Assembly: GCA_964036045.1 (NCBI GenBank)
Contig: OZ038379.1
Coordinates: forward strand, 82,732,562-82,796,561
Length of the DNA: 64,000 nt
Source: Eutreptiella sp. 'Long Island Sound 2002'
Taxonomy: Eukaryota > Euglenozoa > Euglenophyceae > Eutreptiales > Eutreptiaceae
Direction of reading: 5' to 3'
Shown: piece after piece, positions 1 through 64,000 of the stretch
Layout: each line of letters begins with the position of its first letter
How positions within the stretch are numbered: the stretch's first letter is position 1
Program-made: the position numbers and the translations under genes
The notes under the pieces: model-generated
Seen by the model: the letters and a program-made list of their open reading frames with translations, nothing else
What the model was told of the DNA's origin: nothing
The model's database searches: none

Positions 1-108
1 TTGGCCACAAAAATCATTTGAAACGTTGCCAATTCAACTGGGTCGTAAAAAAAACCCCAACAAGAGAACGGTATGAAGCGGCATGGCATGCAAAGGAGGG
101 TTCCGGAA

Positions 109-243
109 CCCTCACCTACGCCAAAGGTAGTTTGCTACTGGTGCTATGGCCGAACCCCTCGCCTATGCCACACGTAGTTTGCTACCTGTGCTGTTGCCGT
201 ACCCTCACCCATGCCACACGTAGCTTGCTAGTTGTGCTATTGC
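109..243. repeat. 46-bp diverged tandem repeat, three copies
   Basis: Three successive units of about 46-47 bp, each with a CCTCRCCYAYGCC-like start, then GTAGYTTGCTA and GTGCTRTTGC. They begin near 110, 157 and 203. Units differ at several positions, so the array is old. No protein is supported here. Confidence 0.7.
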
Positions 244-555
244 AACTATTGACCTCTTTTACCCAAAGCCAAAGCTCTTGGGCCCCCATGACCAGCATCC
301 CCGCTTTATGGTGGCTGAACTTTCGGCCCACAGGGAAATGTAGGCTTGCAAATTTGTACCGGCAAAATGGGGATTGTTTGGGGACCTCAAAGGATAACGT
401 AGGCTGCACTTACACAATATGAAAAAGCAATGAATGGTTTTCTTTGAAAAAAGATATGGGTTGCGACACCTTTTTACACATAGGGTTGGGACAATTTTTT
501 CGGGCTGTACCCCCCCTAGGGCGGGGGGTTGAAAAGCGGCGATACCGCGAAGTTT
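244..555. other. unassigned stretch
   Basis: I see no gene. The end of the stretch (about 510-572) is rich in C runs, including one of about twelve at the boundary with the next repeat array. Confidence 0.5.
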
Positions 556-1050
556 TTGAGCCCCCCCCCCCCTAGTATCATGGTGTACATGGTGTAAGAC
601 ATCACCACAGCCCCTGAAACCATTTCTGCATGGCCTACAATGCTATGTACCATGGTCTACATGGCATAGGGCATGACCGCAACCCTTGTAACCATGTCTC
701 GATGGGCTGCGGCGATATGCATGATCGTGTACACTGCATAAGTGAGGACTCCGGCCCTTGAAACCGTTTCTCCATGGGCAGCGGGGATACATAAAAGGGT
801 CCCTAGGCCATCAACGCAGACCTGGAAATGGTGTGTGCAACGGCTAAAGTCATATGTAGGATGGTGTACATGGTATAATTGATCGCCACAGGCCCTTAAA
901 CTCTGTCTACGTGGGCCACGTCCATATAAACCATGGTCTACAACAAGGAAGGGATGACCGCAGCCCTTGAAACCGTGGCTACATGGGCTGCGGTGATATG
1001 TATAATGATCTAATTTGTGTATGGTATCACAGGAGGTTGTGACACCATGT
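556..1050 (-). repeat. 72-bp tandem repeat array, reverse orientation
   Basis: About seven diverged units of the 72-bp family that is also present at 2.88-3.06, 32.36-32.95 and 33.47-34.40 kb, here as the reverse complement. Landmarks are ATGGTCTACATGG, CCATGTCTC.ATGGGCTGCGG and ATGACCGCARCCCTTG. Each unit contains the inverted pair GGCTGCGGTGAT / ATCACCGCAGCC and so could fold into a hairpin. Together with the forward array at 2.88 kb it brackets a decayed gene. Confidence 0.75.
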
Positions 1051-1753
1051 CTCTAGGGGTTTAAGAAGGGGTTCTTGATCGGAAAGAAGGCCGACAAGTC
1101 ATTCCAAGAAGGGGTTCGCAATCAGAAAGTGCCTCTAGGAACCCCATGGGGAGGTCCAAGAAGGCAAATACAAAGAGCTGGCCCATTTAAGCCGTTTACT
1201 AGGGGACCAAATTTTTTTCCACATGTAGGCACCGAAGAGGCTATGCCAACACCCCCCTTCCAATTGCATTGACTACATGTTTTTGGTTTGCAGTCAAGGT
1301 CAACCCAACCCAAGAAGGGGGGGGGGGTTCCCGCTAACCCTTTTCCGTTTCACCACACACCACGAATGAGTTCTCGGACCCCCTTCGTGAAATGGAACAT
1401 GCACAAGTAGCACAATAAGAGACACTTCCCCAAGGCCATGGCATTCACTCCTATTTCTCTTTCGCCCTCTCCCTTTCTCGGTGGACGGGCTCCCAACACG
1501 TTTTAGCCCAATATCCATACATGTTGAGCAAATGCGGCATGCCCGTCGCGGAGACACATGAATTCCTCACCGACCACCCACGGGAAATATTGTGGAAATG
1601 CACTTTATAGGCTGAGTTCCTCCTCTAAGTCGGCACCGAACCGAAGAAGTAGACCGTGCGGTATTTCTGCACCAACCAACCACTATGGCATACCGTGCAA
1701 TGCACCCATGCCTTGCACCCTATCACCTTCCAACATTGCGCCAATTGTTTGGC
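1051..1753. other. unassigned stretch with AAGAAGGGGTTC motifs
   Basis: No gene recognised. The motif AAGAAGGGGTT recurs near 1065, 1107 and 1310; the last copy is expanded by a G run of about 11. It lies on the 3' side of the minus-strand decayed gene. Confidence 0.4.
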
Positions 1754-2905
1754 TCATCTTTCGGCTTCCTCAACCTCAACATCCGAAAGGTAGTCCTTTT
1801 TCCTCCACAAGATGTGAAGCCGGGTCAGGGCAAGCAACATGGTGTGCACTACGGTGTACATCTTTATTGCCCCGTCGGGGGACGTACGGTCGGTGTAGTA
1901 TTCCTTGAGGAGGTCGACTACTCTTTGTTGGTATTGAGTGTCATCTAGAAGGACATGCGCGGAGGTTAGGTCAAAGGCTCCATTCTTCGTCCGACGCAAG
2001 GCCACACGGTCCGCTTCAGGGATGTTTTGTGAGGCTTGCATCAAGTCGCCCCACACATCCTTTAGGTGCCAATCACTCCCCACCCTCTCCTTCTTGCACC
2101 CATGCGGGGACATCTTGTTGCAACCTTTTTTGGTTTGCATTGCAAAGACGGGTGCTTGCATGGGCATAGTCCCCAACACACCCCGGGGCGGGATGGCCCG
2201 GAGGAAAGCCCCCAGGTCACTTGTTCATCAACCCCCTCTACTGGTTCCAGGCCGTCATGGTCGTCACAAGACCAACACTTTCCGTCCGGGGAGTACTTGG
2301 CGACCTTCATGCCCTTGCCCTCGCCCGTCATGCCCACCTCATACCCCAAAACCGTGCCGTAATCCAAGGGCACATTGCAGTTGGAGTGCAATGGTTCCAT
2401 TTGGGCGTTCGGCCCTAGGGTGAAAATTTTGCGAGCCGCAGTTGCCAAGGGCACACTTGGCCGTTGGATTGTTCGAGACATCCGTCGGAAGTTTGCTCAG
2501 GACTGTGCAATTATTACACGAATGCTACAATCTACATATATCATCACCACTGGTGCTGATGTGCATGAAGTGTTGTGCAACCTGGGCGTAGTGGAGATGC
2601 AACCAGTTGCGCCGCCTACGTTGAAAGCACCCATGCTCCCAAGTATTTCTTCGATTTCTTGGAGTAGCTGTGCAAGACCGGCCATCAACACTTGCGGTTC
2701 ATGCAAGTGAATTGCCCCCTTCAATGACGGGAACACACATTGCGGCTTTTTTTCCCGGCCAAACGGTCCAGTTGGAATCCCAGCCCGCAGTCGACTTCGA
2801 CCATGCGTACCACCTACCTATCCCCGCAGCCAAGGATATGTGTTTGTAGGAGCTGCACTGATCGCTTGCACCTACTAGTCCACGGTACATATCACCGCAG
2901 ACCAT
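1754..2905 (-). pseudogene. decayed gene of unknown function
   Basis: Four minus-strand reading frames follow each other in order: 2905-2699, 2736-2497, 2481-2062 and 2179-1754. Together they read like one protein broken by frameshifts and a stop. Features are a Trp-rich start (SNWTVWPGKK), a hydrophobic Leu/Ile stretch, a segment with KVAKYSPDGKCWSC, and a C-terminal part with polar helices (VALRRTKNGAFDL; QYQQRVVDLLKEYYTDR). I do not recognise the family. The gene lies between inverted 72-bp repeat arrays, so it is probably cargo or the coding part of a mobile element. An intron-split functional gene is possible, but I found no convincing splice sites. Confidence 0.4.
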
Positions 2906-3060
2906 GGAGACATGGTTTCAGGCAGTGCGGTGATCCCTTACACATTGTAGACCATGGTACTACCACAGCCCATTGAGACATGGTTTTACGGGCTGTGGTG
3001 ACCACTTGCACCTTATAGACCATGGTACATCAGCTATGGGTATAGTAACCCAATGGGCTA
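2878..3060 (+). repeat. 72-bp tandem repeat, forward orientation, about 2.5 units
   Basis: Units carry GGTACATATCACCGCAG, CCATGGAGACATGGTTT and TGCGGTGATCCCTTACAC in the order seen at 32-34 kb. The orientation is opposite to the array at 0.56-1.05 kb. Confidence 0.75.
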
Positions 3061-3083
3061 TCAGACTTCAGACTTCAGACTTT
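3061..3083 (+). repeat. TCAGACT short tandem repeat
   Basis: Three abutting TCAGACT-type heptamers. An equivalent triplet occurs at 32333-32353, again beside a 72-bp array and a poly-C/poly-G repeat. Confidence 0.7.
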
Positions 3084-3084
3084 T

Positions 3085-3400
3085 ATGGACCATCCCCCCC
3101 AACCCCCAACACCCAAGCCCCCCATGATAGACCCCCTCCCCAATATGAGACTAGTGGACAAGTGGAAAATGGGAAAATATGGAACCTCAGAAAACGTTCA
3201 ACATGGGGGAAAGCATAGTACCCCCCCCCCCGCCTGTTTCGAATCATAAAAGTGCCCCCCCCCACCAGACACATAGGAACTTCACTTCAGGAGAATGGGG
3301 ATAAAAGGGCAGTACCCCCCCCCCACCACCACCCCCACAGAGACACGGGAACTTCACTTCAGGAAAATGGTGGGTTTGGGAAAATATGCCCGCATGTGTG
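3085..3400 (-). repeat. poly-C-bearing tandem repeat, inverse of the 31.8-32.3 kb array
   Basis: At least three diverged units. Each combines a C run of 8-11, then ACACATAGGAACTTCACTT or similar, then CAGGAAAATGG and GGATAAAAGGGCAGTA. The same unit appears in reverse complement, with G runs, at 31.83-32.30 kb. Open frames across it are low-complexity shadows. Confidence 0.65.
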
Positions 3401-3435
3401 CATGTCATTGTGTTTGCTCTCCTTTTGCTTGCAGC

Positions 3436-3557
3436 GGTAGGTAAGGTGAGTAAGCCCAGGAGGGGCCACCCCCTGGTAGAGTCATCATGTTTGAGATTGA
3501 CATTGTGGTAGGTAAGGTGAGTAAGCCCAGGAGGGGCCACCCCCTGGTAGAGTCATT
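3436..3557 (+). repeat. 50-bp direct repeat, 71-bp offset
   Basis: Two essentially identical copies, starting at 3436 and 3507, contain GGTAGGTAAGGTGAGTAAG followed by a GGGGCCACCCC palindrome. Near identity indicates a recent duplication. The GTAAG/GTGAGT core resembles a 5' splice site, but no linked exon is visible. Confidence 0.8.
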
Positions 3558-4597
3558 GCGGCTATATATCCTGTGCATTCACATGACGCATTAAAGGGTA
3601 GGCCACGCGTGGTGCGCTCGGTAAACCCTTGTTTAGGTTACCCAGGGGCTTCGCCCTACGTTCTATAAGAGAACGGGCGGAGTTCCTTAAGCTTGCTTTC
3701 TTGGAAGGACCTGTTTTGGGACAGCGTATTATTTTCTACTCGAGGACCCGTATAATACGGCGAGGGTGGTTAGGTTCCCTAGCCCAAAATAGTGCCTGCA
3801 TGTGAACCTCTCAGGTGGTGTAGGTCAGGGTGATTGGTGCACTTTGCTGTCTTCGACACCACAATTTTTTGCCCGGCAAAAAGGGCGCGTATCACACCAA
3901 AGAAATGGGGAACCACCGAAGAAGACGCTGAACGACTCCGCCATGAACGACACGTACTCACGGTGCGCCGCAGTGCACTCCTTCCCTCCAAGCCCTGGCA
4001 GGGGTACGCGTAATGGTGTCCCTGTCAGGCCACAGCAGCTTAGCAGCGCTGTGTGTTGCTTGCTTCTCTCACAGGAAGGCCAGTAGGGCCTACGACCTCG
4101 TTGACAGCAGCACCAAGTAGCGTGTGCGTGTAGGAGTGGAAGGCCTGGATGACGTCATCCTTCGAAGGCTGGGTCCACAGTAGGGTGTGTAGGACCTACA
4201 GTGTGTGTGTCACTGTTCTGCCAGTTTCCTGGAATTTTAACAGGGTTTTCGGTGGGCAGTGGCAGTGGTAGCCTAAGTTTTGGCCACATAGCAAACAGGC
4301 GTTTTCATGCCTCATAGCTTTTGGCCACCCCTCCCCTGTAGTAGGCAGGCAGGTAGGAAAAACCAATACCTTGGCGTTATCGCTGGGTATTCCCCCAAGC
4401 ATTTTTGGTGCCAGCACAGAAATTGGGCACCTAGGGGCGGAGAGACCCGGGGCGTACCCCGTGGCACCGGTAAGACATCCGCCGGGTTCAGCAAGGGTGC
4501 AGACTTGGGTATAATTAGGACACCATTTCTGCAGCTTGCTCCAGGACCTCAGGCTGGCACACTGACACAGACATTTTGCTGTTGTTTCAATGCGATT
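3558..4597. other. unassigned stretch
   Basis: No gene, RNA or known element recognised. It contains GC-rich, weakly repeated sequence. The minus-strand frame of about 175 codons at 4196-4723 overlaps the next repeat and shows no recognisable domain. Confidence 0.4.
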
Positions 4598-4847
4598 ATG
4601 TAGAACACCCTGGAGGTGTTCAGGTTGTGTGTGGTCTAGGCCTTGGCGCCTACGACCATATACCCCTTCACTGATGATGCTGCCAACAGCTGAGAAGGGG
4701 TTTTGACATGTTTGTTTCTGCATCCGATCAGAATGTGCTCATTATGCAGAACATCCTTGAGGTGTTTTAGCTGTCTGTGGTCCGAGCCCTGGCGCCATAG
4801 ACCCCTTCGATGAAGAATGTGCTGACAACAACTGAGAAGGGGTTCTG
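4598..4847 (+). repeat. about 100-bp direct repeat, two diverged copies
   Basis: Copies at about 4598-4696 and 4743-4844 share TATG.AGAACA, TGAGGTGTT, TGTGTGGTC or TCTGTGGTC, CTTGGCGCC or CCTGGCGCC, and AGCTGAGAAGGGGTT. The core resembles the unit at the start of the 23.28-kb array (GTCTGTGGTCTTG), so it may be a distant outlier of that family. Confidence 0.6.
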
Positions 4848-4934
4848 ATTTCCTGGTATTTGACACGCTTAGCATGCAACACTGTGGTACAACGTTGTGG
4901 TACACCGCTCCCCAAAAAACCACGAATCCTCTTC

Positions 4935-5050
4935 TACACATAGGGCACTCTTTTGTTACCTACCTCCCCCTTGAGGCGAGGAAGTCTGTCTTGGGTCTAG
5001 ACCACTGCGTCTCTGACCCAGACATTGGAGTTGGGCCTGCCCCACCACCC
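4935..5050 (+). repeat. direct repeat, left copy
   Basis: About 116 bp starting TACACATAGGGCACTC and ending near TTGGGCCTGCCCC, repeated at 6022-6137 with a constant offset of 1087 bp and no indels. The middle (CCTTGAGGCGAGGAAGT, TTGGGTCTAGACC) resembles the 88-bp array unit. Confidence 0.8.
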
Positions 5051-5070
5051 GCTACGCGCCGCAGTTTGCC

Positions 5071-6116
5071 ATGTCGTCTAGCCCCCTTAGCGTGGCCTCT
5101 TCCGTCCCCTCCAGCCCTTCGTTTCCGGAATGTGGTTGGGGGGATATGCCGGAGCTATTGCGGTTTGGAGACCAACCCCCCTCGCCACCGTGGGACTCTG
5201 ACGCTGAGAAGTGTCTCAGCGAATTGGCCTCGCCCCAGCCTCCATTGCCAACACCGCCCCCCTCTCCCCCTTCACCAGCAACCTCTCCAACGCCAGTAAG
5301 TCCTCCACCGAGACCCCACGTTACCTCAACCCCATACCTGGTAGCCCTGGAAGCCGTGGAGGAGGCCCTGATGTGCTGCCGTTCCACCGCCATCCCCCCC
5401 ACAACCCCCCAAGTACGTACCCAAGGACCCCCCCACCCCCCCCCCCCAGACCCACTGTTCACGGGCCCTACAGTGCCAAAACATTGCAGCTCATCCGGGA
5501 GAATCACGGGGGTGGGGTTCAGTATTTCGTGGACGGGGTGCTGAACCGCCGTGCGATGTACCCTTTTGCGGTTCAGCAGCCCAAGAAAAACCCCTTGCGG
5601 GTGTGGCAAGAGGGCATGCGAATCAGCCGTTCGCATTTCTTTTCCAGGGACGAGGAGCATGCAGCAGTGGTGCTTGAAATCCTGTGTGCTACCCCAAAAC
5701 CCCCCCGTATCCCCAAGCCGGCCCCACAACCTGTGCCTCGTCGGCCACTGCCCCTTCAAGCAAGTGATCAGGTGACACTGACCCAGTATAGCAGGCACCG
5801 CCGCTCCTCCCTCCTCCCATTGGCTCCCGCCCCGAAGCGGCCGTGCCCCACCCCGCAGTACGGTTCATTGCTCCAGCGCCATGCGTCTCAATCCGCCCCC
5901 CCCGCCGGAGAGGCCGCAGTTTGGGTCATTGCTGCCTGCGCAGGCCCCCCCGCAACGTCCACAGACTTCGGCGAAACGTTCCAATTTCCAGCTCTTCGGC
6001 AAGTGTGCACCGGGCGTCTCTTACACATAGGGCACTCTTTTATTTCCAACCTCCCCCTTGAGGCGAGGAAGTGCGTCTTGGGTCTAGACCGTTGCGTCTC
6101 TGACCTAGACATCTGA
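5071..6116 (+). pseudogene. proline-rich ORF broken at a C run
   Basis: An ATG at 5071 opens a Ser/Pro-rich frame with an acidic patch near residues 40-50. At the C run 5436-5447 the sensible reading moves to the frame spanning 5211-6116, which continues with YSAKTLQLIRENHGGGVQYF, VLNRRAMYPF and a basic, proline-rich tail, and ends in the right copy of the direct repeat. I do not recognise the family. A replication slip or base-calling error in the homopolymer would explain the frame change. The ORF lies just 5' of the 88-bp array and the helicase gene on the same strand, so it may be the first ORF of the element. The C-terminal tail translated through the repeat may not be real. Confidence 0.4.
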
Positions 6117-6137
6117 GTTGGGCCTGCCCCAACACCC
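6022..6137 (+). repeat. direct repeat, right copy
   Basis: Right member of the pair with 4935-5050, offset 1087 bp throughout. It runs directly into the 88-bp tandem array. Confidence 0.8.
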
Positions 6138-6139
6138 AC

Positions 6140-6565
6140 GCGTTCATCTCTCACCCACTGCGGGCCGCTGAGCCGCAGGAGTTCGCCCTCGGTCCCCGGC
6201 CACAGCGCCCCGACCAGGGTCGTCGTTCCCCTCCGTACCCACCCACTGCGGGCTGCTGAGCCGCAGGAGTTCGCCCTCGGTCCCCGGCCACAGCGCCCCG
6301 ACCAAGGTCGTCGTTCCTCTCCGTACCCACCCACTGCGGGCCGCTGAGCCGCAGGAGTTCGCCCTCGGTCCCCGGCCACAGCGCCCCGACCAGGGTCGTC
6401 GTTCCTCTCCGTACCCACCCACTGCGGGCCGCCGAGCCGCAGGAGTTCGCCCTCGGTCCCCGGCCACAGCGCCCCGACCAGGGTCGTCTTTCAACCCCCA
6501 ACTCACCTACTGCAGGCCTCTGAGCCGCAGGAGTTCGCTCTCGGTCCCCGGCCACAGCGCCCCGA
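6140..6565 (+). repeat. 88-bp tandem array upstream of helicase copy A
   Basis: Landmark GGGCCGCTGAGCCGCAGGAG recurs at about 6162, 6250, 6338, 6426 and 6514, an exact 88-bp period. The rest of the unit reads TTCGCCCTCGGTCCCCGG, CCACAGCGCCCCGACC and GGGTCGTCGTTCC. A related array with the same period is at 23.28-23.99 kb, and a looser relative in the opposite direction is at 38.2-39.1 kb. Long frames across it are artefacts of the period. It ends about 10 bp before the ATG of the next ORF, so it may be a promoter or leader. Confidence 0.9.
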
Positions 6566-6575
6566 CCCAGACAAC

Positions 6576-7232
6576 ATGCCAAACGGAGGGCAAACACAGC
6601 CCCATGGCCACTGGCAAGGCAAAGGCCCTCAACACGGCAAAGGCAAAGGCCCACAGCAAGGCAAAGGCCCACAACATGGCAAAGGGTATGGCCTTGCCCA
6701 AGGCAAAGGCCCTCAGCAAGGCAAAGGCCATGGCCATCAGCAAGGCAAAGGGCATGGCCCTGCACAAGGCAAAGGCACACAGCAAGGCAAAGGGCATGGC
6801 CCTGCGCAAGGCAAAGGCCCCCAGCAAGGCACAGGCAAAGGCCAAGCCCATCCACAAGGGAAAGGCCATGGCCCCCCACGAGGCAAAGGTCAGCCCCCCC
6901 CACAAGGCACAGGCCAAGGCCTGCCGCAAGACAAAGGTCAGGCCCCACCACAAGGCACAGGCCAAGGCCCGCCGCAAGCCAAAGACAAGGCCCGGACCTT
7001 TGCGGAAACCCTTGCCCACGTGGACTATGACATCGACACGAACCCAACCGATGGATTCACCACCCGTTGGGCTGATCGCGATGCGTATGTCCACAAGGCA
7101 TCCTTGGTGCACACCGTGCATGAGATCGCCGCTGCCCGGAGGTGGGCATGGGACCAAGGTGCCCAGAGGGAGCTGTGCTTTGACAGGGTTGAGACGCTGA
7201 AGGCGGACAAGCGTGGCAACCGGTCACGGTAA
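6576..7232 (+). CDS. N-terminal part of helicase element protein, Gly/Gln/Lys repeat region
   Basis: ATG at 6576, right after the 88-bp array. Residues about 10-135 are short repeats of the type QGKGPQ/QGKGHG with His and Pro, certainly disordered and strongly basic. Residues about 140-218 look globular (ETLAHVDYDIDTN; WADRDAYVHKASLVHTVHE). That part has a counterpart in copy B (minus strand near 38.09-38.16 kb, RDRFVAKASEVCNVHA), which shows it is genuine coding sequence. The frame closes with TAA at 7230-7232, while homology continues in another frame from about 7223, so this is probably the broken 5' end of the helicase gene and not a separate protein. A basic Gly-rich tail could bind nucleic acid; this is inference. 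Confidence 0.6.
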   Translation: MPNGGQTQPHGHWQGKGPQHGKGKGPQQGKGPQHGKGYGLAQGKGPQQGKGHGHQQGKGHGPAQGKGTQQGKGHGPAQGKGPQQGTGKGQAHPQGKGHGPPRGKGQPPPQGTGQGLPQDKGQAPPQGTGQGPPQAKDKARTFAETLAHVDYDIDTNPTDGFTTRWADRDAYVHKASLVHTVHEIAAARRWAWDQGAQRELCFDRVETLKADKRGNRSR

Positions 7233-10050
7233 TAGAATGGTCTGCTGAGCTCGAAGTTTGGGGCAACTCCGAGCTGACCGATGGGGATCTCATCCATGGA
7301 TGGGACATGAAGCGGGCAGATGTCGCCACCCTTGACGTGGCACCAAACCCGGACTGGATTGGCAAGGTGCAAGGTGATGGCACCTCTGGTGACATGGTGA
7401 CCATTGTTTGTGCGAACAAACCGCCCATCTTGCACATGCGCAAGTGGTGGTGCTGTGTCCTGCCTGACGAGGCAGCGTTCCGGTCGTTGCGTGAGGTGAT
7501 ACGGACGGGGGTGGCCTGGAACGCGTTGCTCAATGCCACCCGGCAAGAACCACGGCTGTCTAACAGCCTCCCTGCCGAGGACCAGCAGATCCTGCGTCAC
7601 CTTGTGGAGCATCATAACCTGAACCCCTCCCAAGCCTTGGCTGTCCGGCAATGTCTGGATGAGGGTGCTGTTGTCTCCTCCATGACTTGGGGGGCCGGCA
7701 CGGGGAAGTCGGAGGCCCTGGTGGCCTGCATCAAGGCAGTGATGTGGTAGCAGGGGCACTTCGACCCATGCATCCCGAATCCCAAGGCGCCAGATTCGAT
7801 ACACACTGGCAGGAAAGGGGGGGGGGGGGGGCAACCGACAACCCCCCTCGGGCATGCATCTTGGTCACCGCCCCAACAAACGCACAGATCGACAACCTGA
7901 TGCTGCGGGTGATCCAATCGGCAGACCAAGATCTTGTCTTCTCAAAGGCGGTCCCGAAGGGCCACCCCGTGCCCTGGATGCGGTTCCGAGCTGCAAGGGG
8001 CCGGACCCCCCCAGGTTTGGAGCCGTACAACCAAACAACAGTCCAACAGACGTTGGCCAATCATCCGGACTGCAATGGCACATTGCAGTGTGCCCTCAAC
8101 AGCTGCCGGGTTCTCTTTGCAACAGCTGGTATGGTCGCCACACGGCGGAAGTTGTTGCTTGCGGGTGACCCACCCCTCCGGTTCGCATTCAGCTTCGTGG
8201 ATGAGTCCTCGAGGCATAGCATCCCAGTGGGTCTGGACTTGGCAGCTTTTGGGGCACAGTGCATGTTTTGTGGGGATGCCGGTCAACTGCGCCCATACAG
8301 TGCCATCACTCTTCTTGCAGCTGCAGCTGCAGCGAAAGCAGCTGCAGCGGAAGGGGATAAAAAGGCGAAAGGGGGCAAGGTGACGGCTCAACATATTGCA
8401 TGGCCGCAGTCCGAGCGTTTTGCTAACCTCAATGTGCACCTTGACCAGGGACCAGGGATGCAGTATGGTGACTCGCAGCGCTTCGCCACAAGTAGTGTGT
8501 TGCAGTTTGTCCTGTACCGTACAAGGTGTACTGCGTGTGTCCTAACCCAGCAATTCCGCATGGACGTGCCTTTGGCAACGGTGGTGCGTGGGCTGTTCAC
8601 GGGGGGGTCCTTGGGCTGGTACCCCGCCTCGGCCCCACCGCTACCCCCCGCGGTGTTGGCAGGGCAACGCATCCGCATAGTCAGCACAAACGATCCTGAG
8701 TGGAGATCGGAGCTGACACGGTACGGGATGTCGGGCGCCCGGGTGCAGATACTGAGAAGGGAGGTTGGCAGAGCATGGGAGAGCCTTGTCATGGACGAGG
8801 CCATGCGCAATCAGGGGAACACGAGCAAGGACGAGGCCTTGCTCGTGTTGCACTTTCTGGAGCATGCACACAATGCAAATGTGTACCCCCCCAAGTCAGT
8901 GGCAATCGTCACCACACACTATGCGCAGATGCTATGGCTGCAGCACTGTGTGGGGGCGGCAGGGCGCCATATGCATGTGGACCAGGCATATGAGTGTGTG
9001 CAGATGATCGCCACCCTGGACCGGTACCAGGGTCTGCAGGCTCCGGTTGTCCTTGCCTCCCTGGTGTTCTCGGAGCCGGGGATCATGAAGGACGTGGTGC
9101 GGGCAAACACACTAACTAGCAGGGCACAATCCGAGCTGCATCTTTTTGGGGCCTTTGTCGGTTGGGAGGAGTCCCCCCTCACTGCGGGTTGGTTGAGTGG
9201 GCTGAGGGTGATGGCTGCCGAACTGCAAAATTTCCCTTCCCCAGACGACGTACAGAAGGTGCACCTCCCGGGGGTTATGTACCAACAGCCCACCCTTGCC
9301 AAAAAAGAGGTGGGCGTCATCTACAAGTTCAAGGGGGGGGGGTTCGGGGTGGTGGGGCAGTGGCTTTGGAAACCGTGGAGGAAGCATGCCAAAGCCCTTG
9401 ACCCCTGGGGATTCTCCCCCCCCCAGAGTGACCAATCGTTGGACTGGGAGCGGATCATGGCCAACAAGAGGGTTGGGACACTGGAGATGCGGGTGCGCCT
9501 GGAAGCAGGGGACGTAGAACCAAAGCACCTCGGGGTGACCCTCCCCGATTTCACGGAGTGGGCATTGCCCTACATCCTCCTCAGGGATGAGGACACAGGT
9601 TGGGCAGGGTGGCATGACATTGAGAGGTTGGAGAGAGTGTGCCACACACAGGATTTGGCGGACCACGAGCAAAGGCCGGTGCAGTTTCTGCTGACCAAGC
9701 CCTTCCGCGAGGCCCAAACCTATTCCCAGCCCCCCCGGTCATCTGGCTACCGCACTGTGTCTCTGCCTGTGTGGCAGGATGCCTACAAGCACGTGGACAT
9801 GGTAGGCTTTCTGGGCGATGACTTCTGCACACCCTTGGGGGTGTATGTGGCGTCTTTGCTCCATGGGGTGAGAGAGTGTGAGGGGGGGCGCGATGTGTGT
9901 GCCCCACATGCTGTTCACCGTGGACATGCCCAGCACTGTCGTTGGAAGCCATTGCCGGATCGTGTGAAGCGGTATGTCCTTGGCATGGTCGCACCGGCAG
10001 AGAAGCCTACATTTTCACCTGGCATCCCTCTTTCGGTTCGGAAATCATGA
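7223..10050 (+). pseudogene. UPF1-like superfamily 1 helicase, copy A, frame-disrupted
   Basis: Encodes an ATP-dependent nucleic-acid helicase core of the UPF1-like SF1B type. The first part (7223-7750) reads EWSAELEVWGN and then motif I, GAGTGKS, at 7691-7711. It is stopped by TAG at 7748-7750, where copy B has an Arg codon. A G run of 15 at 7817-7831 then moves the frame, and 7832-10050 stays open. Later motifs are DESS (motif II, near 8200), GDAGQLRP (motif III, near 8270), QQFRM (motif IV, near 8550), DRYQGLQ with VVLASLV (near 9020-9065) and LTSRAQSELHL (motif VI, near 9110). An Ala/Lys-rich insert of about 25 residues follows motif III. TGA ends the gene near 10050, about 30 bp before a CCCTAA tract. 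The core looks conserved but cannot be translated as written. An intron covering the TAG and G run is a less likely alternative. Confidence 0.8.
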
Positions 10051-10081
10051 CATGACCCTGGCTCTGTGGAACATTGGACAG

Positions 10082-10110
10082 CCTAACCCTAACCCTAACC
10101 CTAACCCTAA
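10082..10110 (+). repeat. interstitial telomere-like CCCTAA tract, about 5 copies
   Basis: Perfect CCTAA(CCCTAA)n run just after the helicase stop codon. On this strand the motif reads as at a left chromosome end, so the DNA to its right would be the subtelomeric side. Confidence 0.9.
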
Positions 10111-11137
10111 TCAAGACTGAATATTGGGACCGAGATGGTGGGGGAGGGAACATCAACTATGACTGGTGAGGGACATCAAGAATGATTCACGGATTGATGG
10201 CTCTTGACAAAGTGGAATCGGCTTGCAGGTGAACCCCATCACCACGAGGCCCACTTTCAAGGCTTTTTGGACTTCTGAGGGGCCAAAATACCCCAAAATG
10301 GGCTCAAAATGGGCTCATTTCACCCGTTTGTGCACCCCAAATGGTCTAGGATGAGGTTTGGAAAAATGCGTTTTTGACCCATTTTTTACCCATTTTTGGT
10401 CCCAAAACAGCCCATTTCCAAGGCATTTTGGGATTTTCGGAGGACCAAGATGGGCCACCACAAGCTCAAAACGGTCCAAAAACACTTGTTTTAGCGTCGC
10501 ACATGGTCGAGGATCATTTTTGAGAAAAGTCATCTTTTTGCCCCTACTGGACCCTGTTGACCCATTTGGGCACCCACCTGTTTGGGCTTGAGCTCGCAGC
10601 TTGCCGCAACCTAGTGGGCCTAGGTATGGCGGTCTAGACGTCCATTTGGGCAATTTTGAGGGGTGGAAACCACAAAAAGTGGGGGGTTGCGGGTGGAGTA
10701 GGTGCCCTCGGAATCGCATTTTGATCCATGTAGCCAAAGATATGGCCTATTCTTGGTTTGTGGCTGTCGGCATTTGGAGCTTCTGGGGGCCTTTTTGGGC
10801 CGTTTCCACGACATATCATGGAGTTAGAGGGCCGCAAACAGCTCGTTGACATGGGGAAGTCAAGCCGCACGTGGAGTGTACCCACCGTTTCCCTTTGTTT
10901 GGCCGTTTTGAATGTGTTCCACGGCTTTTTAAGCCCAAAAATGGCTGTTTTTGGCCCTAAATTGCAGTTTTTGAAACTGAGGTCCGCCACTTGCGAATCC
11001 CGTTCTTGGCCGCCACCGTTGAGTTTCTTGCTCAAACTTTGTGTGATTGTACTTCACACCCATAGGTATCATCCACCAAAATTTCACCCGAATCCGAAGC
11101 ACCACGACGGAGTTCTGATTTTGGCCCATTTCGCGCG
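10111..11137. other. gene-free DNA between two telomere-like tracts
   Basis: No gene supported. About 10255-10570 contains an old tandem duplication of roughly 162 bp: CAAGGCTTTTTGG near 10258 versus CAAGGCATTTTGG near 10420, followed in both by GGTCTAGGATGAG- or GGTCGAGGATCATTTT-like sequence. The remainder has short runs such as CAAAATGGGCTC. Confidence 0.5.
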
Positions 11138-11190
11138 TGCTGCTTGCTTGCTGCTTGCTGCTTGCTGCTTGCTTGCTGCTTGCTTGCTAA
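11138..11190 (+). repeat. GCTTGCT/GCTGCTT microsatellite
   Basis: About 50 bp of alternating CTTG and CTG units, roughly 70 bp before the second telomere-like tract. Confidence 0.85.
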
Positions 11191-11258
11191 ACCTGGTAGG
11201 TCCACCCTAGACACTAAAAAGGGTTATAAAACCAAGACTGGTTCCACCAGCTCGGTGA

Positions 11259-11302
11259 CCCTAACCCTAACCCTAACCCTAACCCTAACCCTAACCCTAA
11301 CC
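11259..11302 (+). repeat. interstitial telomere-like CCCTAA tract, about 7 copies
   Basis: Forty-four bases of perfect CCCTAA repeat in the same orientation as the tract at 10082. It lies 360 bp before the large minisatellite. Confidence 0.95.
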
Positions 11303-11350
11303 AATTGTGGCGCATGTGGAGGTGTGCGTGGGACATCGGATGTTGAGAAT

Positions 11351-11423
11351 GGATGGTACATGGAACGTCATGGGTTGCCGGCCACAATCTGAGGGTCTCT
11401 ATTGTCCACCTCTCGCCTATGTG
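11351..11423 (+). repeat. 73-bp direct repeat, copy 1
   Basis: Starts GGATGGTACATGGAACG and ends near CTCTATTGTCC plus a CTCG.CTATG tail. It is nearly identical to 11594-11666 (offset 243 bp). Confidence 0.9.
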
Positions 11424-11593
11424 CAGTGTTTGCTTCCGTGCTTCAGGGTGTCATGAACCAAGTCAGGGGCTCTACAGAAACCCCCCCCCCCTGCCCCGCT
11501 TCCTGACATACCCAGGGTCCCCATGAGGTGACCCAAGTTGGTGTGATGTCCTTGCCTTGGCGCAACGACTTGCACCCCTAGAACATAGACTTT

Positions 11594-11666
11594 GGATGGT
11601 ACATGGAACGTCATGGGTTGCCGGCCACAATCTGAGGGTCTCTATTGTCCGCCCCTCGTCTATGCC
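11594..11666 (+). repeat. 73-bp direct repeat, copy 2, abutting the minisatellite
   Basis: Second copy of the 11351 repeat. Its last bases run straight into the first minisatellite unit, so the repeat may mark the array boundary or the site where the array was seeded. Confidence 0.9.
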
Positions 11667-14600
11667 TCTCCGTGAGTTATTTCACCCCTCCGTGAATTAT
11701 TTACGCCCCTCCGTGAATTATTTGATGCCTTCGTGAATTATTTACGCCCCTCCGTGAATTATTTCACCCCTCCGTGAATTATTTATGCCCCTCCGTGAAT
11801 TATTTGATGCCTCTGTGAATTATTTATGCCCCTCCGTGAATTCTTTCACCCCTCCGTGAATTATTTACGCCCCTCCGTGAATTATTTCACCCCTCCGTGA
11901 ATTATTTATGCCCCTCCGTGAATTATTTGACCCCTCCGTGAATTATTTATGCCCCTCCGTGAATTATTTCACCCCTCTGTGAATTATTTATGCCCCTCCG
12001 TGAATTGTTTCACCCCTCCGTGAATTATTTACGCCCCTCCGTGAATTATTTGATGCCTCCGTGAATTATTTATGCCTCTCCGGGAATCATTTCACCCCTC
12101 CGTGAATTCTTTACCCCCCTCCGTGAATTATTTGATGCCTCCGTGAATTATTTATGCCCCTCGGTGAATTATTTCACCCCTCCGTGAATTATTTACCCCC
12201 CTCCGTGAAATATTTCACCCCTCCGTGAATTATTTACGCCCCTCCGTGAATTATTTGATGCCTCCGTGAATTATTTACGCCCCTCCGTGAATTATTTCAC
12301 CCCTCCGTGAATTATTTATGCCCCTCCGTGAATTATTTCACCCCTCCGTGAATTATTTACGCCCCTCCGTGAATTATTTCACCCCTCCGTGAATTATTTA
12401 TGCCCCTCCGTGAATTATTTCACCCCTCCGTGAATTATTTACGCCCCTCCGTGAATTATTTGATGCCTCCGTGAATTATTTATGCCCCTCCGTGAATTAT
12501 TTGACCCCTCCGTGAATTATTTACGCCCCTCCGTGAATTATTTGATGCCCCTCCGTGAATTATTTCACCCCTCCGTGAACTATTTGCCCCCCTCCGTGAA
12601 TTATTTCACCCCTCCGTGAATACTTTACGCCCCTCCGTGAATTATTTGATGCCTCCGTGAATTATTTACGCCCCTCCGTGAATTATTTGACCCCTCCGTG
12701 AATTATTTATGCCCCTCCGTGAATTATTTCACCCCTCCGTGAATTATTTACGCCCCTCCGTGAATCATTTCACCCCTCCGTGAATTATTTATGCCCCTCC
12801 GTGAATTATTTGACCCCTCCGTGAATTATTTACGCCCCTCCGTGAATTATTTCACCCCTCCGTGAATTATTTATGCCTCTCCGTGAATTATTTCACCCCT
12901 CCGTGAATGATTTATGCCCCTCTGTGAATTATTTCACCCCTCCGTGAATTATTTACGCCCCTCCGTGAATTATTTCACCCCTCCGTGAATTATTTATGCC
13001 TCTCCAGGAATCATTTCACCCCTCCGTGAATTATTTACCCCCCTCCGTGAATTATCTGATGCCTCCGTGAATTATTTACGCCCCTCCGTGAATTATTTGA
13101 TGCCTCCGTGAATTATTTACCCCCCTCCGTGAATTATTTCACCCCTCCGTGAATTATTTACGCTTCTCCGTGAATTATTTGATGCCTCCGTGGAATATTT
13201 ACGCCCCTCCGTGAATTATCTCACCCCTCCGTGAATTATTTATGCCCCTCCGTGAATTATTTCACCCCTCCGTGAATTATTTACGCCCCTCCGTGAATTA
13301 TTTCACCCCTCGGTGAATCATTTATGCCCCTCCGTGAGTTATTTCACCCCTCCGTGAATTATTTACGCCCCTCCGTGAATTATTTGATGCCTCCGTGAAT
13401 TATTTATGCCCCTCCGTGAATTATTTCACCCCTCGGTGAATTCCTTATGCCCCTCCGTGAATTATTTGATGCCTCCGTGAATTTTTTCACCCCTCCGTGA
13501 ATTATTTATGCCCCTCCGTGAGTTATTTCACCCCTCCGTGAATTATTTACGCCCCTCCGTGAATTATTTGACCCCTCCGTGAATTATTTACGCCCCTCCG
13601 TGAATTTTTTGATGCCTCCGTGAATTATTTACGCCCCTCCGTGAATTATTTCACCCCTCCGTGAATTATTTACGCCCCTCCGTGAATTATTTGATGCCTC
13701 CGTGAATTATTTACGCCCCTCGGTGAATTATTTGACCCCTCCGTGAATTATTTATGCCCCTCCGTGAATTATTTGACCCCTCCCTGAATTCTTTACGCCC
13801 CTCCGTGAATTATTTCACCCCTCCGTGAATTATTTATGCCCCTCCGTGAATTATTTACCCCCCTCCGTGAATTATTTGATGACTCCGTGAATTATTTATG
13901 CCCCTCCGTGAATTATTTCACCCCTCCGTGAATTATTTACCCCCCTCCGTGAATTATTTCACCCCTCCGTGAATTATTTACGCTTCTCCATGAATTATTT
14001 GATGCCTCCGTGAATTATTTACGCCCCTCCGTGAATTATCTCACCCCTCCGTGAATTTTTTATGCCCCTCCGTGAATTATTTCACCCCTCCGTGAATTAT
14101 TTACGCCCCTCCGTGAATTTTTTCACCCCTCCGTGAATTTTTTCACCCCTCCGTGAATTATTTACGCCCCTCCGTGAATTATTTGATGCCTCCGTGAATT
14201 ATTTATGCCCCTCCGTGAATTATTTGACCCCTCCGTGAATTATTTACGCCCCTCCGTGAATTTTTTGATGCCTCCGTGAATTATTTACGCCCCTCCGTGA
14301 ATTATTTGATGCCTCTGTGAATTATATACGCCCCTCCGTGAATTATTTCACCCCTCCGTGAATTATTTATGCCCCTCCGTGAATTATTTCACCCCTCCGT
14401 GAATTATTTACGCCCCTCCGTGAATTTTTTCACCCCTCCGTGAATTATTTATGCCCCTCGGTGAATTATTTCACCCCTCCGTGAATTATTTACGCCCCTC
14501 CGTGAATTATTTGATGCCTCCGTGAATTATTTATGCCCCTCCGTGAATTATTTGACCCCTCCGTGAATTATTTACGCCCCTCCGTGAATTTTTTGATGCC

Positions 14601-17600
14601 TCCGTGAATTATTTACGCCCCTCCGTGAATTATTTGATGCCTCCGTGAATTATTTACGCCCCTCCGTGAATTATTTCACCCCTCCGTGAATTATTTACGC
14701 CCCTCCGTGAATTATTTGATGCCTCCGTGAATTCTTTACGCCCCTCCGTGAATTATTTGACCCCTCCGTGAATTATTGATGCCCCTCCGTGAATTATTTG
14801 ACCCCTCCGTGAATTATTTACGCCCCTCCGTGAATTATTTCACCCCTCCGTGAACTATTTATGCCTCTCCGTGAATTATTTCACCCCTCCGTGAATTATT
14901 TATGCCCCTCTGTGAATTATTTCACCCCTCCGTGAATTATTTACGCCAACCCGTGAATTTTTTGATGCCTCCGTGAATTATTTACGCCCCTCTGTGAATT
15001 ATTTCACCCCTCCGTGAATTATTTATGCCCCTCCGCGAATTATTTCACCCCTCCGTGAATTATTTACGCCCCTCCGTGAATTATTTCACCCCTCCGTGAA
15101 TTATTTATGCCCCTCGGTGAATTATTTCACCCCTCCGTGAATTATTTACGCCCCTCCGTGAATTATTTGATGCCTCCGTGAATTATTTATGCCCCTCCGT
15201 GAATTATTTGACCCCTCCGTGAATTATTTACGCCCCTCCGTGAATTTTTGATGCCTCCGTGAATTATTTACGCCCCTCCGTGAATTTTTTGATGCCTCCG
15301 TGAATTATTTACGCCCCTCCGTGAATTATTTGATGCCTCCGTGAATTATATTCGCCCCTCCGTGAATTATTTCACCCCTCCGTGAATTATTTACGCCCCC
15401 CCGTGAATTATTTGATGCCTCCGTGAATTATTTACGCCCCTCCGTGAATTATTTATGCCCCTCCGTGAATTATTTCACCCCTCCGTGAATTATTTACGCC
15501 CCTCCGTGAATTTTTTCACCCCTCTGTGAATTATTTATGCCCCTCGGTGAATTATTTCACCCCTCCGTGAATTATTTACGCCCCTCCGTGAATTATTTGA
15601 TGCCTCCGTGAATTATTTATGCCCCTCCGTGAATTATTTGACCCCTCCGTGAATTATTTACGCCCCTCCGTGAATTTTTTGATGCCTCCGTGAATTATTT
15701 ACGCCCCTCCGTGAATTATTTGATGCCTCCGTGAATTATTTACGCCCCTCCGTGAATTATTTCACCCCTCCGTGAATTATTTACGCCCCTCCGTGAATTA
15801 TTTGATGCCTCCGTGAATTCTTTACGCCCCTCCGTGAATTATTTGACCCCTCCGTGAATTATTGATGCCCCTCCGTGAATTATTTGACCCCTCCGTGAAT
15901 TATTTACGCCCCTCCGTGAATTATTTCACCCCTCCGTGAACTATTTATGCCTCTCCGTGAATTATTTCACCCCTCCGTGAATTATTTATGCCCCTCTGTG
16001 AATTATTTCACCCCTCCGTGAATTATTTACGCCAACCCGTGAATTTTTTGATGCCTCCGTGAATTATTTACGCCCCTCTGTTGAATTCTTTCACCCCTCC
16101 GTGAATTATTTATGCCCCTCCGCGAATTATTTCACCCCTCCGTGAATTATTTACGCCCCTCCGTGAATTATTTCACCCCTCCGTGAATTATTTATGCCCC
16201 TCGGTGAATTATTTCACCCCTCCGTGAATTATTTACGCCCCTCCGTGAATTATTTGATGCCTCCGTGAATTATTTATGCCCCTCCGTGAATTATTTGACC
16301 CCTCCGTGAATTATTTACGCCCCTCCGTGAATTTTTGATGCCTCCGTGAATTATTTACGCCCCTCCGTGAATTTTTTGATGCCTCCGTGAATTATTTATG
16401 CCCCTCCGTGAATTATTTGATGCCTCCGTGAATTATTTACGCCCCTCCGTGAATTATTTCACCCCTCCGTGAATTATTTACGCCCACCCGTGAATTATTT
16501 GATGCCTCCGTGAATTATTTACGCCCCTCTGTGAATTATTTCACCCCTCCGTGAATTATTTATGCCCCTCCGTGAATTTTTTCACCCCTCCGTGAATTAT
16601 TTACGCCCCTCCGTGAATTATTTGATGCCTCCGTGAAATATTTATGCCCCTCCGTGAATTATTTCACCCCTCGGTGAATTATTTATGCCCCTCCGTGAAT
16701 TATTTCACCCCTCCGTGAATTATTTACGCCCCTCCGTGAATTATTTGATGCCTCCGTGAATTATTTATGCCCCACCGTGAATTTTTTCACCCCTCCGTGA
16801 ATTATTTATGCCCCTCCGTGAATTATTTCACCCCTCCGTGAATTATTTACGCCCCTCCGTGAATTATTTCACCCCTCAGTGAATTATTTATGCCCCTCCG
16901 TGAATTATTTCACCCCTCCGTGAATTATTTATGCCCCCCCGTGAATTATTTGATGCCTCCGTGAATTATTTACGCCCCTCTGTGAATTATTCCACCCCTC
17001 CGTGAATTATTTATGCCCCTCCGTGAATTATTTCACCCCTCCGTGAATTATTTACGCCCCCCCGTGAATTATTTGATGCCTCTGTGAATTATTTATGCCC
17101 CTCCGTGAATTATTTCACCCCTCCGTGAATTATTTATGCCCCTCCGTGAATTATTTCACCCCCCCGTGAAATTTTTACGCCCCTCCGTGAATTATTTGAT
17201 GCCTCCGTGAATTATTTACGCCCCTCCGTGAATTATTTAACCCCTCCGTGAATTATTTATGCCCCTCCGTGAATTTTTTCACCCCTCCGTGAATTATTTA
17301 TGCCCCTCCGTGAATTATTTGATGCCTCCGTGAATTATTTCTGCCCCTCCGTGAATTATTTCACCACTCCGTGAATTATTTACGCCCCTCCGTGAATTAT
17401 TTCACCCCTCCGTGAATTATTTATGGCCCTCCGTGAATTATTTCACCCCTCCGTGAATTATTTACGCCCCTCCGTGAATTATTTCACCCCTCCGTGAATT
17501 TTTTATGCCCCACCGTGAATTATTTCACCCCTCCGTGAATTATTTATGCCTCTCCGTGAATTATTTCACCCCTCCGTGAATTATTTACGCCCCTCCGTGA

Positions 17601-20600
17601 ATTATTTCACCCCTCAGTGAATTGTTTATGCCCCTCCGTGAATTATTTGACCCCTCCGTGAATTATTTATGCCCCCCCCTGAATTTTTTGATGCCTCCGT
17701 GAATTATTTACGCCCCTCTGTGAATTATTCCACCCCTCCGTGAATTATTTATGCCCCTCCGTGAATTATTTCACCCCTCCGTGAATTATTTACGCCCCTC
17801 CGTGAATTTTTTGATGCCTCTGTGAATTATTTATGCCCCTCCGTGAATTATTTCACCCCTCCGTGAATTATTTATGCCCCTCTGTGAATTATTTCACCCC
17901 TCCGTGAATTATTTACGCCCCTCCGTGAATTATTTGATGCCTCCGTGAATTATTTACGCCCCTCCGTGAATTATTTGACCCCTCCGTGAATTATTTATGC
18001 CCCTCCGTGAATTATTTCACCCCTCCGTGAATTATTTACGCCCCTCCGTGAATTATTTGATGCCTCCGTGAATTATTTCTGCCCCTCTGTGAATTATTTC
18101 ACCACTCCGTGAATTATTTACGCCCCTCCGTGAATTATTTCACCCCTCCGTGAATTATTTATGGCCCTCCGTGAATTATTTCACCCCTCCGTGAATTATT
18201 TACGCCCTTCCGTGAATTATTTGATGCCTCCGTGAATTATTTACGCCCCTCCGTGAATTATTTGATGCCTCCGTGAATTATTTATGCCCCTCCGTGAATT
18301 ATTTGACCCCTCCGTTAATTATTTTTGCCCTTCCGTGAATCATTTGACCCCTCCGTGAATTATTTACGCCCCTCCGTGAATTATTTCAACCCTCCGTGAA
18401 TTATTTACGCCCCTCCGTAAATTATTCCACCCCTCCGTGAATTTTTTACGCCCCTCCGTGAATTATTTGACCCCTCCGTGAATTATTTATGCCCCTCCGT
18501 GAATTATTTCACCCCTCCGTGAATTATTTACGCCCCTCCGTGAATTATTTGATGCCTCCGTGAATTATTTATGCCCCTCCGTGAATTATTTCACCACTCC
18601 GTGAATATTTACGCCCCTCCGTGAATTATTTCACCCCTCCGTGAATTATTTATGGCCCTCCGTGAATTTTTTCACCCCTCCGTGAATTATTTACGCCCCT
18701 CCGTGAATTTTTTGATGCCTCCGTGAATTATTTATGCCCCTCCGTGAATTATTTGACCCCTCCGTGAATTATTTTTGCCCCTCCGTGAATTATTTGACCC
18801 CTCCGTGAATTATTTACGCCCCTCCGTGAATTATTTCACCCCTCCGTGAATTATTTACGCCCCTCCGTGAATTATTTCACCCCTCCGTGAATTATTTATG
18901 CCCCTCCGTGAATTATTTGATGCCTCCGTGAATTATTTATGCCCCTCCGTGAATTATTTCACCCCTCCGTGAATTATTTCACCCCTCCGTGATCTATTTA
19001 CGCCCCTCCGTGAATTATTTGATGCCTCCGTGAATTATTTATGACCCTCCGTGAATTATTTGACCCCTCCGTGAATTCTTTCACCCCTCCGTGAATTATG
19101 TATGCCCCTCCGTGAAATCTTTGATGCCTCCGTGAATTATTTACGCCCTCCGTGAATTATTTCACCCCTCCGTGAATTATTTATGCCCCTCCGTGAATTA
19201 TTTGATGCCTCCGTGAATTATTTACGCTTCTCCAGGAATCATTTGATGCCTCCGTGAATTATTTACGCCCCTCTGTGAATTATTTCACCCCTCCGTGAAT
19301 TATTTATGCCCCTCCGTGAATTATTTGACCCCTCCGTGAATTTTTCTTGCCTCTCCGTGAATTATTTCACCCCTCCGTGAATTATGTATGCCCCTCCGTG
19401 AATTTTTTGATGCCTCCGTGAATTATTTACGCCCCTCGGTGAATTATTTGACCCCTCCGTGAATTATTTATGCCCCTCCGTGAATTATTTCACCCCTCCG
19501 TGAATTATTTACGCCCCTCCGTGAATTCTTTCACCCCTCCGTGAATTATTTATGCCCCTCCGTGAATTATTTCACCCCTCCGTGAATCATTTATGCCCCT
19601 CCGTGAATTATTTCACCCCTCCGTGAATTATTTACGCTTCTCCGTGAATTATTTGATGGCTCCGTGAATTATTTACGCCCCTCCGTGAATTATTTGATGC
19701 CTCCGTGAATTTTTTATGCCCCTCCGTGAATTATTTCACCCCTCCGTGAATTATTTATGCCCCTCCGTGAATTATTTCAGCCTTCCGTGAATTATTTACG
19801 CCCCTCCGTGAATTATTTGATGCCTCCGTGAATTATTTACGCCCCTCCGTGAATTATTTCACCCCTCCGTGAATTATTTATGCCCCTCCGTGAATTATTT
19901 CACCCCTCCATGAATTATTTACGCCCCTCCGTGAATTATTTGATGCTTCCGTGAATTATTTACGCCCCTCCGTGAATTATTTCACCCCTCCGTGAATTCT
20001 TTACGCCCCTCCGTGAATTATTTCACCCCTCTGTGAATTATTTACGCCCCTCCGTGAATTTTTTCACCCCTCCGTGAATTATTTACGCCCCTCCGTGAAT
20101 TATTTGATGCCTCCGTGAATTGTTTACGACCCTCCGTGAATTTTTTGATGCCTCTGTGAATTATTTATGCCCCTCCGTGAATTATTTGACCCCTCCGTGA
20201 ATTATTTAAGCCCCTCCGTGAATTATTTAACCCCTCCGTGAATTATTTATGCCCCTCCGTGAATTATTTCACCCCTCCGTGAATTATTTACGCCCCTCCG
20301 TGAATTATTTCACCCCTCCGTGAATTATTTACGCCCCTCCGTGAATTATTTGATGCCCCTCCGTGAATTATTTACCACCCTCCGTGAATTATTTATGCCC
20401 CTCCGTGAATTATTTACGCCCCTCCGTGAATTATTTCACCCCTCCGTGAATTATTTATGCCTCTTCGTGAATTATTTCACCCCTCCGTGAATTATTTATG
20501 CCCCTCCGTGAATTATTTGATGCCTCCGTGAATTATTTATGCCCCTCCGTGAATTTTTTCACCCCTCCGTGAATTATTTACGCCCCTCCGTGAATTATTT

Positions 20601-23255
20601 GATGCCTCCGTGAATTATTTACGCCCCTCTTTGAATTATTTCACTTCTCCGTGAATTATTTATGCCTCTCCGTGAATTATTTCACCCCTCCGTGAATTAT
20701 TTATGCCCCTCCGTGAATTATTTGATGCCTCCGTGAATTATTTACGCCCCTCCGTGAATTATTTGACCCCTCCGTGAATTATTTATGCCCCTCCGTAAAT
20801 TATTTCACCCCTCCGTGAATTATTTACGCCCCTTCGTGAATTATTTCACCCCTCCGTGAATTATTTATGCCTCTCCGTGAATTATTTCACCCCTCCGTGA
20901 ATTATTTATGCCCCTCCGTGAATTATTTGATGCCTCCGTGAATTATTTACGCCCCTCTGTTGAATTCTTTCACCCCTCCGTGAATTATTTATGCCCCTCT
21001 GTGAATTATTTACCCCCCTCCGTGAATTATTTCACCCCTCCGTGAATTATTTGCGCCCCTCCGTGAATTATTTGATGCCTCCGTGAATTATTTACGCCCC
21101 TCCGTGAATTATTTCACCCCTCCGTGAATTATTTATGCCCCTCCGTGAATTATTTATGGCCCTCCGTGAATTATTTGACCCCTCCGTGAATTATTTACGC
21201 CCCTCCGTGAATTATTTGACCCCTCCGTGAATTATTTACGCCCCTCCGTGAATTATTTGATGCCTCCGTGAATTATTTACGCCCCTCCGTGAATTATTTC
21301 ACCCCTCCGTGAATTATTTCTGCCCCTCCGTGAATTATTTCACCCCTCTGTGAATTATTTGACCCCTCCGTGAATTATTTCACCCCTCCGTGAATTATTT
21401 ATGCCTCTCCGTGAATTATTTCACCCCTCCGTGAATTATTTATGCCCCTCCGTGAATTATTTCACCCCTCCGTGAATTTTTTACGCCCCTCCGTGAATTA
21501 TTTGATGCCTCCGTGAATTATTTACGCCCCTCCGTGAATTATTTGATGCCTCCGTGAATTATTTATTCCCCTCCGTGAATTATTTGACCCCTCCGTGAAT
21601 TATTTATGCCCCTCCGTGAATTGTTTGACCCCTCCGTGAATTATTTACGCCCCTCCGTGAATTTTTTGACCCCTCCGTGAATTATTTACGCCCCTCCGTG
21701 AATTTTTTGATGCCTCCGTGAATTATTTACGCCCCTCCGTGAATTATTTCACCCCTCCGTGAATTATTTATGCCCCTCCGTGAATTATTTGACCCCTCCG
21801 TGAATTATTTATGCCCCTCCGTGAATTATTTGACCCCTCCGTGAATTATTTACGCCCCTCCGTGAATTATTTCACCCCTCCGTGAATTATTTATGCCTCT
21901 CCGTGAATTATTTCACCCCTCCGTGAATTATTGATGCCCCTCCGTGAATCATATGATGCCTCCGTGAATTATTTACGCCCCTCCGTGAATTATTTCACCC
22001 CTGCGTGAATTATTTATGCCCCTCCGTGAATTATATCACCCCTCCGTGAATTCTTTATGCCTCTCCGTGAATTCTTTCACCCCTCCGTGAATTATTTACG
22101 CCCCTCCGTGAATTATTTCACCCCTCCGTGAATTTTTTATGACCCTCCGTGAATTATTTCACCCCTCCGTGAATTATTTATGCCCCTCCGTGAATTATTT
22201 CACCCCTCCGTGAATTATTTATGCCCCTCCGGGAATTATTTCACCCCTCCGTGAATTATTTATGCCTCTCCGTGAAATATTTCACCCCTCCGTGAATTAT
22301 TTACGCCCCTCCGTGAATTATTTGATGCCTCCGTGAATTATTTACGCCCCTCCGTGAATTATTTCACCCCTCCGTGAATTATTTATGCCCCTCCGTGAAT
22401 TATTTCACCCCTCCGTGAATTATTTACGCCCCTCCGTGAATTATTTCACCCCTCCGTGAATTATTTATGCCCCTCCGTGAATTATTTGATGCCTCCGTGA
22501 ATTATTTATGCCCCTCCGTGAATTATTTCACCCCTCCATGAATTATATATGCCCCTCCGTGAATTATTTGATGCCTCCGTGAATCATTTACGCCCCTCCG
22601 TGAATTTTTTCACCCCTCCGTGAATTATTTATGCCCCTCCGTGAATTATTTCACCCCTCCGTGAATTATTTACGCCCCTCCGTGAATTGTTTGATGCCTC
22701 CGTGAATTATTTACGCCCCTCCGTGAATTATTTCACCCCTCCGTGAATTTTTATGCCCCTCCGTGAATTATTTCACCCCTCCGTGAATTATTTACGGCCC
22801 TCCGTGAATTATTTCACCCCTCCTTGAATTATTTATTCCCCTCCGTGAATTTTTTGATGCCTCCGTGAATTATTTATGCCCCTCCGTGAATTATTTCACT
22901 CCTCCATGAATTATTTATGCCCCTCCGTGAATTATCTGATGCGTCCGTGAATTATTTACGCCCCTCTGTGAATTATTTCACCCCTCCGTGAATTATTTAT
23001 GCCCCTCCGTGAATTTTTTCACCCCTCCGTGAATTATTTTCGCCCCTCCGTGAATTATTTCACCCCTCGGTGAATTATTTATGCCCCTCCGTGAATTATT
23101 TGATGCCTCCGTGAATTATTTATGCCCCTCCGTGAATTATTTCACCCCTCCGTGAATTATTTATGCCCCTCCGTGAATTATTTGATGCCTCTGTGAATTA
23201 TTTATGCCCTCTCGTGAATTATTTGAGGCCTCAGTGAAATATTTCATCCCTCTTC
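11667..23255 (+). repeat. 11.6-kb minisatellite of 20/21-bp units
   Basis: Continuous tandem repeat of the core CCGTGAATTATTT followed by a short variable linker. The linkers fall into a few classes: CACCCCT, GACCCCT and GATGCCT (20-bp unit), and ACGCCCCT and ATGCCCCT (21-bp unit). By length there are about 550-570 units; they were not individually counted. Linker classes alternate in partly ordered patterns, giving higher-order structure. The array contains no long open frame, since the unit carries TGA and TAA-like stops in several frames. Degeneracy rises at the right edge, where units fade into the 88-bp array. Its size suits a subtelomeric or heterochromatic satellite. Confidence 0.97.
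14390..16396 (+). repeat. about 1,086-bp higher-order duplication inside the minisatellite
   Basis: Two successive blocks, about 14390-15310 and 15475-16396, share the same series of private variants at an offset of about 1086 bp. Examples are ACGCCAAC at 14943 and 16029, a CCGCGAATT unit near 15032 and 16117, and GAATTTTTGATG near 15243 and 16328. This points to unequal exchange or slippage after the units had diverged. Confidence 0.8.
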
Positions 23256-23279
23256 GTGCAGACTTTGTTACGACTCTTC

Positions 23280-23985
23280 TGCCACTAACTTCACCAATCA
23301 GGTGAGGAAGTTGTCTGTGGTCTTGATAATAGCGTCTACGACCGAGATACCTGTACCTCCCCTGTGCTGGCCTCTGAGCTGGAGGAGTGGCCCCTTGGTC
23401 TCTGGCTGCAGCGCCTCAACCAGGGGCATCCCGCATTCCCCAACCCACCTACTGCTTGCCCTTGAGGCACAGAAGTTGGCCCTTGGTCCCTGGCCACAGC
23501 GCCGCGACCACGGTCATTAGCCGTCCCCCCACCCACACACTGCAGGCCAGCGAGCCGCAGGAGTTGGCCATTGGTCCTTGGCCGCCGCGCCTCGACCTCG
23601 GTCGTCGTCCATACCCCACCACAACCACTGCAGGCCGCCGAGACGCAGGAGTTCGCCCTTGGTCCTTGGCCGCCGCGCCTCGACCTCGGTCGTCGTCCAT
23701 ACCCCACCACAACCACTGCAGGCCGCCGAGCCGCAGGAGTTCGCCCTTGGTCCTTGGCCGCCGCGCCTCGACCTCGGTCGTCGTCCATACCACACCACAA
23801 CCACTGCAGGCCGCCGAGGTGCAGGAGTTCGCCCTTGGTCCTTGGCTGCCGCGCCTCGACCTCGGTCGTCGTCCATCCCTCACCCCTCCCCAGCTACTGC
23901 TAGCCCTTGAGGCGCAGAAGTCTGCCCTTGGTCCCCGGCCGTTGCGCCTCGACCAGGGTCTACGTTCATACCACGCGGTGGCATC
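23280..23985 (+). repeat. 88-bp tandem array upstream of the oxygenase/USP/hAT element
   Basis: About eight units. The central ones are exactly 88 bp apart (GGCCGCCGAG at about 23633, 23721, 23809; relatives near 23369, 23457, 23545, 23897). Unit landmarks are GCCGCAGGAGTTCGCCC, TTGGTCCTTGG and CGCCTCGACC. The family and period match the array at 6.14-6.57 kb. It lies between the minisatellite and the first ORF of the element. Long frames on both strands across it are artefacts of the period. Confidence 0.9.
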
Positions 23986-24175
23986 AAGTGGGCCCGCGCA
24001 GGAACCCAAGGAGGAAGCAGCCTACCACTTCGAGTATCGGGGTCCGGGACCAGATTGTCCTCCTGAGTTGTGGTCACCAACAAGTGCCCATCGAAATGCA
24101 CCTTGTGGACCACGCAAGAGCCCACAACCTTTAACCGTGCTGAGGCAGCCTCCTACAAATGGCCCAGCATCCTGA

Positions 24176-25173
24176 ATGGCCCCCATGGGACACCATGGAA
24201 GCTGCCCAGATGAAAATGGGATTCCGTCTAGCCCTCGGCGAGGAAGGGTGGCACCAGAACAGGAGGCCATCTATTATATGAAGTTGGCAATGTACATGGG
24301 GACATCTTCCCTTGATGTCGTCCATACCCATGGACTTGCAGCACTGTGCCGCCTGATGTACAGCCAGAGGGCAGTCCAAAGTGCACGCGGGAGGATGGAG
24401 GTGTTGTTGTGGAGTACCAGAAGGTAGCCTCAGGCCTCTGGGACCGGATAAAAAAGTATGAGGAAGACCGTGGGAAAGTGGGGAGTCGACGAGGGGCCAT
24501 TGGTGGACACCCCATGAGCGTTAGCAAAGTTGCTTGGCTAGAGGCATGGGATGACATTGTGTATGCCTTGCCACTTGTGGACTCATGGCCTTTCTGGAGA
24601 GGGGAGACCAAGTACCTCACACCCACTATGGAGAGGATGTATGTGGAGAAAGTACGGAGAGTACCCTTGGGCACAATGCAGTACTTTTGGCCACAGGCAG
24701 CAAGTGCAGCACGGCCATTCACAAGTGATTTGGTGGCATCTGTGAGCTGCCGGAACTCACTGTTGCCGGCCAACGGGGAGGGATCGAAAGCACAGGGGAC
24801 CCCAGGATCCGGGGGTGGTCGACAAAGAGTGTCAGCGCCAGCCGGTGGCACAGGTCCCCCTGGCCAGGGGACCCCTGGATCGGGGGGTAGTCGACGGAGC
24901 TCCCTGTTGCCCGAAAGCTCAACGTCCACTTGCAGTCCCGGACCTCAACCCAACATCCCACCCAATGCAGCACCTATGACGGTGCGGCAGACAGCAACAG
25001 TTCGACCAAGCACTGATGACAACGTGCCATGGCATTGCCCGGTGTGTCCGCATTGCGATGCAAGGCTTGGGGGAGCAACGGCGGGACCCCCTGTCAGAGG
25101 AGAGCCTCGTGGCTGCCTATACAGTGGGACGCCACTTTGCAGAGTCCATGCGGATTCCCATGCAAGAGCGTAG
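24176..25173 (+). CDS. first ORF region of the oxygenase/USP/hAT element, unknown protein
   Basis: The best reading is the frame 24346-25173, with no certain ATG. It carries a charged, plausibly globular segment (ASGLWDRIKKYEEDRGKV; SKVAWLEAWDDIVYAL; LTPTMERMYVEKVRRVPL), followed by a Gly/Ser/Pro-rich linker. Around 25016-25264 the better sequence moves to another frame (LSEESLVAAYTVGRHFAESM), and near 25205-25230 to a third (YLHAGVRVVNNAWTDDAGEEAMELL). The region therefore has frame breaks. I do not recognise the family. It stands between the 88-bp array and the oxygenase ORF on the same strand. An alternative is a spliced N-terminus of the downstream protein. Confidence 0.4.
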
Positions 25174-25284
25174 CGATGTGATACTGAGGTGCACCCCTTT
25201 TCAGCCCCGAGGTACCCCGCAACCACTTGGGATACCTGCATGCTGGTGTCCGTGTGGTGAATAATGCATGGACAGATGATGCAG

Positions 25285-25652
25285 GGGAAGAGGCCATGGA
25301 GCTTCTATTGGAAGCCATGGCAGACGCTTGGGTGCAACCCCCCCCCCCCCAAGGACCCCCGACACCTGACCAAGATCCCCCCAGAGGCGATCCAAGCCAG
25401 TCCGACGTCCTAGCCTTGGCGCTGCGACTCGGATCCCAAGATGCATCTGTCGGTGTCTGTCGGTACGCCCAACGAAGCATGTGCTATGCACCTGGAAGGG
25501 GGCACAAAGGAGGCCATAGCCACAGTTGGCACCCTTGGTGAAGCACAGCAACCCCCCCCCCCCCCCTCTGCCTCCACTCCTATGACTGCTGACCAGGATC
25601 CCCGCAGAGGTGATCCAAGTGCGTCCAACGTCCCAGCCTGTGCGCTGCGATG
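25285..25652 (+). repeat. about 215-bp internal duplication with long C runs
   Basis: Two diverged copies (about 25285-25436 and 25500-25652) each have GAGGCCAT, then a C run of 14 or more, then GACC.AGATCCC, AGAGG.GATCCAAG and GCGCTGCGA. Translated, both give a DQDPxRGDPSxS-type peptide, but in different frames, which is consistent with slippage in the C runs. Confidence 0.65.
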
Positions 25653-25947
25653 TGGACCCCCAGGTGCACCCGAAGTTGCAGGTGGTGTGCATGCTGACGA
25701 TGAGGACCAGGGCCGAGAGGTAATGGAGAACATAGGGCCAGGTGCTGCAGAAGAATGCCTCACCCCACACCCCGGTTGCGGTGCTGAGTCACTCTCTGAT
25801 CAGGGATCCCCTGTTCCCCTAGCACAGCGCCCACCACAGGTTTCATTGAGTGGGCAAGATAGTGAAATGGCATCCCCAGATATGGATAGCAGTATGGGGA
25901 CGGCATGCACTGTTGTGGCACCTAGTCAGTCCAGCACAGATGGCTAA
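25441..25947 (+). CDS. Pro/Gly/Asp-rich low-complexity ORF
   Basis: Open frame of 168 codons with acidic, Pro/Ser-rich composition, no recognisable domain and probably disordered. It continues the frame family of the upstream ORF region and ends in TAA at 25945-25947, 36 bp before the oxygenase ATG. It is more likely the tail of a frame-shifted upstream protein than an independent gene. Confidence 0.3.
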   Translation: MHLSVSVGTPNEACAMHLEGGTKEAIATVGTLGEAQQPPPPPSASTPMTADQDPRRGDPSASNVPACALRCGPPGAPEVAGGVHADDEDQGREVMENIGPGAAEECLTPHPGCGAESLSDQGSPVPLAQRPPQVSLSGQDSEMASPDMDSSMGTACTVVAPSQSSTDG

Positions 25948-25983
25948 GAGCCATGTAACAGCCCCCCCTCAGGCAAGAAAGCA

Positions 25984-27258
25984 ATGCCTAGGGATCCCAA
26001 CCCCATGCCTGCTGCAAAGCGTGTGCGGCTAGGGGCGGATGGGGCCGCAGCAATGGACTGTGACAATCCTAACCAGAAGGTTGAGGTGGATAAAATCAAG
26101 GCTCCTGCCGGTAGGGAGCTGCCTACCATCCGGCAACTGAAGTTACGGTTGGCACGTGATGAGTATGTCGCCGGTGCATGTTTTTTTTATGCAACTGCCC
26201 TCAGCCTCCATGCGCTCCGCAGAGAGACCCCCTTAACTGGAGTGGACCTCCGAGTCCAGGCAACCACAATGTACAGGGAACGGTGTGGGATAGAGGTTAA
26301 GGAGAGTGCTCTAAGTGTTTGTAGGGCCCTGGAAGCGAATAATTGGGAAGGGAAGCCCTGGGGGGGAAAGCCCGACCATTTTCGACATCTCGCCCACCAC
26401 ATCGATGGGAAGGTTGTGTTGTTGCATACAAACACACACAAAATAATGGATTCAAGGTTTGACCCGGACACTGCTGTGACGTCTGCTGCAGTTTGGAGTC
26501 CGGGTATGGGAGAAGCCAAAGTGTACCATACGATCCAGGAGATGGAGGAAGCCTGTGAACAAGCATGCGTGATGGTCGTTGGTGAGGCCGAACGTGATGG
26601 GCTGCGGCCGGGAGGACATTACCGGGGCGCCGGCTACGGCCGCTCGTTGCAGGTAGCACCTTTGTGTGTCTTGCATGGCATAATGGGGACACTGCTGTAC
26701 ACTGAGACGTTAGGGCAGTTCTCCTTGCGAAGGTTGCAGTTGGGTGTCGGGGGGAGCAAAGGACATACAGCGAAACGGGATTGTCGCCGGTCGCGGCTTG
26801 TGCAAGGGACACAGGAGCATGGCCCCCTTGTGATGATGGTGAACCGCATTGCAAGGAAGCCGGTACCAAAGTGGTTCACATGGACTACAATACAGCTGTC
26901 ATGCAATGAGACGACAGCTCCCCATCAACATCGTTTTGATAGTAGCCCGTGGTCAGTAGTGTTCTCCACGGGGCGGCACGTGGGTGGTGAGATCTGGGTG
27001 GAAGAGGGAGGCGTTGGCAGTGGTCCACGTGGCAGACCAGGGAGAAGGCAGTGCCCAGATGGCATTAGCCGTCCGGGGCATAGGTACCGTGTCGATAGAC
27101 AACCTATAGTGGTGCGCACTGGGGCATGGCATGCTACTTGCCCATGGAAGGGGGATAGGCGATTGGTGGTGCTTTACGGCCGTGGAGAGTGGCAGAGTTT
27201 GCCTGCTTCGCACCGCAAGTTCTTGCAGCAACATGCCTTCCGCCTGCCTGCAGGTTAG
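25984..27258 (+). CDS. TET/JBP-like Fe(II)/2-oxoglutarate oxygenase with an N-terminal cysteine-peptidase-like region
   Basis: Predicted 424-residue nuclear protein; ATG 25984, TAG 27258. Residues about 305-405 match the double-stranded beta-helix of TET/JBP oxygenases, which oxidise 5-methylpyrimidines in DNA: NETTAPH at about 308-314, GGEIWVEEGG near 331, WHAT with His383, and Arg392/393 followed by LVVLY, the usual place for the 2-oxoglutarate-binding Arg. The metal-binding HxD reads H314-Q-H316, with an Asp only at 319, so activity is uncertain. The N-terminal third has GACFFYATALSLHA (Cys near 66) and GGHY (His near 210), reminiscent of an OTU/papain-fold peptidase; this is weak. There is no signal peptide. 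It ends 41 bp before the likely ATG of the USP ORF; CAG/GTTAGT at its stop could be a splice donor. A prolyl-hydroxylase-like relative is the main alternative. Confidence 0.65.
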   Translation: MPRDPNPMPAAKRVRLGADGAAAMDCDNPNQKVEVDKIKAPAGRELPTIRQLKLRLARDEYVAGACFFYATALSLHALRRETPLTGVDLRVQATTMYRERCGIEVKESALSVCRALEANNWEGKPWGGKPDHFRHLAHHIDGKVVLLHTNTHKIMDSRFDPDTAVTSAAVWSPGMGEAKVYHTIQEMEEACEQACVMVVGEAERDGLRPGGHYRGAGYGRSLQVAPLCVLHGIMGTLLYTETLGQFSLRRLQLGVGGSKGHTAKRDCRRSRLVQGTQEHGPLVMMVNRIARKPVPKWFTWTTIQLSCNETTAPHQHRFDSSPWSVVFSTGRHVGGEIWVEEGGVGSGPRGRPGRRQCPDGISRPGHRYRVDRQPIVVRTGAWHATCPWKGDRRLVVLYGRGEWQSLPASHRKFLQQHAFRLPAG

Positions 27259-27298
27259 TGGCGGTCCGCAAGGTGGAGCACGGCAACGGCCATGCGGC

Positions 27299-28282
27299 AT
27301 GGCGAACCCCCCAAGTCACAATTGGTGTTGGCTTGGTTCAACGTTGCAATGCCTCCTGCTAGCCTCTGGGGGACAGGAGGCCTTCCATGATGAGTGCCCA
27401 GATGATGTGGTGGTGTGGGCTACATGTTGGGTTGACATTGTGGCACGTATGACAGGTGCTGTGTACCGTCCACATGCCGTTGCACGCCTGCTGGCGGATG
27501 AGGGACAGCCAACTGTTACTCTGTGCCAGTGTAGTGGTCAGTGTCATTGTGTCAGGAGGGCTCCCAAGTTTGAGTGGATGCAGCAGTCCGAGATGGCTGA
27601 GTGTTGGAAGCACATGGTACCGAAACTGGTTTGTGCTGGTGTTCGTTCTCTGTCGGACTGCTTGTCTCATGAGCAATGGTGGCAGCGGTGCCCAGTGTGT
27701 GACGTGAAAGTCCACCAGGCTGGAGGTGAGTTGGGAATGCCCGCCCAAGTCCTGCATGTTGCTAACCAGGCCCAGAGCGTGCGGGTGCGAATGAGGGAGG
27801 GAATGAGGGGCCGTTCGTTGGGCCGCCCTTCAAACGCCCCCCCATGTGGCTGTGGGGGGGATCTCCAGGAGGCCATTGTACTATCGTCACTAGTGTTCAA
27901 CAAGTGGGCTCCACTCCATGTCCACAACCAACAGCTTCATAGCTTGACGGTGGATCATGAGTTTGTGGATATCAATGGGTACCATTGGTCCCTTCGGGCC
28001 ATGGTGCTACATGTTGGACCAACTAGGGAGCAAGGGCACTTTATTGCTCACATTTTAGTTCGCGATGTGTGGTGGTTGTGTGATGATGCGTCCGTGAGCA
28101 GGGGACGGCCCCCAGCCACTTCACGAAAGGTGACATTCCTATTGTATGAGCGTACTCCCACGGAGATGGTGGGTCTGGGCGGTTCACAAAGCAATCGTGG
28201 TGTACGTGATGGCCCCCCTCAGTGTGTAGCAACAACTGTCGACAGGCATGCACGGAGCATGCCAAGTATCACCCCGTTGTGA
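27299..28282 (+). CDS. USP (C19)-type deubiquitinase-like protein
   Basis: The chosen start, ATG 27299, places the Cys box at the N-terminus; the frame is open upstream to 27131 without a better ATG. The Cys box reads HNWCWLGSTLQCLLLA with Cys10, matching the NTCYLNSxLQxL signature, though the Asn after Leu is Gly. Cys-rich pairs (CQCSGQCHC; CPVC) resemble the USP zinc-binding fingers. The His box is GHFIAHI (His247), followed by WWLCDDASV and later VTFLLYER, the canonical end of the fold. Length is about 327 residues, normal for a minimal USP domain. It would remove ubiquitin from nuclear or cytosolic substrates. A TGA at 28280-28282 ends it inside a 132-bp repeat; the frame stays open beyond that to 28588. 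Confidence 0.75.
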   Translation: MANPPSHNWCWLGSTLQCLLLASGGQEAFHDECPDDVVVWATCWVDIVARMTGAVYRPHAVARLLADEGQPTVTLCQCSGQCHCVRRAPKFEWMQQSEMAECWKHMVPKLVCAGVRSLSDCLSHEQWWQRCPVCDVKVHQAGGELGMPAQVLHVANQAQSVRVRMREGMRGRSLGRPSNAPPCGCGGDLQEAIVLSSLVFNKWAPLHVHNQQLHSLTVDHEFVDINGYHWSLRAMVLHVGPTREQGHFIAHILVRDVWWLCDDASVSRGRPPATSRKVTFLLYERTPTEMVGLGGSQSNRGVRDGPPQCVATTVDRHARSMPSITPL

Positions 28283-28480
28283 GCCATGGCGCTGGCAACA
28301 GGTGACCCAGAGTCTACCAACCACATTGGGGACGCACAACCCTCCCCCTCACAGTTTGCAACACCAACTCTCAACAGGCATGCCCCGAGCGTGCCAAGTA
28401 ACACCCGGTTGCCAGCCATGGCGCTGCCAACAGGTGACCCCGGATATGCCACACATGTGGGGGATGTGCAGCCCACCCCC
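28217..28480 (+). repeat. 132-bp in-frame tandem duplication at the USP C-terminus
   Basis: ACAGGCATG recurs at 28242 and 28374, followed in both copies by a GAGC.TGCCAAGTA-like stretch, CCATGGCGCTG.CAACAGG and TGACCC. The offset of 132 bp equals 44 codons. The first copy has TGA (28280-28282) where the second has CCA, so the stop looks secondary. Confidence 0.85.
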
Positions 28481-28588
28481 GAGTTTATTGAAGCTGTGGC
28501 AAAGTTTACAAAAGCACAGGGTGCGGGTGAAACAGCATCTGTAGGTCCGTGTGCAAGCCCACCAGGCTCATCTCCGGGCACGTCATGA
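28283..28588 (+). CDS. in-frame extension of the USP ORF beyond TGA
   Basis: The same frame stays open for about 100 codons after the TGA: MALATGDPES, a second repeat copy with RLPAMALPTGDP, then FIEAVAKFTKAQGAGE. It ends at TGA 28586-28588, overlapping the hAT frame. It may be a separate small ORF, a readthrough extension, or the former C-terminus of the USP protein cut off by a nonsense change. Confidence 0.35.
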   Translation, partial: AMALATGDPESTNHIGDAQPSPSQFATPTLNRHAPSVPSNTRLPAMALPTGDPGYATHVGDVQPTPEFIEAVAKFTKAQGAGETASVGPCASPPGSSPGTS

Positions 28589-28622
28589 GAAGGAGTGGGA
28601 TGAGAGGCATGCAGGTCAGGGC

Positions 28623-31600
28623 ATGTCACACCGGTCTGTTTCCGAGTCCATAGAACAAGATAGAGCCCGATCTGCTGCATTGGCAGCAACGGGGAGCAAT
28701 GCTTTTTCTGTGATGATGGGGGCAGCCCCCAGGCAACAGACAGCAGGGCCAAAGACACTGCAAGCGTTTGTGGATGAGCATTGGCAGTTGCGGTTCACTG
28801 TTCACGGGGGAGTAATGTGCATATGTTGTTCATGGGCTGCTGAAACGGATTGTCCTGGGGTGAAGCGGCCACCGAAGGCTGCTGCAGCCCTGGTGAATGG
28901 GACATATGGCATGGGCATGCGTATGATGATTGCTACACCAAAGGGATGGCGTAAAGATGTCCTGGAGGGTCACCTTGGTGTGGCACGTGGCACGACCAGA
29001 AGCCGCAAGAAAATTGATAATCCTGGCCGCCACCACTTGGCCGCTGAGGAGAGTTTCCGGGTGCATTGTGCAGAACGTTTTCGGGCACTGTGCCCCAGTG
29101 CATCTGCATCTGCATTTGCAGTCAATGTGGCAGAGAGGAGCATTGTGTTCATTAGGGGTGAGGGCATGGACCTCGGTGGACCTATGAGCGATGCGGTGGC
29201 AGCCATTTTGTCGCGCTTGGTGGAGGTGTATATTGGCCTCCGCATGTGCACATCCATCCGTGCAATCAGTGAACGCATTCTTCTGCATTGTGCGTTTACC
29301 TCCGACCCGGGCCATCATGCCTCTCGGCGATGGATAGTTGAGAGGGCCATGGTCGCAATGCATGGCGCCATGCAAGATGGTGTGTCAGAGACCTTGCAAA
29401 GGGCATTGTTCATTGCCTTGTTGTTGGATGGATCTGACCGGCAACGGCATCGCATCAATGAGTATGCCATCCTGCTCCTCTTTCCAGGCACTGGGCCAGG
29501 GGGAATGTGTGAGGTGTTCCTTGGTGTGGTGGATGTGGCTTCAGGGGAGGCACAAGAGGTGACGGCACAGGTGGAGGCAGTGCTGCTGTCCCGGATGCCT
29601 GATCGTGCCTGGTGGGCTCAGAAGGTTGTGGCTTTTGCGGTGGATGGTGCCTCTAACCTTGGTGTGCGTGGTGCCACTGCAAGGCAAGCTGTTGATGTGT
29701 CGGCAATGGAGCACAATGTGTTTGCCATGCTTGTGAAGTGGCTGTCCTTGCTAACCCCCTTGGGTGAGCCATGCCATGTGGTCCAGCGCAAGCTAGCCCT
29801 TGCCTTGGAGGCTGCCGGCCAAGTGCATGCTGACTACCTGGCAGCTGTGGGTCGCCAACGTGCATTGTACAACGGTGCGCGGCAGTGGAAGGACCTCGAG
29901 AGGTGTGTCCAAGAGAACACCAGACCAGAGACACGCAGCAGGTTGCGTCGGATCCCTGCTAGTCACCGTATCCGGTGGTCCGAGGCAAATGCCCGTCGCA
30001 ACAAGGTGTTCTTGGCCAATGTGCCATGGGTGGCGAGGCATTTGGATTCCAAAACGCACCTCCCCACCAAGGAGGAGGATGTGTGGGAGGATTGCCATGA
30101 TGCAGGTTTGCTGTCATGGGCAGTGGTATATGGGGACATACTACATGGTACGCGCAGCTTCAACAACGTTGCACAGTTGCATGCACCAACAGGTGCCCAC
30201 TTGACTAAGGCCACCGAAATGTTACAGGCACGGGTGGAAATGGTGGCGAGGGAGGAGGGGCCAGGGTGGACTCAATTCAAAGAGCAAACTTTGACAGGTG
30301 CATGGCATGGCGTTGAATTGGTCCGGTTTGATGCCGATGGCCAGAGGTGCACAACCAGCCCCCCTTTTCCAGCCACAGAGGCACGGGCAGTCACAGACAC
30401 ACTGCTTGCTGGCATCAGGGAGGGACAGGGTACCATTGACCCCCGGGGTGTTCTTGAGTGTGCTGTGTTGCTTGACCACGGCCGTTGGCTCGCTCTACCA
30501 GCGGCTGATCGAGCCACATTTGGAGTGGATCTGCTGAAGCAGTTCATGGGCACACACCATGCTGAACTGGCAGCTGCGCATGTTAATGCTGCTCGTGCAT
30601 TGGAAGAGTGGGAATCCTTCAAGGAGCATGTCGTTCGGACCTTCGCCAAGACCCCCATGTCCTGCATGTGGGAGGCCTTGACGCCGGAGCGGGAGCATGT
30701 CCAATGGGTGAATGTTTGGCGTGTTTTGGCATTGCTGCGCACATATTGCCCTGCTGAGGCTGCTGTTGAGCGTGCCATTTCGTTGCGTGGGAGGTTCACC
30801 AACAGTATGCATGATATGGAGGACACACATGTCCTTAGCATGTGCATGGCTTTGCATTGTAATCTGCCACCTTTGCGGCAGTGGGCGAAGGGGCAGGGTG
30901 TCGAGGTAGCCAGCAAGCTGGCAGCCAATGCACGCTTCGATGTGCGTCCCCGGCATAGGGTTTCGCATCCGATTGATCCACGTACATCAGTGGAAGCGGC
31001 CATGTTGCAGTGCCTGGAAGGGGAGGCTGCAGTGGCAGACGATGGTGACATTTTGCCATCTTTTGGGGGGTCGGAAGTGCCACTGGCTTGTCAAGGCGCA
31101 ACACGCAGACGCGCTGACCGACAAGCCCCGTCTGAGCACACTGAGGGCACTTTGGTCGAACCAGATGGTAGTCCTGCTCAGCATGGTGGCAACCATGACT
31201 TCTTCACTTTCCGAAGGGGCATGGACTGTGCAATGTGCAGGCAATCTGTGCGCATCTGGTGCAACACATGTCTGGTTTGCCATACACCCTTCGTCAAGGA
31301 TCCAAGACCGTGTGGTGAGGCAGTGGTGCAGGTTGTGGATGATTCAGCTGAGGCTGCTGAAAACAATAGTGAAGAGGAGGCAGTGGCACCACGGAAGTCC
31401 GACCCAAAGCGTGCCTTGGCCCGTGCACAGGCCAAGTTGGTTTGTGCTGCAAAATCAGGCACATTGCGTGACTCGACACGCGCTCGCATCTGTGATTGCT
31501 TGGCAAGCATGGGTGTGAAGGTGCCAAATAGCAAGACCCGGGGAGACGCCCGAGAACTTGCTATGCAAGAGTTGTTGCCTTTGCTAGCCCAGATGGACTG

Positions 31601-31820
31601 TGACTCGGTCCCCCCAACGGATCGTGTTACCCGTTCTGCCGCACCTCCCAGCAGCTCACAACCATGTTCCCAAGTGCCGGTGGATGACATGGACGGACTC
31701 ATTGATGAAGGACCGTGTTGGGGTTGCAGTGGTATTGTGCTTTTGCATGCCTGCTGTGCCAATTCCCATGTTCTCCTTCTCTGCAGGTCCATTGATACAT
31801 TAGCAAGCATCAGTATGTAA
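28623..31820 (+). CDS. hAT-like transposase, intact
   Basis: Cut-and-paste DNA transposase of hAT-like type, 1065 codons from ATG 28623 (MSHRSVSE) to TAA 31818-31820; the frame is open upstream to 28551 without ATG. The N-terminus has a BED/TTF-like zinc-finger candidate (VMCICCSWAAE with a downstream His). The RNase H-like core has LLLDGSD (Asp near 269), FAVDGASN (Asp near 341), a CHVVQRKLALA segment at the usual CxxH/HRLALA place, and RIRWSEA. The C-terminal dimerisation helix reads AEAAVERAISLRGRF with LSMCMALHCN (Glu near 716). After it comes a Cys cluster (DCAMCRQ; CNTCLVCH, about 31220-31285) like the zinc ribbons at transposase C-termini. It is uninterrupted over 3.2 kb, which implies selection or recent activity. 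No clear 8-bp target duplication was found. It is distant from classical Ac/hobo. Confidence 0.85.
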   Translation: MSHRSVSESIEQDRARSAALAATGSNAFSVMMGAAPRQQTAGPKTLQAFVDEHWQLRFTVHGGVMCICCSWAAETDCPGVKRPPKAAAALVNGTYGMGMRMMIATPKGWRKDVLEGHLGVARGTTRSRKKIDNPGRHHLAAEESFRVHCAERFRALCPSASASAFAVNVAERSIVFIRGEGMDLGGPMSDAVAAILSRLVEVYIGLRMCTSIRAISERILLHCAFTSDPGHHASRRWIVERAMVAMHGAMQDGVSETLQRALFIALLLDGSDRQRHRINEYAILLLFPGTGPGGMCEVFLGVVDVASGEAQEVTAQVEAVLLSRMPDRAWWAQKVVAFAVDGASNLGVRGATARQAVDVSAMEHNVFAMLVKWLSLLTPLGEPCHVVQRKLALALEAAGQVHADYLAAVGRQRALYNGARQWKDLERCVQENTRPETRSRLRRIPASHRIRWSEANARRNKVFLANVPWVARHLDSKTHLPTKEEDVWEDCHDAGLLSWAVVYGDILHGTRSFNNVAQLHAPTGAHLTKATEMLQARVEMVAREEGPGWTQFKEQTLTGAWHGVELVRFDADGQRCTTSPPFPATEARAVTDTLLAGIREGQGTIDPRGVLECAVLLDHGRWLALPAADRATFGVDLLKQFMGTHHAELAAAHVNAARALEEWESFKEHVVRTFAKTPMSCMWEALTPEREHVQWVNVWRVLALLRTYCPAEAAVERAISLRGRFTNSMHDMEDTHVLSMCMALHCNLPPLRQWAKGQGVEVASKLAANARFDVRPRHRVSHPIDPRTSVEAAMLQCLEGEAAVADDGDILPSFGGSEVPLACQGATRRRADRQAPSEHTEGTLVEPDGSPAQHGGNHDFFTFRRGMDCAMCRQSVRIWCNTCLVCHTPFVKDPRPCGEAVVQVVDDSAEAAENNSEEEAVAPRKSDPKRALARAQAKLVCAAKSGTLRDSTRARICDCLASMGVKVPNSKTRGDARELAMQELLPLLAQMDCDSVPPTDRVTRSAAPPSSSQPCSQVPVDDMDGLIDEGPCWGCSGIVLLHACCANSHVLLLCRSIDTLASISM

Positions 31821-31829
31821 CGCTTTCCC

Positions 31830-32310
31830 AGTTCCCTTGGTTTTCCCTTTTCCCACATTTTCCCCAACGCCCCATTTTCCAAGAGGTATGGGTGTTTTTT
31901 TGGGGGGGGGGGGTACTTGTGCCACATTGTTCCCAGAATTGCCTTTTCCGCATTTTCAAACCCCGTTTTCCCCCCAACCCAACCCATCATTTTCTTGAAC
32001 TGAATGGTTGTGTGTTTTGGGGGCGGGGCCTTGTATCAGACTTTTCCTAGTGTTCCCTTCTCCACATTTTCCATTCCAACCCATTTTCCCTGACGCACAA
32101 TTTTCCCGAGGTGAAGTTCCTGTGTGTCTATGGGGGGTGGGGTATTGCACTTTTATCCCCATTTTCCTGTGAAGTTGCTATGTGTCTTGGGGGGGGGTCT
32201 GCACTGTTATAACCATTTTCCTGAACTCAAGTTCCTGTGTGTGTGGGGGGGGGGGGGCTGCACTTTTGCACTTTTATCAGACTTTTGCTTGGATGTGCTC
32301 TAATGTGGGT
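31830..32310 (+). repeat. poly-G-bearing tandem repeat downstream of the transposase
   Basis: Five or six diverged units of about 70-90 bp, each with CATTTTCC, GAAGTTCCTGTGTGT or a variant, then a G run of 7-14 and TTTTATC. It is the reverse complement family of 3.09-3.40 kb. It begins about 10 bp after the transposase stop codon, so it may be the 3' end of the element. Confidence 0.7.
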
Positions 32311-32332
32311 CCGCAACACGACATGCCAAATC

Positions 32333-32353
32333 AGACTTCAGACTTCAGACTTT
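32333..32353 (+). repeat. TCAGACT short tandem repeat
   Basis: Three TCAGACT-type heptamers in the same orientation as 3061-3083, at the junction between the poly-G repeat and the 72-bp array. Confidence 0.7.
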
Positions 32354-32359
32354 ATACCC

Positions 32360-32945
32360 ATACCTGTGGTACATATCGCCGCGCCCCATGGAGACATGGT
32401 TTCGGAGGCTGCGGTGATCCCTTACAGCATGTTGACCATGATACATATCAAGGCAACCCATGAAGACATGGTTTCAGAGTTGCGGCGATCCCTTGCAAGC
32501 TGTAGACCATGGTACATATCATCGCAAACCCTGCATACATGGTTTTAGGGAACACAATGATACCCTACACTTTGTGGACCATATTACATATCACCGAAGC
32601 CCCTGCATACATGCTTTTAGGGGTTGTGATGATGTCATGGACAATGCAGGCCATGGTAGGTATCACCATAGCTCCTAGCTCCTAGCTTTGCACCTGCGGT
32701 GATGCCGTACACCTTCCAGATCATGATACGTTTCACAGCAGCCCTAGGAGACCCGGTTTCAAGGGCTGCGGGGACCCTTTACACCTTGTAGACAGTGGTA
32801 CATATCACAGCAGCCCATGGAGACATGGTTTCAAGGCCTTTTGTGCTCCTTCACACCTTGTAGACCATCCTACATAGGACCGCGCTCCTTGGATACATGG
32901 TTTCGGAGGCCGTAGTAATACCCCACACCTTGTAGACCATCATGC
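32360..32945 (+). repeat. 72-bp tandem repeat array
   Basis: About eight diverged units with CCATGGAGACATGGTTTC, GCTGCGGTGATCCCTTACA and TTGTAGACCATG. The array stops at 32.945 kb and resumes at 33.466 kb on the far side of a non-repeat insert. Confidence 0.8.
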
Positions 32946-33465
32946 CCGTAGAGTCGCACGTTAAATCGAATATGTTAAATTTCTAATTTGCAATTTTGAA
33001 AGGCGTTGAATGTTAAACCGGCAAATTTCAACACATGAACCGAGAATACCTAAAATTTTCTACATTTTAAACTATTTGCAATGTTAATTGCATGTGTATG
33101 CTAGGGTCTTGGGGATGTCACGTTGGGAGGATTTGGCGGGGGACGGGAGGTCGGGAGGCAATGGAGGTGAAGGAGGAGAGGTAGGGGGCAGGCACCCCCC
33201 CCCCCCTCCCTCCAAGCCCAAGCCCCCCCCCCCCCGGCGAACTAAAGCCAAGGGTAGCAAAGCCACCACTCGGAAGATGAACGGGGTCGAGTGGGACTCG
33301 GACACTGTGTCGGAACACCTTGGCTCTTCCTCTTCGTCCTCCTCCGGCGAGGCCTCCGCCCCCCCAAAGAAGAACCCCCCCCCCCCCACGACAAAGGCCG
33401 TCCCCGCCCCGAAAGAGAAGGTCGGGGACAAGAAGGAGGAGCGGCGGGGGGGGGGGGCGCTGTGA
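32946..33465 (+). CDS. insert in the 72-bp array with a low-complexity ORF
   Basis: About 520 bp of unrelated DNA splits the array. Its first 140 bp are AT-rich. ATG at 33115 then opens a 117-codon frame that runs to the array edge: MSRWEDLAGDGRSGG, Gly- and Pro-rich runs, KPKPPPPRRTKAKG, a Ser run, a basic Pro-rich tail and a Gly run from poly-G. An AT-rich lead followed by a GC-rich ORF is compatible with a promoter and a disordered basic protein, but composition alone could give this frame. No domain recognised. Confidence 0.3.
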
Positions 33466-34397
33466 TACCCTACACTATATAGACCATCGTAGATATCACC
33501 GGATCCCATGCAAACATGGTATCAGGGGCTCCCGTGATAACCCAGACGTATTAGACCATGGTGCATGTTGTCGCACCCCATGGAGACATGGTTTCCGGGC
33601 CTGCAGTGATACCCTACACCTTGTAAACCATCCTAGATATCACCGCAGCCCATGGAGACATCGTTTTGCGGGCTGTGGTCATCCTTCGGACCTTGTAGAC
33701 CATGATACATATCATCGGAGCCCCTACGTACATGGTTTTAGGGTCTACGGCGATACACTACACCTTCTAGATCATCATACATATCACTGCAACCCGTGGA
33801 GACACATTTTGAGGGGCTACGGTGATACGCTACACATTGCAAACCATCTTATACGTCTTCGCTCCCCATTGAGACGCGTTTTCAGGGGCTGCGGTGACCG
33901 CTTCCCCTTAGACCATGGTACATATCTCCATAGCCGCCGCATATATGGTTTCAAGCCCTGCGGCCCCCCATGGAGACATGTTTTCCGGGGCTGCAGTTAT
34001 GTCCTACACTTTTCAGACCATGATACGTATCATCGCAGCCCATGGAGACATGGTTTCAGGGGCTGCGATGATACCTTGCACCTTGTAGACCATCATACAT
34101 ATCACCGCTGCCCCTGCACACTTGGTTTTAGGGGTTGCGATGATCCCTTACACCTTGTATGTCATCATAATACATATCACGGCCGCCCATGGACACTTGG
34201 TTTCAAGGGCCGTGGTGATGTCCTACACCTTGTGGTCCAAACACACATGTCACCACTGCCCATGGAGACGTGATTTAAATGGCCGTGGTGGTGTTCTACA
34301 CTTTGTGGACCATGATGGGTATCCTTTGGGCCCATGGAGCCATGGTTTCAGGGGCTGCAGCGATATCCCACACATTGTAGATGGCGTACATTATTTC
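33466..34397 (+). repeat. 72-bp tandem repeat array
   Basis: About thirteen units. CACCTTGTAG at 34079 and CACCTTGTAT at 34151 give the 72-bp period. Units contain the arms GGCTGCGGTGAT and ATCACCGCAGCC, so single strands could fold into serial hairpins. Long frames across it translate the period and are not genes. Confidence 0.85.
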
Positions 34398-34439
34398 ACG
34401 GGCTGATATCGCATCCTTGGTGGACCTGAGCAAGGTAGA

Positions 34440-34610
34440 CAAAAGCAAGGAATGATCGTAAACAGCCAAAGGTCACATGTCGTAGGTCACAAGTCATAGG
34501 TTCGTGGTCATAGGGCATAGGTCATAGGTCATATGATAAAACATATCTAATGTCATAGGTGGTAGGTCACAGGCCATAGGTCATAGTTGAATGGAACATT
34601 AGGTACAGAC
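34440..34610 (+). repeat. TCATAGG heptamer-rich tract
   Basis: Many imperfect copies of GTCATAGG (GTCGTAGG, GTCACAGG, GTGGTAGG) in tandem. Too irregular to be telomeric. Confidence 0.7.
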
Positions 34611-34748
34611 AGGGTTACAGAATGTGCAGTCTTGGCGCCAAGGCCAAGACTCCATCCATGGTGTGTTGCCTCCATGGGTTAGCATGTCGAGTCTCGGCCT
34701 AGAATGTAGTCCTTTACAGCATGGGACAGCTTGTCTCATGCACATTGG

Positions 34749-37700
34749 TCATGAGCCCCCAAGTGCACAGCCACAGGGGCACACAAACCGAGGCCCGAAG
34801 CACTGGTCAACCCCATGCAGTAGGGATGCCACATACACCGCACGAGGGTTGCAGAAGTCCTTCTGCAAAAACCGCAGGGCATCCAAGTAATTGTACGCGT
34901 GCCGCGCAACAGGGAGGTCAATTGTGTGGTACATTCTGCCTTGTTCTCCTGCACATATGTGTGCTTCAGTTGCAAGGGCTTCTGCACAAATGGTAACATT
35001 AGTCTTGCCTCCCACTTCCCTCCCACTGTGATAGGTCTTTTGTGTGGCCCACCCTCACCAGCCCACCCCGGTTCTCAACTTCTTGTCCGTCATCCCTCAA
35101 GTGGACATAAGGCAAGGCCCATTCTGTGTAGTGTGGAGAGTGACCACCAAGTGCTTGGGTTTATTCACATTCCTTTGAAGATCTTTGAGTAGCACTGCCA
35201 ATTACGTGTCCACATTGTTTGACATGATCCGTTCATAGTCTAACAATTGGTCTCTCCCGGCAAGACCAAACACCCATGGGTTACGTACCCCCCATGGATG
35301 ACTCTAGCCTCCCTTAATACGCCAGCCAACTCAAGGGTTTCCGTGTGAATACCTAACCCGGCTTCCCATTGGACAACACTGAGTGTGCTGATCCATGCAT
35401 CAGGGGTGGGGTGGTTACTCCACTACACGAAGGGCCCAAAGATGTGGAGCTAGGATTGTGCCCTGCTGGTTTGTGTTTGCCCTACAAATATTAATCATGA
35501 TCCCGGACCATGAGACACCAAGGAAGCCAAGACGACTTGGCCTTGCAGCCTTTGGAACCGGTCAAGGGTAGCACCCGCCTGGAGGATAGGGTAATGACCG
35601 CATTATAGCCAGCCGCCGACAACGCCCACACAATGCCAGGGCCACACCGTTTCGGCGTAGTGTGTGGTCACCACCGCCACAGAGGTCGCTGGGTATGTCG
35701 GTGCCTTGCTTGCCACCTTCAAGAAATGGCAGACTGGCAGTGGCTCCTCCTCACTCATCTTCCTAGTTGAGGACAACACCTCATCAACGTGTATGGTGCT
35801 CCACGCCTGTCATACCAGCTGCCCTAAACATCTTGGAAGCTTTCTGCCCCCAAACTATCCACATGTTGATAGCACCATTGGCGCTTGTCCAGTTCCATGA
35901 TGCGCCTGACATTACCGAGAGTTGGGATAGGCAGGGGGTGGGTGGGTGAATGGTAATGACCGATCCCCCCCACCCACCGTGTACTTTAGGAGGGGTGGCG
36001 AGCGGTGTCACCCTCAGGGTCTTGCCTCGTTACCAGGGTGTGGCAGGCTCACTAGGAGCTCCGCTCCGTTGAGTGCTCCTGGGGCAGGGAATTGCTCAGC
36101 ACGCCCCAAGACCTTCCTTCTAGTGGGACGCTCCCAGCCGGTCTGGCACTCTGTGCAACGCTACTAGTGACCCTCTGGGTCAGTCAAGCAGCACCTCAGA
36201 CCACACGCCCCGTGCACCCCCCTCGGGTTCAGTTGTGGCCTGGAGGAAGCTGCCGGTCACCCCACCCATAGACTCCCTAAGCAGCCACGTGGTAGGGCAC
36301 CCATGCTCCGCTGCTGGGGCCCGGAGCGTCGGGCACACACGACCCCCCACACCAACCACGGCCAACTGGAAGACAACAAAGGCGCGTCTCTGCTTTGATT
36401 GCCCCTGCCGCGCTGCCCGTAGGACGCAAGCGCGCGGACACAAGGGCACGGCGGCATCTCCCTCCCATCAGCGCCTTGGTGGGGTGCGGGGGTCGTCACC
36501 AGTTTGGACGTCTGTGAAACCAGACAACCAGAGGGGGGTAACCAGTCGAGCCGGTGAGGTACGGGCACACTGGCCGTGGGTCACCGCCTTAGGCGCAAGC
36601 CGAGACCCAACCCAACCCCCCCCCCCCCCCCGCGTGATCAAGGCGCGCATAGTTGTACACAGTGGCATGTTTCATACGGTCCCTTTGTGCCCGGACACTG
36701 GCATGGCAACATGTGCCGTCAAGGAGTAGGTGTAGTGTGAAGGTTGTGCAAAAGCGGAGGGAGTCATGGAAATGCACTTCGGGTGCTTGTGACATATCCA
36801 CATTGCTTTGTTTTTTTAGGAGTCCTCTCATGGCCATGCAAAATGCTTTGCTAGCAGCTCTCTGCTCGGTGTCGCAACAGCCAATTGTTGGATGTGGCTG
36901 TATGGGCGCAATTGCCACGGGTCGCCACGCAGCACACATTTCCTCCCCGTGGCCGCCAAGTCCAATTTCATTGGAATATTGACGCCTCATCCTCAATGTT
37001 GAAGACGCATCTAGTTTGTGCCTTTCCTTGAGCAGCCCCAAGAAGCAGCCTATGATGGTTAGCAACCGTCCCAGCTGCGGGGAACAACACACGGCAGCGG
37101 TTGAGAGCCAAACCTATGGTGCACTTACAACCGCGTGTGCGCCCTAGGGTGTCTTGCAACTTGTCTTGGTGAAATGACCTGTGTTGTGGTGGCCCAGCAG
37201 CCCGTTGCGCACGAAGGCGCAACCAAGGTGCCGGATGGTCTCCGAGCCCTTGCTCACAGAACACCTCGTTAGCATAATTCTCTTCGTGCACACGTTGCAG
37301 CAAGTTGTCCGCTTGCGTATTGTTTGGTGTTGTCACCAAGAGGCATGCACATGGTGGGTTGTCACCTTCTTGACCACCCACCCTCTTGCCCAAACTGATG
37401 TGGCCAAGAGTGGCACGATCTGGGTTTTGGTCAACGATGTAGCCTTGCCGCCATAGCACGGCTTTGATGTATGCCACCAAAGTCTCTCACTTCCCCGTCC
37501 CGGCACGTCCATTCGGCGCTGTGATGCATGACTCGTCCAGTACTTCGTGTATAGCCAAAGCCCCATGCAGGGTTGAGGCATTGGAGTTGTGCCAGGTGCT
37601 GAGGGATCTGTTGGTCACGATATGACAAAGGAGGGTGCTCCTCTGGTGCCGCCCGCACGTTTGGCTGCATTTTGGACTCTGCTGGACGTTTCTGCATTTC

Positions 37701-38170
37701 GATTTGCTAATTGTGATAGGCATTGGAGTTAGGGACAACCATGCACCAGTACTGCCCTCGAACGGCGTTCTTGCCTCATTTGTAGCACCGATCCACACAT
37801 CGTCACCGGGGATACCATCCCCGTGCACATTTGGCTCGAACTCTGTTTTCCCCTATTCCCACGTAGTGTCGTCCACGTGCCATGCCTGCACCATGTTGCC
37901 ATCATTGAGCACATAGTTGCCCCACACTCCCAATTGTGTGGCCCACTGCACGACATTCGGTGTGTTCCCATCACCATCTCAGTACATCCGAACGTCCTCA
38001 AATCGCATCTCCTTTGAGTGCTATTAGCCTTCTACCCAGCGCGTGGCAGAATGCCGCGCATGGACATTGCACACCTCAGATGCCTTGGCCACAAACCTGT
38101 CGCGGCCAACGTAGTGTTCGGCAAACCTTGACAAAAGGTACTGGTAAGGCCCATAGTCTAGCCTGCACAA
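34749..38170 (-). pseudogene. UPF1-like SF1 helicase, copy B, heavily decayed
   Basis: Minus-strand homologue of the 6.6-10.05 kb gene, collinear from end to end. From 5' to 3' it shows RDRFVAKASEVCNVHA (about 38.1 kb), VWGNYVLNDGN (about 37.93 kb), GRAGTGK then a TGA at 37487-37489 where copy A has Ser, VAYIKAVLWRQG, TPNNTQADNLLQRV (about 37.32 kb), EDEAS (motif II), GDPWQLRPYS (motif III, about 36.9 kb), LDRFQRLQGQVVLASLV (about 35.56 kb), YERIMSNN and YVASLLHGV (about 34.82 kb). All three stop codons and many frameshifts occur in the reading, so it is dead. It confirms copy A's true reading, for instance an Arg codon at copy A's TAG. About 0.6 kb of foreign sequence interrupts it near 36.0-36.6 kb. 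A diverged array related to the 88-bp family lies on its 5' side. Confidence 0.85.
35945..36635. mobile_element. probable insertion inside helicase copy B
   Basis: Between the QRFAT-like segment and the RYGMSGA-like segment, copy B is about 560 bp longer than copy A. The extra DNA starts near GGTAATGACCGATCCCCC and ends near a C run of about 17 at 36618. A matching GGTAATGACTGACCCCC occurs at 44089, suggesting a repeated short element end. No transposase or clear terminal inverted repeat is visible; the boundaries are approximate. Confidence 0.45.
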
Positions 38171-38189
38171 TGTGGTGCCGAGCTACACC

Positions 38190-39085
38190 GGTGGGGCTTT
38201 CTAGGGCTGTGTGGCGGAGTCAACGGGCACTAGGGTCCGGACAGGCACTGACTGCTGCGGTTCAGGGGCGCATGCTGCTTGTGATCAGGGTTGTCCACCG
38301 TGCGGGGCGACCGAGTGACCCGGCGCCAGGGCTGGGACGGGGACCGTCTGCTGCGGCTTAGAGGGTTGGAGTGTGTCAGATGAGGGTTGTCCACCCTTTG
38401 GTGCGACCGACTCAGCTGGCGCCATGGCTTGGACGGGTCGGTCTGCTTTGTCTCGGGGGCACACGGTGTTTCGGACGGGCGCTGCCCAACTGCCGATTCT
38501 GTACGAGTCAGCTGGCGCTAGGGCTAGGATAGGGACAGACCCTTGTGGTCAGGGGCGCACGGTGTATCTGATGAGGGATGTCTCATCGCAGGTGTGACGC
38601 GGATTCAAATGGATTCCTCTGTACTTTCATCAACATGCGTGGGGGTAAGACCGGGAGTTGTTTTGTTGCGGCTTCCGGGGGCATGGTGTCGCGGTTCCGC
38701 CAACGCTCTGGCCTTGACCAGGACTAAGTGCTGCAGCTCAGTGGCGCTAAGTGGCCGAGGCAAAGTGCAAGCGACTGGGGCAAGGGTTGAGAGCGGAACC
38801 CAGTGCTACGGCTGGAGGGCGTGCAGTGGCTGACAAGAGCTTTGGTCGATAGGCCCAAGGGTGGGGACGAGAACCGAGTGCTGCGGCTCGGGGGCACGCA
38901 GTGGCTAAGACGAGGTTTGTTCGCTAAGTGCAAGGGCTTGGACCAGAACCAATTGTCAGGCTTAGTGGCACGTAGTCATGAAATTGGTAGTGAGGGGAGA
39001 GTTTGGGGTTGTCTCCGGCGTACGACGCTAGGGTTGAGGCCGCGGAACAAAAGTCTGCCGCTTAAGGGCTGTAGTGAGGCAAAAC
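38190..39085 (-). repeat. diverged tandem array 5' of helicase copy B
   Basis: GCTGCGGCT-type landmarks recur at about 38254, 38350, 38444, 38543, 38666, 38730, 38805 and 38880, spaced 64-123 bp apart. Read on the minus strand, units resemble the 88-bp arrays (a GGCGCCAGGGC..GGACGGGGACC stretch, then GCTGCGGCTYAG and GGGCACGCAGTGG, reverse-complemented). The position relative to the helicase gene is the same as in copy A. Confidence 0.65.
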
Positions 39086-39845
39086 CAACGATAGTGTGCA
39101 CAACCACCAATACGGAGAGGAGCGGCATGCAAGCATGGAATTGCTGTTGACAGCACATATCTCTACATGGACCACTACTCCAGTTTGATTTACTTTTTCT
39201 ATGCCCTTTGACCATTCCCAGCCCTTGGGGAAACACACCTATGCCCGGAATGTTTTACCACTTGTTACAAGTGTTTGCCGTGTTTTTCCGGACAGGCCAA
39301 AAGACATATTAAATTTCTAAGGGGGGGGGCAGTCTTTTCCAACCGCCCATATAGGGGGCGTGTGGAGCGGGATGTTTAACAATTCTTTTTCTGTTCTCCA
39401 CAAAGACAAGCCTGGAGAGCAAAGGAAAGCGAACCATGCAAAGCACGGGAGGCACGTCGCCGAGGCTGAGCCTACAAGCAATTTTTTTTGCATCAATGTC
39501 ACGATCATGATTAGGGCAACATCGAAAGTTGTTTGGAAGAACTTCATATTCAAACAAAGTTTCACACACAATTGCAGTAGAGCCCCTTCGGAGATGTATT
39601 GTTTTTGACAATCTACGTCACATACACCCTGTGAGGAGTGTGCTGCATGGGCTATCTCAGGCTTTCCGGGGACCCATGGAATTTTTGGTCTGCCACTCAG
39701 AGGCATGGGCTATGCTTGTGGAGGAGATTGCACTTCTCCCCCTGCTCATACCATGTCACGCATGTTGCTCATGGCCAAGTTCCTCTCCGTAGTTGGTCTT
39801 CGTTGGTGTTGTTTGACGGGAACACAAATTCGTTTCTTTTTCAAC
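39086..39845. other. unassigned stretch
   Basis: No gene or repeat family recognised apart from a short G run near 39321. Open frames here are short and without domains. Confidence 0.4.
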
Positions 39846-39908
39846 CTCTCTGTCCACACGAAACAGGGCCTAAGAAAAAGGTCCCCGCGGCGGTCTGTGG
39901 CACAACCC
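39846..39908 (+). repeat. about 60-bp dispersed repeat, copy 1
   Basis: Contains ACAGGGCCTAAGAAAAAGG and GCGGTCTGTGGC. It is closely matched at 48491-48553 in the same orientation. Confidence 0.75.
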
Positions 39909-40479
39909 AAACCCAAAATCAACAGAGGAGGCCCACAAGGAGCACTGATGAATTTGAGCATGACTGAAAGGGTTGGAAAGGAGGCACGCAACACACAAAT
40001 GGGCGCGCAACTTCCACCTGCAATCCACCTACAATCGCAACCTCACAGCTGAGACTACAGGTTGGCTATGCCGCTTCAAGGGTGGGAATGATGACCACTG
40101 CAAATTGCATCAAGAAATGTCGATTCACATGGAAACGTCATGGCGACCATGGCCACCACAGCCATAGCCAAAGAAACGAGACACACATTCGCACACAGAT
40201 TTTCTATTCTTCAAAGCGTAGGAGATGCGTTTTGATTGCTTTTGCAGGGCCGGTCTTTTCTAGATCATGTTCCATGCTTCGTGTATACCCGCGGCTGAGT
40301 GGTGGCTCAGTAGAACTAAGAAGTTTGGGCTTATTTGGGGCTCACTCAGGCTTTGCGGTGTTATTGTGCTCGTTTATTGTCCTTTTTGCATGCCAGGTAA
40401 TGTACCTTTAACATTTTTAGAAGAATCGCACATTCAATTGGTCAAGGTTGAAAGGGGTTGGGCACTTGTTTTTTGACGG
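39909..40479. other. unassigned stretch
   Basis: No feature recognised. Frames of up to 115 codons have no domain and no partner elsewhere in the window. Confidence 0.4.
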
Positions 40480-40612
40480 CTCAGCTGATATTAGCCTTGA
40501 GTGACCTAGCTCACTTTGCTCTGTCTTATCTCTAACTTGGCTCTCACTGAGTGCGCAAAACGGCTGTGTGAGTGCACACGGAGGACTAATTAGGGGCTCA
40601 CTCATTGCTCAA
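40480..40612. repeat. TGAG/CTCA palindrome cluster 1
   Basis: Dense short motifs (GGCTCAGCTGA, CTCACTGAGTGCGC, GGGGCTCACTCATTG). First of four clusters spaced about 2.4 kb apart. Confidence 0.6.
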
Positions 40613-40915
40613 ATGCAGGGGCCTCTACCCCCTTCCGGCTATGCCCGCCTACCCATCCATTCCTTCTCGCCCCCATAGGTCCATCTTCTCTCACCACATC
40701 ATGTTCAGTGTAGCCATAGACCTAGATCCCACAGCTTCAAAGGGTCTTTCGTCCTTTCTTAGCCGCCCCTGGGTATCTACCGCATTCACATAGGTAACGT
40801 ACCGCATGGTGCCTTCGCAAGACCTTGAGCCTTTGAAGTTGGGGGCCCATTACCTCTTTGGCCCTTCCCTACAATTAGTGCACATCGAGATGTGTGATGT
40901 GACCTTTGGAAACAG

Positions 40916-42254
40916 TTGCATGTACCGTTGAACAAAATGTTGTTGGTGGTGCATCCGACAATTCGTGCCGTGCGGTTCCTCTTTCCCGTGGGCATTGTGC
41001 AGTATTTGTGTCAGCTGTCTGGAGGGAAGCTGAACGGTTCCCCCCTAAATTTCGGCACACGGGTCGTTGACATAGCAAATTTGCTGCAAGGTTGGACTGC
41101 AAATCCGGGTGTCACTCATGTGGCAGCGAGGAAGAGACTCCTTGAGGCCTTGCCCTTCGTGGTGGGGGTGATGAGCGGGGAGTGGGAAAGTTTTTCGGCT
41201 TGTCCCATCCACCCCGGGTGGTGCCATGTGGTGCCCGACGACACCAGCCCGGCCATGTACCGGACCAAGGAGCCTGTGTTCCTTCGCGGTGCTGCCTCTC
41301 CTCCCCCCTACATGCAGGAACTCCCGACTCAAGACCTTGAGTCGGATGAGTCCCTGCGAGACCTGAGGCTCCACGTGGTTAGGGTGCCGAGGCAGTCACA
41401 GGATTTGAAGGACGGGGTATCACATCCTCACCAACTCCTTCGGCACCTAGCCGGACGCAGTTTCTGATATGCTTTCAAATGCACACTCTGGCAAGGAGTG
41501 CTTGGCAGATGTTAAACTGCTAGGACGGTTGAGGAACTCGGCCCGGCAAGCGCCACTGTGCTTGGAAGGGATCCCTCGAATTGGGTTGGCGAGCAGTGCA
41601 GTGCTTGGTGGGCCGATGACGGATCTCTCCTCCACCCAATGGTCGTGCATTGCCGCCGGGGAAGATGCTAGGGCGCAGACCTGGCATACTAATGTCGCCA
41701 AGTTACCGGGTACACTTCCGAGCAAGGGGGAGCTGCCCAATCATCTCTGCATGATGCTTGTCCTCTTGGATAGGTGTCAGTTGGAGGTGCGCCTGGGTAG
41801 CCTCTTGGGCGAGCATGACCCTGTGCGCATCCAGTGTTTAGAGTTTTAGCGTGGGAACGTGATTCTTTTTGCCTCTACGTTCAGACGTCAGGGTCTCGCG
41901 GCGCTGCCAAGGGTGGCGAAGCAGGTTATCCTCTTCCGCTTTCTCACCCCCGACAAGCGTCACAAGTGGATGGGCGTGCAACAGTTCATACTTGACCCTG
42001 TGCCAGGGGCCAAGGAAGAACTCGTTTCACGGCTGCGGGTAAGCGGGCCGCTGCCCAACCCCAAGGCTATCCGCCATTGGGGGCAAAACTTTCCTTTCGG
42101 CAAGGGTGTGCAGGGCTCGGTTGGCATACCCCGGCTGGTGCAGCTGGATGATTGGCTGGCCCCTTTGGGTCCTTCATGTCCTCGCTGCCCTTACCACCCG
42201 CTGCTGATGGCTAGGCCGGCCTTGCGCGACACTGACCCCATGTGCCACGTGTAG
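40916..42254 (+). pseudogene. decayed gene block 1, unknown protein
   Basis: Three successive plus-strand frames, 40916-41467, 41469-41849 and 41859-42254, read like one protein of over 400 residues broken by one frameshift at about 41465 and an in-frame TAG at 41847-41849. Segments look globular: LNFGTRVVDIANLLQGWTA, ARKRLLEALPFVVGVMSGEW, AKQVILFRFLTPDKRHKWMG, and a C-terminal CPRCPYHP. I do not recognise the family. It lies between palindrome clusters 1 and 2, so it may be the coding part of a mobile element. A functional gene with a short intron over the break is possible but unsupported. Confidence 0.45.
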
Positions 42255-42949
42255 GTGGAGGCATGGGACGTTATGTGGACGACCCAGCCCACTTAGCGAG
42301 ACCCGGAGAACCCTGGAGGGCAAGAGGCATCCTTCTTGTAGTAGTATCGGACTAGCCCTTCGCCTCCGCTCTCTGCGTAGCAAGCCCTGCTCCTCGGCTT
42401 CTTTTGACACCGCTGGCCGGAGAAGCGATCGAGGCGCAATGCTGCGGGATCCAATTTCCCGGTGGTGATGCGCTGCACCTGCACCGGAGAAGCGAATGCC
42501 GCGCAACCATGCAACACCAATGTCCCGCTATCAATGCGCTGCATGTGCAACCCAAAGGTATTGCCTTCACCTCCCATGCCCTCAGGTGGGATAAACAATG
42601 GTTGGATAGTGGGCTGGGCTGTACTACGGTGTTTGTGCCCTGCGGGCGACGTACACCAGGCTAGGCCCAGTGCCACGGCTAGCGCCAGGTGCGGGTTAGT
42701 CGCCACTTTCACAAATGGAACCCGCGAGTGCGCTTAGGAATTTCGAGGTGGCCACAGGTTGGGCCAGAGCCAGGTTAGTGGCAACTTGAAGAGACCCGCC
42801 GCGCGAGAGGCCCTAGCATTTTCTCCGTGGCTAGAGGCAGGGGCACATCCGTAGGCCAAAGTTGTATTGCCTTGTGTGGGCCTTGTGAGGGCCCTTTCAT
42901 ATGGCGATTCGTATTCTTACTTGCAGTGGCAATCCGTAGTACCGCCGTG
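42255..42949. other. unassigned stretch
   Basis: Nothing recognised. GC-rich, with several short frames on both strands that lack domains. Confidence 0.4.
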
Positions 42950-43112
42950 CGCCTGAGAGCTTACCAAGCCGTTTGGCTCTCTCATTGAGCGCCCGGCGAG
43001 CCGTTTGGCACGCTCAATGAGCCCTCATTTAGCTGTGTGAGCACGCCAAAGGACTGATTGAGCGCTCAACGAGCCCTGCAAACGGCCGAGTAAGCTCTCA
43101 GTGAGGTGGGAG
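42950..43112. repeat. TGAG/CTCA palindrome cluster 2
   Basis: Includes the perfect 12-bp palindrome TTGAGCGCTCAA near 43054 and repeated GAGCCGTTTGGC. Confidence 0.65.
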
Positions 43113-43309
43113 ACGGGTTTTAGGACACGGTGCCCGGCTGACATCATCGCTACCGCAAAGCAATGGGACCTTTGTGCACCCCACCACCCCCCTTTGTGTT
43201 GCTTTTTTAGGCTCAATTCCCTAGTCATGACGCATTTTTGCATGTACACGGAACAAAAAGTAAAAGTTAGCTGGCATTGCGGCCGGCTCTCGCATCCTTT
43301 GCTGACGCT

Positions 43310-44141
43310 AGCAGAAGCAGTGACAAAGTCCCCGTGAGGCGGGAGCTGCAATTGGTGTTGGCAACAACGGGGGTAGCGGGGGCAGCGGGGGCCACAACAG
43401 AATCCCTGGACAGGCCTTTTGTATGATTGTCCCTGCAAGACCCCGCCCTCGGTTCCCGTGTGCCATACCCGTAGGCACAGTCGTACAAGGCTGGCGAGCT
43501 TTGCAAGGGCTTCGTGGATCACCGTTGCCCCTATGAGCAAGCAACCGGCCGCTGCGTTCGTCCCCCATTGTACGGTGAACGTCAAGGGGCTCCCGCGCTA
43601 GTCCACCGAGCGTTGGTAATGGAGCGTCACCCTCAACCGGTACACCGGCCCCCAGAAAAAAGCGCCCACCGTGCAGCACATGCCCTGCAGGATGACGGTT
43701 ACCGAGGAGTGTTCCTTGGAGCTCGCGGAGTGAGAATTCGTAGTGGCCCGGTTTGCATACTGGTTGGGGTCCAAACATTGGTGTTTGGAAATGGCGGTGG
43801 GGAGGGAGGCAGTGGGGTGGGGGGGTTGGTCCGTGCCGGGGCGATCGCCGTGAAGCACCTCGCCTCATGGAAGGTGCAAAACAATGGGTTTTCCCCGAGG
43901 CGTGGTCTGCTATTCGTGGCCACCTTTCCATTCGTGGTCTGCTAGGGGGGGGGGAGGAGTGGACGTCATCGACACCCATGTCGATGAGAGGAGTGTTGGC
44001 GGCCGTTGAGATGGTGGGCGTAGTGACGGTGGTTGTAGTGCTGGTGGCCGTAGTGACGGTGGCTGTGAGTTGCGGAAGGAACCAGGGGGTAATGACTGAC
44101 CCCCCCCCCCCCGCCCTCGAAAAAGCTGGCGAAAGGGGCAA
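43310..44141 (-). pseudogene. decayed gene block 2, unknown protein
   Basis: On the minus strand, a Thr/Pro/His-rich frame (44141 to about 43860) is followed by better-looking sequence in another frame: SSVTVILQGMCCTVGAFFWG, VYRLRVTLHYQ, an in-frame TAG at 43598-43600, then LTFTVQWGTNAAAGCLLIGATVIHEALAKLASLVRL. The continuity across the TAG suggests one broken gene. The Thr-rich start translates a (GTAGTGACGGTGG)-like run and a G/C homopolymer and may not be coding. No family recognised. It lies between palindrome clusters 2 and 3. Confidence 0.35.
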
Positions 44142-44730
44142 AGGTAGGTGCTGCTGCTGGTGCTGTACCGAGTGCCCCTATTATGAGTTCCACTCGCGGG
44201 CCGGGACCCCCTGGGACCGTACCCCTAGCACTGCACACCCCTCGCAATCCGTGAGACCCGGTGTCGTCGCGGCAAAACCCACCTTCAATGCCCCATCCCT
44301 GTAGGTCGTTGGAGTATGCCCACTTGTCCAGGCGGCCGATGGCCGATGCAAAGTTATCGTGCCAGCAGTTGGGGACCATTGCTTGGCTGGCCCGAACAAC
44401 AACAATCCTAGACTGGAGGATGGAGGATCTACCAAAGGTGGATGTTGACGTGATGACGTGGCTCTAGCAAGCGGATCGCTAGTATCGGCCCGATGTGGTG
44501 GCAACTGCCCAACAGCCGAGCTGGTTTGAAGAACCTGAGGGTACGAGTCAAGCACCGTCTGCCCCTGGCATTGGCCACCTGTGGAAAGCCTAGTGTTGCA
44601 CCCCTGCCCACACGCACCACGTTGACCCTGCCCCGTGCCCTTTCCCTTTCACAGGTCCAAGACGTGTTGTGGGCTGACCGTTGTGGGCTACGGGACCCTT
44701 CACCGGCAACAGCCGTTTTATTACTTTTTA
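44142..44730. other. unassigned stretch
   Basis: No gene supported. The minus-strand frame of 283 codons at 44429-45280 is mostly a translation of the tandem repeat that follows. Confidence 0.4.
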
Positions 44731-45240
44731 GGCGCCAGAGTGCGCCAGCTTGCTTGTGCCCTACGAGGGGGCGGCCTCCATGGCGGATTGAATGAAATAA
44801 GGGTTGGCACACCTCAACACTGCGTTTCGGGCACCAAAGTGCGCCAGCCTCTTTGTTCCCCACGAGGGGGCGGCTTCCATGACGGAATGAATGAAATAAG
44901 GGGTGGGCCCCCTTGGACAATGCGTTTTGGGTGTTAGAGTGCTCCAGCCTGTTTGTGCCCCGTGAAAGGGCGGCCTCCATGACGGAATGAATGAAAAGAG
45001 TGGTGGCCCCCCTTGGACAATGCGTTTCCGGTGCCAAAGGGGCCAAAGGGGCGGCCCATGTTGACACTACGTTTCGAGCGCCAGAGTGCGGCAGCCTGTT
45101 TGTGCCCCACGAGGGGGCGGCCTCCATAACAGAATGATTGAAAAAAGGCGTGGCTCCTCTAGACACGGTGTTTTGGGCGCCAGAGTGCGCCGGCCTGTTT
45201 ATGCCGCATGAGGGGGCGGCCTCCATGAACCTGGTACAGG
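44731..45240 (-). repeat. about 97-109-bp tandem repeat, five units
   Basis: GCGCCAGAGTGCGCCAGC and variants near 44732, 44829, 44931, 45068 and 45177, each followed by TTTGTGCCCCACGAGG, GGGCGGCCTCCATGA and a GAATGAATGAAA-like stretch. One unit is truncated near 45030. Confidence 0.8.
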
Positions 45241-45339
45241 CCCGCAGCCTAGAGGACCGGTTGTGAAAATGTTTTCGCACACGTCCTTTGCTTGTTGCGT
45301 GCTCACTTTACAAGGACCGGTGGGGTTGGGAGGTGGTGC

Positions 45340-45452
45340 TACCCATTCTCACTGAGAGCGAATTGAGCCGTTTGGCGTGCTCATTGAGAGCTAAATGAGT
45401 GCTCAGTAATTGCGCCAGACGGCCCGATGACCTCTCAGTCATCTGACACGGG
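45340..45452. repeat. TGAG/CTCA palindrome cluster 3
   Basis: CTCACTGAGAGCGAATTGAG, GCTCATTGAGAGCTAAATGAG-type units and CTCAGTCATCTGA. Confidence 0.6.
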
Positions 45453-45959
45453 TTGTCGTTGGCCGTGTAGGGGGCAGTGGGGGTTATATTGTCTGGCCAG
45501 TGTGCACGGACGTGGTGACTGCCCTGGCATTGGGGGGATTGGTGGGCGGATCTGGGTGCATTAGGGCTGCTGTTTTTTTTTTGTTGACGTGGTCTCGCCT
45601 AGTGCCGCCCCAGCTTGGTGCAGCCCGACATTAGTCCGGAGGGCACAAACACTCTGGTACACCCCAGCCCGGTATCCAACCAACACTTTTCCTGCATGGG
45701 GGAGGGGGGTGTTAGAAGGGGGGGAAGTATACACATGATGGGTGTTACATAATGGCCCACACCAACGGGTCGGTGGGGGGGGGGGAAGGGGACCCTTGCA
45801 TTTTTCACGGAGAATTTTTGATTTTTTCATGGAGAATAGAAAAAGATGAACAATACTTATGACAATACCCAGCAGTGGTGGGGGGTGCGTTGGATGTGAC
45901 AGAGAATTGGTAGTGTAATGTGCCCCAAGTACAGGGACCACATGTGTTTTTGTTGCCGT
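45453..45959. other. unassigned stretch with G run
   Basis: No gene recognised. A G run of about 12 lies near 45775. Confidence 0.4.
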
Positions 45960-47735
45960 GCCATTGGCAGCACGCAAAATGCCAACAAAGCGTCCCTTTC
46001 CCCTCTTCGGAACGTAGCGCCAGCGCGCAAATCGCCTTGATGACTTGGAGGCAGTGGTGGCAGGCTCCCTACGTTAGCGATACCGGGTTGAGCTGAAACC
46101 CGATGGTAGCATTTCGCTAATCTCCGAGGATTACAACATGGCCATCGACAAAAGGCCCAACATTAAATCAGAGGCTTTGCGGGTCCTATGGTGCATGTGC
46201 AGATCACAAATGTCGTGTTGTGACATGGCCTATATACCTGCTGCCCGACCTGGACAACACCATGAGCGGGGCCGACGTAGCCCCAAGGCCGAGGCACCCT
46301 AGTCAACCTGCGAGCCGGCGTGTGGGCATCCTAGAGGGGGAATACGAAATGCAGGCGGCATGCTACAACCTCGTTGGGCGCCTAGCTTTTTTGTACGAGG
46401 CGCGTGCGGTACCCACCCCGGACACCCTGCAAGCGGGCACCAAGGTCTACAATGGGGTGACCATTGGCGATGATGGCACCAACCGGTGGAACCGGGTGTA
46501 TGTGCACTGTGCCGTGGTTGCTCCTGGTTGTTGGCCAACACAGCCTGCCAATTGGTGGCTGATTGAGGGTAACCAAATGTGGGCCACCGTGTACCACATG
46601 CAATCGGAGTGTGACTTCGATGCACATCTCCATGCCGCGGTAGCCCTGCAACTTCCCTATGCAGATGGGGTGGCACAAAGCCCTTTATTCTTCCTACGGG
46701 CCGATGGCTAGGCCCACATGATGACATCATGTTGGCCGGAGGGGACGGCTTCACCAAGAAGAACCCCGGGGCCATGGTGTGCTACTGTTGCGGCGCAAAC
46801 CGTTGCAGGGTGTTGCACACTTTTGGGGGACAAGAAGTGGCCCTTGAAGGGATCAAGGGCCGTGCCGGTCTGACCGGGGTGTTTTGTGACATCCCGGCAG
46901 ACCGCCGCATTCCTGACTTCGGTGCGCATGGAGTCATGCGCTTTGCCATTGCGGGGCTCAACGGAATGGTGCGGGTGCTCGTAACCCATGGAGGAGCATC
47001 GAAGAGAGCTTCGGTAAGGATGGTGCAGGGCGCTGTCAATGGGGCACGGCGTGTGGCCCGCACTGTGCAACATGGAAAGTGGGGGGCCGAGAAGACAAAT
47101 GCCAAAGGACAAGTGCGCATGGAACTGGGAGCTGGTGCGCACTTCGTCAAGGCCAAACTGTGGGGCCCATTGTTGCCACTAGTTGCACCGATGATCGTGG
47201 GCCAAGTAGGGGGAAGGCCATGGGTGGATGTGTGTAGGCAGTGGTGAGAGGCATTTGCTGCCATGTCCCATGTGGCGTGGAAGGATGACATCCTGAGCCG
47301 CGCAAAGCAACGGGCCCTGTTGCAACGGACCATGGGGGCAAGGCACCTTGACCTTGTTCGGGGGAAGACCTTGTGGACACACATGTGGATTGACCACATG
47401 TAAGCGTATGTTGCACAATTGGGGACCATTGCAAGGTTTAGTTGCTTTGCATTGGAGGGCAACCATGTGTGACTGCAGCGGCAACTTAGGAATAGTGGGG
47501 GGGCGAAGCTTGCCGAATGACAAGTCGGGGTTGCAGTGTGTGGTGGACAACCAGACATTGGATGATAATCTCCGGAAGGAGGGTTCGGAGGTTGAGAGTA
47601 GGGCGGTGAACAAACAAAGTGGGTTCCAATGCGGGTGCACGACTTGGCCACGTGCCCGGCGGGAGAGGAAGGGGAGGCAGAACATGGTGAGGAGGATTGT
47701 GGAATGTGCATTGCGACAAAGAACCCATTGAGTCT
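45960..47735 (+). pseudogene. decayed gene block 3, transposase-like C-terminus
   Basis: Plus-strand coding traces run from RYRVELKPDGSISLISEDYN (about 46080) into 46262-46711 (ATG 46262; NRWNRVYVHCAVVAPGCW, NWWLIEGNQMWATVY; TAG 46709-46711), then 46729-47247 (GGDGFTKKNPGAMVCYCCGA; TGA 47245-47247), then on to HMWIDHM, TIARFSCFALEGNHV, LRNSGG and VVDNQTLDDNLRKEG. Four or more frame breaks or stops make it a pseudogene. A cysteine motif followed downstream by an FSCFALEGNH-type end recalls the C-terminal parts of CACTA- or KDZ-like DNA transposases, where a similar aromatic/Glu-His/Lys pattern closes the catalytic domain. That assignment is tentative. It lies between palindrome clusters 3 and 4. 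Confidence 0.45.
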
Positions 47736-47769
47736 GTAAAAAAGGAGGTTTTGTGCCCGTGCACATTCA

Positions 47770-47932
47770 GTGAGCCCTAAGTGAGCCCCTGATTGGCTCT
47801 CAATGTGTGCTCAGTGAGCCGTTTCGCGCGCTCAATGAGAGCTAAATGAGAGCTAAATGAGAGCTAAGTGAGCCGGATCACCGGTGCCTCAGTGGCGGCC
47901 CAGCCAGGTTGCTCAATTAACTGAGCCGTTGA
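47770..47932. repeat. TGAG/CTCA palindrome cluster 4
   Basis: Contains three tandem TGAGAGCTAA(A/G) 11-mers near 47837-47870, GTGCTCAGTGAGCCG and CTCAATTAACTGAG. Confidence 0.65.
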
Positions 47933-48490
47933 AAAAAAGGTAACCCCCTGGTCAAGTCCCCTTGAAGTAGCGATTGGCATCACTTTGGGTACATCTTAAA
48001 ACCCCACCCAAGCCCTGAAAGTGCCAAAATTTCACGTTAACCCCCTTGAAAAACACCAATTCTCCCCAAATGAGCCGTTTTAGCCCCAAATGACCCCCAA
48101 CTTCACATTTCCAGGTGAGCCACAGGTACATGCAAACACAAAGAAAAGCAAAGCACACAATGCATGCACAACCAAGGAGCCTTGTGGTATGCCAACCTGT
48201 GTGCCAACGCCAGGGTTGGCACACAAGTGTCAATGGGTTGGGAATTAAATGCCATTAAACAAAGCAATGAATATGATTAAATGGTAAATTCAAAATCAAA
48301 TTCATGGAACAACAAATACAAAGCCCCTTCTCACATGTATTCTTGTTGTTTCAACAAATGGTCCTTGGCCGCCGGCGGACATGGGGCATATTCTGTCCGA
48401 CATGACCGACTAGTTGATGGAGGAGGCAGGACATAGGGACATAGGGGTGTGCCCCTTTCCTTGGCTGCCAAATTGTGTTGTGTTTTGAAA
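47933..48490. other. unassigned stretch, start of lower-GC region
   Basis: No gene supported. From here rightward the DNA is visibly richer in A/T and poorer in tandem arrays. Confidence 0.4.
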
Positions 48491-48553
48491 GCTCTTTCCG
48501 CACAAAACAGGGCCTAAGAGAAAGGTCCCTACGGGGGTCTGTGGCTACACACT
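48491..48553 (+). repeat. about 60-bp dispersed repeat, copy 2
   Basis: Matches 39846-39908 (CAAAACAGGGCCTAAGAGA, then GGTCTGTGGC). Confidence 0.75.
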
Positions 48554-50530
48554 GACCCACGCGTGACGGAACATCTGTGCTATGCTGCACAATGGACAAC
48601 CCTTGCCAACCCTGTCTTATGAAACTTCGTGTTAAGGGCCACGGAGAGGCCTGGGCTGCATTTGTCGAGCGTCATGCATGATCATTGAAGGGGTTGCAAA
48701 GAAGGTTGCATGTGAGTCACATTACACAATGACATTGCAAAGTAAGCATTTCACCAGGGTGCACAAATGATGCATATAGTAAGCCAAAGCATATATACAT
48801 GCTAAGTAAATTGACCACAAAAAGAAGGGGGTGTTTCCATATTTTCCGGGACACTTATTTTCTTCGGGGGGGGGGAGAAAAGCACTCATGCGTGGGGGGA
48901 TGGAAGACTATAAGGGGCCAACGGAGGGGGGCACCGACCATTGTTATGGGGGGTATCTTCCATTGGGGATGTCTAATCTGGGTTGTAGAAGGGGGGGAGG
49001 GCTGATGTACTGCATCATGAGGGGGGGGTTGTAGTGTATTCCTCTACAATATCCAAGTTTTGCAAATCCATGGTGTATCGCTGACACCAGACTAATGGAA
49101 ACTAGACAACATTCCATGATTGTTCATGAGTGATTGGAGGATGTTGCAATTCGGCAAAATGGAGACTAGGATATCCAAGGTACCATTGTCGGTGACAGTG
49201 TTGAGGCATGCAGATGTAGAAGCTAAAGGCCCAAATTTGCTACACATAAAAATCGACCCTACTCATAAAGGTCCAGAAGAAATTAGCCTCTAACATTCTC
49301 AAATCTGACAACTGTTTTGTTGTCTGGTATCATTGTTAAAGTGGCCTGATGCCATTGTTGATAATGTTGCATGGTATGCACACCTATCAGTGATGTCAAT
49401 GATCACCGACACACTACACCACAAAATTAGTGTGTGAGCCGTGTGCTTTCACTCGAGTGAGCCAAAGAGTGAACAACCATTGGAACACAAAAAGTGCTTG
49501 AAAGCAGAGTGAAGCGAACTAGTGGCCGTGCGCCAAGCAATGCACCAAGGAGTTGTGGAGTTGAAGAGGTGCAAGTACTACACGAACCAAAAATGCAGAA
49601 AACAACACTACCATTGCCATCATCCATGGTTCAATACTTGCTACCAACAATTGTGCAGCCTGTGGCAGGCCCAAATCCTACATTGTTGGTTGTGTTAGGG
49701 CTGTTGCTGGGTCAGCCATAGCTCATGAAATCCATTGCCAGATGTGGGCACACCATGGTTCCACATAGTTGGGTCACACCACATGATTGCAAAAGCAAGA
49801 TCATTTCCCAAATGTAGCAGAAGGGCCACCTTTGGCGCTGTTCGATGTGTGCCATGTACACAGACGTAGGTCGTCTAACACCGATGTCAGCGATAGAATA
49901 TGTCCCCTAGACCCTTTTTTCTACCTTGAAAGTACCGTGCAAAGCACTCCAAACAATGCCTACGGTGCAGCATTTGTGCGGTACACAGAGCAGCAGCATC
50001 ACCACCACCATCAGCATGGCAGCAATAGCGGCACTTGCAGCAGTAGTAGCAGACAACAACAATACCCAGAGGTACAAGGATGAAGATGCAAAAGGCAACC
50101 AGGCATTCACATGGACCACAAGGCACTGCAAGCATGAGGAGTGTCCACAGTCTGTGTCTTAGCATGTGGCCATTCCGCGCCACACAGAGAGGCTTGTGCA
50201 GTTGTGCCCGCTGCTGAAAGGCTACAATTGTTGATTGTGGATGCAATGACCAGCCTTTGCTTCAGCCAGCATGTTGCTGCCGTTGCTTCGGTCGCTTGTG
50301 TGCCTGTCTAGAGGGCACGCACTTCTCGTCTCTTGCTTAACGTTGCTGACGAAGCAGCAGTTTGAGGGACCACAGCGGTGGCCAAACCTGATTTACAGCG
50401 GATGGTGGTTTGTGAAGTAATCAATGACCCTGGGTGGTTGCTAAACGGGTGGCACTTGTCAATACAGTGAAAATGGCACACTGACGACCGGCTAGAGTGG
50501 TATTGTCAGGCGGCACAAGTTTTTTTTCAA
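48554..50530. other. unassigned stretch
   Basis: No convincing gene. It includes G runs near 48867 and 49021, and a His/Ser-rich frame at 49787-50083 whose His run comes from a CAC/CAT microsatellite. Confidence 0.4.
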
Positions 50531-51127
50531 CTAAGGACCCTCCTGCTGGAGAGCTCTGTCGGCAGTAACCCCAGGCCATGGCACTTGAGCCTTTGTGTCT
50601 GTGATTTCCTCCTCTACAGCTGCCTCATCACAGGCATATGGGCCATTTACCGAGGCAAACCGTACCGCAAGTTGTGTTGTTCCTTCTGGTTGAGGCCTTT
50701 GTTTTTTGTTGTGCATAAGGGTCCATCTGAGAAGCAGAGCCCAAGTTCTTGTCCCACAGCTGCAAGTTACCCTCAGACCGCCGCCGGTGAGGAACCCCCA
50801 GGTAGCAAAGTTGGATTCGCTGTAAGGGAATGCTGACATTTCATGTGACTCATCATTGCTTGGGACTGCCAAGGGCTGCAGTGGGCAGAAAGGGGTCACC
50901 AAGGGCTTCCTAAGATGGGCAATGCAACGGGGTCCCATGCCCGGACTCCTTCCCCAATGGACCACAATCTGCATTTGCCCAAAGAAACGGGATTCGGGAT
51001 TCGTATTGATACGGGAGATATCAGATGAAGTTGCCCCCACTTCTTCGAGGCCATCAAGGCATCGCAGATGCTCGTCCCATTTATGCACCGCGTTGTGATC
51101 AGTGGTGAACAGAGGAAAACATTTCAT
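50531..51127 (-). CDS. ORF of unknown function
   Basis: 198-codon frame from an ATG at 51127 to TAG at 50531, among the longest in the right-hand third. It includes SPGMGPRCIAHLRKPLVTPF and a polar acidic end. No domain, signal peptide or membrane segment is visible, and no homologue lies in this window. With no supporting neighbour it could be a chance frame. Confidence 0.2.
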   Translation of the reverse strand: MKCFPLFTTDHNAVHKWDEHLRCLDGLEEVGATSSDISRINTNPESRFFGQMQIVVHWGRSPGMGPRCIAHLRKPLVTPFCPLQPLAVPSNDESHEMSAFPYSESNFATWGFLTGGGLRVTCSCGTRTWALLLRWTLMHNKKQRPQPEGTTQLAVRFASVNGPYACDEAAVEEEITDTKAQVPWPGVTADRALQQEGP

Positions 51128-53470
51128 TCAGCCCATTGTGTGCCCCCAATCCGGTGCAGACATGTTTACTGACCTTTGATAGCCTCAGTAGCAGGATTGC
51201 TGAAAGCACTATGACTTTTGTGTTGCGTCCAGTGAAACGGAGCTTACTGGCAGCAGCACACGGCTCTGATGTGGCATATTGAATGTTCTGGATGCAGCCT
51301 CAATTGGTGGTATTGCCATTTAGTATTTTTGCTTGGTGTGATACCCCGTGCCACAAATGCACCACAAGATACCAACATTGTGATTGTGTCACATTTTCAC
51401 ACATATTTTTGCCCCCACCCACTTGCGCCACAACACATCATTTCCACCACATGTTGTCAAACGTTCAATGACCCAGCGGGATGTATCCCTATTCTGTATC
51501 CACAACGGTCGCATCTAACGTAAGCCTGTTTCCCAGATATGTTCCCCTGGACTGTGCCCCTGCAACAGCGGCATTTCAATATTTTGTGCATACTTGAGTG
51601 CATGTGTGACGTGAATCACAATGCCTCCATTGGTTTCAGTTTGCAACCCTGTTGATGCCCTGTTTGGGTGCCTGAAACTTTGCTCATCAACTGCCCAACA
51701 AGGTGCAATTCACCTGCATTGTCTGACATTTTGAACACCCCTAGGACTATTCCATGGCTCTGGCTTGGCCACTGCCTAAAAGTGTCAAGGCCGGTTCAGA
51801 GTACAATTTCTGTGTATCAAGGGGTCCATTGGCTCTTGGCAGCCATTCGTGGAAATGCAGTCCCTACAGTCACAGGTGGACAATGGGGCGAAGGGCAGCA
51901 ATAGGGGAAGTGGAAGAATGGGGGCGTTTCCGGGGGAGCTGCTGCTTGGCCAAATCACCCAAATTTCCTTTCATAACTGCAGTTTGGTCACTTTGTTCCC
52001 CCCACCCCTTGGACCTCCCACTATTCTTGTCTTTCCTGTGCCCTGTTGCATCCCGGCCCCTTTGCACTCCAATCCATTCACTGATTGCCTTCAGCTCACA
52101 GCTGTTGTCCACAGGATGTGTTGTTCCAGTCACTCAGCAACTAATTCTTTTGTTTCATTTTTTTTCCCAGGGCAATGTATCAGTTGTTGCTTGGCCCCTG
52201 TGCTGGTCACCTGCAGCAGACAAGTTGTTGATTACTATGAGGATGCAAACAGGAAAGGATCCCCCCCCCCCCCCCCTTGCCCAAGAACCGCCGTGCGCTA
52301 GAACAAACCCTGGTTCCACGGCGCTTTCCTGACAGTAACGTTTTTTTTGCACACAAATGGGTTTTCTTGGCTGTGGTGGACGTAGGGCAACAGTTCAGGC
52401 ATGCAGGCCGATTTTTTGATGTGTTTCACATTACAATACATCCATGTTTGTTTGTTTGTTTGTCCTTTGGTGTTCATTTGTCCAAGTGTTTCACTGCGAG
52501 AAAGGAAAGGGCATACATCTTTTTCCCACGGTACCGGGCTGCCCATGAACCAACCCCTTCACAGCACTTTTTGGCTTGAAAACACTGTCCAAGATCCACC
52601 CGCTGGACACATGGCAAAACCTTGCTCCTTCCTGGGCAAATGGGGGGTCTGCTATTATGTTATATCATAGTTTCGGTGGCTGGAATAATGCAATTAGTGG
52701 TTCTCCTAGTGGTTGCTAGTGCAACTAGTGGTTGCTCATTAGTTGTGGCTGTCCTGTGGTTGGTGTTGCATGTTGATTATTGCCACTGATGCCAAGCATC
52801 AAGGTCCTTATTTTCTTGATGTCACCAACCTCAGCACCCATCCCCCTGTTCATGAGCTGTCATGTTCAGATATTTTCATCACTTTAGGGGACTTGAAGTG
52901 GTTGACAACGTGTTTATAGCAGCGTGAATGGACATATGAATATGGGTAGAGCCCAAGCCAGGTTAACATTAGGAAGACCCTAAACATGCTTTCTTTTTGA
53001 TGTTTGTCAGTGTGCTTGCTGTTGCTCTTACTGGCCCCGGATTTTGTACCTCTCCCCAGTACTGAGGAGGGATGGAGGGGGCAATGCAGGAACACGAGGC
53101 AGTGCAGCGAGATTGACTATGCACAGTTGAACCATGTTGAGCTATGACTGAGTTGACTGTTGCACGGGGGCATTTGGTAGGTAGCCATCTGTTGCTTCCA
53201 GCCGGGTCAGTGACATATTAAACCCCATTTTCAGGGTTCTGTGTAAAACTTCGTGAAATAAGTGTTAAAACCTTACTTCAACGAAGTCTGGAGACCTAGT
53301 AAAGAATTTTATAAACGGATTTTTCCTGGGTTTCCAGAGCATATCTTTCATTTCTCTTGGCATTGCTGATCCCGAGACAGCAGCGGTAATGAAACTTTCA
53401 GTACTCCTCTTGTTTCTGGGGACCCCAAGACAGCATGAGTTCTGTCACTCTGTTGATTCCTCCCGGAGGT
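51128..53470. other. unassigned stretch
   Basis: No recognised gene. It contains a C run of about 16 at 52261, a pyrimidine tract ending in CCCAGG near 52170 that resembles a 3' splice site, TTTG repeats near 52446, and CTAGTGGTTG repeats near 52695-52730. Confidence 0.4.
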
Positions 53471-53612
53471 GGGGGCATGTTCTCTGAGCGAGAAAAGCCA
53501 GCGACGAAGGGTTTTGGCTGGGCTCTGCGAGGGAGTGCAGCGGGGGCGTGTCTAATGAGCGAGCAAAGCAAGCGAGGCGGGGTTTTGGGCAGGGGGAGGG
53601 GGTATTGGGGGC
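53471..53612 (+). repeat. 71-bp direct repeat, two diverged copies
   Basis: GGGGGCATGTTCTCTGAGCG at 53471 and GGGGGCGTGTCTAATGAGCG at 53542, each followed by an AAGC.AGCGA-like stretch and GGGTTTTGG. Confidence 0.65.
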
Positions 53613-55039
53613 CATTGGCACCAATGTGCTGCGTGCATGTGCTAGGATAGCCTTAGCAGTGGGTCGCCTGTGGGTTCAAAGCGGCGTTTCCCCCTTTGGA
53701 TAGTTGTGTTTGGACCATTTGGGGTGCTGGAACAAATGGTTTTAGGTTTTTCCACGTCCCCCTGTGTCCAAGCACTGCCCTGTCCAAGCACATGAGCCCG
53801 TCTTGACCGTCGCTTTTCTGGATTTCTCTGACCATAGCTTTTATGGTCCGAAATGTGACATTACTGGGTTCTGCTTTGATGATAGAGGGAAAGGGGAGCT
53901 GCATCATGTTTTTGGTAGCTCCTGCTGCTCCTACCCACATTTAACCTGCAAGTGCAACACAATGTAACGTTCGGAATTATTTTTGCCAAATAATCAGTTA
54001 ATGCATTCATGTCCGATAATCGGCTTCAAAAAGTAAATAATCGCATCGAATCGATTGTTTTTTAAAGGCTGAAGCCGGTTCGGATCCCATTTGGCCGCAC
54101 TTTGTCCCATACTTCGGCGATTTCGGGTATAATTTCAAGAGGATTCCGAATTTATACTATCTATAATCCACAGGATGGAGGATTTGACATTTCTGGTCGA
54201 GATCAGGCCTGCTGTGTATGTTCGCGCCCTTCTCGTGTTCCTAGTGGTGTGCGCGTGCTCTCTGTTTTTCAATGCGGGCCGATCGTGTGAAAACTCTTCC
54301 CAATGGGTGCTAATAGTGTTAGATTCTATTCATTTGCTAAATGGATACAAATTGGAATCTAGGGGAACTCTAGTGGATGATAGAAGGCCCGGGATTATGA
54401 TTTGGCTAAACCCTTGTGTGGTGCCTCCGCCCACACCGGCTGTCCCCCTTGAGGGGAATGGTACACGTTAATGTGCGCAATTGCTTTGACATTTGCCACG
54501 CCTACGTGTATGGGGGATCACAAGTCCATTGAAGCCGGGAGAGCCCTAGTGGAAGAGACGTTGAAGTGGAGGTGGCTGAGGTAGGCGCACCGGGTGGGAA
54601 GAAAGTAACTTGTCTTTGCTCGGTAAGCTTCATTCTTTTGCATATCATTTGTTCAGGTTGCATATGTGTCGTGACATTTTGATCTTCCATGGAACTCAAG
54701 AGGGTCAATCTTTGGAGACTGCGTGTGTTGAACATGTTGTGTGCATGTGCAGTGGGTGAACATGTAAAGGTGGAGAATTGCAGTTATGCCCGCGTTGGTA
54801 ATGTCTCATTTGCCGTCTTACTCCGTTGACCTTGGGTGATTTCATATCTTTCGTCAAACATGGTTGGTGATCCACTATTTTTCTCATGTCAGCATGCAGT
54901 AGGGCATGAGTTGATTTAACTTGGCAATCGGATACAGAGATAATCTTCGGCCAAGGTTTTGGATTCTTACTCCAAGTGCATGAATCTTCTGCTGGGTCAT
55001 GGTTAGGCAAAATTCTCTCTCCATATGCATGCTAGGATT
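53613..55039. other. unassigned stretch
   Basis: No gene I can support. The frame 54175-54471 has a hydrophobic stretch (RALLVFLVVCACSLFF) that could be a signal anchor, but it lacks any recognisable domain. Confidence 0.35.
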
Positions 55040-55290
55040 GGGTTTCGGTGAGGTTAGGTCTTTTTGGCCATAGATTGGTTAGGTTCGCTCTCCTAGGGCA
55101 TGGATTCGTTAGGTTCTCTCTCCGGGCATGGATTGGGGCAGGACTACCTTTTTCCAAGCCTGGACCGGGGCGGCACCATCTCTCTTCGCGGCAGGACTAC
55201 GTCTCTTTGGGATAGGACAATCTCACTATGGATATTGCTCTCATTGGACCACGGATATCTCTCTTTGTGCACTCACTCTGCGGGCTGGGT
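55040..55290 (+). repeat. about 46-bp diverged tandem repeat
   Basis: GGCATGGATTSGTTAGGTTC, CTCTCTCC and GGCAGGACTAC motifs recur four or five times with increasing divergence to the right. Confidence 0.55.
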
Positions 55291-56124
55291 CTAGGTTTCT
55301 ACATGTGACCCGGGGCAGGTTCTTACCCAATCTCTCTCTAAGTAGCATGCATTGAATTGGTTTGGTGTCACGGGACAATGCAGATAGGCAATATTGATTT
55401 CGCATGTCCATGTGTGAATTGTTTCTAATGCTCATCCTGATTCGTGCACGCCAATGCCAAGCAATTAGGCACCAAGTGATGGGACCAAGTGGTAAAAAAG
55501 GTTTCTGCTTTATCCAATGCTGTGTGTGTTCGTTGTTTTTGATAAAAAACACATTGATGATTTTTTCAAGTCCAAAATGATGGTCACAAGAAAGTAGAGC
55601 AGGGCAACCAAACAACAGATCGAATCAAAATCAAGATGTTTGATTTCCAAATCAAAACATGAGTAGCAAAGACGAGCTGCAAATGAGCAATGCGGGTTTA
55701 GATACAAATCCTCGGTCTTTTATAAACAAAGCAAATGATTTTATAGTAAAAACTGACATAAGGCTGGCCCAACAGACAGTTTAGAATGCAATGGAGTACG
55801 TTAGGAGCATGGAGGAAGTAGGTTGGGCCATACACAGGATATGGCTTGGCCAGCTTGGCCAAACAACTGAATTCCGAATCAGTTAAAAAGTAGAACTACA
55901 TTAAGTAGATAAAACTTTTGAATATCTAGGTCCTGAGGGGGGAGACGACCAAGATTAACCTTTGAGGAAAAAGGCATTAAGTGCCTAGTCTATTTCGGTA
56001 ATTCCTCCATGAAAGAAGATTCCTCGGCTCACTTCAGTGGTTGGGGTGAACTTCATGACGGCCTAATTTCATTACCCTAGTTACTTTGAAAAATGTACTT
56101 TAATGCTTCAAAAGAGCGATAAAA
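55291..56124. other. unassigned AT-rich stretch
   Basis: Nothing recognised. Likely intron or intergenic DNA. Confidence 0.35.
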
Positions 56125-56718
56125 ATGATTAAGTGTTGTTCTTTAATGCTTCTCAAAGAATGTGGCTGGCTCGGCCGGGATCAAGTCCCCTACCAAAAAC
56201 ATGGAAGTGACTTTTTCTTACTCTCTCCTGGACTACTAGTCGATCAAACTAGTGGGACCAGTGAAAAAGGCTCAAAATCCCTTGAAATAACATCGGGATG
56301 TGAATTCTTGCCTTTGCACCTTGAAATAATTTCCCAAAGTCCAATGTTTGTTCTCATGCAGGTTTTAAACCAGAATATCCAGAAAATCGAGAACTCAACC
56401 ACGAGCGATCCAAAGAGCATCAAGAGGAATATGAATCATGTTGACATAAGAGTGATGGAGCTGCAGCAACAAAAACAGAGCTTAATGACTCTATTTACAT
56501 GCACAGCGTTCATGCACACTTCATGCTGGTCTGCGTCACCTGTGCACTTGTTTACCTATGTGTTGCTGTGCTTGCGTCTCAGTGTATTGCTCTGCACGAC
56601 TTCAGCTGATTTGTACAAAATAGGAGGAATGCAGATCTTTGAAATAGTGCAACTTAAGCGGACGAAGCAGGTACACTTTTGTACCGGGATGTCTGCAAAT
56701 TTTGTACAGGTAAGGTAA
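56125..56718 (+). CDS. possible exon, coiled-coil-like
   Basis: The frame stays open for 197 codons in AT-rich DNA, which is unusual here. The most exon-like part starts after a TTCTCATGCAG splice-acceptor-like site near 56360 and reads VLNQNIQKIENSTTS, IKRNMNHVDIRVMELQQQKQ, a heptad-like polar helix. It is followed by a hydrophobic stretch that may already be intron. No family assigned. A chance frame is possible. Confidence 0.25.
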   Translation: MIKCCSLMLLKECGWLGRDQVPYQKHGSDFFLLSPGLLVDQTSGTSEKGSKSLEITSGCEFLPLHLEIISQSPMFVLMQVLNQNIQKIENSTTSDPKSIKRNMNHVDIRVMELQQQKQSLMTLFTCTAFMHTSCWSASPVHLFTYVLLCLRLSVLLCTTSADLYKIGGMQIFEIVQLKRTKQVHFCTGMSANFVQVR

Positions 56719-57179
56719 GAAAAATTGAATTTTCCCATCAGGACGCCTTCTGTAATTTTTTGCTGTTAGTATTCTGCTTGTCTGTCTAATCTGTTACTGA
56801 AGTATATCTGCGATCTGATTTCTGCGATCGCCGATCTGCTGTCGGCGATCTGCCGCGATCTGTGCTGTTGCTGCCGCATTTTGCCCTCCGTGCCTTGAAT
56901 TACATAGTTCAGAATTTCTCATTAATCAGTTCTGCAGTTTTGAGATCATAGCTGGAGCAGCGCGTGCGGTCGAGCTGAAGATTCGACGGAGGACCTTTTT
57001 TTTCATATCATATTGTATCAGTTCCACAGGACCGTTGACTAGCCGCTTTGCTTGTTGAATAGTCGCTCTGACGCATCTAAATAGTTGACGAAGACTCCCA
57101 TTAGCATGCGTTGTGCATTAGTTGTAGATTGTCGGAGTGTGTTTGGGAATGCGCGAGTGGTTCAAGTATTGTTGTGCGC
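56719..57179. other. unassigned stretch with GCGATCTG repeats
   Basis: 56805-56870 has several GCGATCTG/GCCGATCTG units. Otherwise nothing recognised. Confidence 0.4.
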
Positions 57180-57345
57180 ATGCATTCATTGCATTCATGC
57201 ATGCATTCACATATACCACTTGAGCAAGTAACATAAAGGTTATGGAGTGTGTATAGTTGAAGCACATCATTGGTAGCCTCGTGATAAACACGCACGTGCA
57301 TGCATTCATTACATTCATGCATGCATTCATACATACCATATGCAT
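57180..57345 (+). repeat. ATGCATTC microsatellite, two tracts
   Basis: GCATGCATTCATTGCATTC at about 57180-57212 and a similar tract at 57298-57330, with about 118 bp between them. Confidence 0.75.
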
Positions 57346-58289
57346 TGCACTATGCCTCCCTTGCCTTCTTCTTTGTTGATACACCTTGCCATGCTTCTAA
57401 GTTTTGCATGGCAGGAAGATCCGCCAACCATGGTGAGCCCGGTCAAGGTTCAACCAGGTATGGCATGGAGCATAAAGATACGCTCATGCCATACTGCGGA
57501 GTGCATTACCTCATTTGCATTTTGCTTTGTGCTTTGATTCGCTTGTGTGTAGTTGTGTATGCTTTGTTTCGTTGTTTTTGGGAATATGACCCTAGGAATA
57601 TTTTTGCATTTAAGATACCTAGGGCCAACACTCACATGAGATGATTAGATAAATTTTGGCTCGTGTTGCACCCCTCTCAAAAATTGTGTGAGTTTTCTTT
57701 TGGGGTTTACTAACCATAGTTGAACATGTTTGATTAGTTTAAAGGCATGTTTGCATGAAAGCTTTTTGAATCACAATGGAGTCGAGCCCACGTTTTTATA
57801 ACGTTTTCTCTTTCTGGTAGCAGAGGCTTGCCGAAATTTGCGGCAAGCCAACAAAGTTTTCGGCTTTCCTGTGCCGACTCCGAAAATGTTCAATTTTCGA
57901 GCAAGGGATTCTTGCTTTGCCATGGGTTGTTGAGTCTTGCCTTGCTGCCCTCTGTTTCTTCCTCGCCGACCACGAGGCGCTTTCGCTTGGGCGCCATTTG
58001 GAAAAGAAAAACAAAGCCGCGCCTCCGCTTGGGCGCTCCCGAAATGCAAGCATGCCCCTTTGAGTCCTTGGACATCGTCAAGAGTTGCCAAGGACCGTTG
58101 GAGTCACCCGCTCCCCGAAGTGACTCGCCCCGGGGTTCCCAAGCCCCATGGGTTGTGTTTTCTTGTGTCTTGGTTGCCCCTCGGGTGTTAAACATTTTTG
58201 GGAAAAATCTATCACGTAAATTTTCGTTCAGTTGTGTTGCTTGTTGTCTTCCCTATCCTTTGTGTGTTTTGTTCCTCTCCACCCGTGAT
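57346..58289. other. unassigned stretch with GCGC-bounded motif
   Basis: No gene recognised. GGCGCTTTCGCTTGGGCGCC (57977) and CGCCTCCGCTTGGGCGCTCC (58022) are the first of five related short motifs up to 61.46 kb. Confidence 0.4.
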
Positions 58290-58874
58290 CCGGCCGCCGC
58301 CATCGCCGCCGCCGGGTGTTGAGGGCACGGATGACTTCAATATCTTGGACGGCTCCTCCAAGCACATCGAGGCTGATGCCAAGAAGATCCCCTTTGCCCA
58401 TGGCAAGAACTGCCCAACCAACTTGCGAGAACAAGCCAAGCGCGCTGCACCATACCAGCTGCGAAGATGAAGATTCTTGCGGGTGGACGACCCGCGCCCT
58501 CGCCGGTCTCTCAAGGTCCTCTTGCCGGAAACCTGAAGTGCCGAGGCTTTTTCATCGCCACTGTGGTGTTCGTGTTCATTCACGTGATCATGGGTGCGTT
58601 TGCTCTCATCTTCTTGGTTGTCATCACTACCCCTGGCAAGAACTGCTCTACCTCCGTGTGCCTATCCGAAACGCTTCCATCGTGTACTTGGTTGTCAAGA
58701 TCGCCAAGAAGACCGATGAGGACTCTGTGAGCGCCGCAGCTCTGTGTGCCTGCACCAAACGTGTCCATCGTGTACTTGGTTGTCAAGATCCCCAAGAAGA
58801 CCGATGAGGACGCTGTGAACGCCGCAGCTGAGGGCCCTTTGAATGGTGTCTTGGCCTACAATGAGGGGCCTTGA
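58290..58874 (+). pseudogene. GAPDH-like fragments with an internal duplication
   Basis: Glyceraldehyde-3-phosphate dehydrogenase is the glycolytic/Calvin-cycle NAD(P)-linked enzyme. Here only pieces remain. Near 58340-58430 there is GSSKHIEADAKKI, like the ASKHIxAGAKKV helix, then KNCPTNLRE, which resembles a worn catalytic-Cys motif (SCTTN). At 58649-58741 and 58739-58874 two copies of a C-terminal segment follow: RNASIVYLVVKIAKKTDED and PNVSIVYLVVKIPKKTDED. The second continues AAAEGPLNGVLAYNEGP and ends in TGA, matching the VSVVDLVV...AAEGPLKGVLAY end of GAPDH. The 79-bp duplication shifts the frame, and the NAD-binding domain and most of the catalytic domain are absent. It may be a decayed copy or a captured host fragment. 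Confidence 0.6.
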
Positions 58875-59860
58875 AGGCGTCACGATGGGAGCGTGCTCAC
58901 GCCGAGTGTGAGCAATGAATGGCCTCACCAAATATGTCTTCTCTTTGTGGTACCCGGACATTGGGTTGAAGAATTCAGGCTGCAAAAAAAAAGACCTGAA
59001 CTGAATTAAAATTTTTCGGTTAGTGCTCTACTTCGGTAGAGTGCGCCGGCGGCAGATGGCAAGACCGGGCGCCGAAAAATATAAATACAGTTCGTTGCCA
59101 TGTGTTTGTTTCGTTACAGGCTCTGTATTTTAGAGCTATTGGGTTCTTCCTCCTCTTGGTTACTCTCTCTCTGGGATTTGCTGCTCTTTGAGGTAGTCAC
59201 CCGTGGTTTGAGTTTGTTTCCCTCTTAGCACTGCATTTCTCCTGATGTATGGGTGTTGGTATGTTGGCAAGGTTGAGGTCACTTGCTACCCATGTTTCAA
59301 AAAACAAAAAGGGAGAGACCTGCTGATATACCAATCTGCTTTGGTTATTTCCTGTGGCCTTCCTCCAATTTGGTTGATTGGATTGGCTGCTGACTTGAAA
59401 TGAACTCCAAGGACATTGTGTCGGACAAGCAATCGAATCTTGCAAAAAAAACAGACAAGGGAGAACAATACGTTGGTTGCCATGGTTAGTTAAAAGAAGT
59501 GTATGGTTAGTCCTTCTTCGTGTGAGATGTAGGACGTGGATGGAAGGCACGTGTTGGTGTAGGTAAGTAGATTTGATTTTTTGCAGTGCCCCAGTAGTCA
59601 GAAGGCGATCCCTCGCCAGATGGGGTTGTCTGACTAGGTTTGTTTTTGTTTAAGAATGATTGACTGTACCGCTCCAGTTCGGATGCGGTACTCAAATGGT
59701 GGAATACGGAGGCTGCTAAGCCCTTTACTCCTGTGCTTGCTTGGGGAGCGGGTTTACCCCCCCCTAAACACGCTGTACATGCGTGGCGCTTTGCTTGGGC
59801 GCTATAAAGATTAGCAGGTATGATTTGCTTTTCAATTGATTTCTTTTGACCGCTTCGCTT
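58875..59860. other. unassigned stretch
   Basis: No gene supported. A GCGCTTTGCTTGGGCGC motif is followed by TATAAAG near 59789-59812. Confidence 0.4.
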
Positions 59861-59865
59861 GGACA

Positions 59866-59876
59866 CTATATAAAGT
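59866..59876 (+). promoter_or_regulatory. possible TATA box
   Basis: CTATATAAAG lies just after a CGCTTCGCTTGG motif and about 175 bp upstream of the LHC-like fragment. A second TATAAAG occurs near 59803. The position is compatible with a core promoter, but no transcript start can be seen. Confidence 0.25.
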
Positions 59877-60044
59877 AGCTAGTGTAGACAGGATTAACTT
59901 GGGTGGGGCATTGAGAGCCTTTGAGCCGTTTGCCCCGGGTACACAACCCGAGCACCCGAAGCTACCTCCCTACCTCTCTGACGGTATGACCTTTGTCCAG
60001 TTAATCTCTTTTTGTGTCATACAACAAAAACTATGTAAGTGTAT

Positions 60045-60371
60045 CCTGTACGATCCCGACTTGCTAGCTGAGTTGAAGGGGAATGGAGATCAAGAACAGA
60101 CGTCTGACGATGCTCTCCATGTTCGGGTATTATGTACAGGCGATTGAGTTCGGAGAGGGTCCTGTTGAGAGCTGGCCAGCGCGGATTAGAGACTCCTTTT
60201 GCAGTGAATGGTCTGCTCAACGCTTATGTGACCCAGCACGCGCCATCGCCTGTGGCCATGTTTGCCGCCTTTGGGCGGAAGGCTGTTCCTGCCAGGGCCG
60301 AGGTCCCTGCGAACGCCACGCTGGCTTTGGTTTGGTCCCCACCGTCGCAAGTGGTCGGGCCTGTTCTCTGA
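60045..60371 (+). pseudogene. light-harvesting chlorophyll a/b-binding protein fragment
   Basis: Encodes the third-helix end of an LHC antenna protein, which binds chlorophyll a/b in the thylakoid membrane. Three frames must be joined: YDPDLLAELK (about 60048-60077), EIKNRRLTMLSMFGYYVQAI with GEGPVESW (about 60083-60175), and PFAVNGLLNAYVTQ with SPVAMFAAFGRKA (about 60193-60285). The ELKxxEIKNGRLAMxSMFGxxVQAIxTGxGPxxN pattern is diagnostic of the family, and the Glu and Asn/Arg chlorophyll ligands of that helix are kept. One-base indels near 60080 and 60190 break the frame. Helices one and two are not visible upstream, so this is a 3' fragment, not a full gene. Confidence 0.7.
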
Positions 60372-60457
60372 CCGCAGCACCCAAGACTACCTGACCGGCA
60401 AACCGCCTGGTATCTAAGGTGGCGGCACTGCTGCAAGTACCAACCTCACAACTTCTT

Positions 60458-60606
60458 CGACAATGTGGATGACCCCAGGGCACCGGTGGTGTCCCCCGGA
60501 CGTCCCTGAGGGTAAGCCATGACCTCTCCCTCGACTATGCGGATCACCCCAGGGAACCGGTGCCGTCGCCTGGACACCCCTGAGGGTAACCCCTGGGTCC
60601 CCAAGC
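60458..60606 (+). repeat. 74-bp direct repeat, two copies
   Basis: CGACAATGTGGATGACCCC at 60458 and CGACTATGCGGATCACCCC at 60532. Both continue CAGGG.ACCGGTG and CCTGAGGGTAA. It lies directly 3' of the LHC fragment. Confidence 0.75.
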
Positions 60607-63600
60607 CCATTTCTGGGAAATCTTCAGGCCAAGGCCGGACAAGTGTCGCGGGGGATGAGAGATGAAATTTTCCTTTTTGTGCCTCACGCATACGTGACAC
60701 ACGTGGAGGCACACAAGTGTGACACCTGGGCTGAACCCTAGCTTCCCAACTGGCGCTAGCTGACGCGCCATCCAGAAATGCCAGAGTTCTCTCACCCCAA
60801 AGGTTCGAAGTGCAAGGTGGCGATGATACACTGTTTGGAGTAAAGGATACCACAGGATGTCCTGCTGGTGGAGGTTCTTTCCCTGTGACTGCCTCAATTA
60901 AGATGAGCGCAGCGCCAACATGAGGCAATGTGGGGGCGCTGTGCCGTTGCCCTCTCCGTCGCCATTGGTCGAGGAATACACATCTGATACCGGGAGAGGC
61001 GGGCCCCGTCCCGTGTTGTCACGAGATGTCAAAGAGCATTGATGTGACAGTGGATGAGGTGACAGCGGCAACGTTCGCCGTAATAACTGGGTAAGGCTCT
61101 GGTGAGGGTCCAGATGTCCAGATGTCCAGAAGTCCAGATGTTCAGATGTATGAATTTCTGTCAAGCGCGTCCACTCTTGGACCGCCAACCGCTTCTTTGT
61201 GATTGTGTGCGTGCCCCCCTGCTAGGGCAGTGCGAATGAAACATAGCGGCCAATTTTGCCTAATTTCTGTCCGTAAATATTTTGAGGCCTGCCCTCATTT
61301 CCGGCTACTAAAATTCATAAGCCAGCAAAGGCTATTTTCGATCCCCAGGAGGAACAACAACAAGCCAAAGGGGGAGAAAAAGATAAAATGCCAGCACGCA
61401 TTTTCGATGCATGGAAATAACTGCACCATTGAGCTTACGTGAGCGCTTCGCTAGGGCGCTTTAAGCTGAACAAGTGTGTACTACTAACCCTATCGTTTCT
61501 CCTCACTGTATTCTTCGCTCTGTTTGCTCCTTTTTTCCGTTGGACCAGTTTCACTTAAGGTCCACCCGATGTCGCTGCTTGCTTGCTTGTGGGTGAGTGG
61601 TCGTTGTTGTCCTGAGAGTGAGACAGATGAGTGAAAATACGGGCGTGGCAATATTTTTCCCCGAACCCTGCCACCGGTGCATCCTTTTTTATTTCAGCAC
61701 CCGCCCTCCTCCGGGTGGGCATCCCTGGGGTCAGCGTGGTTTTGACCCCCGCATTGCCCTCTCACATAGGGCACGCTGAACCCAGGGTGTCTTAAGTAAG
61801 CTTCGGCTCCCACTTGCAGGGGGATGTCTTAGGGCGCCTATGGCACCTGCCCCTTCTCTGCCTGGGAGGGCAGGACTTGTTGTGTGCTCTCCGCTCTAAG
61901 ATTTCCATTGTCTGTGAAACATTTGTCTGATTTGAAACTTTGCCTTTGTTCTTTAAACAACAGGCGCGCTCCCACCAGGCGCCATGTTGTTGTTGCCTGT
62001 GAAATAGATCCCCTGGGGGGCTGCGGTGGCCACCCCTGGGTATGTATTGAGCCATGTCTTGGATTTTATTGAATACCCCTGCGCTGGTCGGCGTGAGCCC
62101 CAATGGGCAACAGCGCCCACGTGTTAGGGATATTTTAGCAGCTGTCAGTTTATTCAGACTGACTGAGTTTGCCCGGTCCTTGGAACCCGTTTTGCCCACG
62201 TAGATGGCGGCACTAGTGTGCAACCCATGGGACGAAGTGTGACATAGGCCAGCTGCACACCCCTTGCACACCGAAGGCAAACTTTCACTTCACCCTCTTT
62301 TTTGATGGTTTTTGGGTGCCACTGAATACCCCATGGCATATTCCATTAGTGTACGATGACCCAAACCTCTCACTCGCCTCATAAGTGTCCCCCATACCCA
62401 CGTAACACCTCCCCGAAAAATTCCCAATTGTGGGGGTTGTGCAACCGCCCCCTTGCACAACCACCCCCTTGGACATGCCCTCCTAACCAAAGGGAACTTG
62501 CTTTCACGGTTTGCTTGTAATGAAGAGGTTGTAGAGAAACAAGAACCATGTTTTTTACCATCAAGCGCCACAATATTTCACATAAAAACCGTTATAGTCA
62601 AAAAAAATGCAATTTCATGCTGAAATGAAATATGTGCTTGAAAACCGGTCAAATGCAAACATTTTGGAGAAAACTCAAAAATACTGTCTGCTGTGGATCA
62701 TTTTTCAGACTTCATGTAGTCTCAATATATAACAAAAATCGAATAGTTGTTCCACCAACCAATATAGCTAACAACAAAGAAAAGGGGCGACTCCAACAAC
62801 TCTTGGGTGCCTCATATAATTCTTAGGGATGCCTTCAAGCTAGATATCAGGCCGCTATAGTTAGAGGGTCGCGAATCCCCCAACTCTGTCCCAACTAATT
62901 TGTCCAATCTAATTGAAAGATGCATGCGATGGCAAATCAAAATGGTAATGCAAACACAAGAAATGAAAGACCAGAGCCACATTGCTGACTTCCAACACCC
63001 CCCTTGAACTGGAAACACTTAGTGTTGGTAGGCTCTCTTCGTCAGCGTCGCCGGGTTGGTTCCAACCCTTCCATGTCCAGGTCCCACGCACTCCAAACTG
63101 GCCTCAATCTTAATAAAAAATTGGATTCTTGTCCAAATCAGCTGCATGGTTCAGGGCCCTTGAACTCTCAGGTCGTCTTGGCTGGGTCCTCGCCGCCGCA
63201 ATAGACTTCCGTCTCAGTCTCTTCCTTCATGCAGCTCGTTTCTAGCACAGAATGCGTCCCAATTCACTTATGCAAGTACTCAATCCTGCAGAATTGGCAC
63301 CATGTTAAACAAAATTAGGGTGTGATTGGAGCTGAATGACAGCTAAATGCTCATTGACGCTCGTGCCACCTTGCCCGGAGGTGTACAGCTGGCACTTTTG
63401 AACGCTTGGATCCTTGATATCTCTCTTGGTCTGGTCCAACAGGGGGCTACCTTTGAACCAAGGCACCACACTTGCTGTTACTTGAACTTGGCAACCAAGT
63501 GTAGACCTCTTTGTCACCCCAGTACTGCCCCTCGGGTCTTGATATTAATACAAAAGCACAACCTCAGGACATACCAAGTCTTAGATTACTTGCCCAAAAC

Positions 63601-63650
63601 TCCTTCTCGTTGCTTGTGGTCACATTACCCTCAGAAGTGAACTCCTCTCG
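60607..63650. other. unassigned stretch
   Basis: No gene supported. A TCCAGATG microsatellite lies at about 61110-61150, and a GCGCTTCGCTAGGGCGC motif at about 61443. Open frames here are short and lack domains. Confidence 0.4.
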
Positions 63651-63947
63651 TTACTTGTCAAACAGGAAACCAAGGGGTTTTTTGCGTGAGGAAATGATTC
63701 CTCTTTCAACTCCCATGAAGTTTGTACCTTTCCTTCTTCGCTTTCTTCTAATTCTTTCTTCATCCTTGGAATGCTGAGACGCTGGCGCTGCGGGCGCGAC
63801 TGCGGAATCTGGCTCAAGGTCCAGCATTCCGTGTAATGAAGAAGAAGTCTCAGAGGAAGCCTTTTCCTCCTGTGGCCTTGCAGAGGTGTTTTCTTCAACT
63901 TCCTCCTGTTTTTTATATTTTTGACTTAGTCTTCTGGCAGCTCGCAT
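63651..63947 (-). CDS. possible basic/acidic low-complexity exon at the window edge
   Basis: From the ATG near 63945 the frame reads MRAARRLSQKYKKQEEVEEN, a Ser/Glu-rich stretch, SAVAPAAPASQHSKDEERIRRKRRRKG, then NFMGVERG and a stop. The composition (KR-rich basic cluster after an acidic linker) suits a nuclear protein. The frame is open upstream to a stop at 63996. No family recognised; the gene may continue as further exons beyond the window. Confidence 0.25.
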   Translation of the reverse strand: MRAARRLSQKYKKQEEVEENTSARPQEEKASSETSSSLHGMLDLEPDSAVAPAAPASQHSKDEERIRRKRRRKGTNFMGVERGIISSRKKPLGFLFDK

Positions 63948-64000
63948 AGCACTGTCATACCTCTGTGCTCCAACCAAACAGAACTCCACAAAAAGCTAGT

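Follow-up and report, generated by a model that had tools for sequence, protein, structure and literature searches.

A probable giant hAT-like transposon of Eutreptiella carrying a helicase, two probable deubiquitinases and a TET/JBP-like domain

What kind of element brings a TET/JBP-like oxygenase, a deubiquitinase and a transposase together on one strand? We addressed this question in a stretch of 64,000 nucleotides from Eutreptiella sp. 'Long Island Sound 2002' (contig OZ038379.1; hereafter "the window"), where a first-pass annotation had described three ORFs as a hAT-like transposon lying between an 88-bp array and a poly-G repeat. A hAT-type duplication and terminal inverted repeats (TIRs) were found. 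The element runs from 3031 to 32366 of the window (29,336 bp), with a short 14-bp TIR beginning CAG, CAGCTATGGGTATA, at both ends and an 8-bp target duplication, TGGTACAT; hAT TIRs begin CAG. The 88-bp array is present, as are G-rich repeats to the right, but ends at 3031 and 32366 rule them out as boundaries, and the interval first described is therefore about 29% of the element (Table 1). The three ORFs (25948–27258, 27110–28282 and 28545–31820, the ATG of the second, at 27299, lying 40 bp past the stop of the first) have the strand, positions and motifs reported for them, but they do not amount to three intact, independent genes. In relatives the first is longer (512 aa in P0001, 559 aa in P0002), and 12 of 20 copies have the second and third joined in a single ORF, which the window copy does not.

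Table 1. Features of the element, with positions in the window
Feature	Positions	Strand	Remarks
Left target-site duplication TGGTACAT	3023–3030	.	Same letters as 32367–32374
Left TIR CAGCTATGGGTATA	3031–3044	+	Reverse complement of right end in most other copies; 20-mer count
Subterminal CAGACTT x3	3062–3082	+	Orientation matches right-end CAGACTT set (direct repeats)
Subterminal inverted repeat	3246–3385	+	Pairs with 32083–32210; 76% over 142 columns, E 1.9e-26
Left ORF, Pro-rich	5017–6116	+	Broken in window; single 365-aa frame in copy L063
88-bp tandem array, first	6152–6567	+	Repeat analysis
SF1 (UPF1/DNA2-like) helicase gene, interrupted	6570–10050	+	Start approximate; longest frame 7663–10050
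Telomere-like hexamer tracts	10082–11302	.	Tracts at 10082–10110 and 11258–11302
41-bp minisatellite array	11668–23244	.	About 282 units, 11.6 kb; repeat analysis
88-bp tandem array, second	23464–23884	+	Left boundary in first-pass annotation
285-aa frame	24316–25173	+	ORF list
OTU-TET ORF	25414–27258	+	Split in window by in-frame TAA at 25945–25947
OTU-like domain	26119–26652	+	Cys78 12/12, WGG box, His224 18/20
TET/JBP-like domain	26800–27255	+	H326-Q-H328, GGEIW, W394-H395, R404/R405
USP (C19-like) domain	27299–28282	+	Cys box NWCWLGSTLQCLL and His box
hAT-like transposase	28545–31820	+	Candidate D295, D367, E742
Subterminal inverted repeat	32083–32210	-	Pairs with 3246–3385
Subterminal CAGACTT x3	32332–32352	+	Direct, not inverted, relative to left set
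Right TIR	32353–32366	-	13/14 bases in window copy
Right target-site duplication TGGTACAT	32367–32374	.	Within 72-bp repeat array

How common is this element? A count of the 20-mer at its left end gave 555 occurrences across the 2.28-Gb genome and 0 for the control. All seven copies read at both ends are flanked by exact 8-bp duplications and measure 20.4–34.7 kb. The right end is common to 19 of 20 other copies (within 8 bases), the remaining one being truncated, and in most other copies the right end matches the reverse complement of the window's left TIR exactly. We consider the locus to be, probably, a decayed copy of a giant (20–35 kb), high-copy, hAT-like cut-and-paste DNA transposon with USP, OTU-TET and helicase genes. 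The transposase would bind the TIRs and subterminal repeats and then cut and paste the element. Its N-terminal USP would deubiquitinate either the transposase or the chromatin where the element lies (for stabilization or anti-silencing), the separate OTU-TET protein could combine a second deubiquitinase with a module that modifies or binds bases to keep copies accessible, and the helicase may aid repair or copying of the long element. The cargo genes may perhaps have an anti-silencing role against the host.

We next asked what the OTU-TET ORF encodes. The domain that precedes the TET-like domain, missed in the first-pass gene inventory, is probably of OTU type, judging by its motifs and a marginal profile comparison. 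Boxes around its candidate catalytic Cys78 and His224 were assigned by eye. In hhalign the comparison scored 19.74 (E 0.021), a value reached by 3 of 200 shuffles, with the His end outside the alignment; the same profile reached at best 17.3 against 16 transposase windows used as a control. In-frame pN/pS in this part was 0.54 vs. 1.02 and 0.66 in the shifted frames, a weak frame contrast. Pfam OTU matched none of the element's proteins, and its 50 matches in the genome all lay farther than 3 kb from the 84 OTU-TET copies listed. A PDB sequence search with the ORF gave no relevant match, and its structure model was of too low a confidence for use (mean pLDDT 34.8).

The motif quoted for the TET-like domain is present, but Pfam searches did not place the domain in the TET/JBP family: Tet_JBP (PF12851) matched neither the element's proteins nor any listed element copy in the genome, its one matching place there lying elsewhere. 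A search of viral contigs with that genomic match found nothing. The assignment is a marginal one, drawn from motifs and from an hhalign comparison that scored 19.4 (E 0.037; reached by 2 of 200 shuffles; 14.7 when reversed), with a best score of 18.7 for the 16 control transposase windows and, against L064 alone, an E of 0.086. In-frame pN/pS is 0.28 for the TET-like part (6 copies), 0.37 for the USP (18 copies) and 0.47 for the transposase (20 copies), against 0.82–1.63 in their shifted frames; this contrast indicates that the three ORFs are more than chance, and they are under purifying selection. Is the domain an active oxygenase? The HxD metal motif is present in all seven reference TET/JBP proteins, and its Asp is found in none of the 14 aligned TET-like sequences (HxH in 11, HQH in 10), which makes oxygenase activity uncertain. 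It is a serious possibility that, within a real transposon, the TET-like half is related to the 2OG oxygenases but catalytically dead, serving only to bind DNA or modified bases and leaving the deubiquitinases as the only enzymes. The missing Asp points that way, and in-frame selection is consistent with a binding module. However, a three-His iron site could form, and the distal His and Arg, which are kept in the copies (H395 13/13, R404 10/11, R405 11/11) and collinear with the references in hhalign, look like an active pocket, in which they would serve as the functional distal His and the 2OG-binding Arg.

The proposal of a C19 deubiquitinase was borne out. The USP boxes read as quoted, and Pfam UCH matched at 2.8e-8 (34.1 bits vs. 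a cut-off of 23.9), the match covering the His-box end only; P0049 and P0066 also passed the cut-off, and P0061 did not. The Cys box, NWCWLGSTLQCLL, was recognized by eye, and CWLG occurs in 12 of the 20 longest frames. Fusion to the transposase favors a reading in which the deubiquitinases serve transposition only—stabilizing the transposase or releasing it from the strand-transfer complex—and have no role in silencing, as do passages of PMC9741609, according to which transposon-encoded deubiquitinases may protect transposition proteins from degradation. This is possible, but it leaves the linked TET-like domain unexplained. The most elaborate form of our own reading, in which the USP-transposase polypeptide and an OTU/oxygenase-like partner with a three-histidine metal site, acting on or reading bases modified to 5mC or through the base J pathway of Euglenozoa, would make up an anti-silencing kit for protein and DNA marks, strikes us as doubtful.

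To which superfamily does the transposase belong? The element's terminal CAG and the transposase's order of LDGS, VDGAS and ER..S resemble what we take to be hAT motifs. This likeness was seen by eye and no hAT profile matched, so we call the protein hAT-like only. Pfam matches of 11 members (E up to 1) included no transposase family, a PDB sequence search gave no relevant match, the structure model was too poor to use (mean pLDDT 30.7), and the transposase profile found no relatives among IMG/VR and GTDB contigs. Nothing useful was found for OTU, TET or transposase in Pfam, NCBIfam or PHROGs. The absence of a hAT Pfam match would also suit a transposase from some other superfamily that duplicates 8 bp of target, for instance Zisupton in the KDZ group; PMC12730594 describes Zisupton as making 8-bp duplications and lists it among the TET/JBP-carrying transposons, features that the element in the window matches with its 8-bp duplication and its TET/JBP-like domain. 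We regard this origin as improbable: the transposase has no Pfam match to the KDZ transposase or to any other transposase family either, and the terminal CAG and the motif order look hAT-like. KDZ/Zisupton transposase motifs presumably differ from those in the window.

How firmly are these genes joined to one another? From 5' to 3', the order is left ORF, SF1 helicase, telomere-like repeats, minisatellite, 285-aa frame, OTU-TET and USP-transposase. The helicase gene, also missing from the first-pass inventory, matches Pfam AAA_12 in the window (7.9e-10) and AAA_11 in copy L063 (5.3e-14), which has the Walker A sequence GGAGTGKS; together these assign it to the SF1B UPF1/DNA2-like helicases. 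In 10 of the 14 copies tested, 4.4–5.4 kb separate it from a left end. The minisatellite recurs in L063 and in four of five other copies read upstream (absent in L043), while the 1.15-kb stretch between the telomere-like tracts is absent from L063. The 285-aa frame has no match in Pfam or NCBIfam.

That the ORFs might recur together, a check proposed at the outset, was confirmed: at least 26 of 42 transposase copies have OTU-TET upstream of them, on the same strand and no more than 8 kb away (24 at 2775–2836 bp, the other two at 5004 and 7857 bp), and among the copies listed none of the 42 shows any other arrangement. A diverged second subfamily repeats the pattern in at least 26 of 42 copies, at 2363–2401 bp. 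OTU-TET lies downstream of the helicase in at least 29 of 57 cases, with no other arrangement among the copies listed. A listed partner was lacking for 16 of the 42 transposase copies (OTU-TET) and for 54 of the 84 OTU-TET copies (upstream helicase), counts drawn from the copies listed, which explains at least part of the missing partners; an exact left end was missing within 60 kb upstream in 5 of 20 copies. Chance nesting of separate elements or host genes could be suspected in a repeat-rich window, and one copy does sit in what reads as another copy's transposase, but it is highly improbable and we reject it, given the paired end duplications, the order and strand fixed across copies and, for OTU-TET and transposase, in both subfamilies, and the collinear alignment of the left part of L063, which starts close to the left end and runs past the helicase as far as the satellite.

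How does this element compare with known systems? A TET domain on a hAT element is not new: TET-bearing hAT7 elements of rust fungi have been described (Kojima 2025, PMC12730594). Puccinia hAT7 likewise joins a hAT-class transposase and a TET/JBP dioxygenase in one element; however, it makes 7-bp duplications, whereas ours makes 8-bp ones and has an altered HxD. The words ubiquitin, protease and OTU are absent from that article's main text. Helitrons and Helentrons bear OTU or VTD deubiquitinase domains along with a helicase (passages of PMC9741609 and PMC6431247), but they use a rolling-circle RepHel, unlike the element in the window with its transposase, TIR, duplication and fused USP. The giant transposons of PMC6431247, in the sections concerned, are similar in size class and in having extra genes; the word hAT is absent from its main text. 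We found no report in the literature of TET-like, OTU-like, USP and helicase combined on one element.

Transposons whose own genes directly counter their hosts are known from few groups. The present TIR element, whose ends number in the hundreds in a genome of 2.28 Gb, brings together an oxygenase-like domain, a helicase and two probable deubiquitinases, one of the latter fused to the transposase itself. Base J occurs in Euglena itself. In kinetoplastids, which are related to Euglena, a TET/JBP enzyme makes this base, according to PMC12730594, and the element thus offers a test, outside fungi and animals, of the conflict between transposons and silencing through ubiquitin and base modification. 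A 24-base stretch of the Euglena spliced leader has 3283 exact copies in the genome (control, 0).

The window, G000:C2:82732562–82796561, holds a transposon that bears these genes in a conserved order and under selection. How tightly are its parts linked across the genome? We scored 42 transposase copies drawn from 1979 first-look candidates of the genome search, 84 copies of OTU-TET (the ORF with an OTU-like domain followed by a TET/JBP-like domain) drawn from 4399, and 57 helicases kept from 66 rows after nine fragment rows were dropped; all linkage counts are lower bounds among the matches listed. In at least 26 of the 42 transposase copies, OTU-TET precedes the transposase on its strand by no more than 8 kb, at a spacing of 2775–2836 bp in 24 of these 26 and of 5004 and 7857 bp in the other two, and among the matches listed the other three arrangements occur at 0 of 42. 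Downstream of the 57 helicases, within 60 kb, OTU-TET is found in at least 29 cases and the transposase in at least 19, with no otherwise placed instance of either among the matches listed. Left ends were compared over C1 and C2 to 99.25 Mb, a region with 100 of the 555 left-end places listed. There, among the matches listed, a left end stands 4.4–5.4 kb upstream of 10 of 14 helicase copies (0 of 14 having a left end otherwise placed up to 60 kb away), within 60 kb upstream of 15 of 20 OTU-TET copies (one copy has a left end downstream in its own orientation, and one has an opposite-strand left end upstream), and upstream of seven of eight transposase copies, with one left end upstream on the other strand.

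The arrangement recurs in a second subfamily, marked by P0037 (transposase, 66% identity) and P0012 (OTU-TET, 54%): OTU-TET lies 2363–2401 bp upstream of at least 26 of 42 transposases (105 OTU-TET copies listed), and any other arrangement was found at 0 of 42 among the matches listed. Some open frames of this subfamily reach 1578–1635 aa, as expected, judged by length alone, of a USP-transposase fusion.

Are the reading frames maintained? Pooled pN/pS for the transposase (20 copies) is 0.47 in frame versus 0.87 and 1.05 in shifted frames, and for USP (18 copies) 0.37 versus 0.84 and 1.63. In a six-copy set with few changes, the TET-like part gives 0.28 versus 0.82 and 0.98, and the OTU-like part 0.54 versus 1.02 and 0.66, a weak contrast.

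Alignment of downstream sequence puts the right end near window position 32366, since 19 of 20 other transposase copies stop matching within 8 bases of it; the remaining one, L028, is truncated. The right end's reverse complement, CAGCTATGGGTATA, has a single exact match within the window, at 3031. TGGTACAT occupies the 8 bases outside each end, and removing the element fuses both flanks into one 72-bp repeat array. Identical 8-base flanks also border all six further copies read at both ends, picked for having two ends that could be placed on C1 or C2: AGGAGACG, GGGGGGGT, CTCTGGTC, GTATGCAC, GTGATCAA and GTTTGCCA. The second of these has the terminus CATAGCTT in place of CATAGCTG. Three additional left ends (L060–L062) were read, right ends not included. 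The seven copies with both ends, the window's among them, measure 20.4, 25.3, 27.0, 28.1, 29.3, 32.5 and 34.7 kb; the length of the 41-bp minisatellite array is a likely source of these differences of up to 14 kb. A left-end 20-mer occurs at 248 + 307 places in the 2,280,300,865 bases (2205 contigs) searched, and a control at 0 + 0; window G+C is 0.43–0.63, compatible with the roughly 51% published for Euglena gracilis (PMC12455990).

The helicase, 88-bp array, telomere-like tract and satellite are parts of the element, because L063, a 7.8-kb stretch of another copy, aligns across them, at 96% over window 3077–4752, 89% over 4928–6843 and 95% over 6240–10110, resuming at 11260 and running into the 41-bp satellite. 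The 1.15-kb segment in between is perhaps an insertion into the telomere-like tract in the window, or a deletion in L063. The L063 helicase has a Walker A of GGAGTGKS and matches Pfam AAA_11 (5.3e-14). In the public protein P0023, helicase sequence is joined to a TET-like region, as would be expected of an internal deletion within one element. The satellite is upstream in four of five other copies read there, the exception (L043) being arranged differently.

Features of the window and related genomic loci
Feature	Position	Remark
72-bp repeat array, insertion site of the element	window 2894–3028 and 32367–34381	related units inverted at 575–1059
Segment between two telomere-like hexamer tracts	window 10110–11258	1.15 kb; absent from L063
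41-bp minisatellite	window 11668–23244	11.6 kb; carried within the element
100-bp tandem array	window 44731–45028	outside the element
Element copy seemingly inserted in another copy's transposase gene	G000:C2:99217112–99245206	judged by flanking letters
L064, sole hit of the genome search with Pfam Tet_JBP	G000:C2034:19243–19665	phage-like 2OG oxygenase sequence; 49-kb contig

What do the right-hand ORFs encode? USP clears the Pfam cut-off, and its Cys box forms a single frame of 1530–1536 aa with the transposase in 12 of 20 copies. The transposase had no useful match in the databases searched; its LDGS (D295), VDGAS (D367) and ER..S (E742) are similar to hAT motifs. OTU-TET is uninterrupted in the relatives P0001 and P0002 and broken in the window by an in-frame TAA. 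Neither half matched Pfam, in the element proteins or in genome matches at element copies; motifs and profile comparison make their predicted OTU and TET/JBP identities probable. The N-half carries GACFF..WGG..GGHYRG, a pattern shared with OTU proteases (profile E 0.021; score 19.7, reached by 3 of 200 column shuffles; best of 16 transposase windows, 17.3). The C-half carries WTTIQLSCN..TAPHQH..GGEIWVEEGG..WHAT..GDRRLVVLY (E 0.037; 19.4, reached by 2 of 200; best of 16, 18.7), in the same order as in a reference set of seven proteins, made up of L064 and the six phage relatives that it retrieved, one annotated PF12851. HxD is present in all seven references, and its Asp in none of the 14 element sequences that span this position (HxH in 11, HQH in 10); this loss is the main reason for doubting canonical TET chemistry. 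L064 itself is perhaps part of an endogenous giant virus. Several genome OTU matches share identical scores at separate places (e.g., C1:440842, C19:27082917 and C21:18478716), which suggests another repeat family with an OTU domain.

From these predictions, the transposase would move the element by cut and paste, USP and OTU could remove ubiquitin from transposase or chromatin, the TET-like part might oxidize or bind bases, and the helicase might serve in repair or copying. Among published accounts, TET on a hAT is described for hAT7 of rust fungi (PMC12730594), OTU and VTD deubiquitinases for Helitrons (PMC9741609, PMC6431247), and ToxhAT of wheat pathogens as a 14-kb transposon (PMC12506042); a long, cargo-bearing transposon of that name, about half this element's size, is thus already known. 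Among the papers listed by searches of an open-access library, we recognized no description of this gene set or of a comparable giant hAT.

A 24-base stretch of the Euglena gracilis spliced leader has 3283 exact genome matches (1601 + 1682; reversed control, 0). They lie on both strands, and the listed C1 places are dispersed rather than in a single array; these are perhaps retro-inserted copies of spliced mRNAs.
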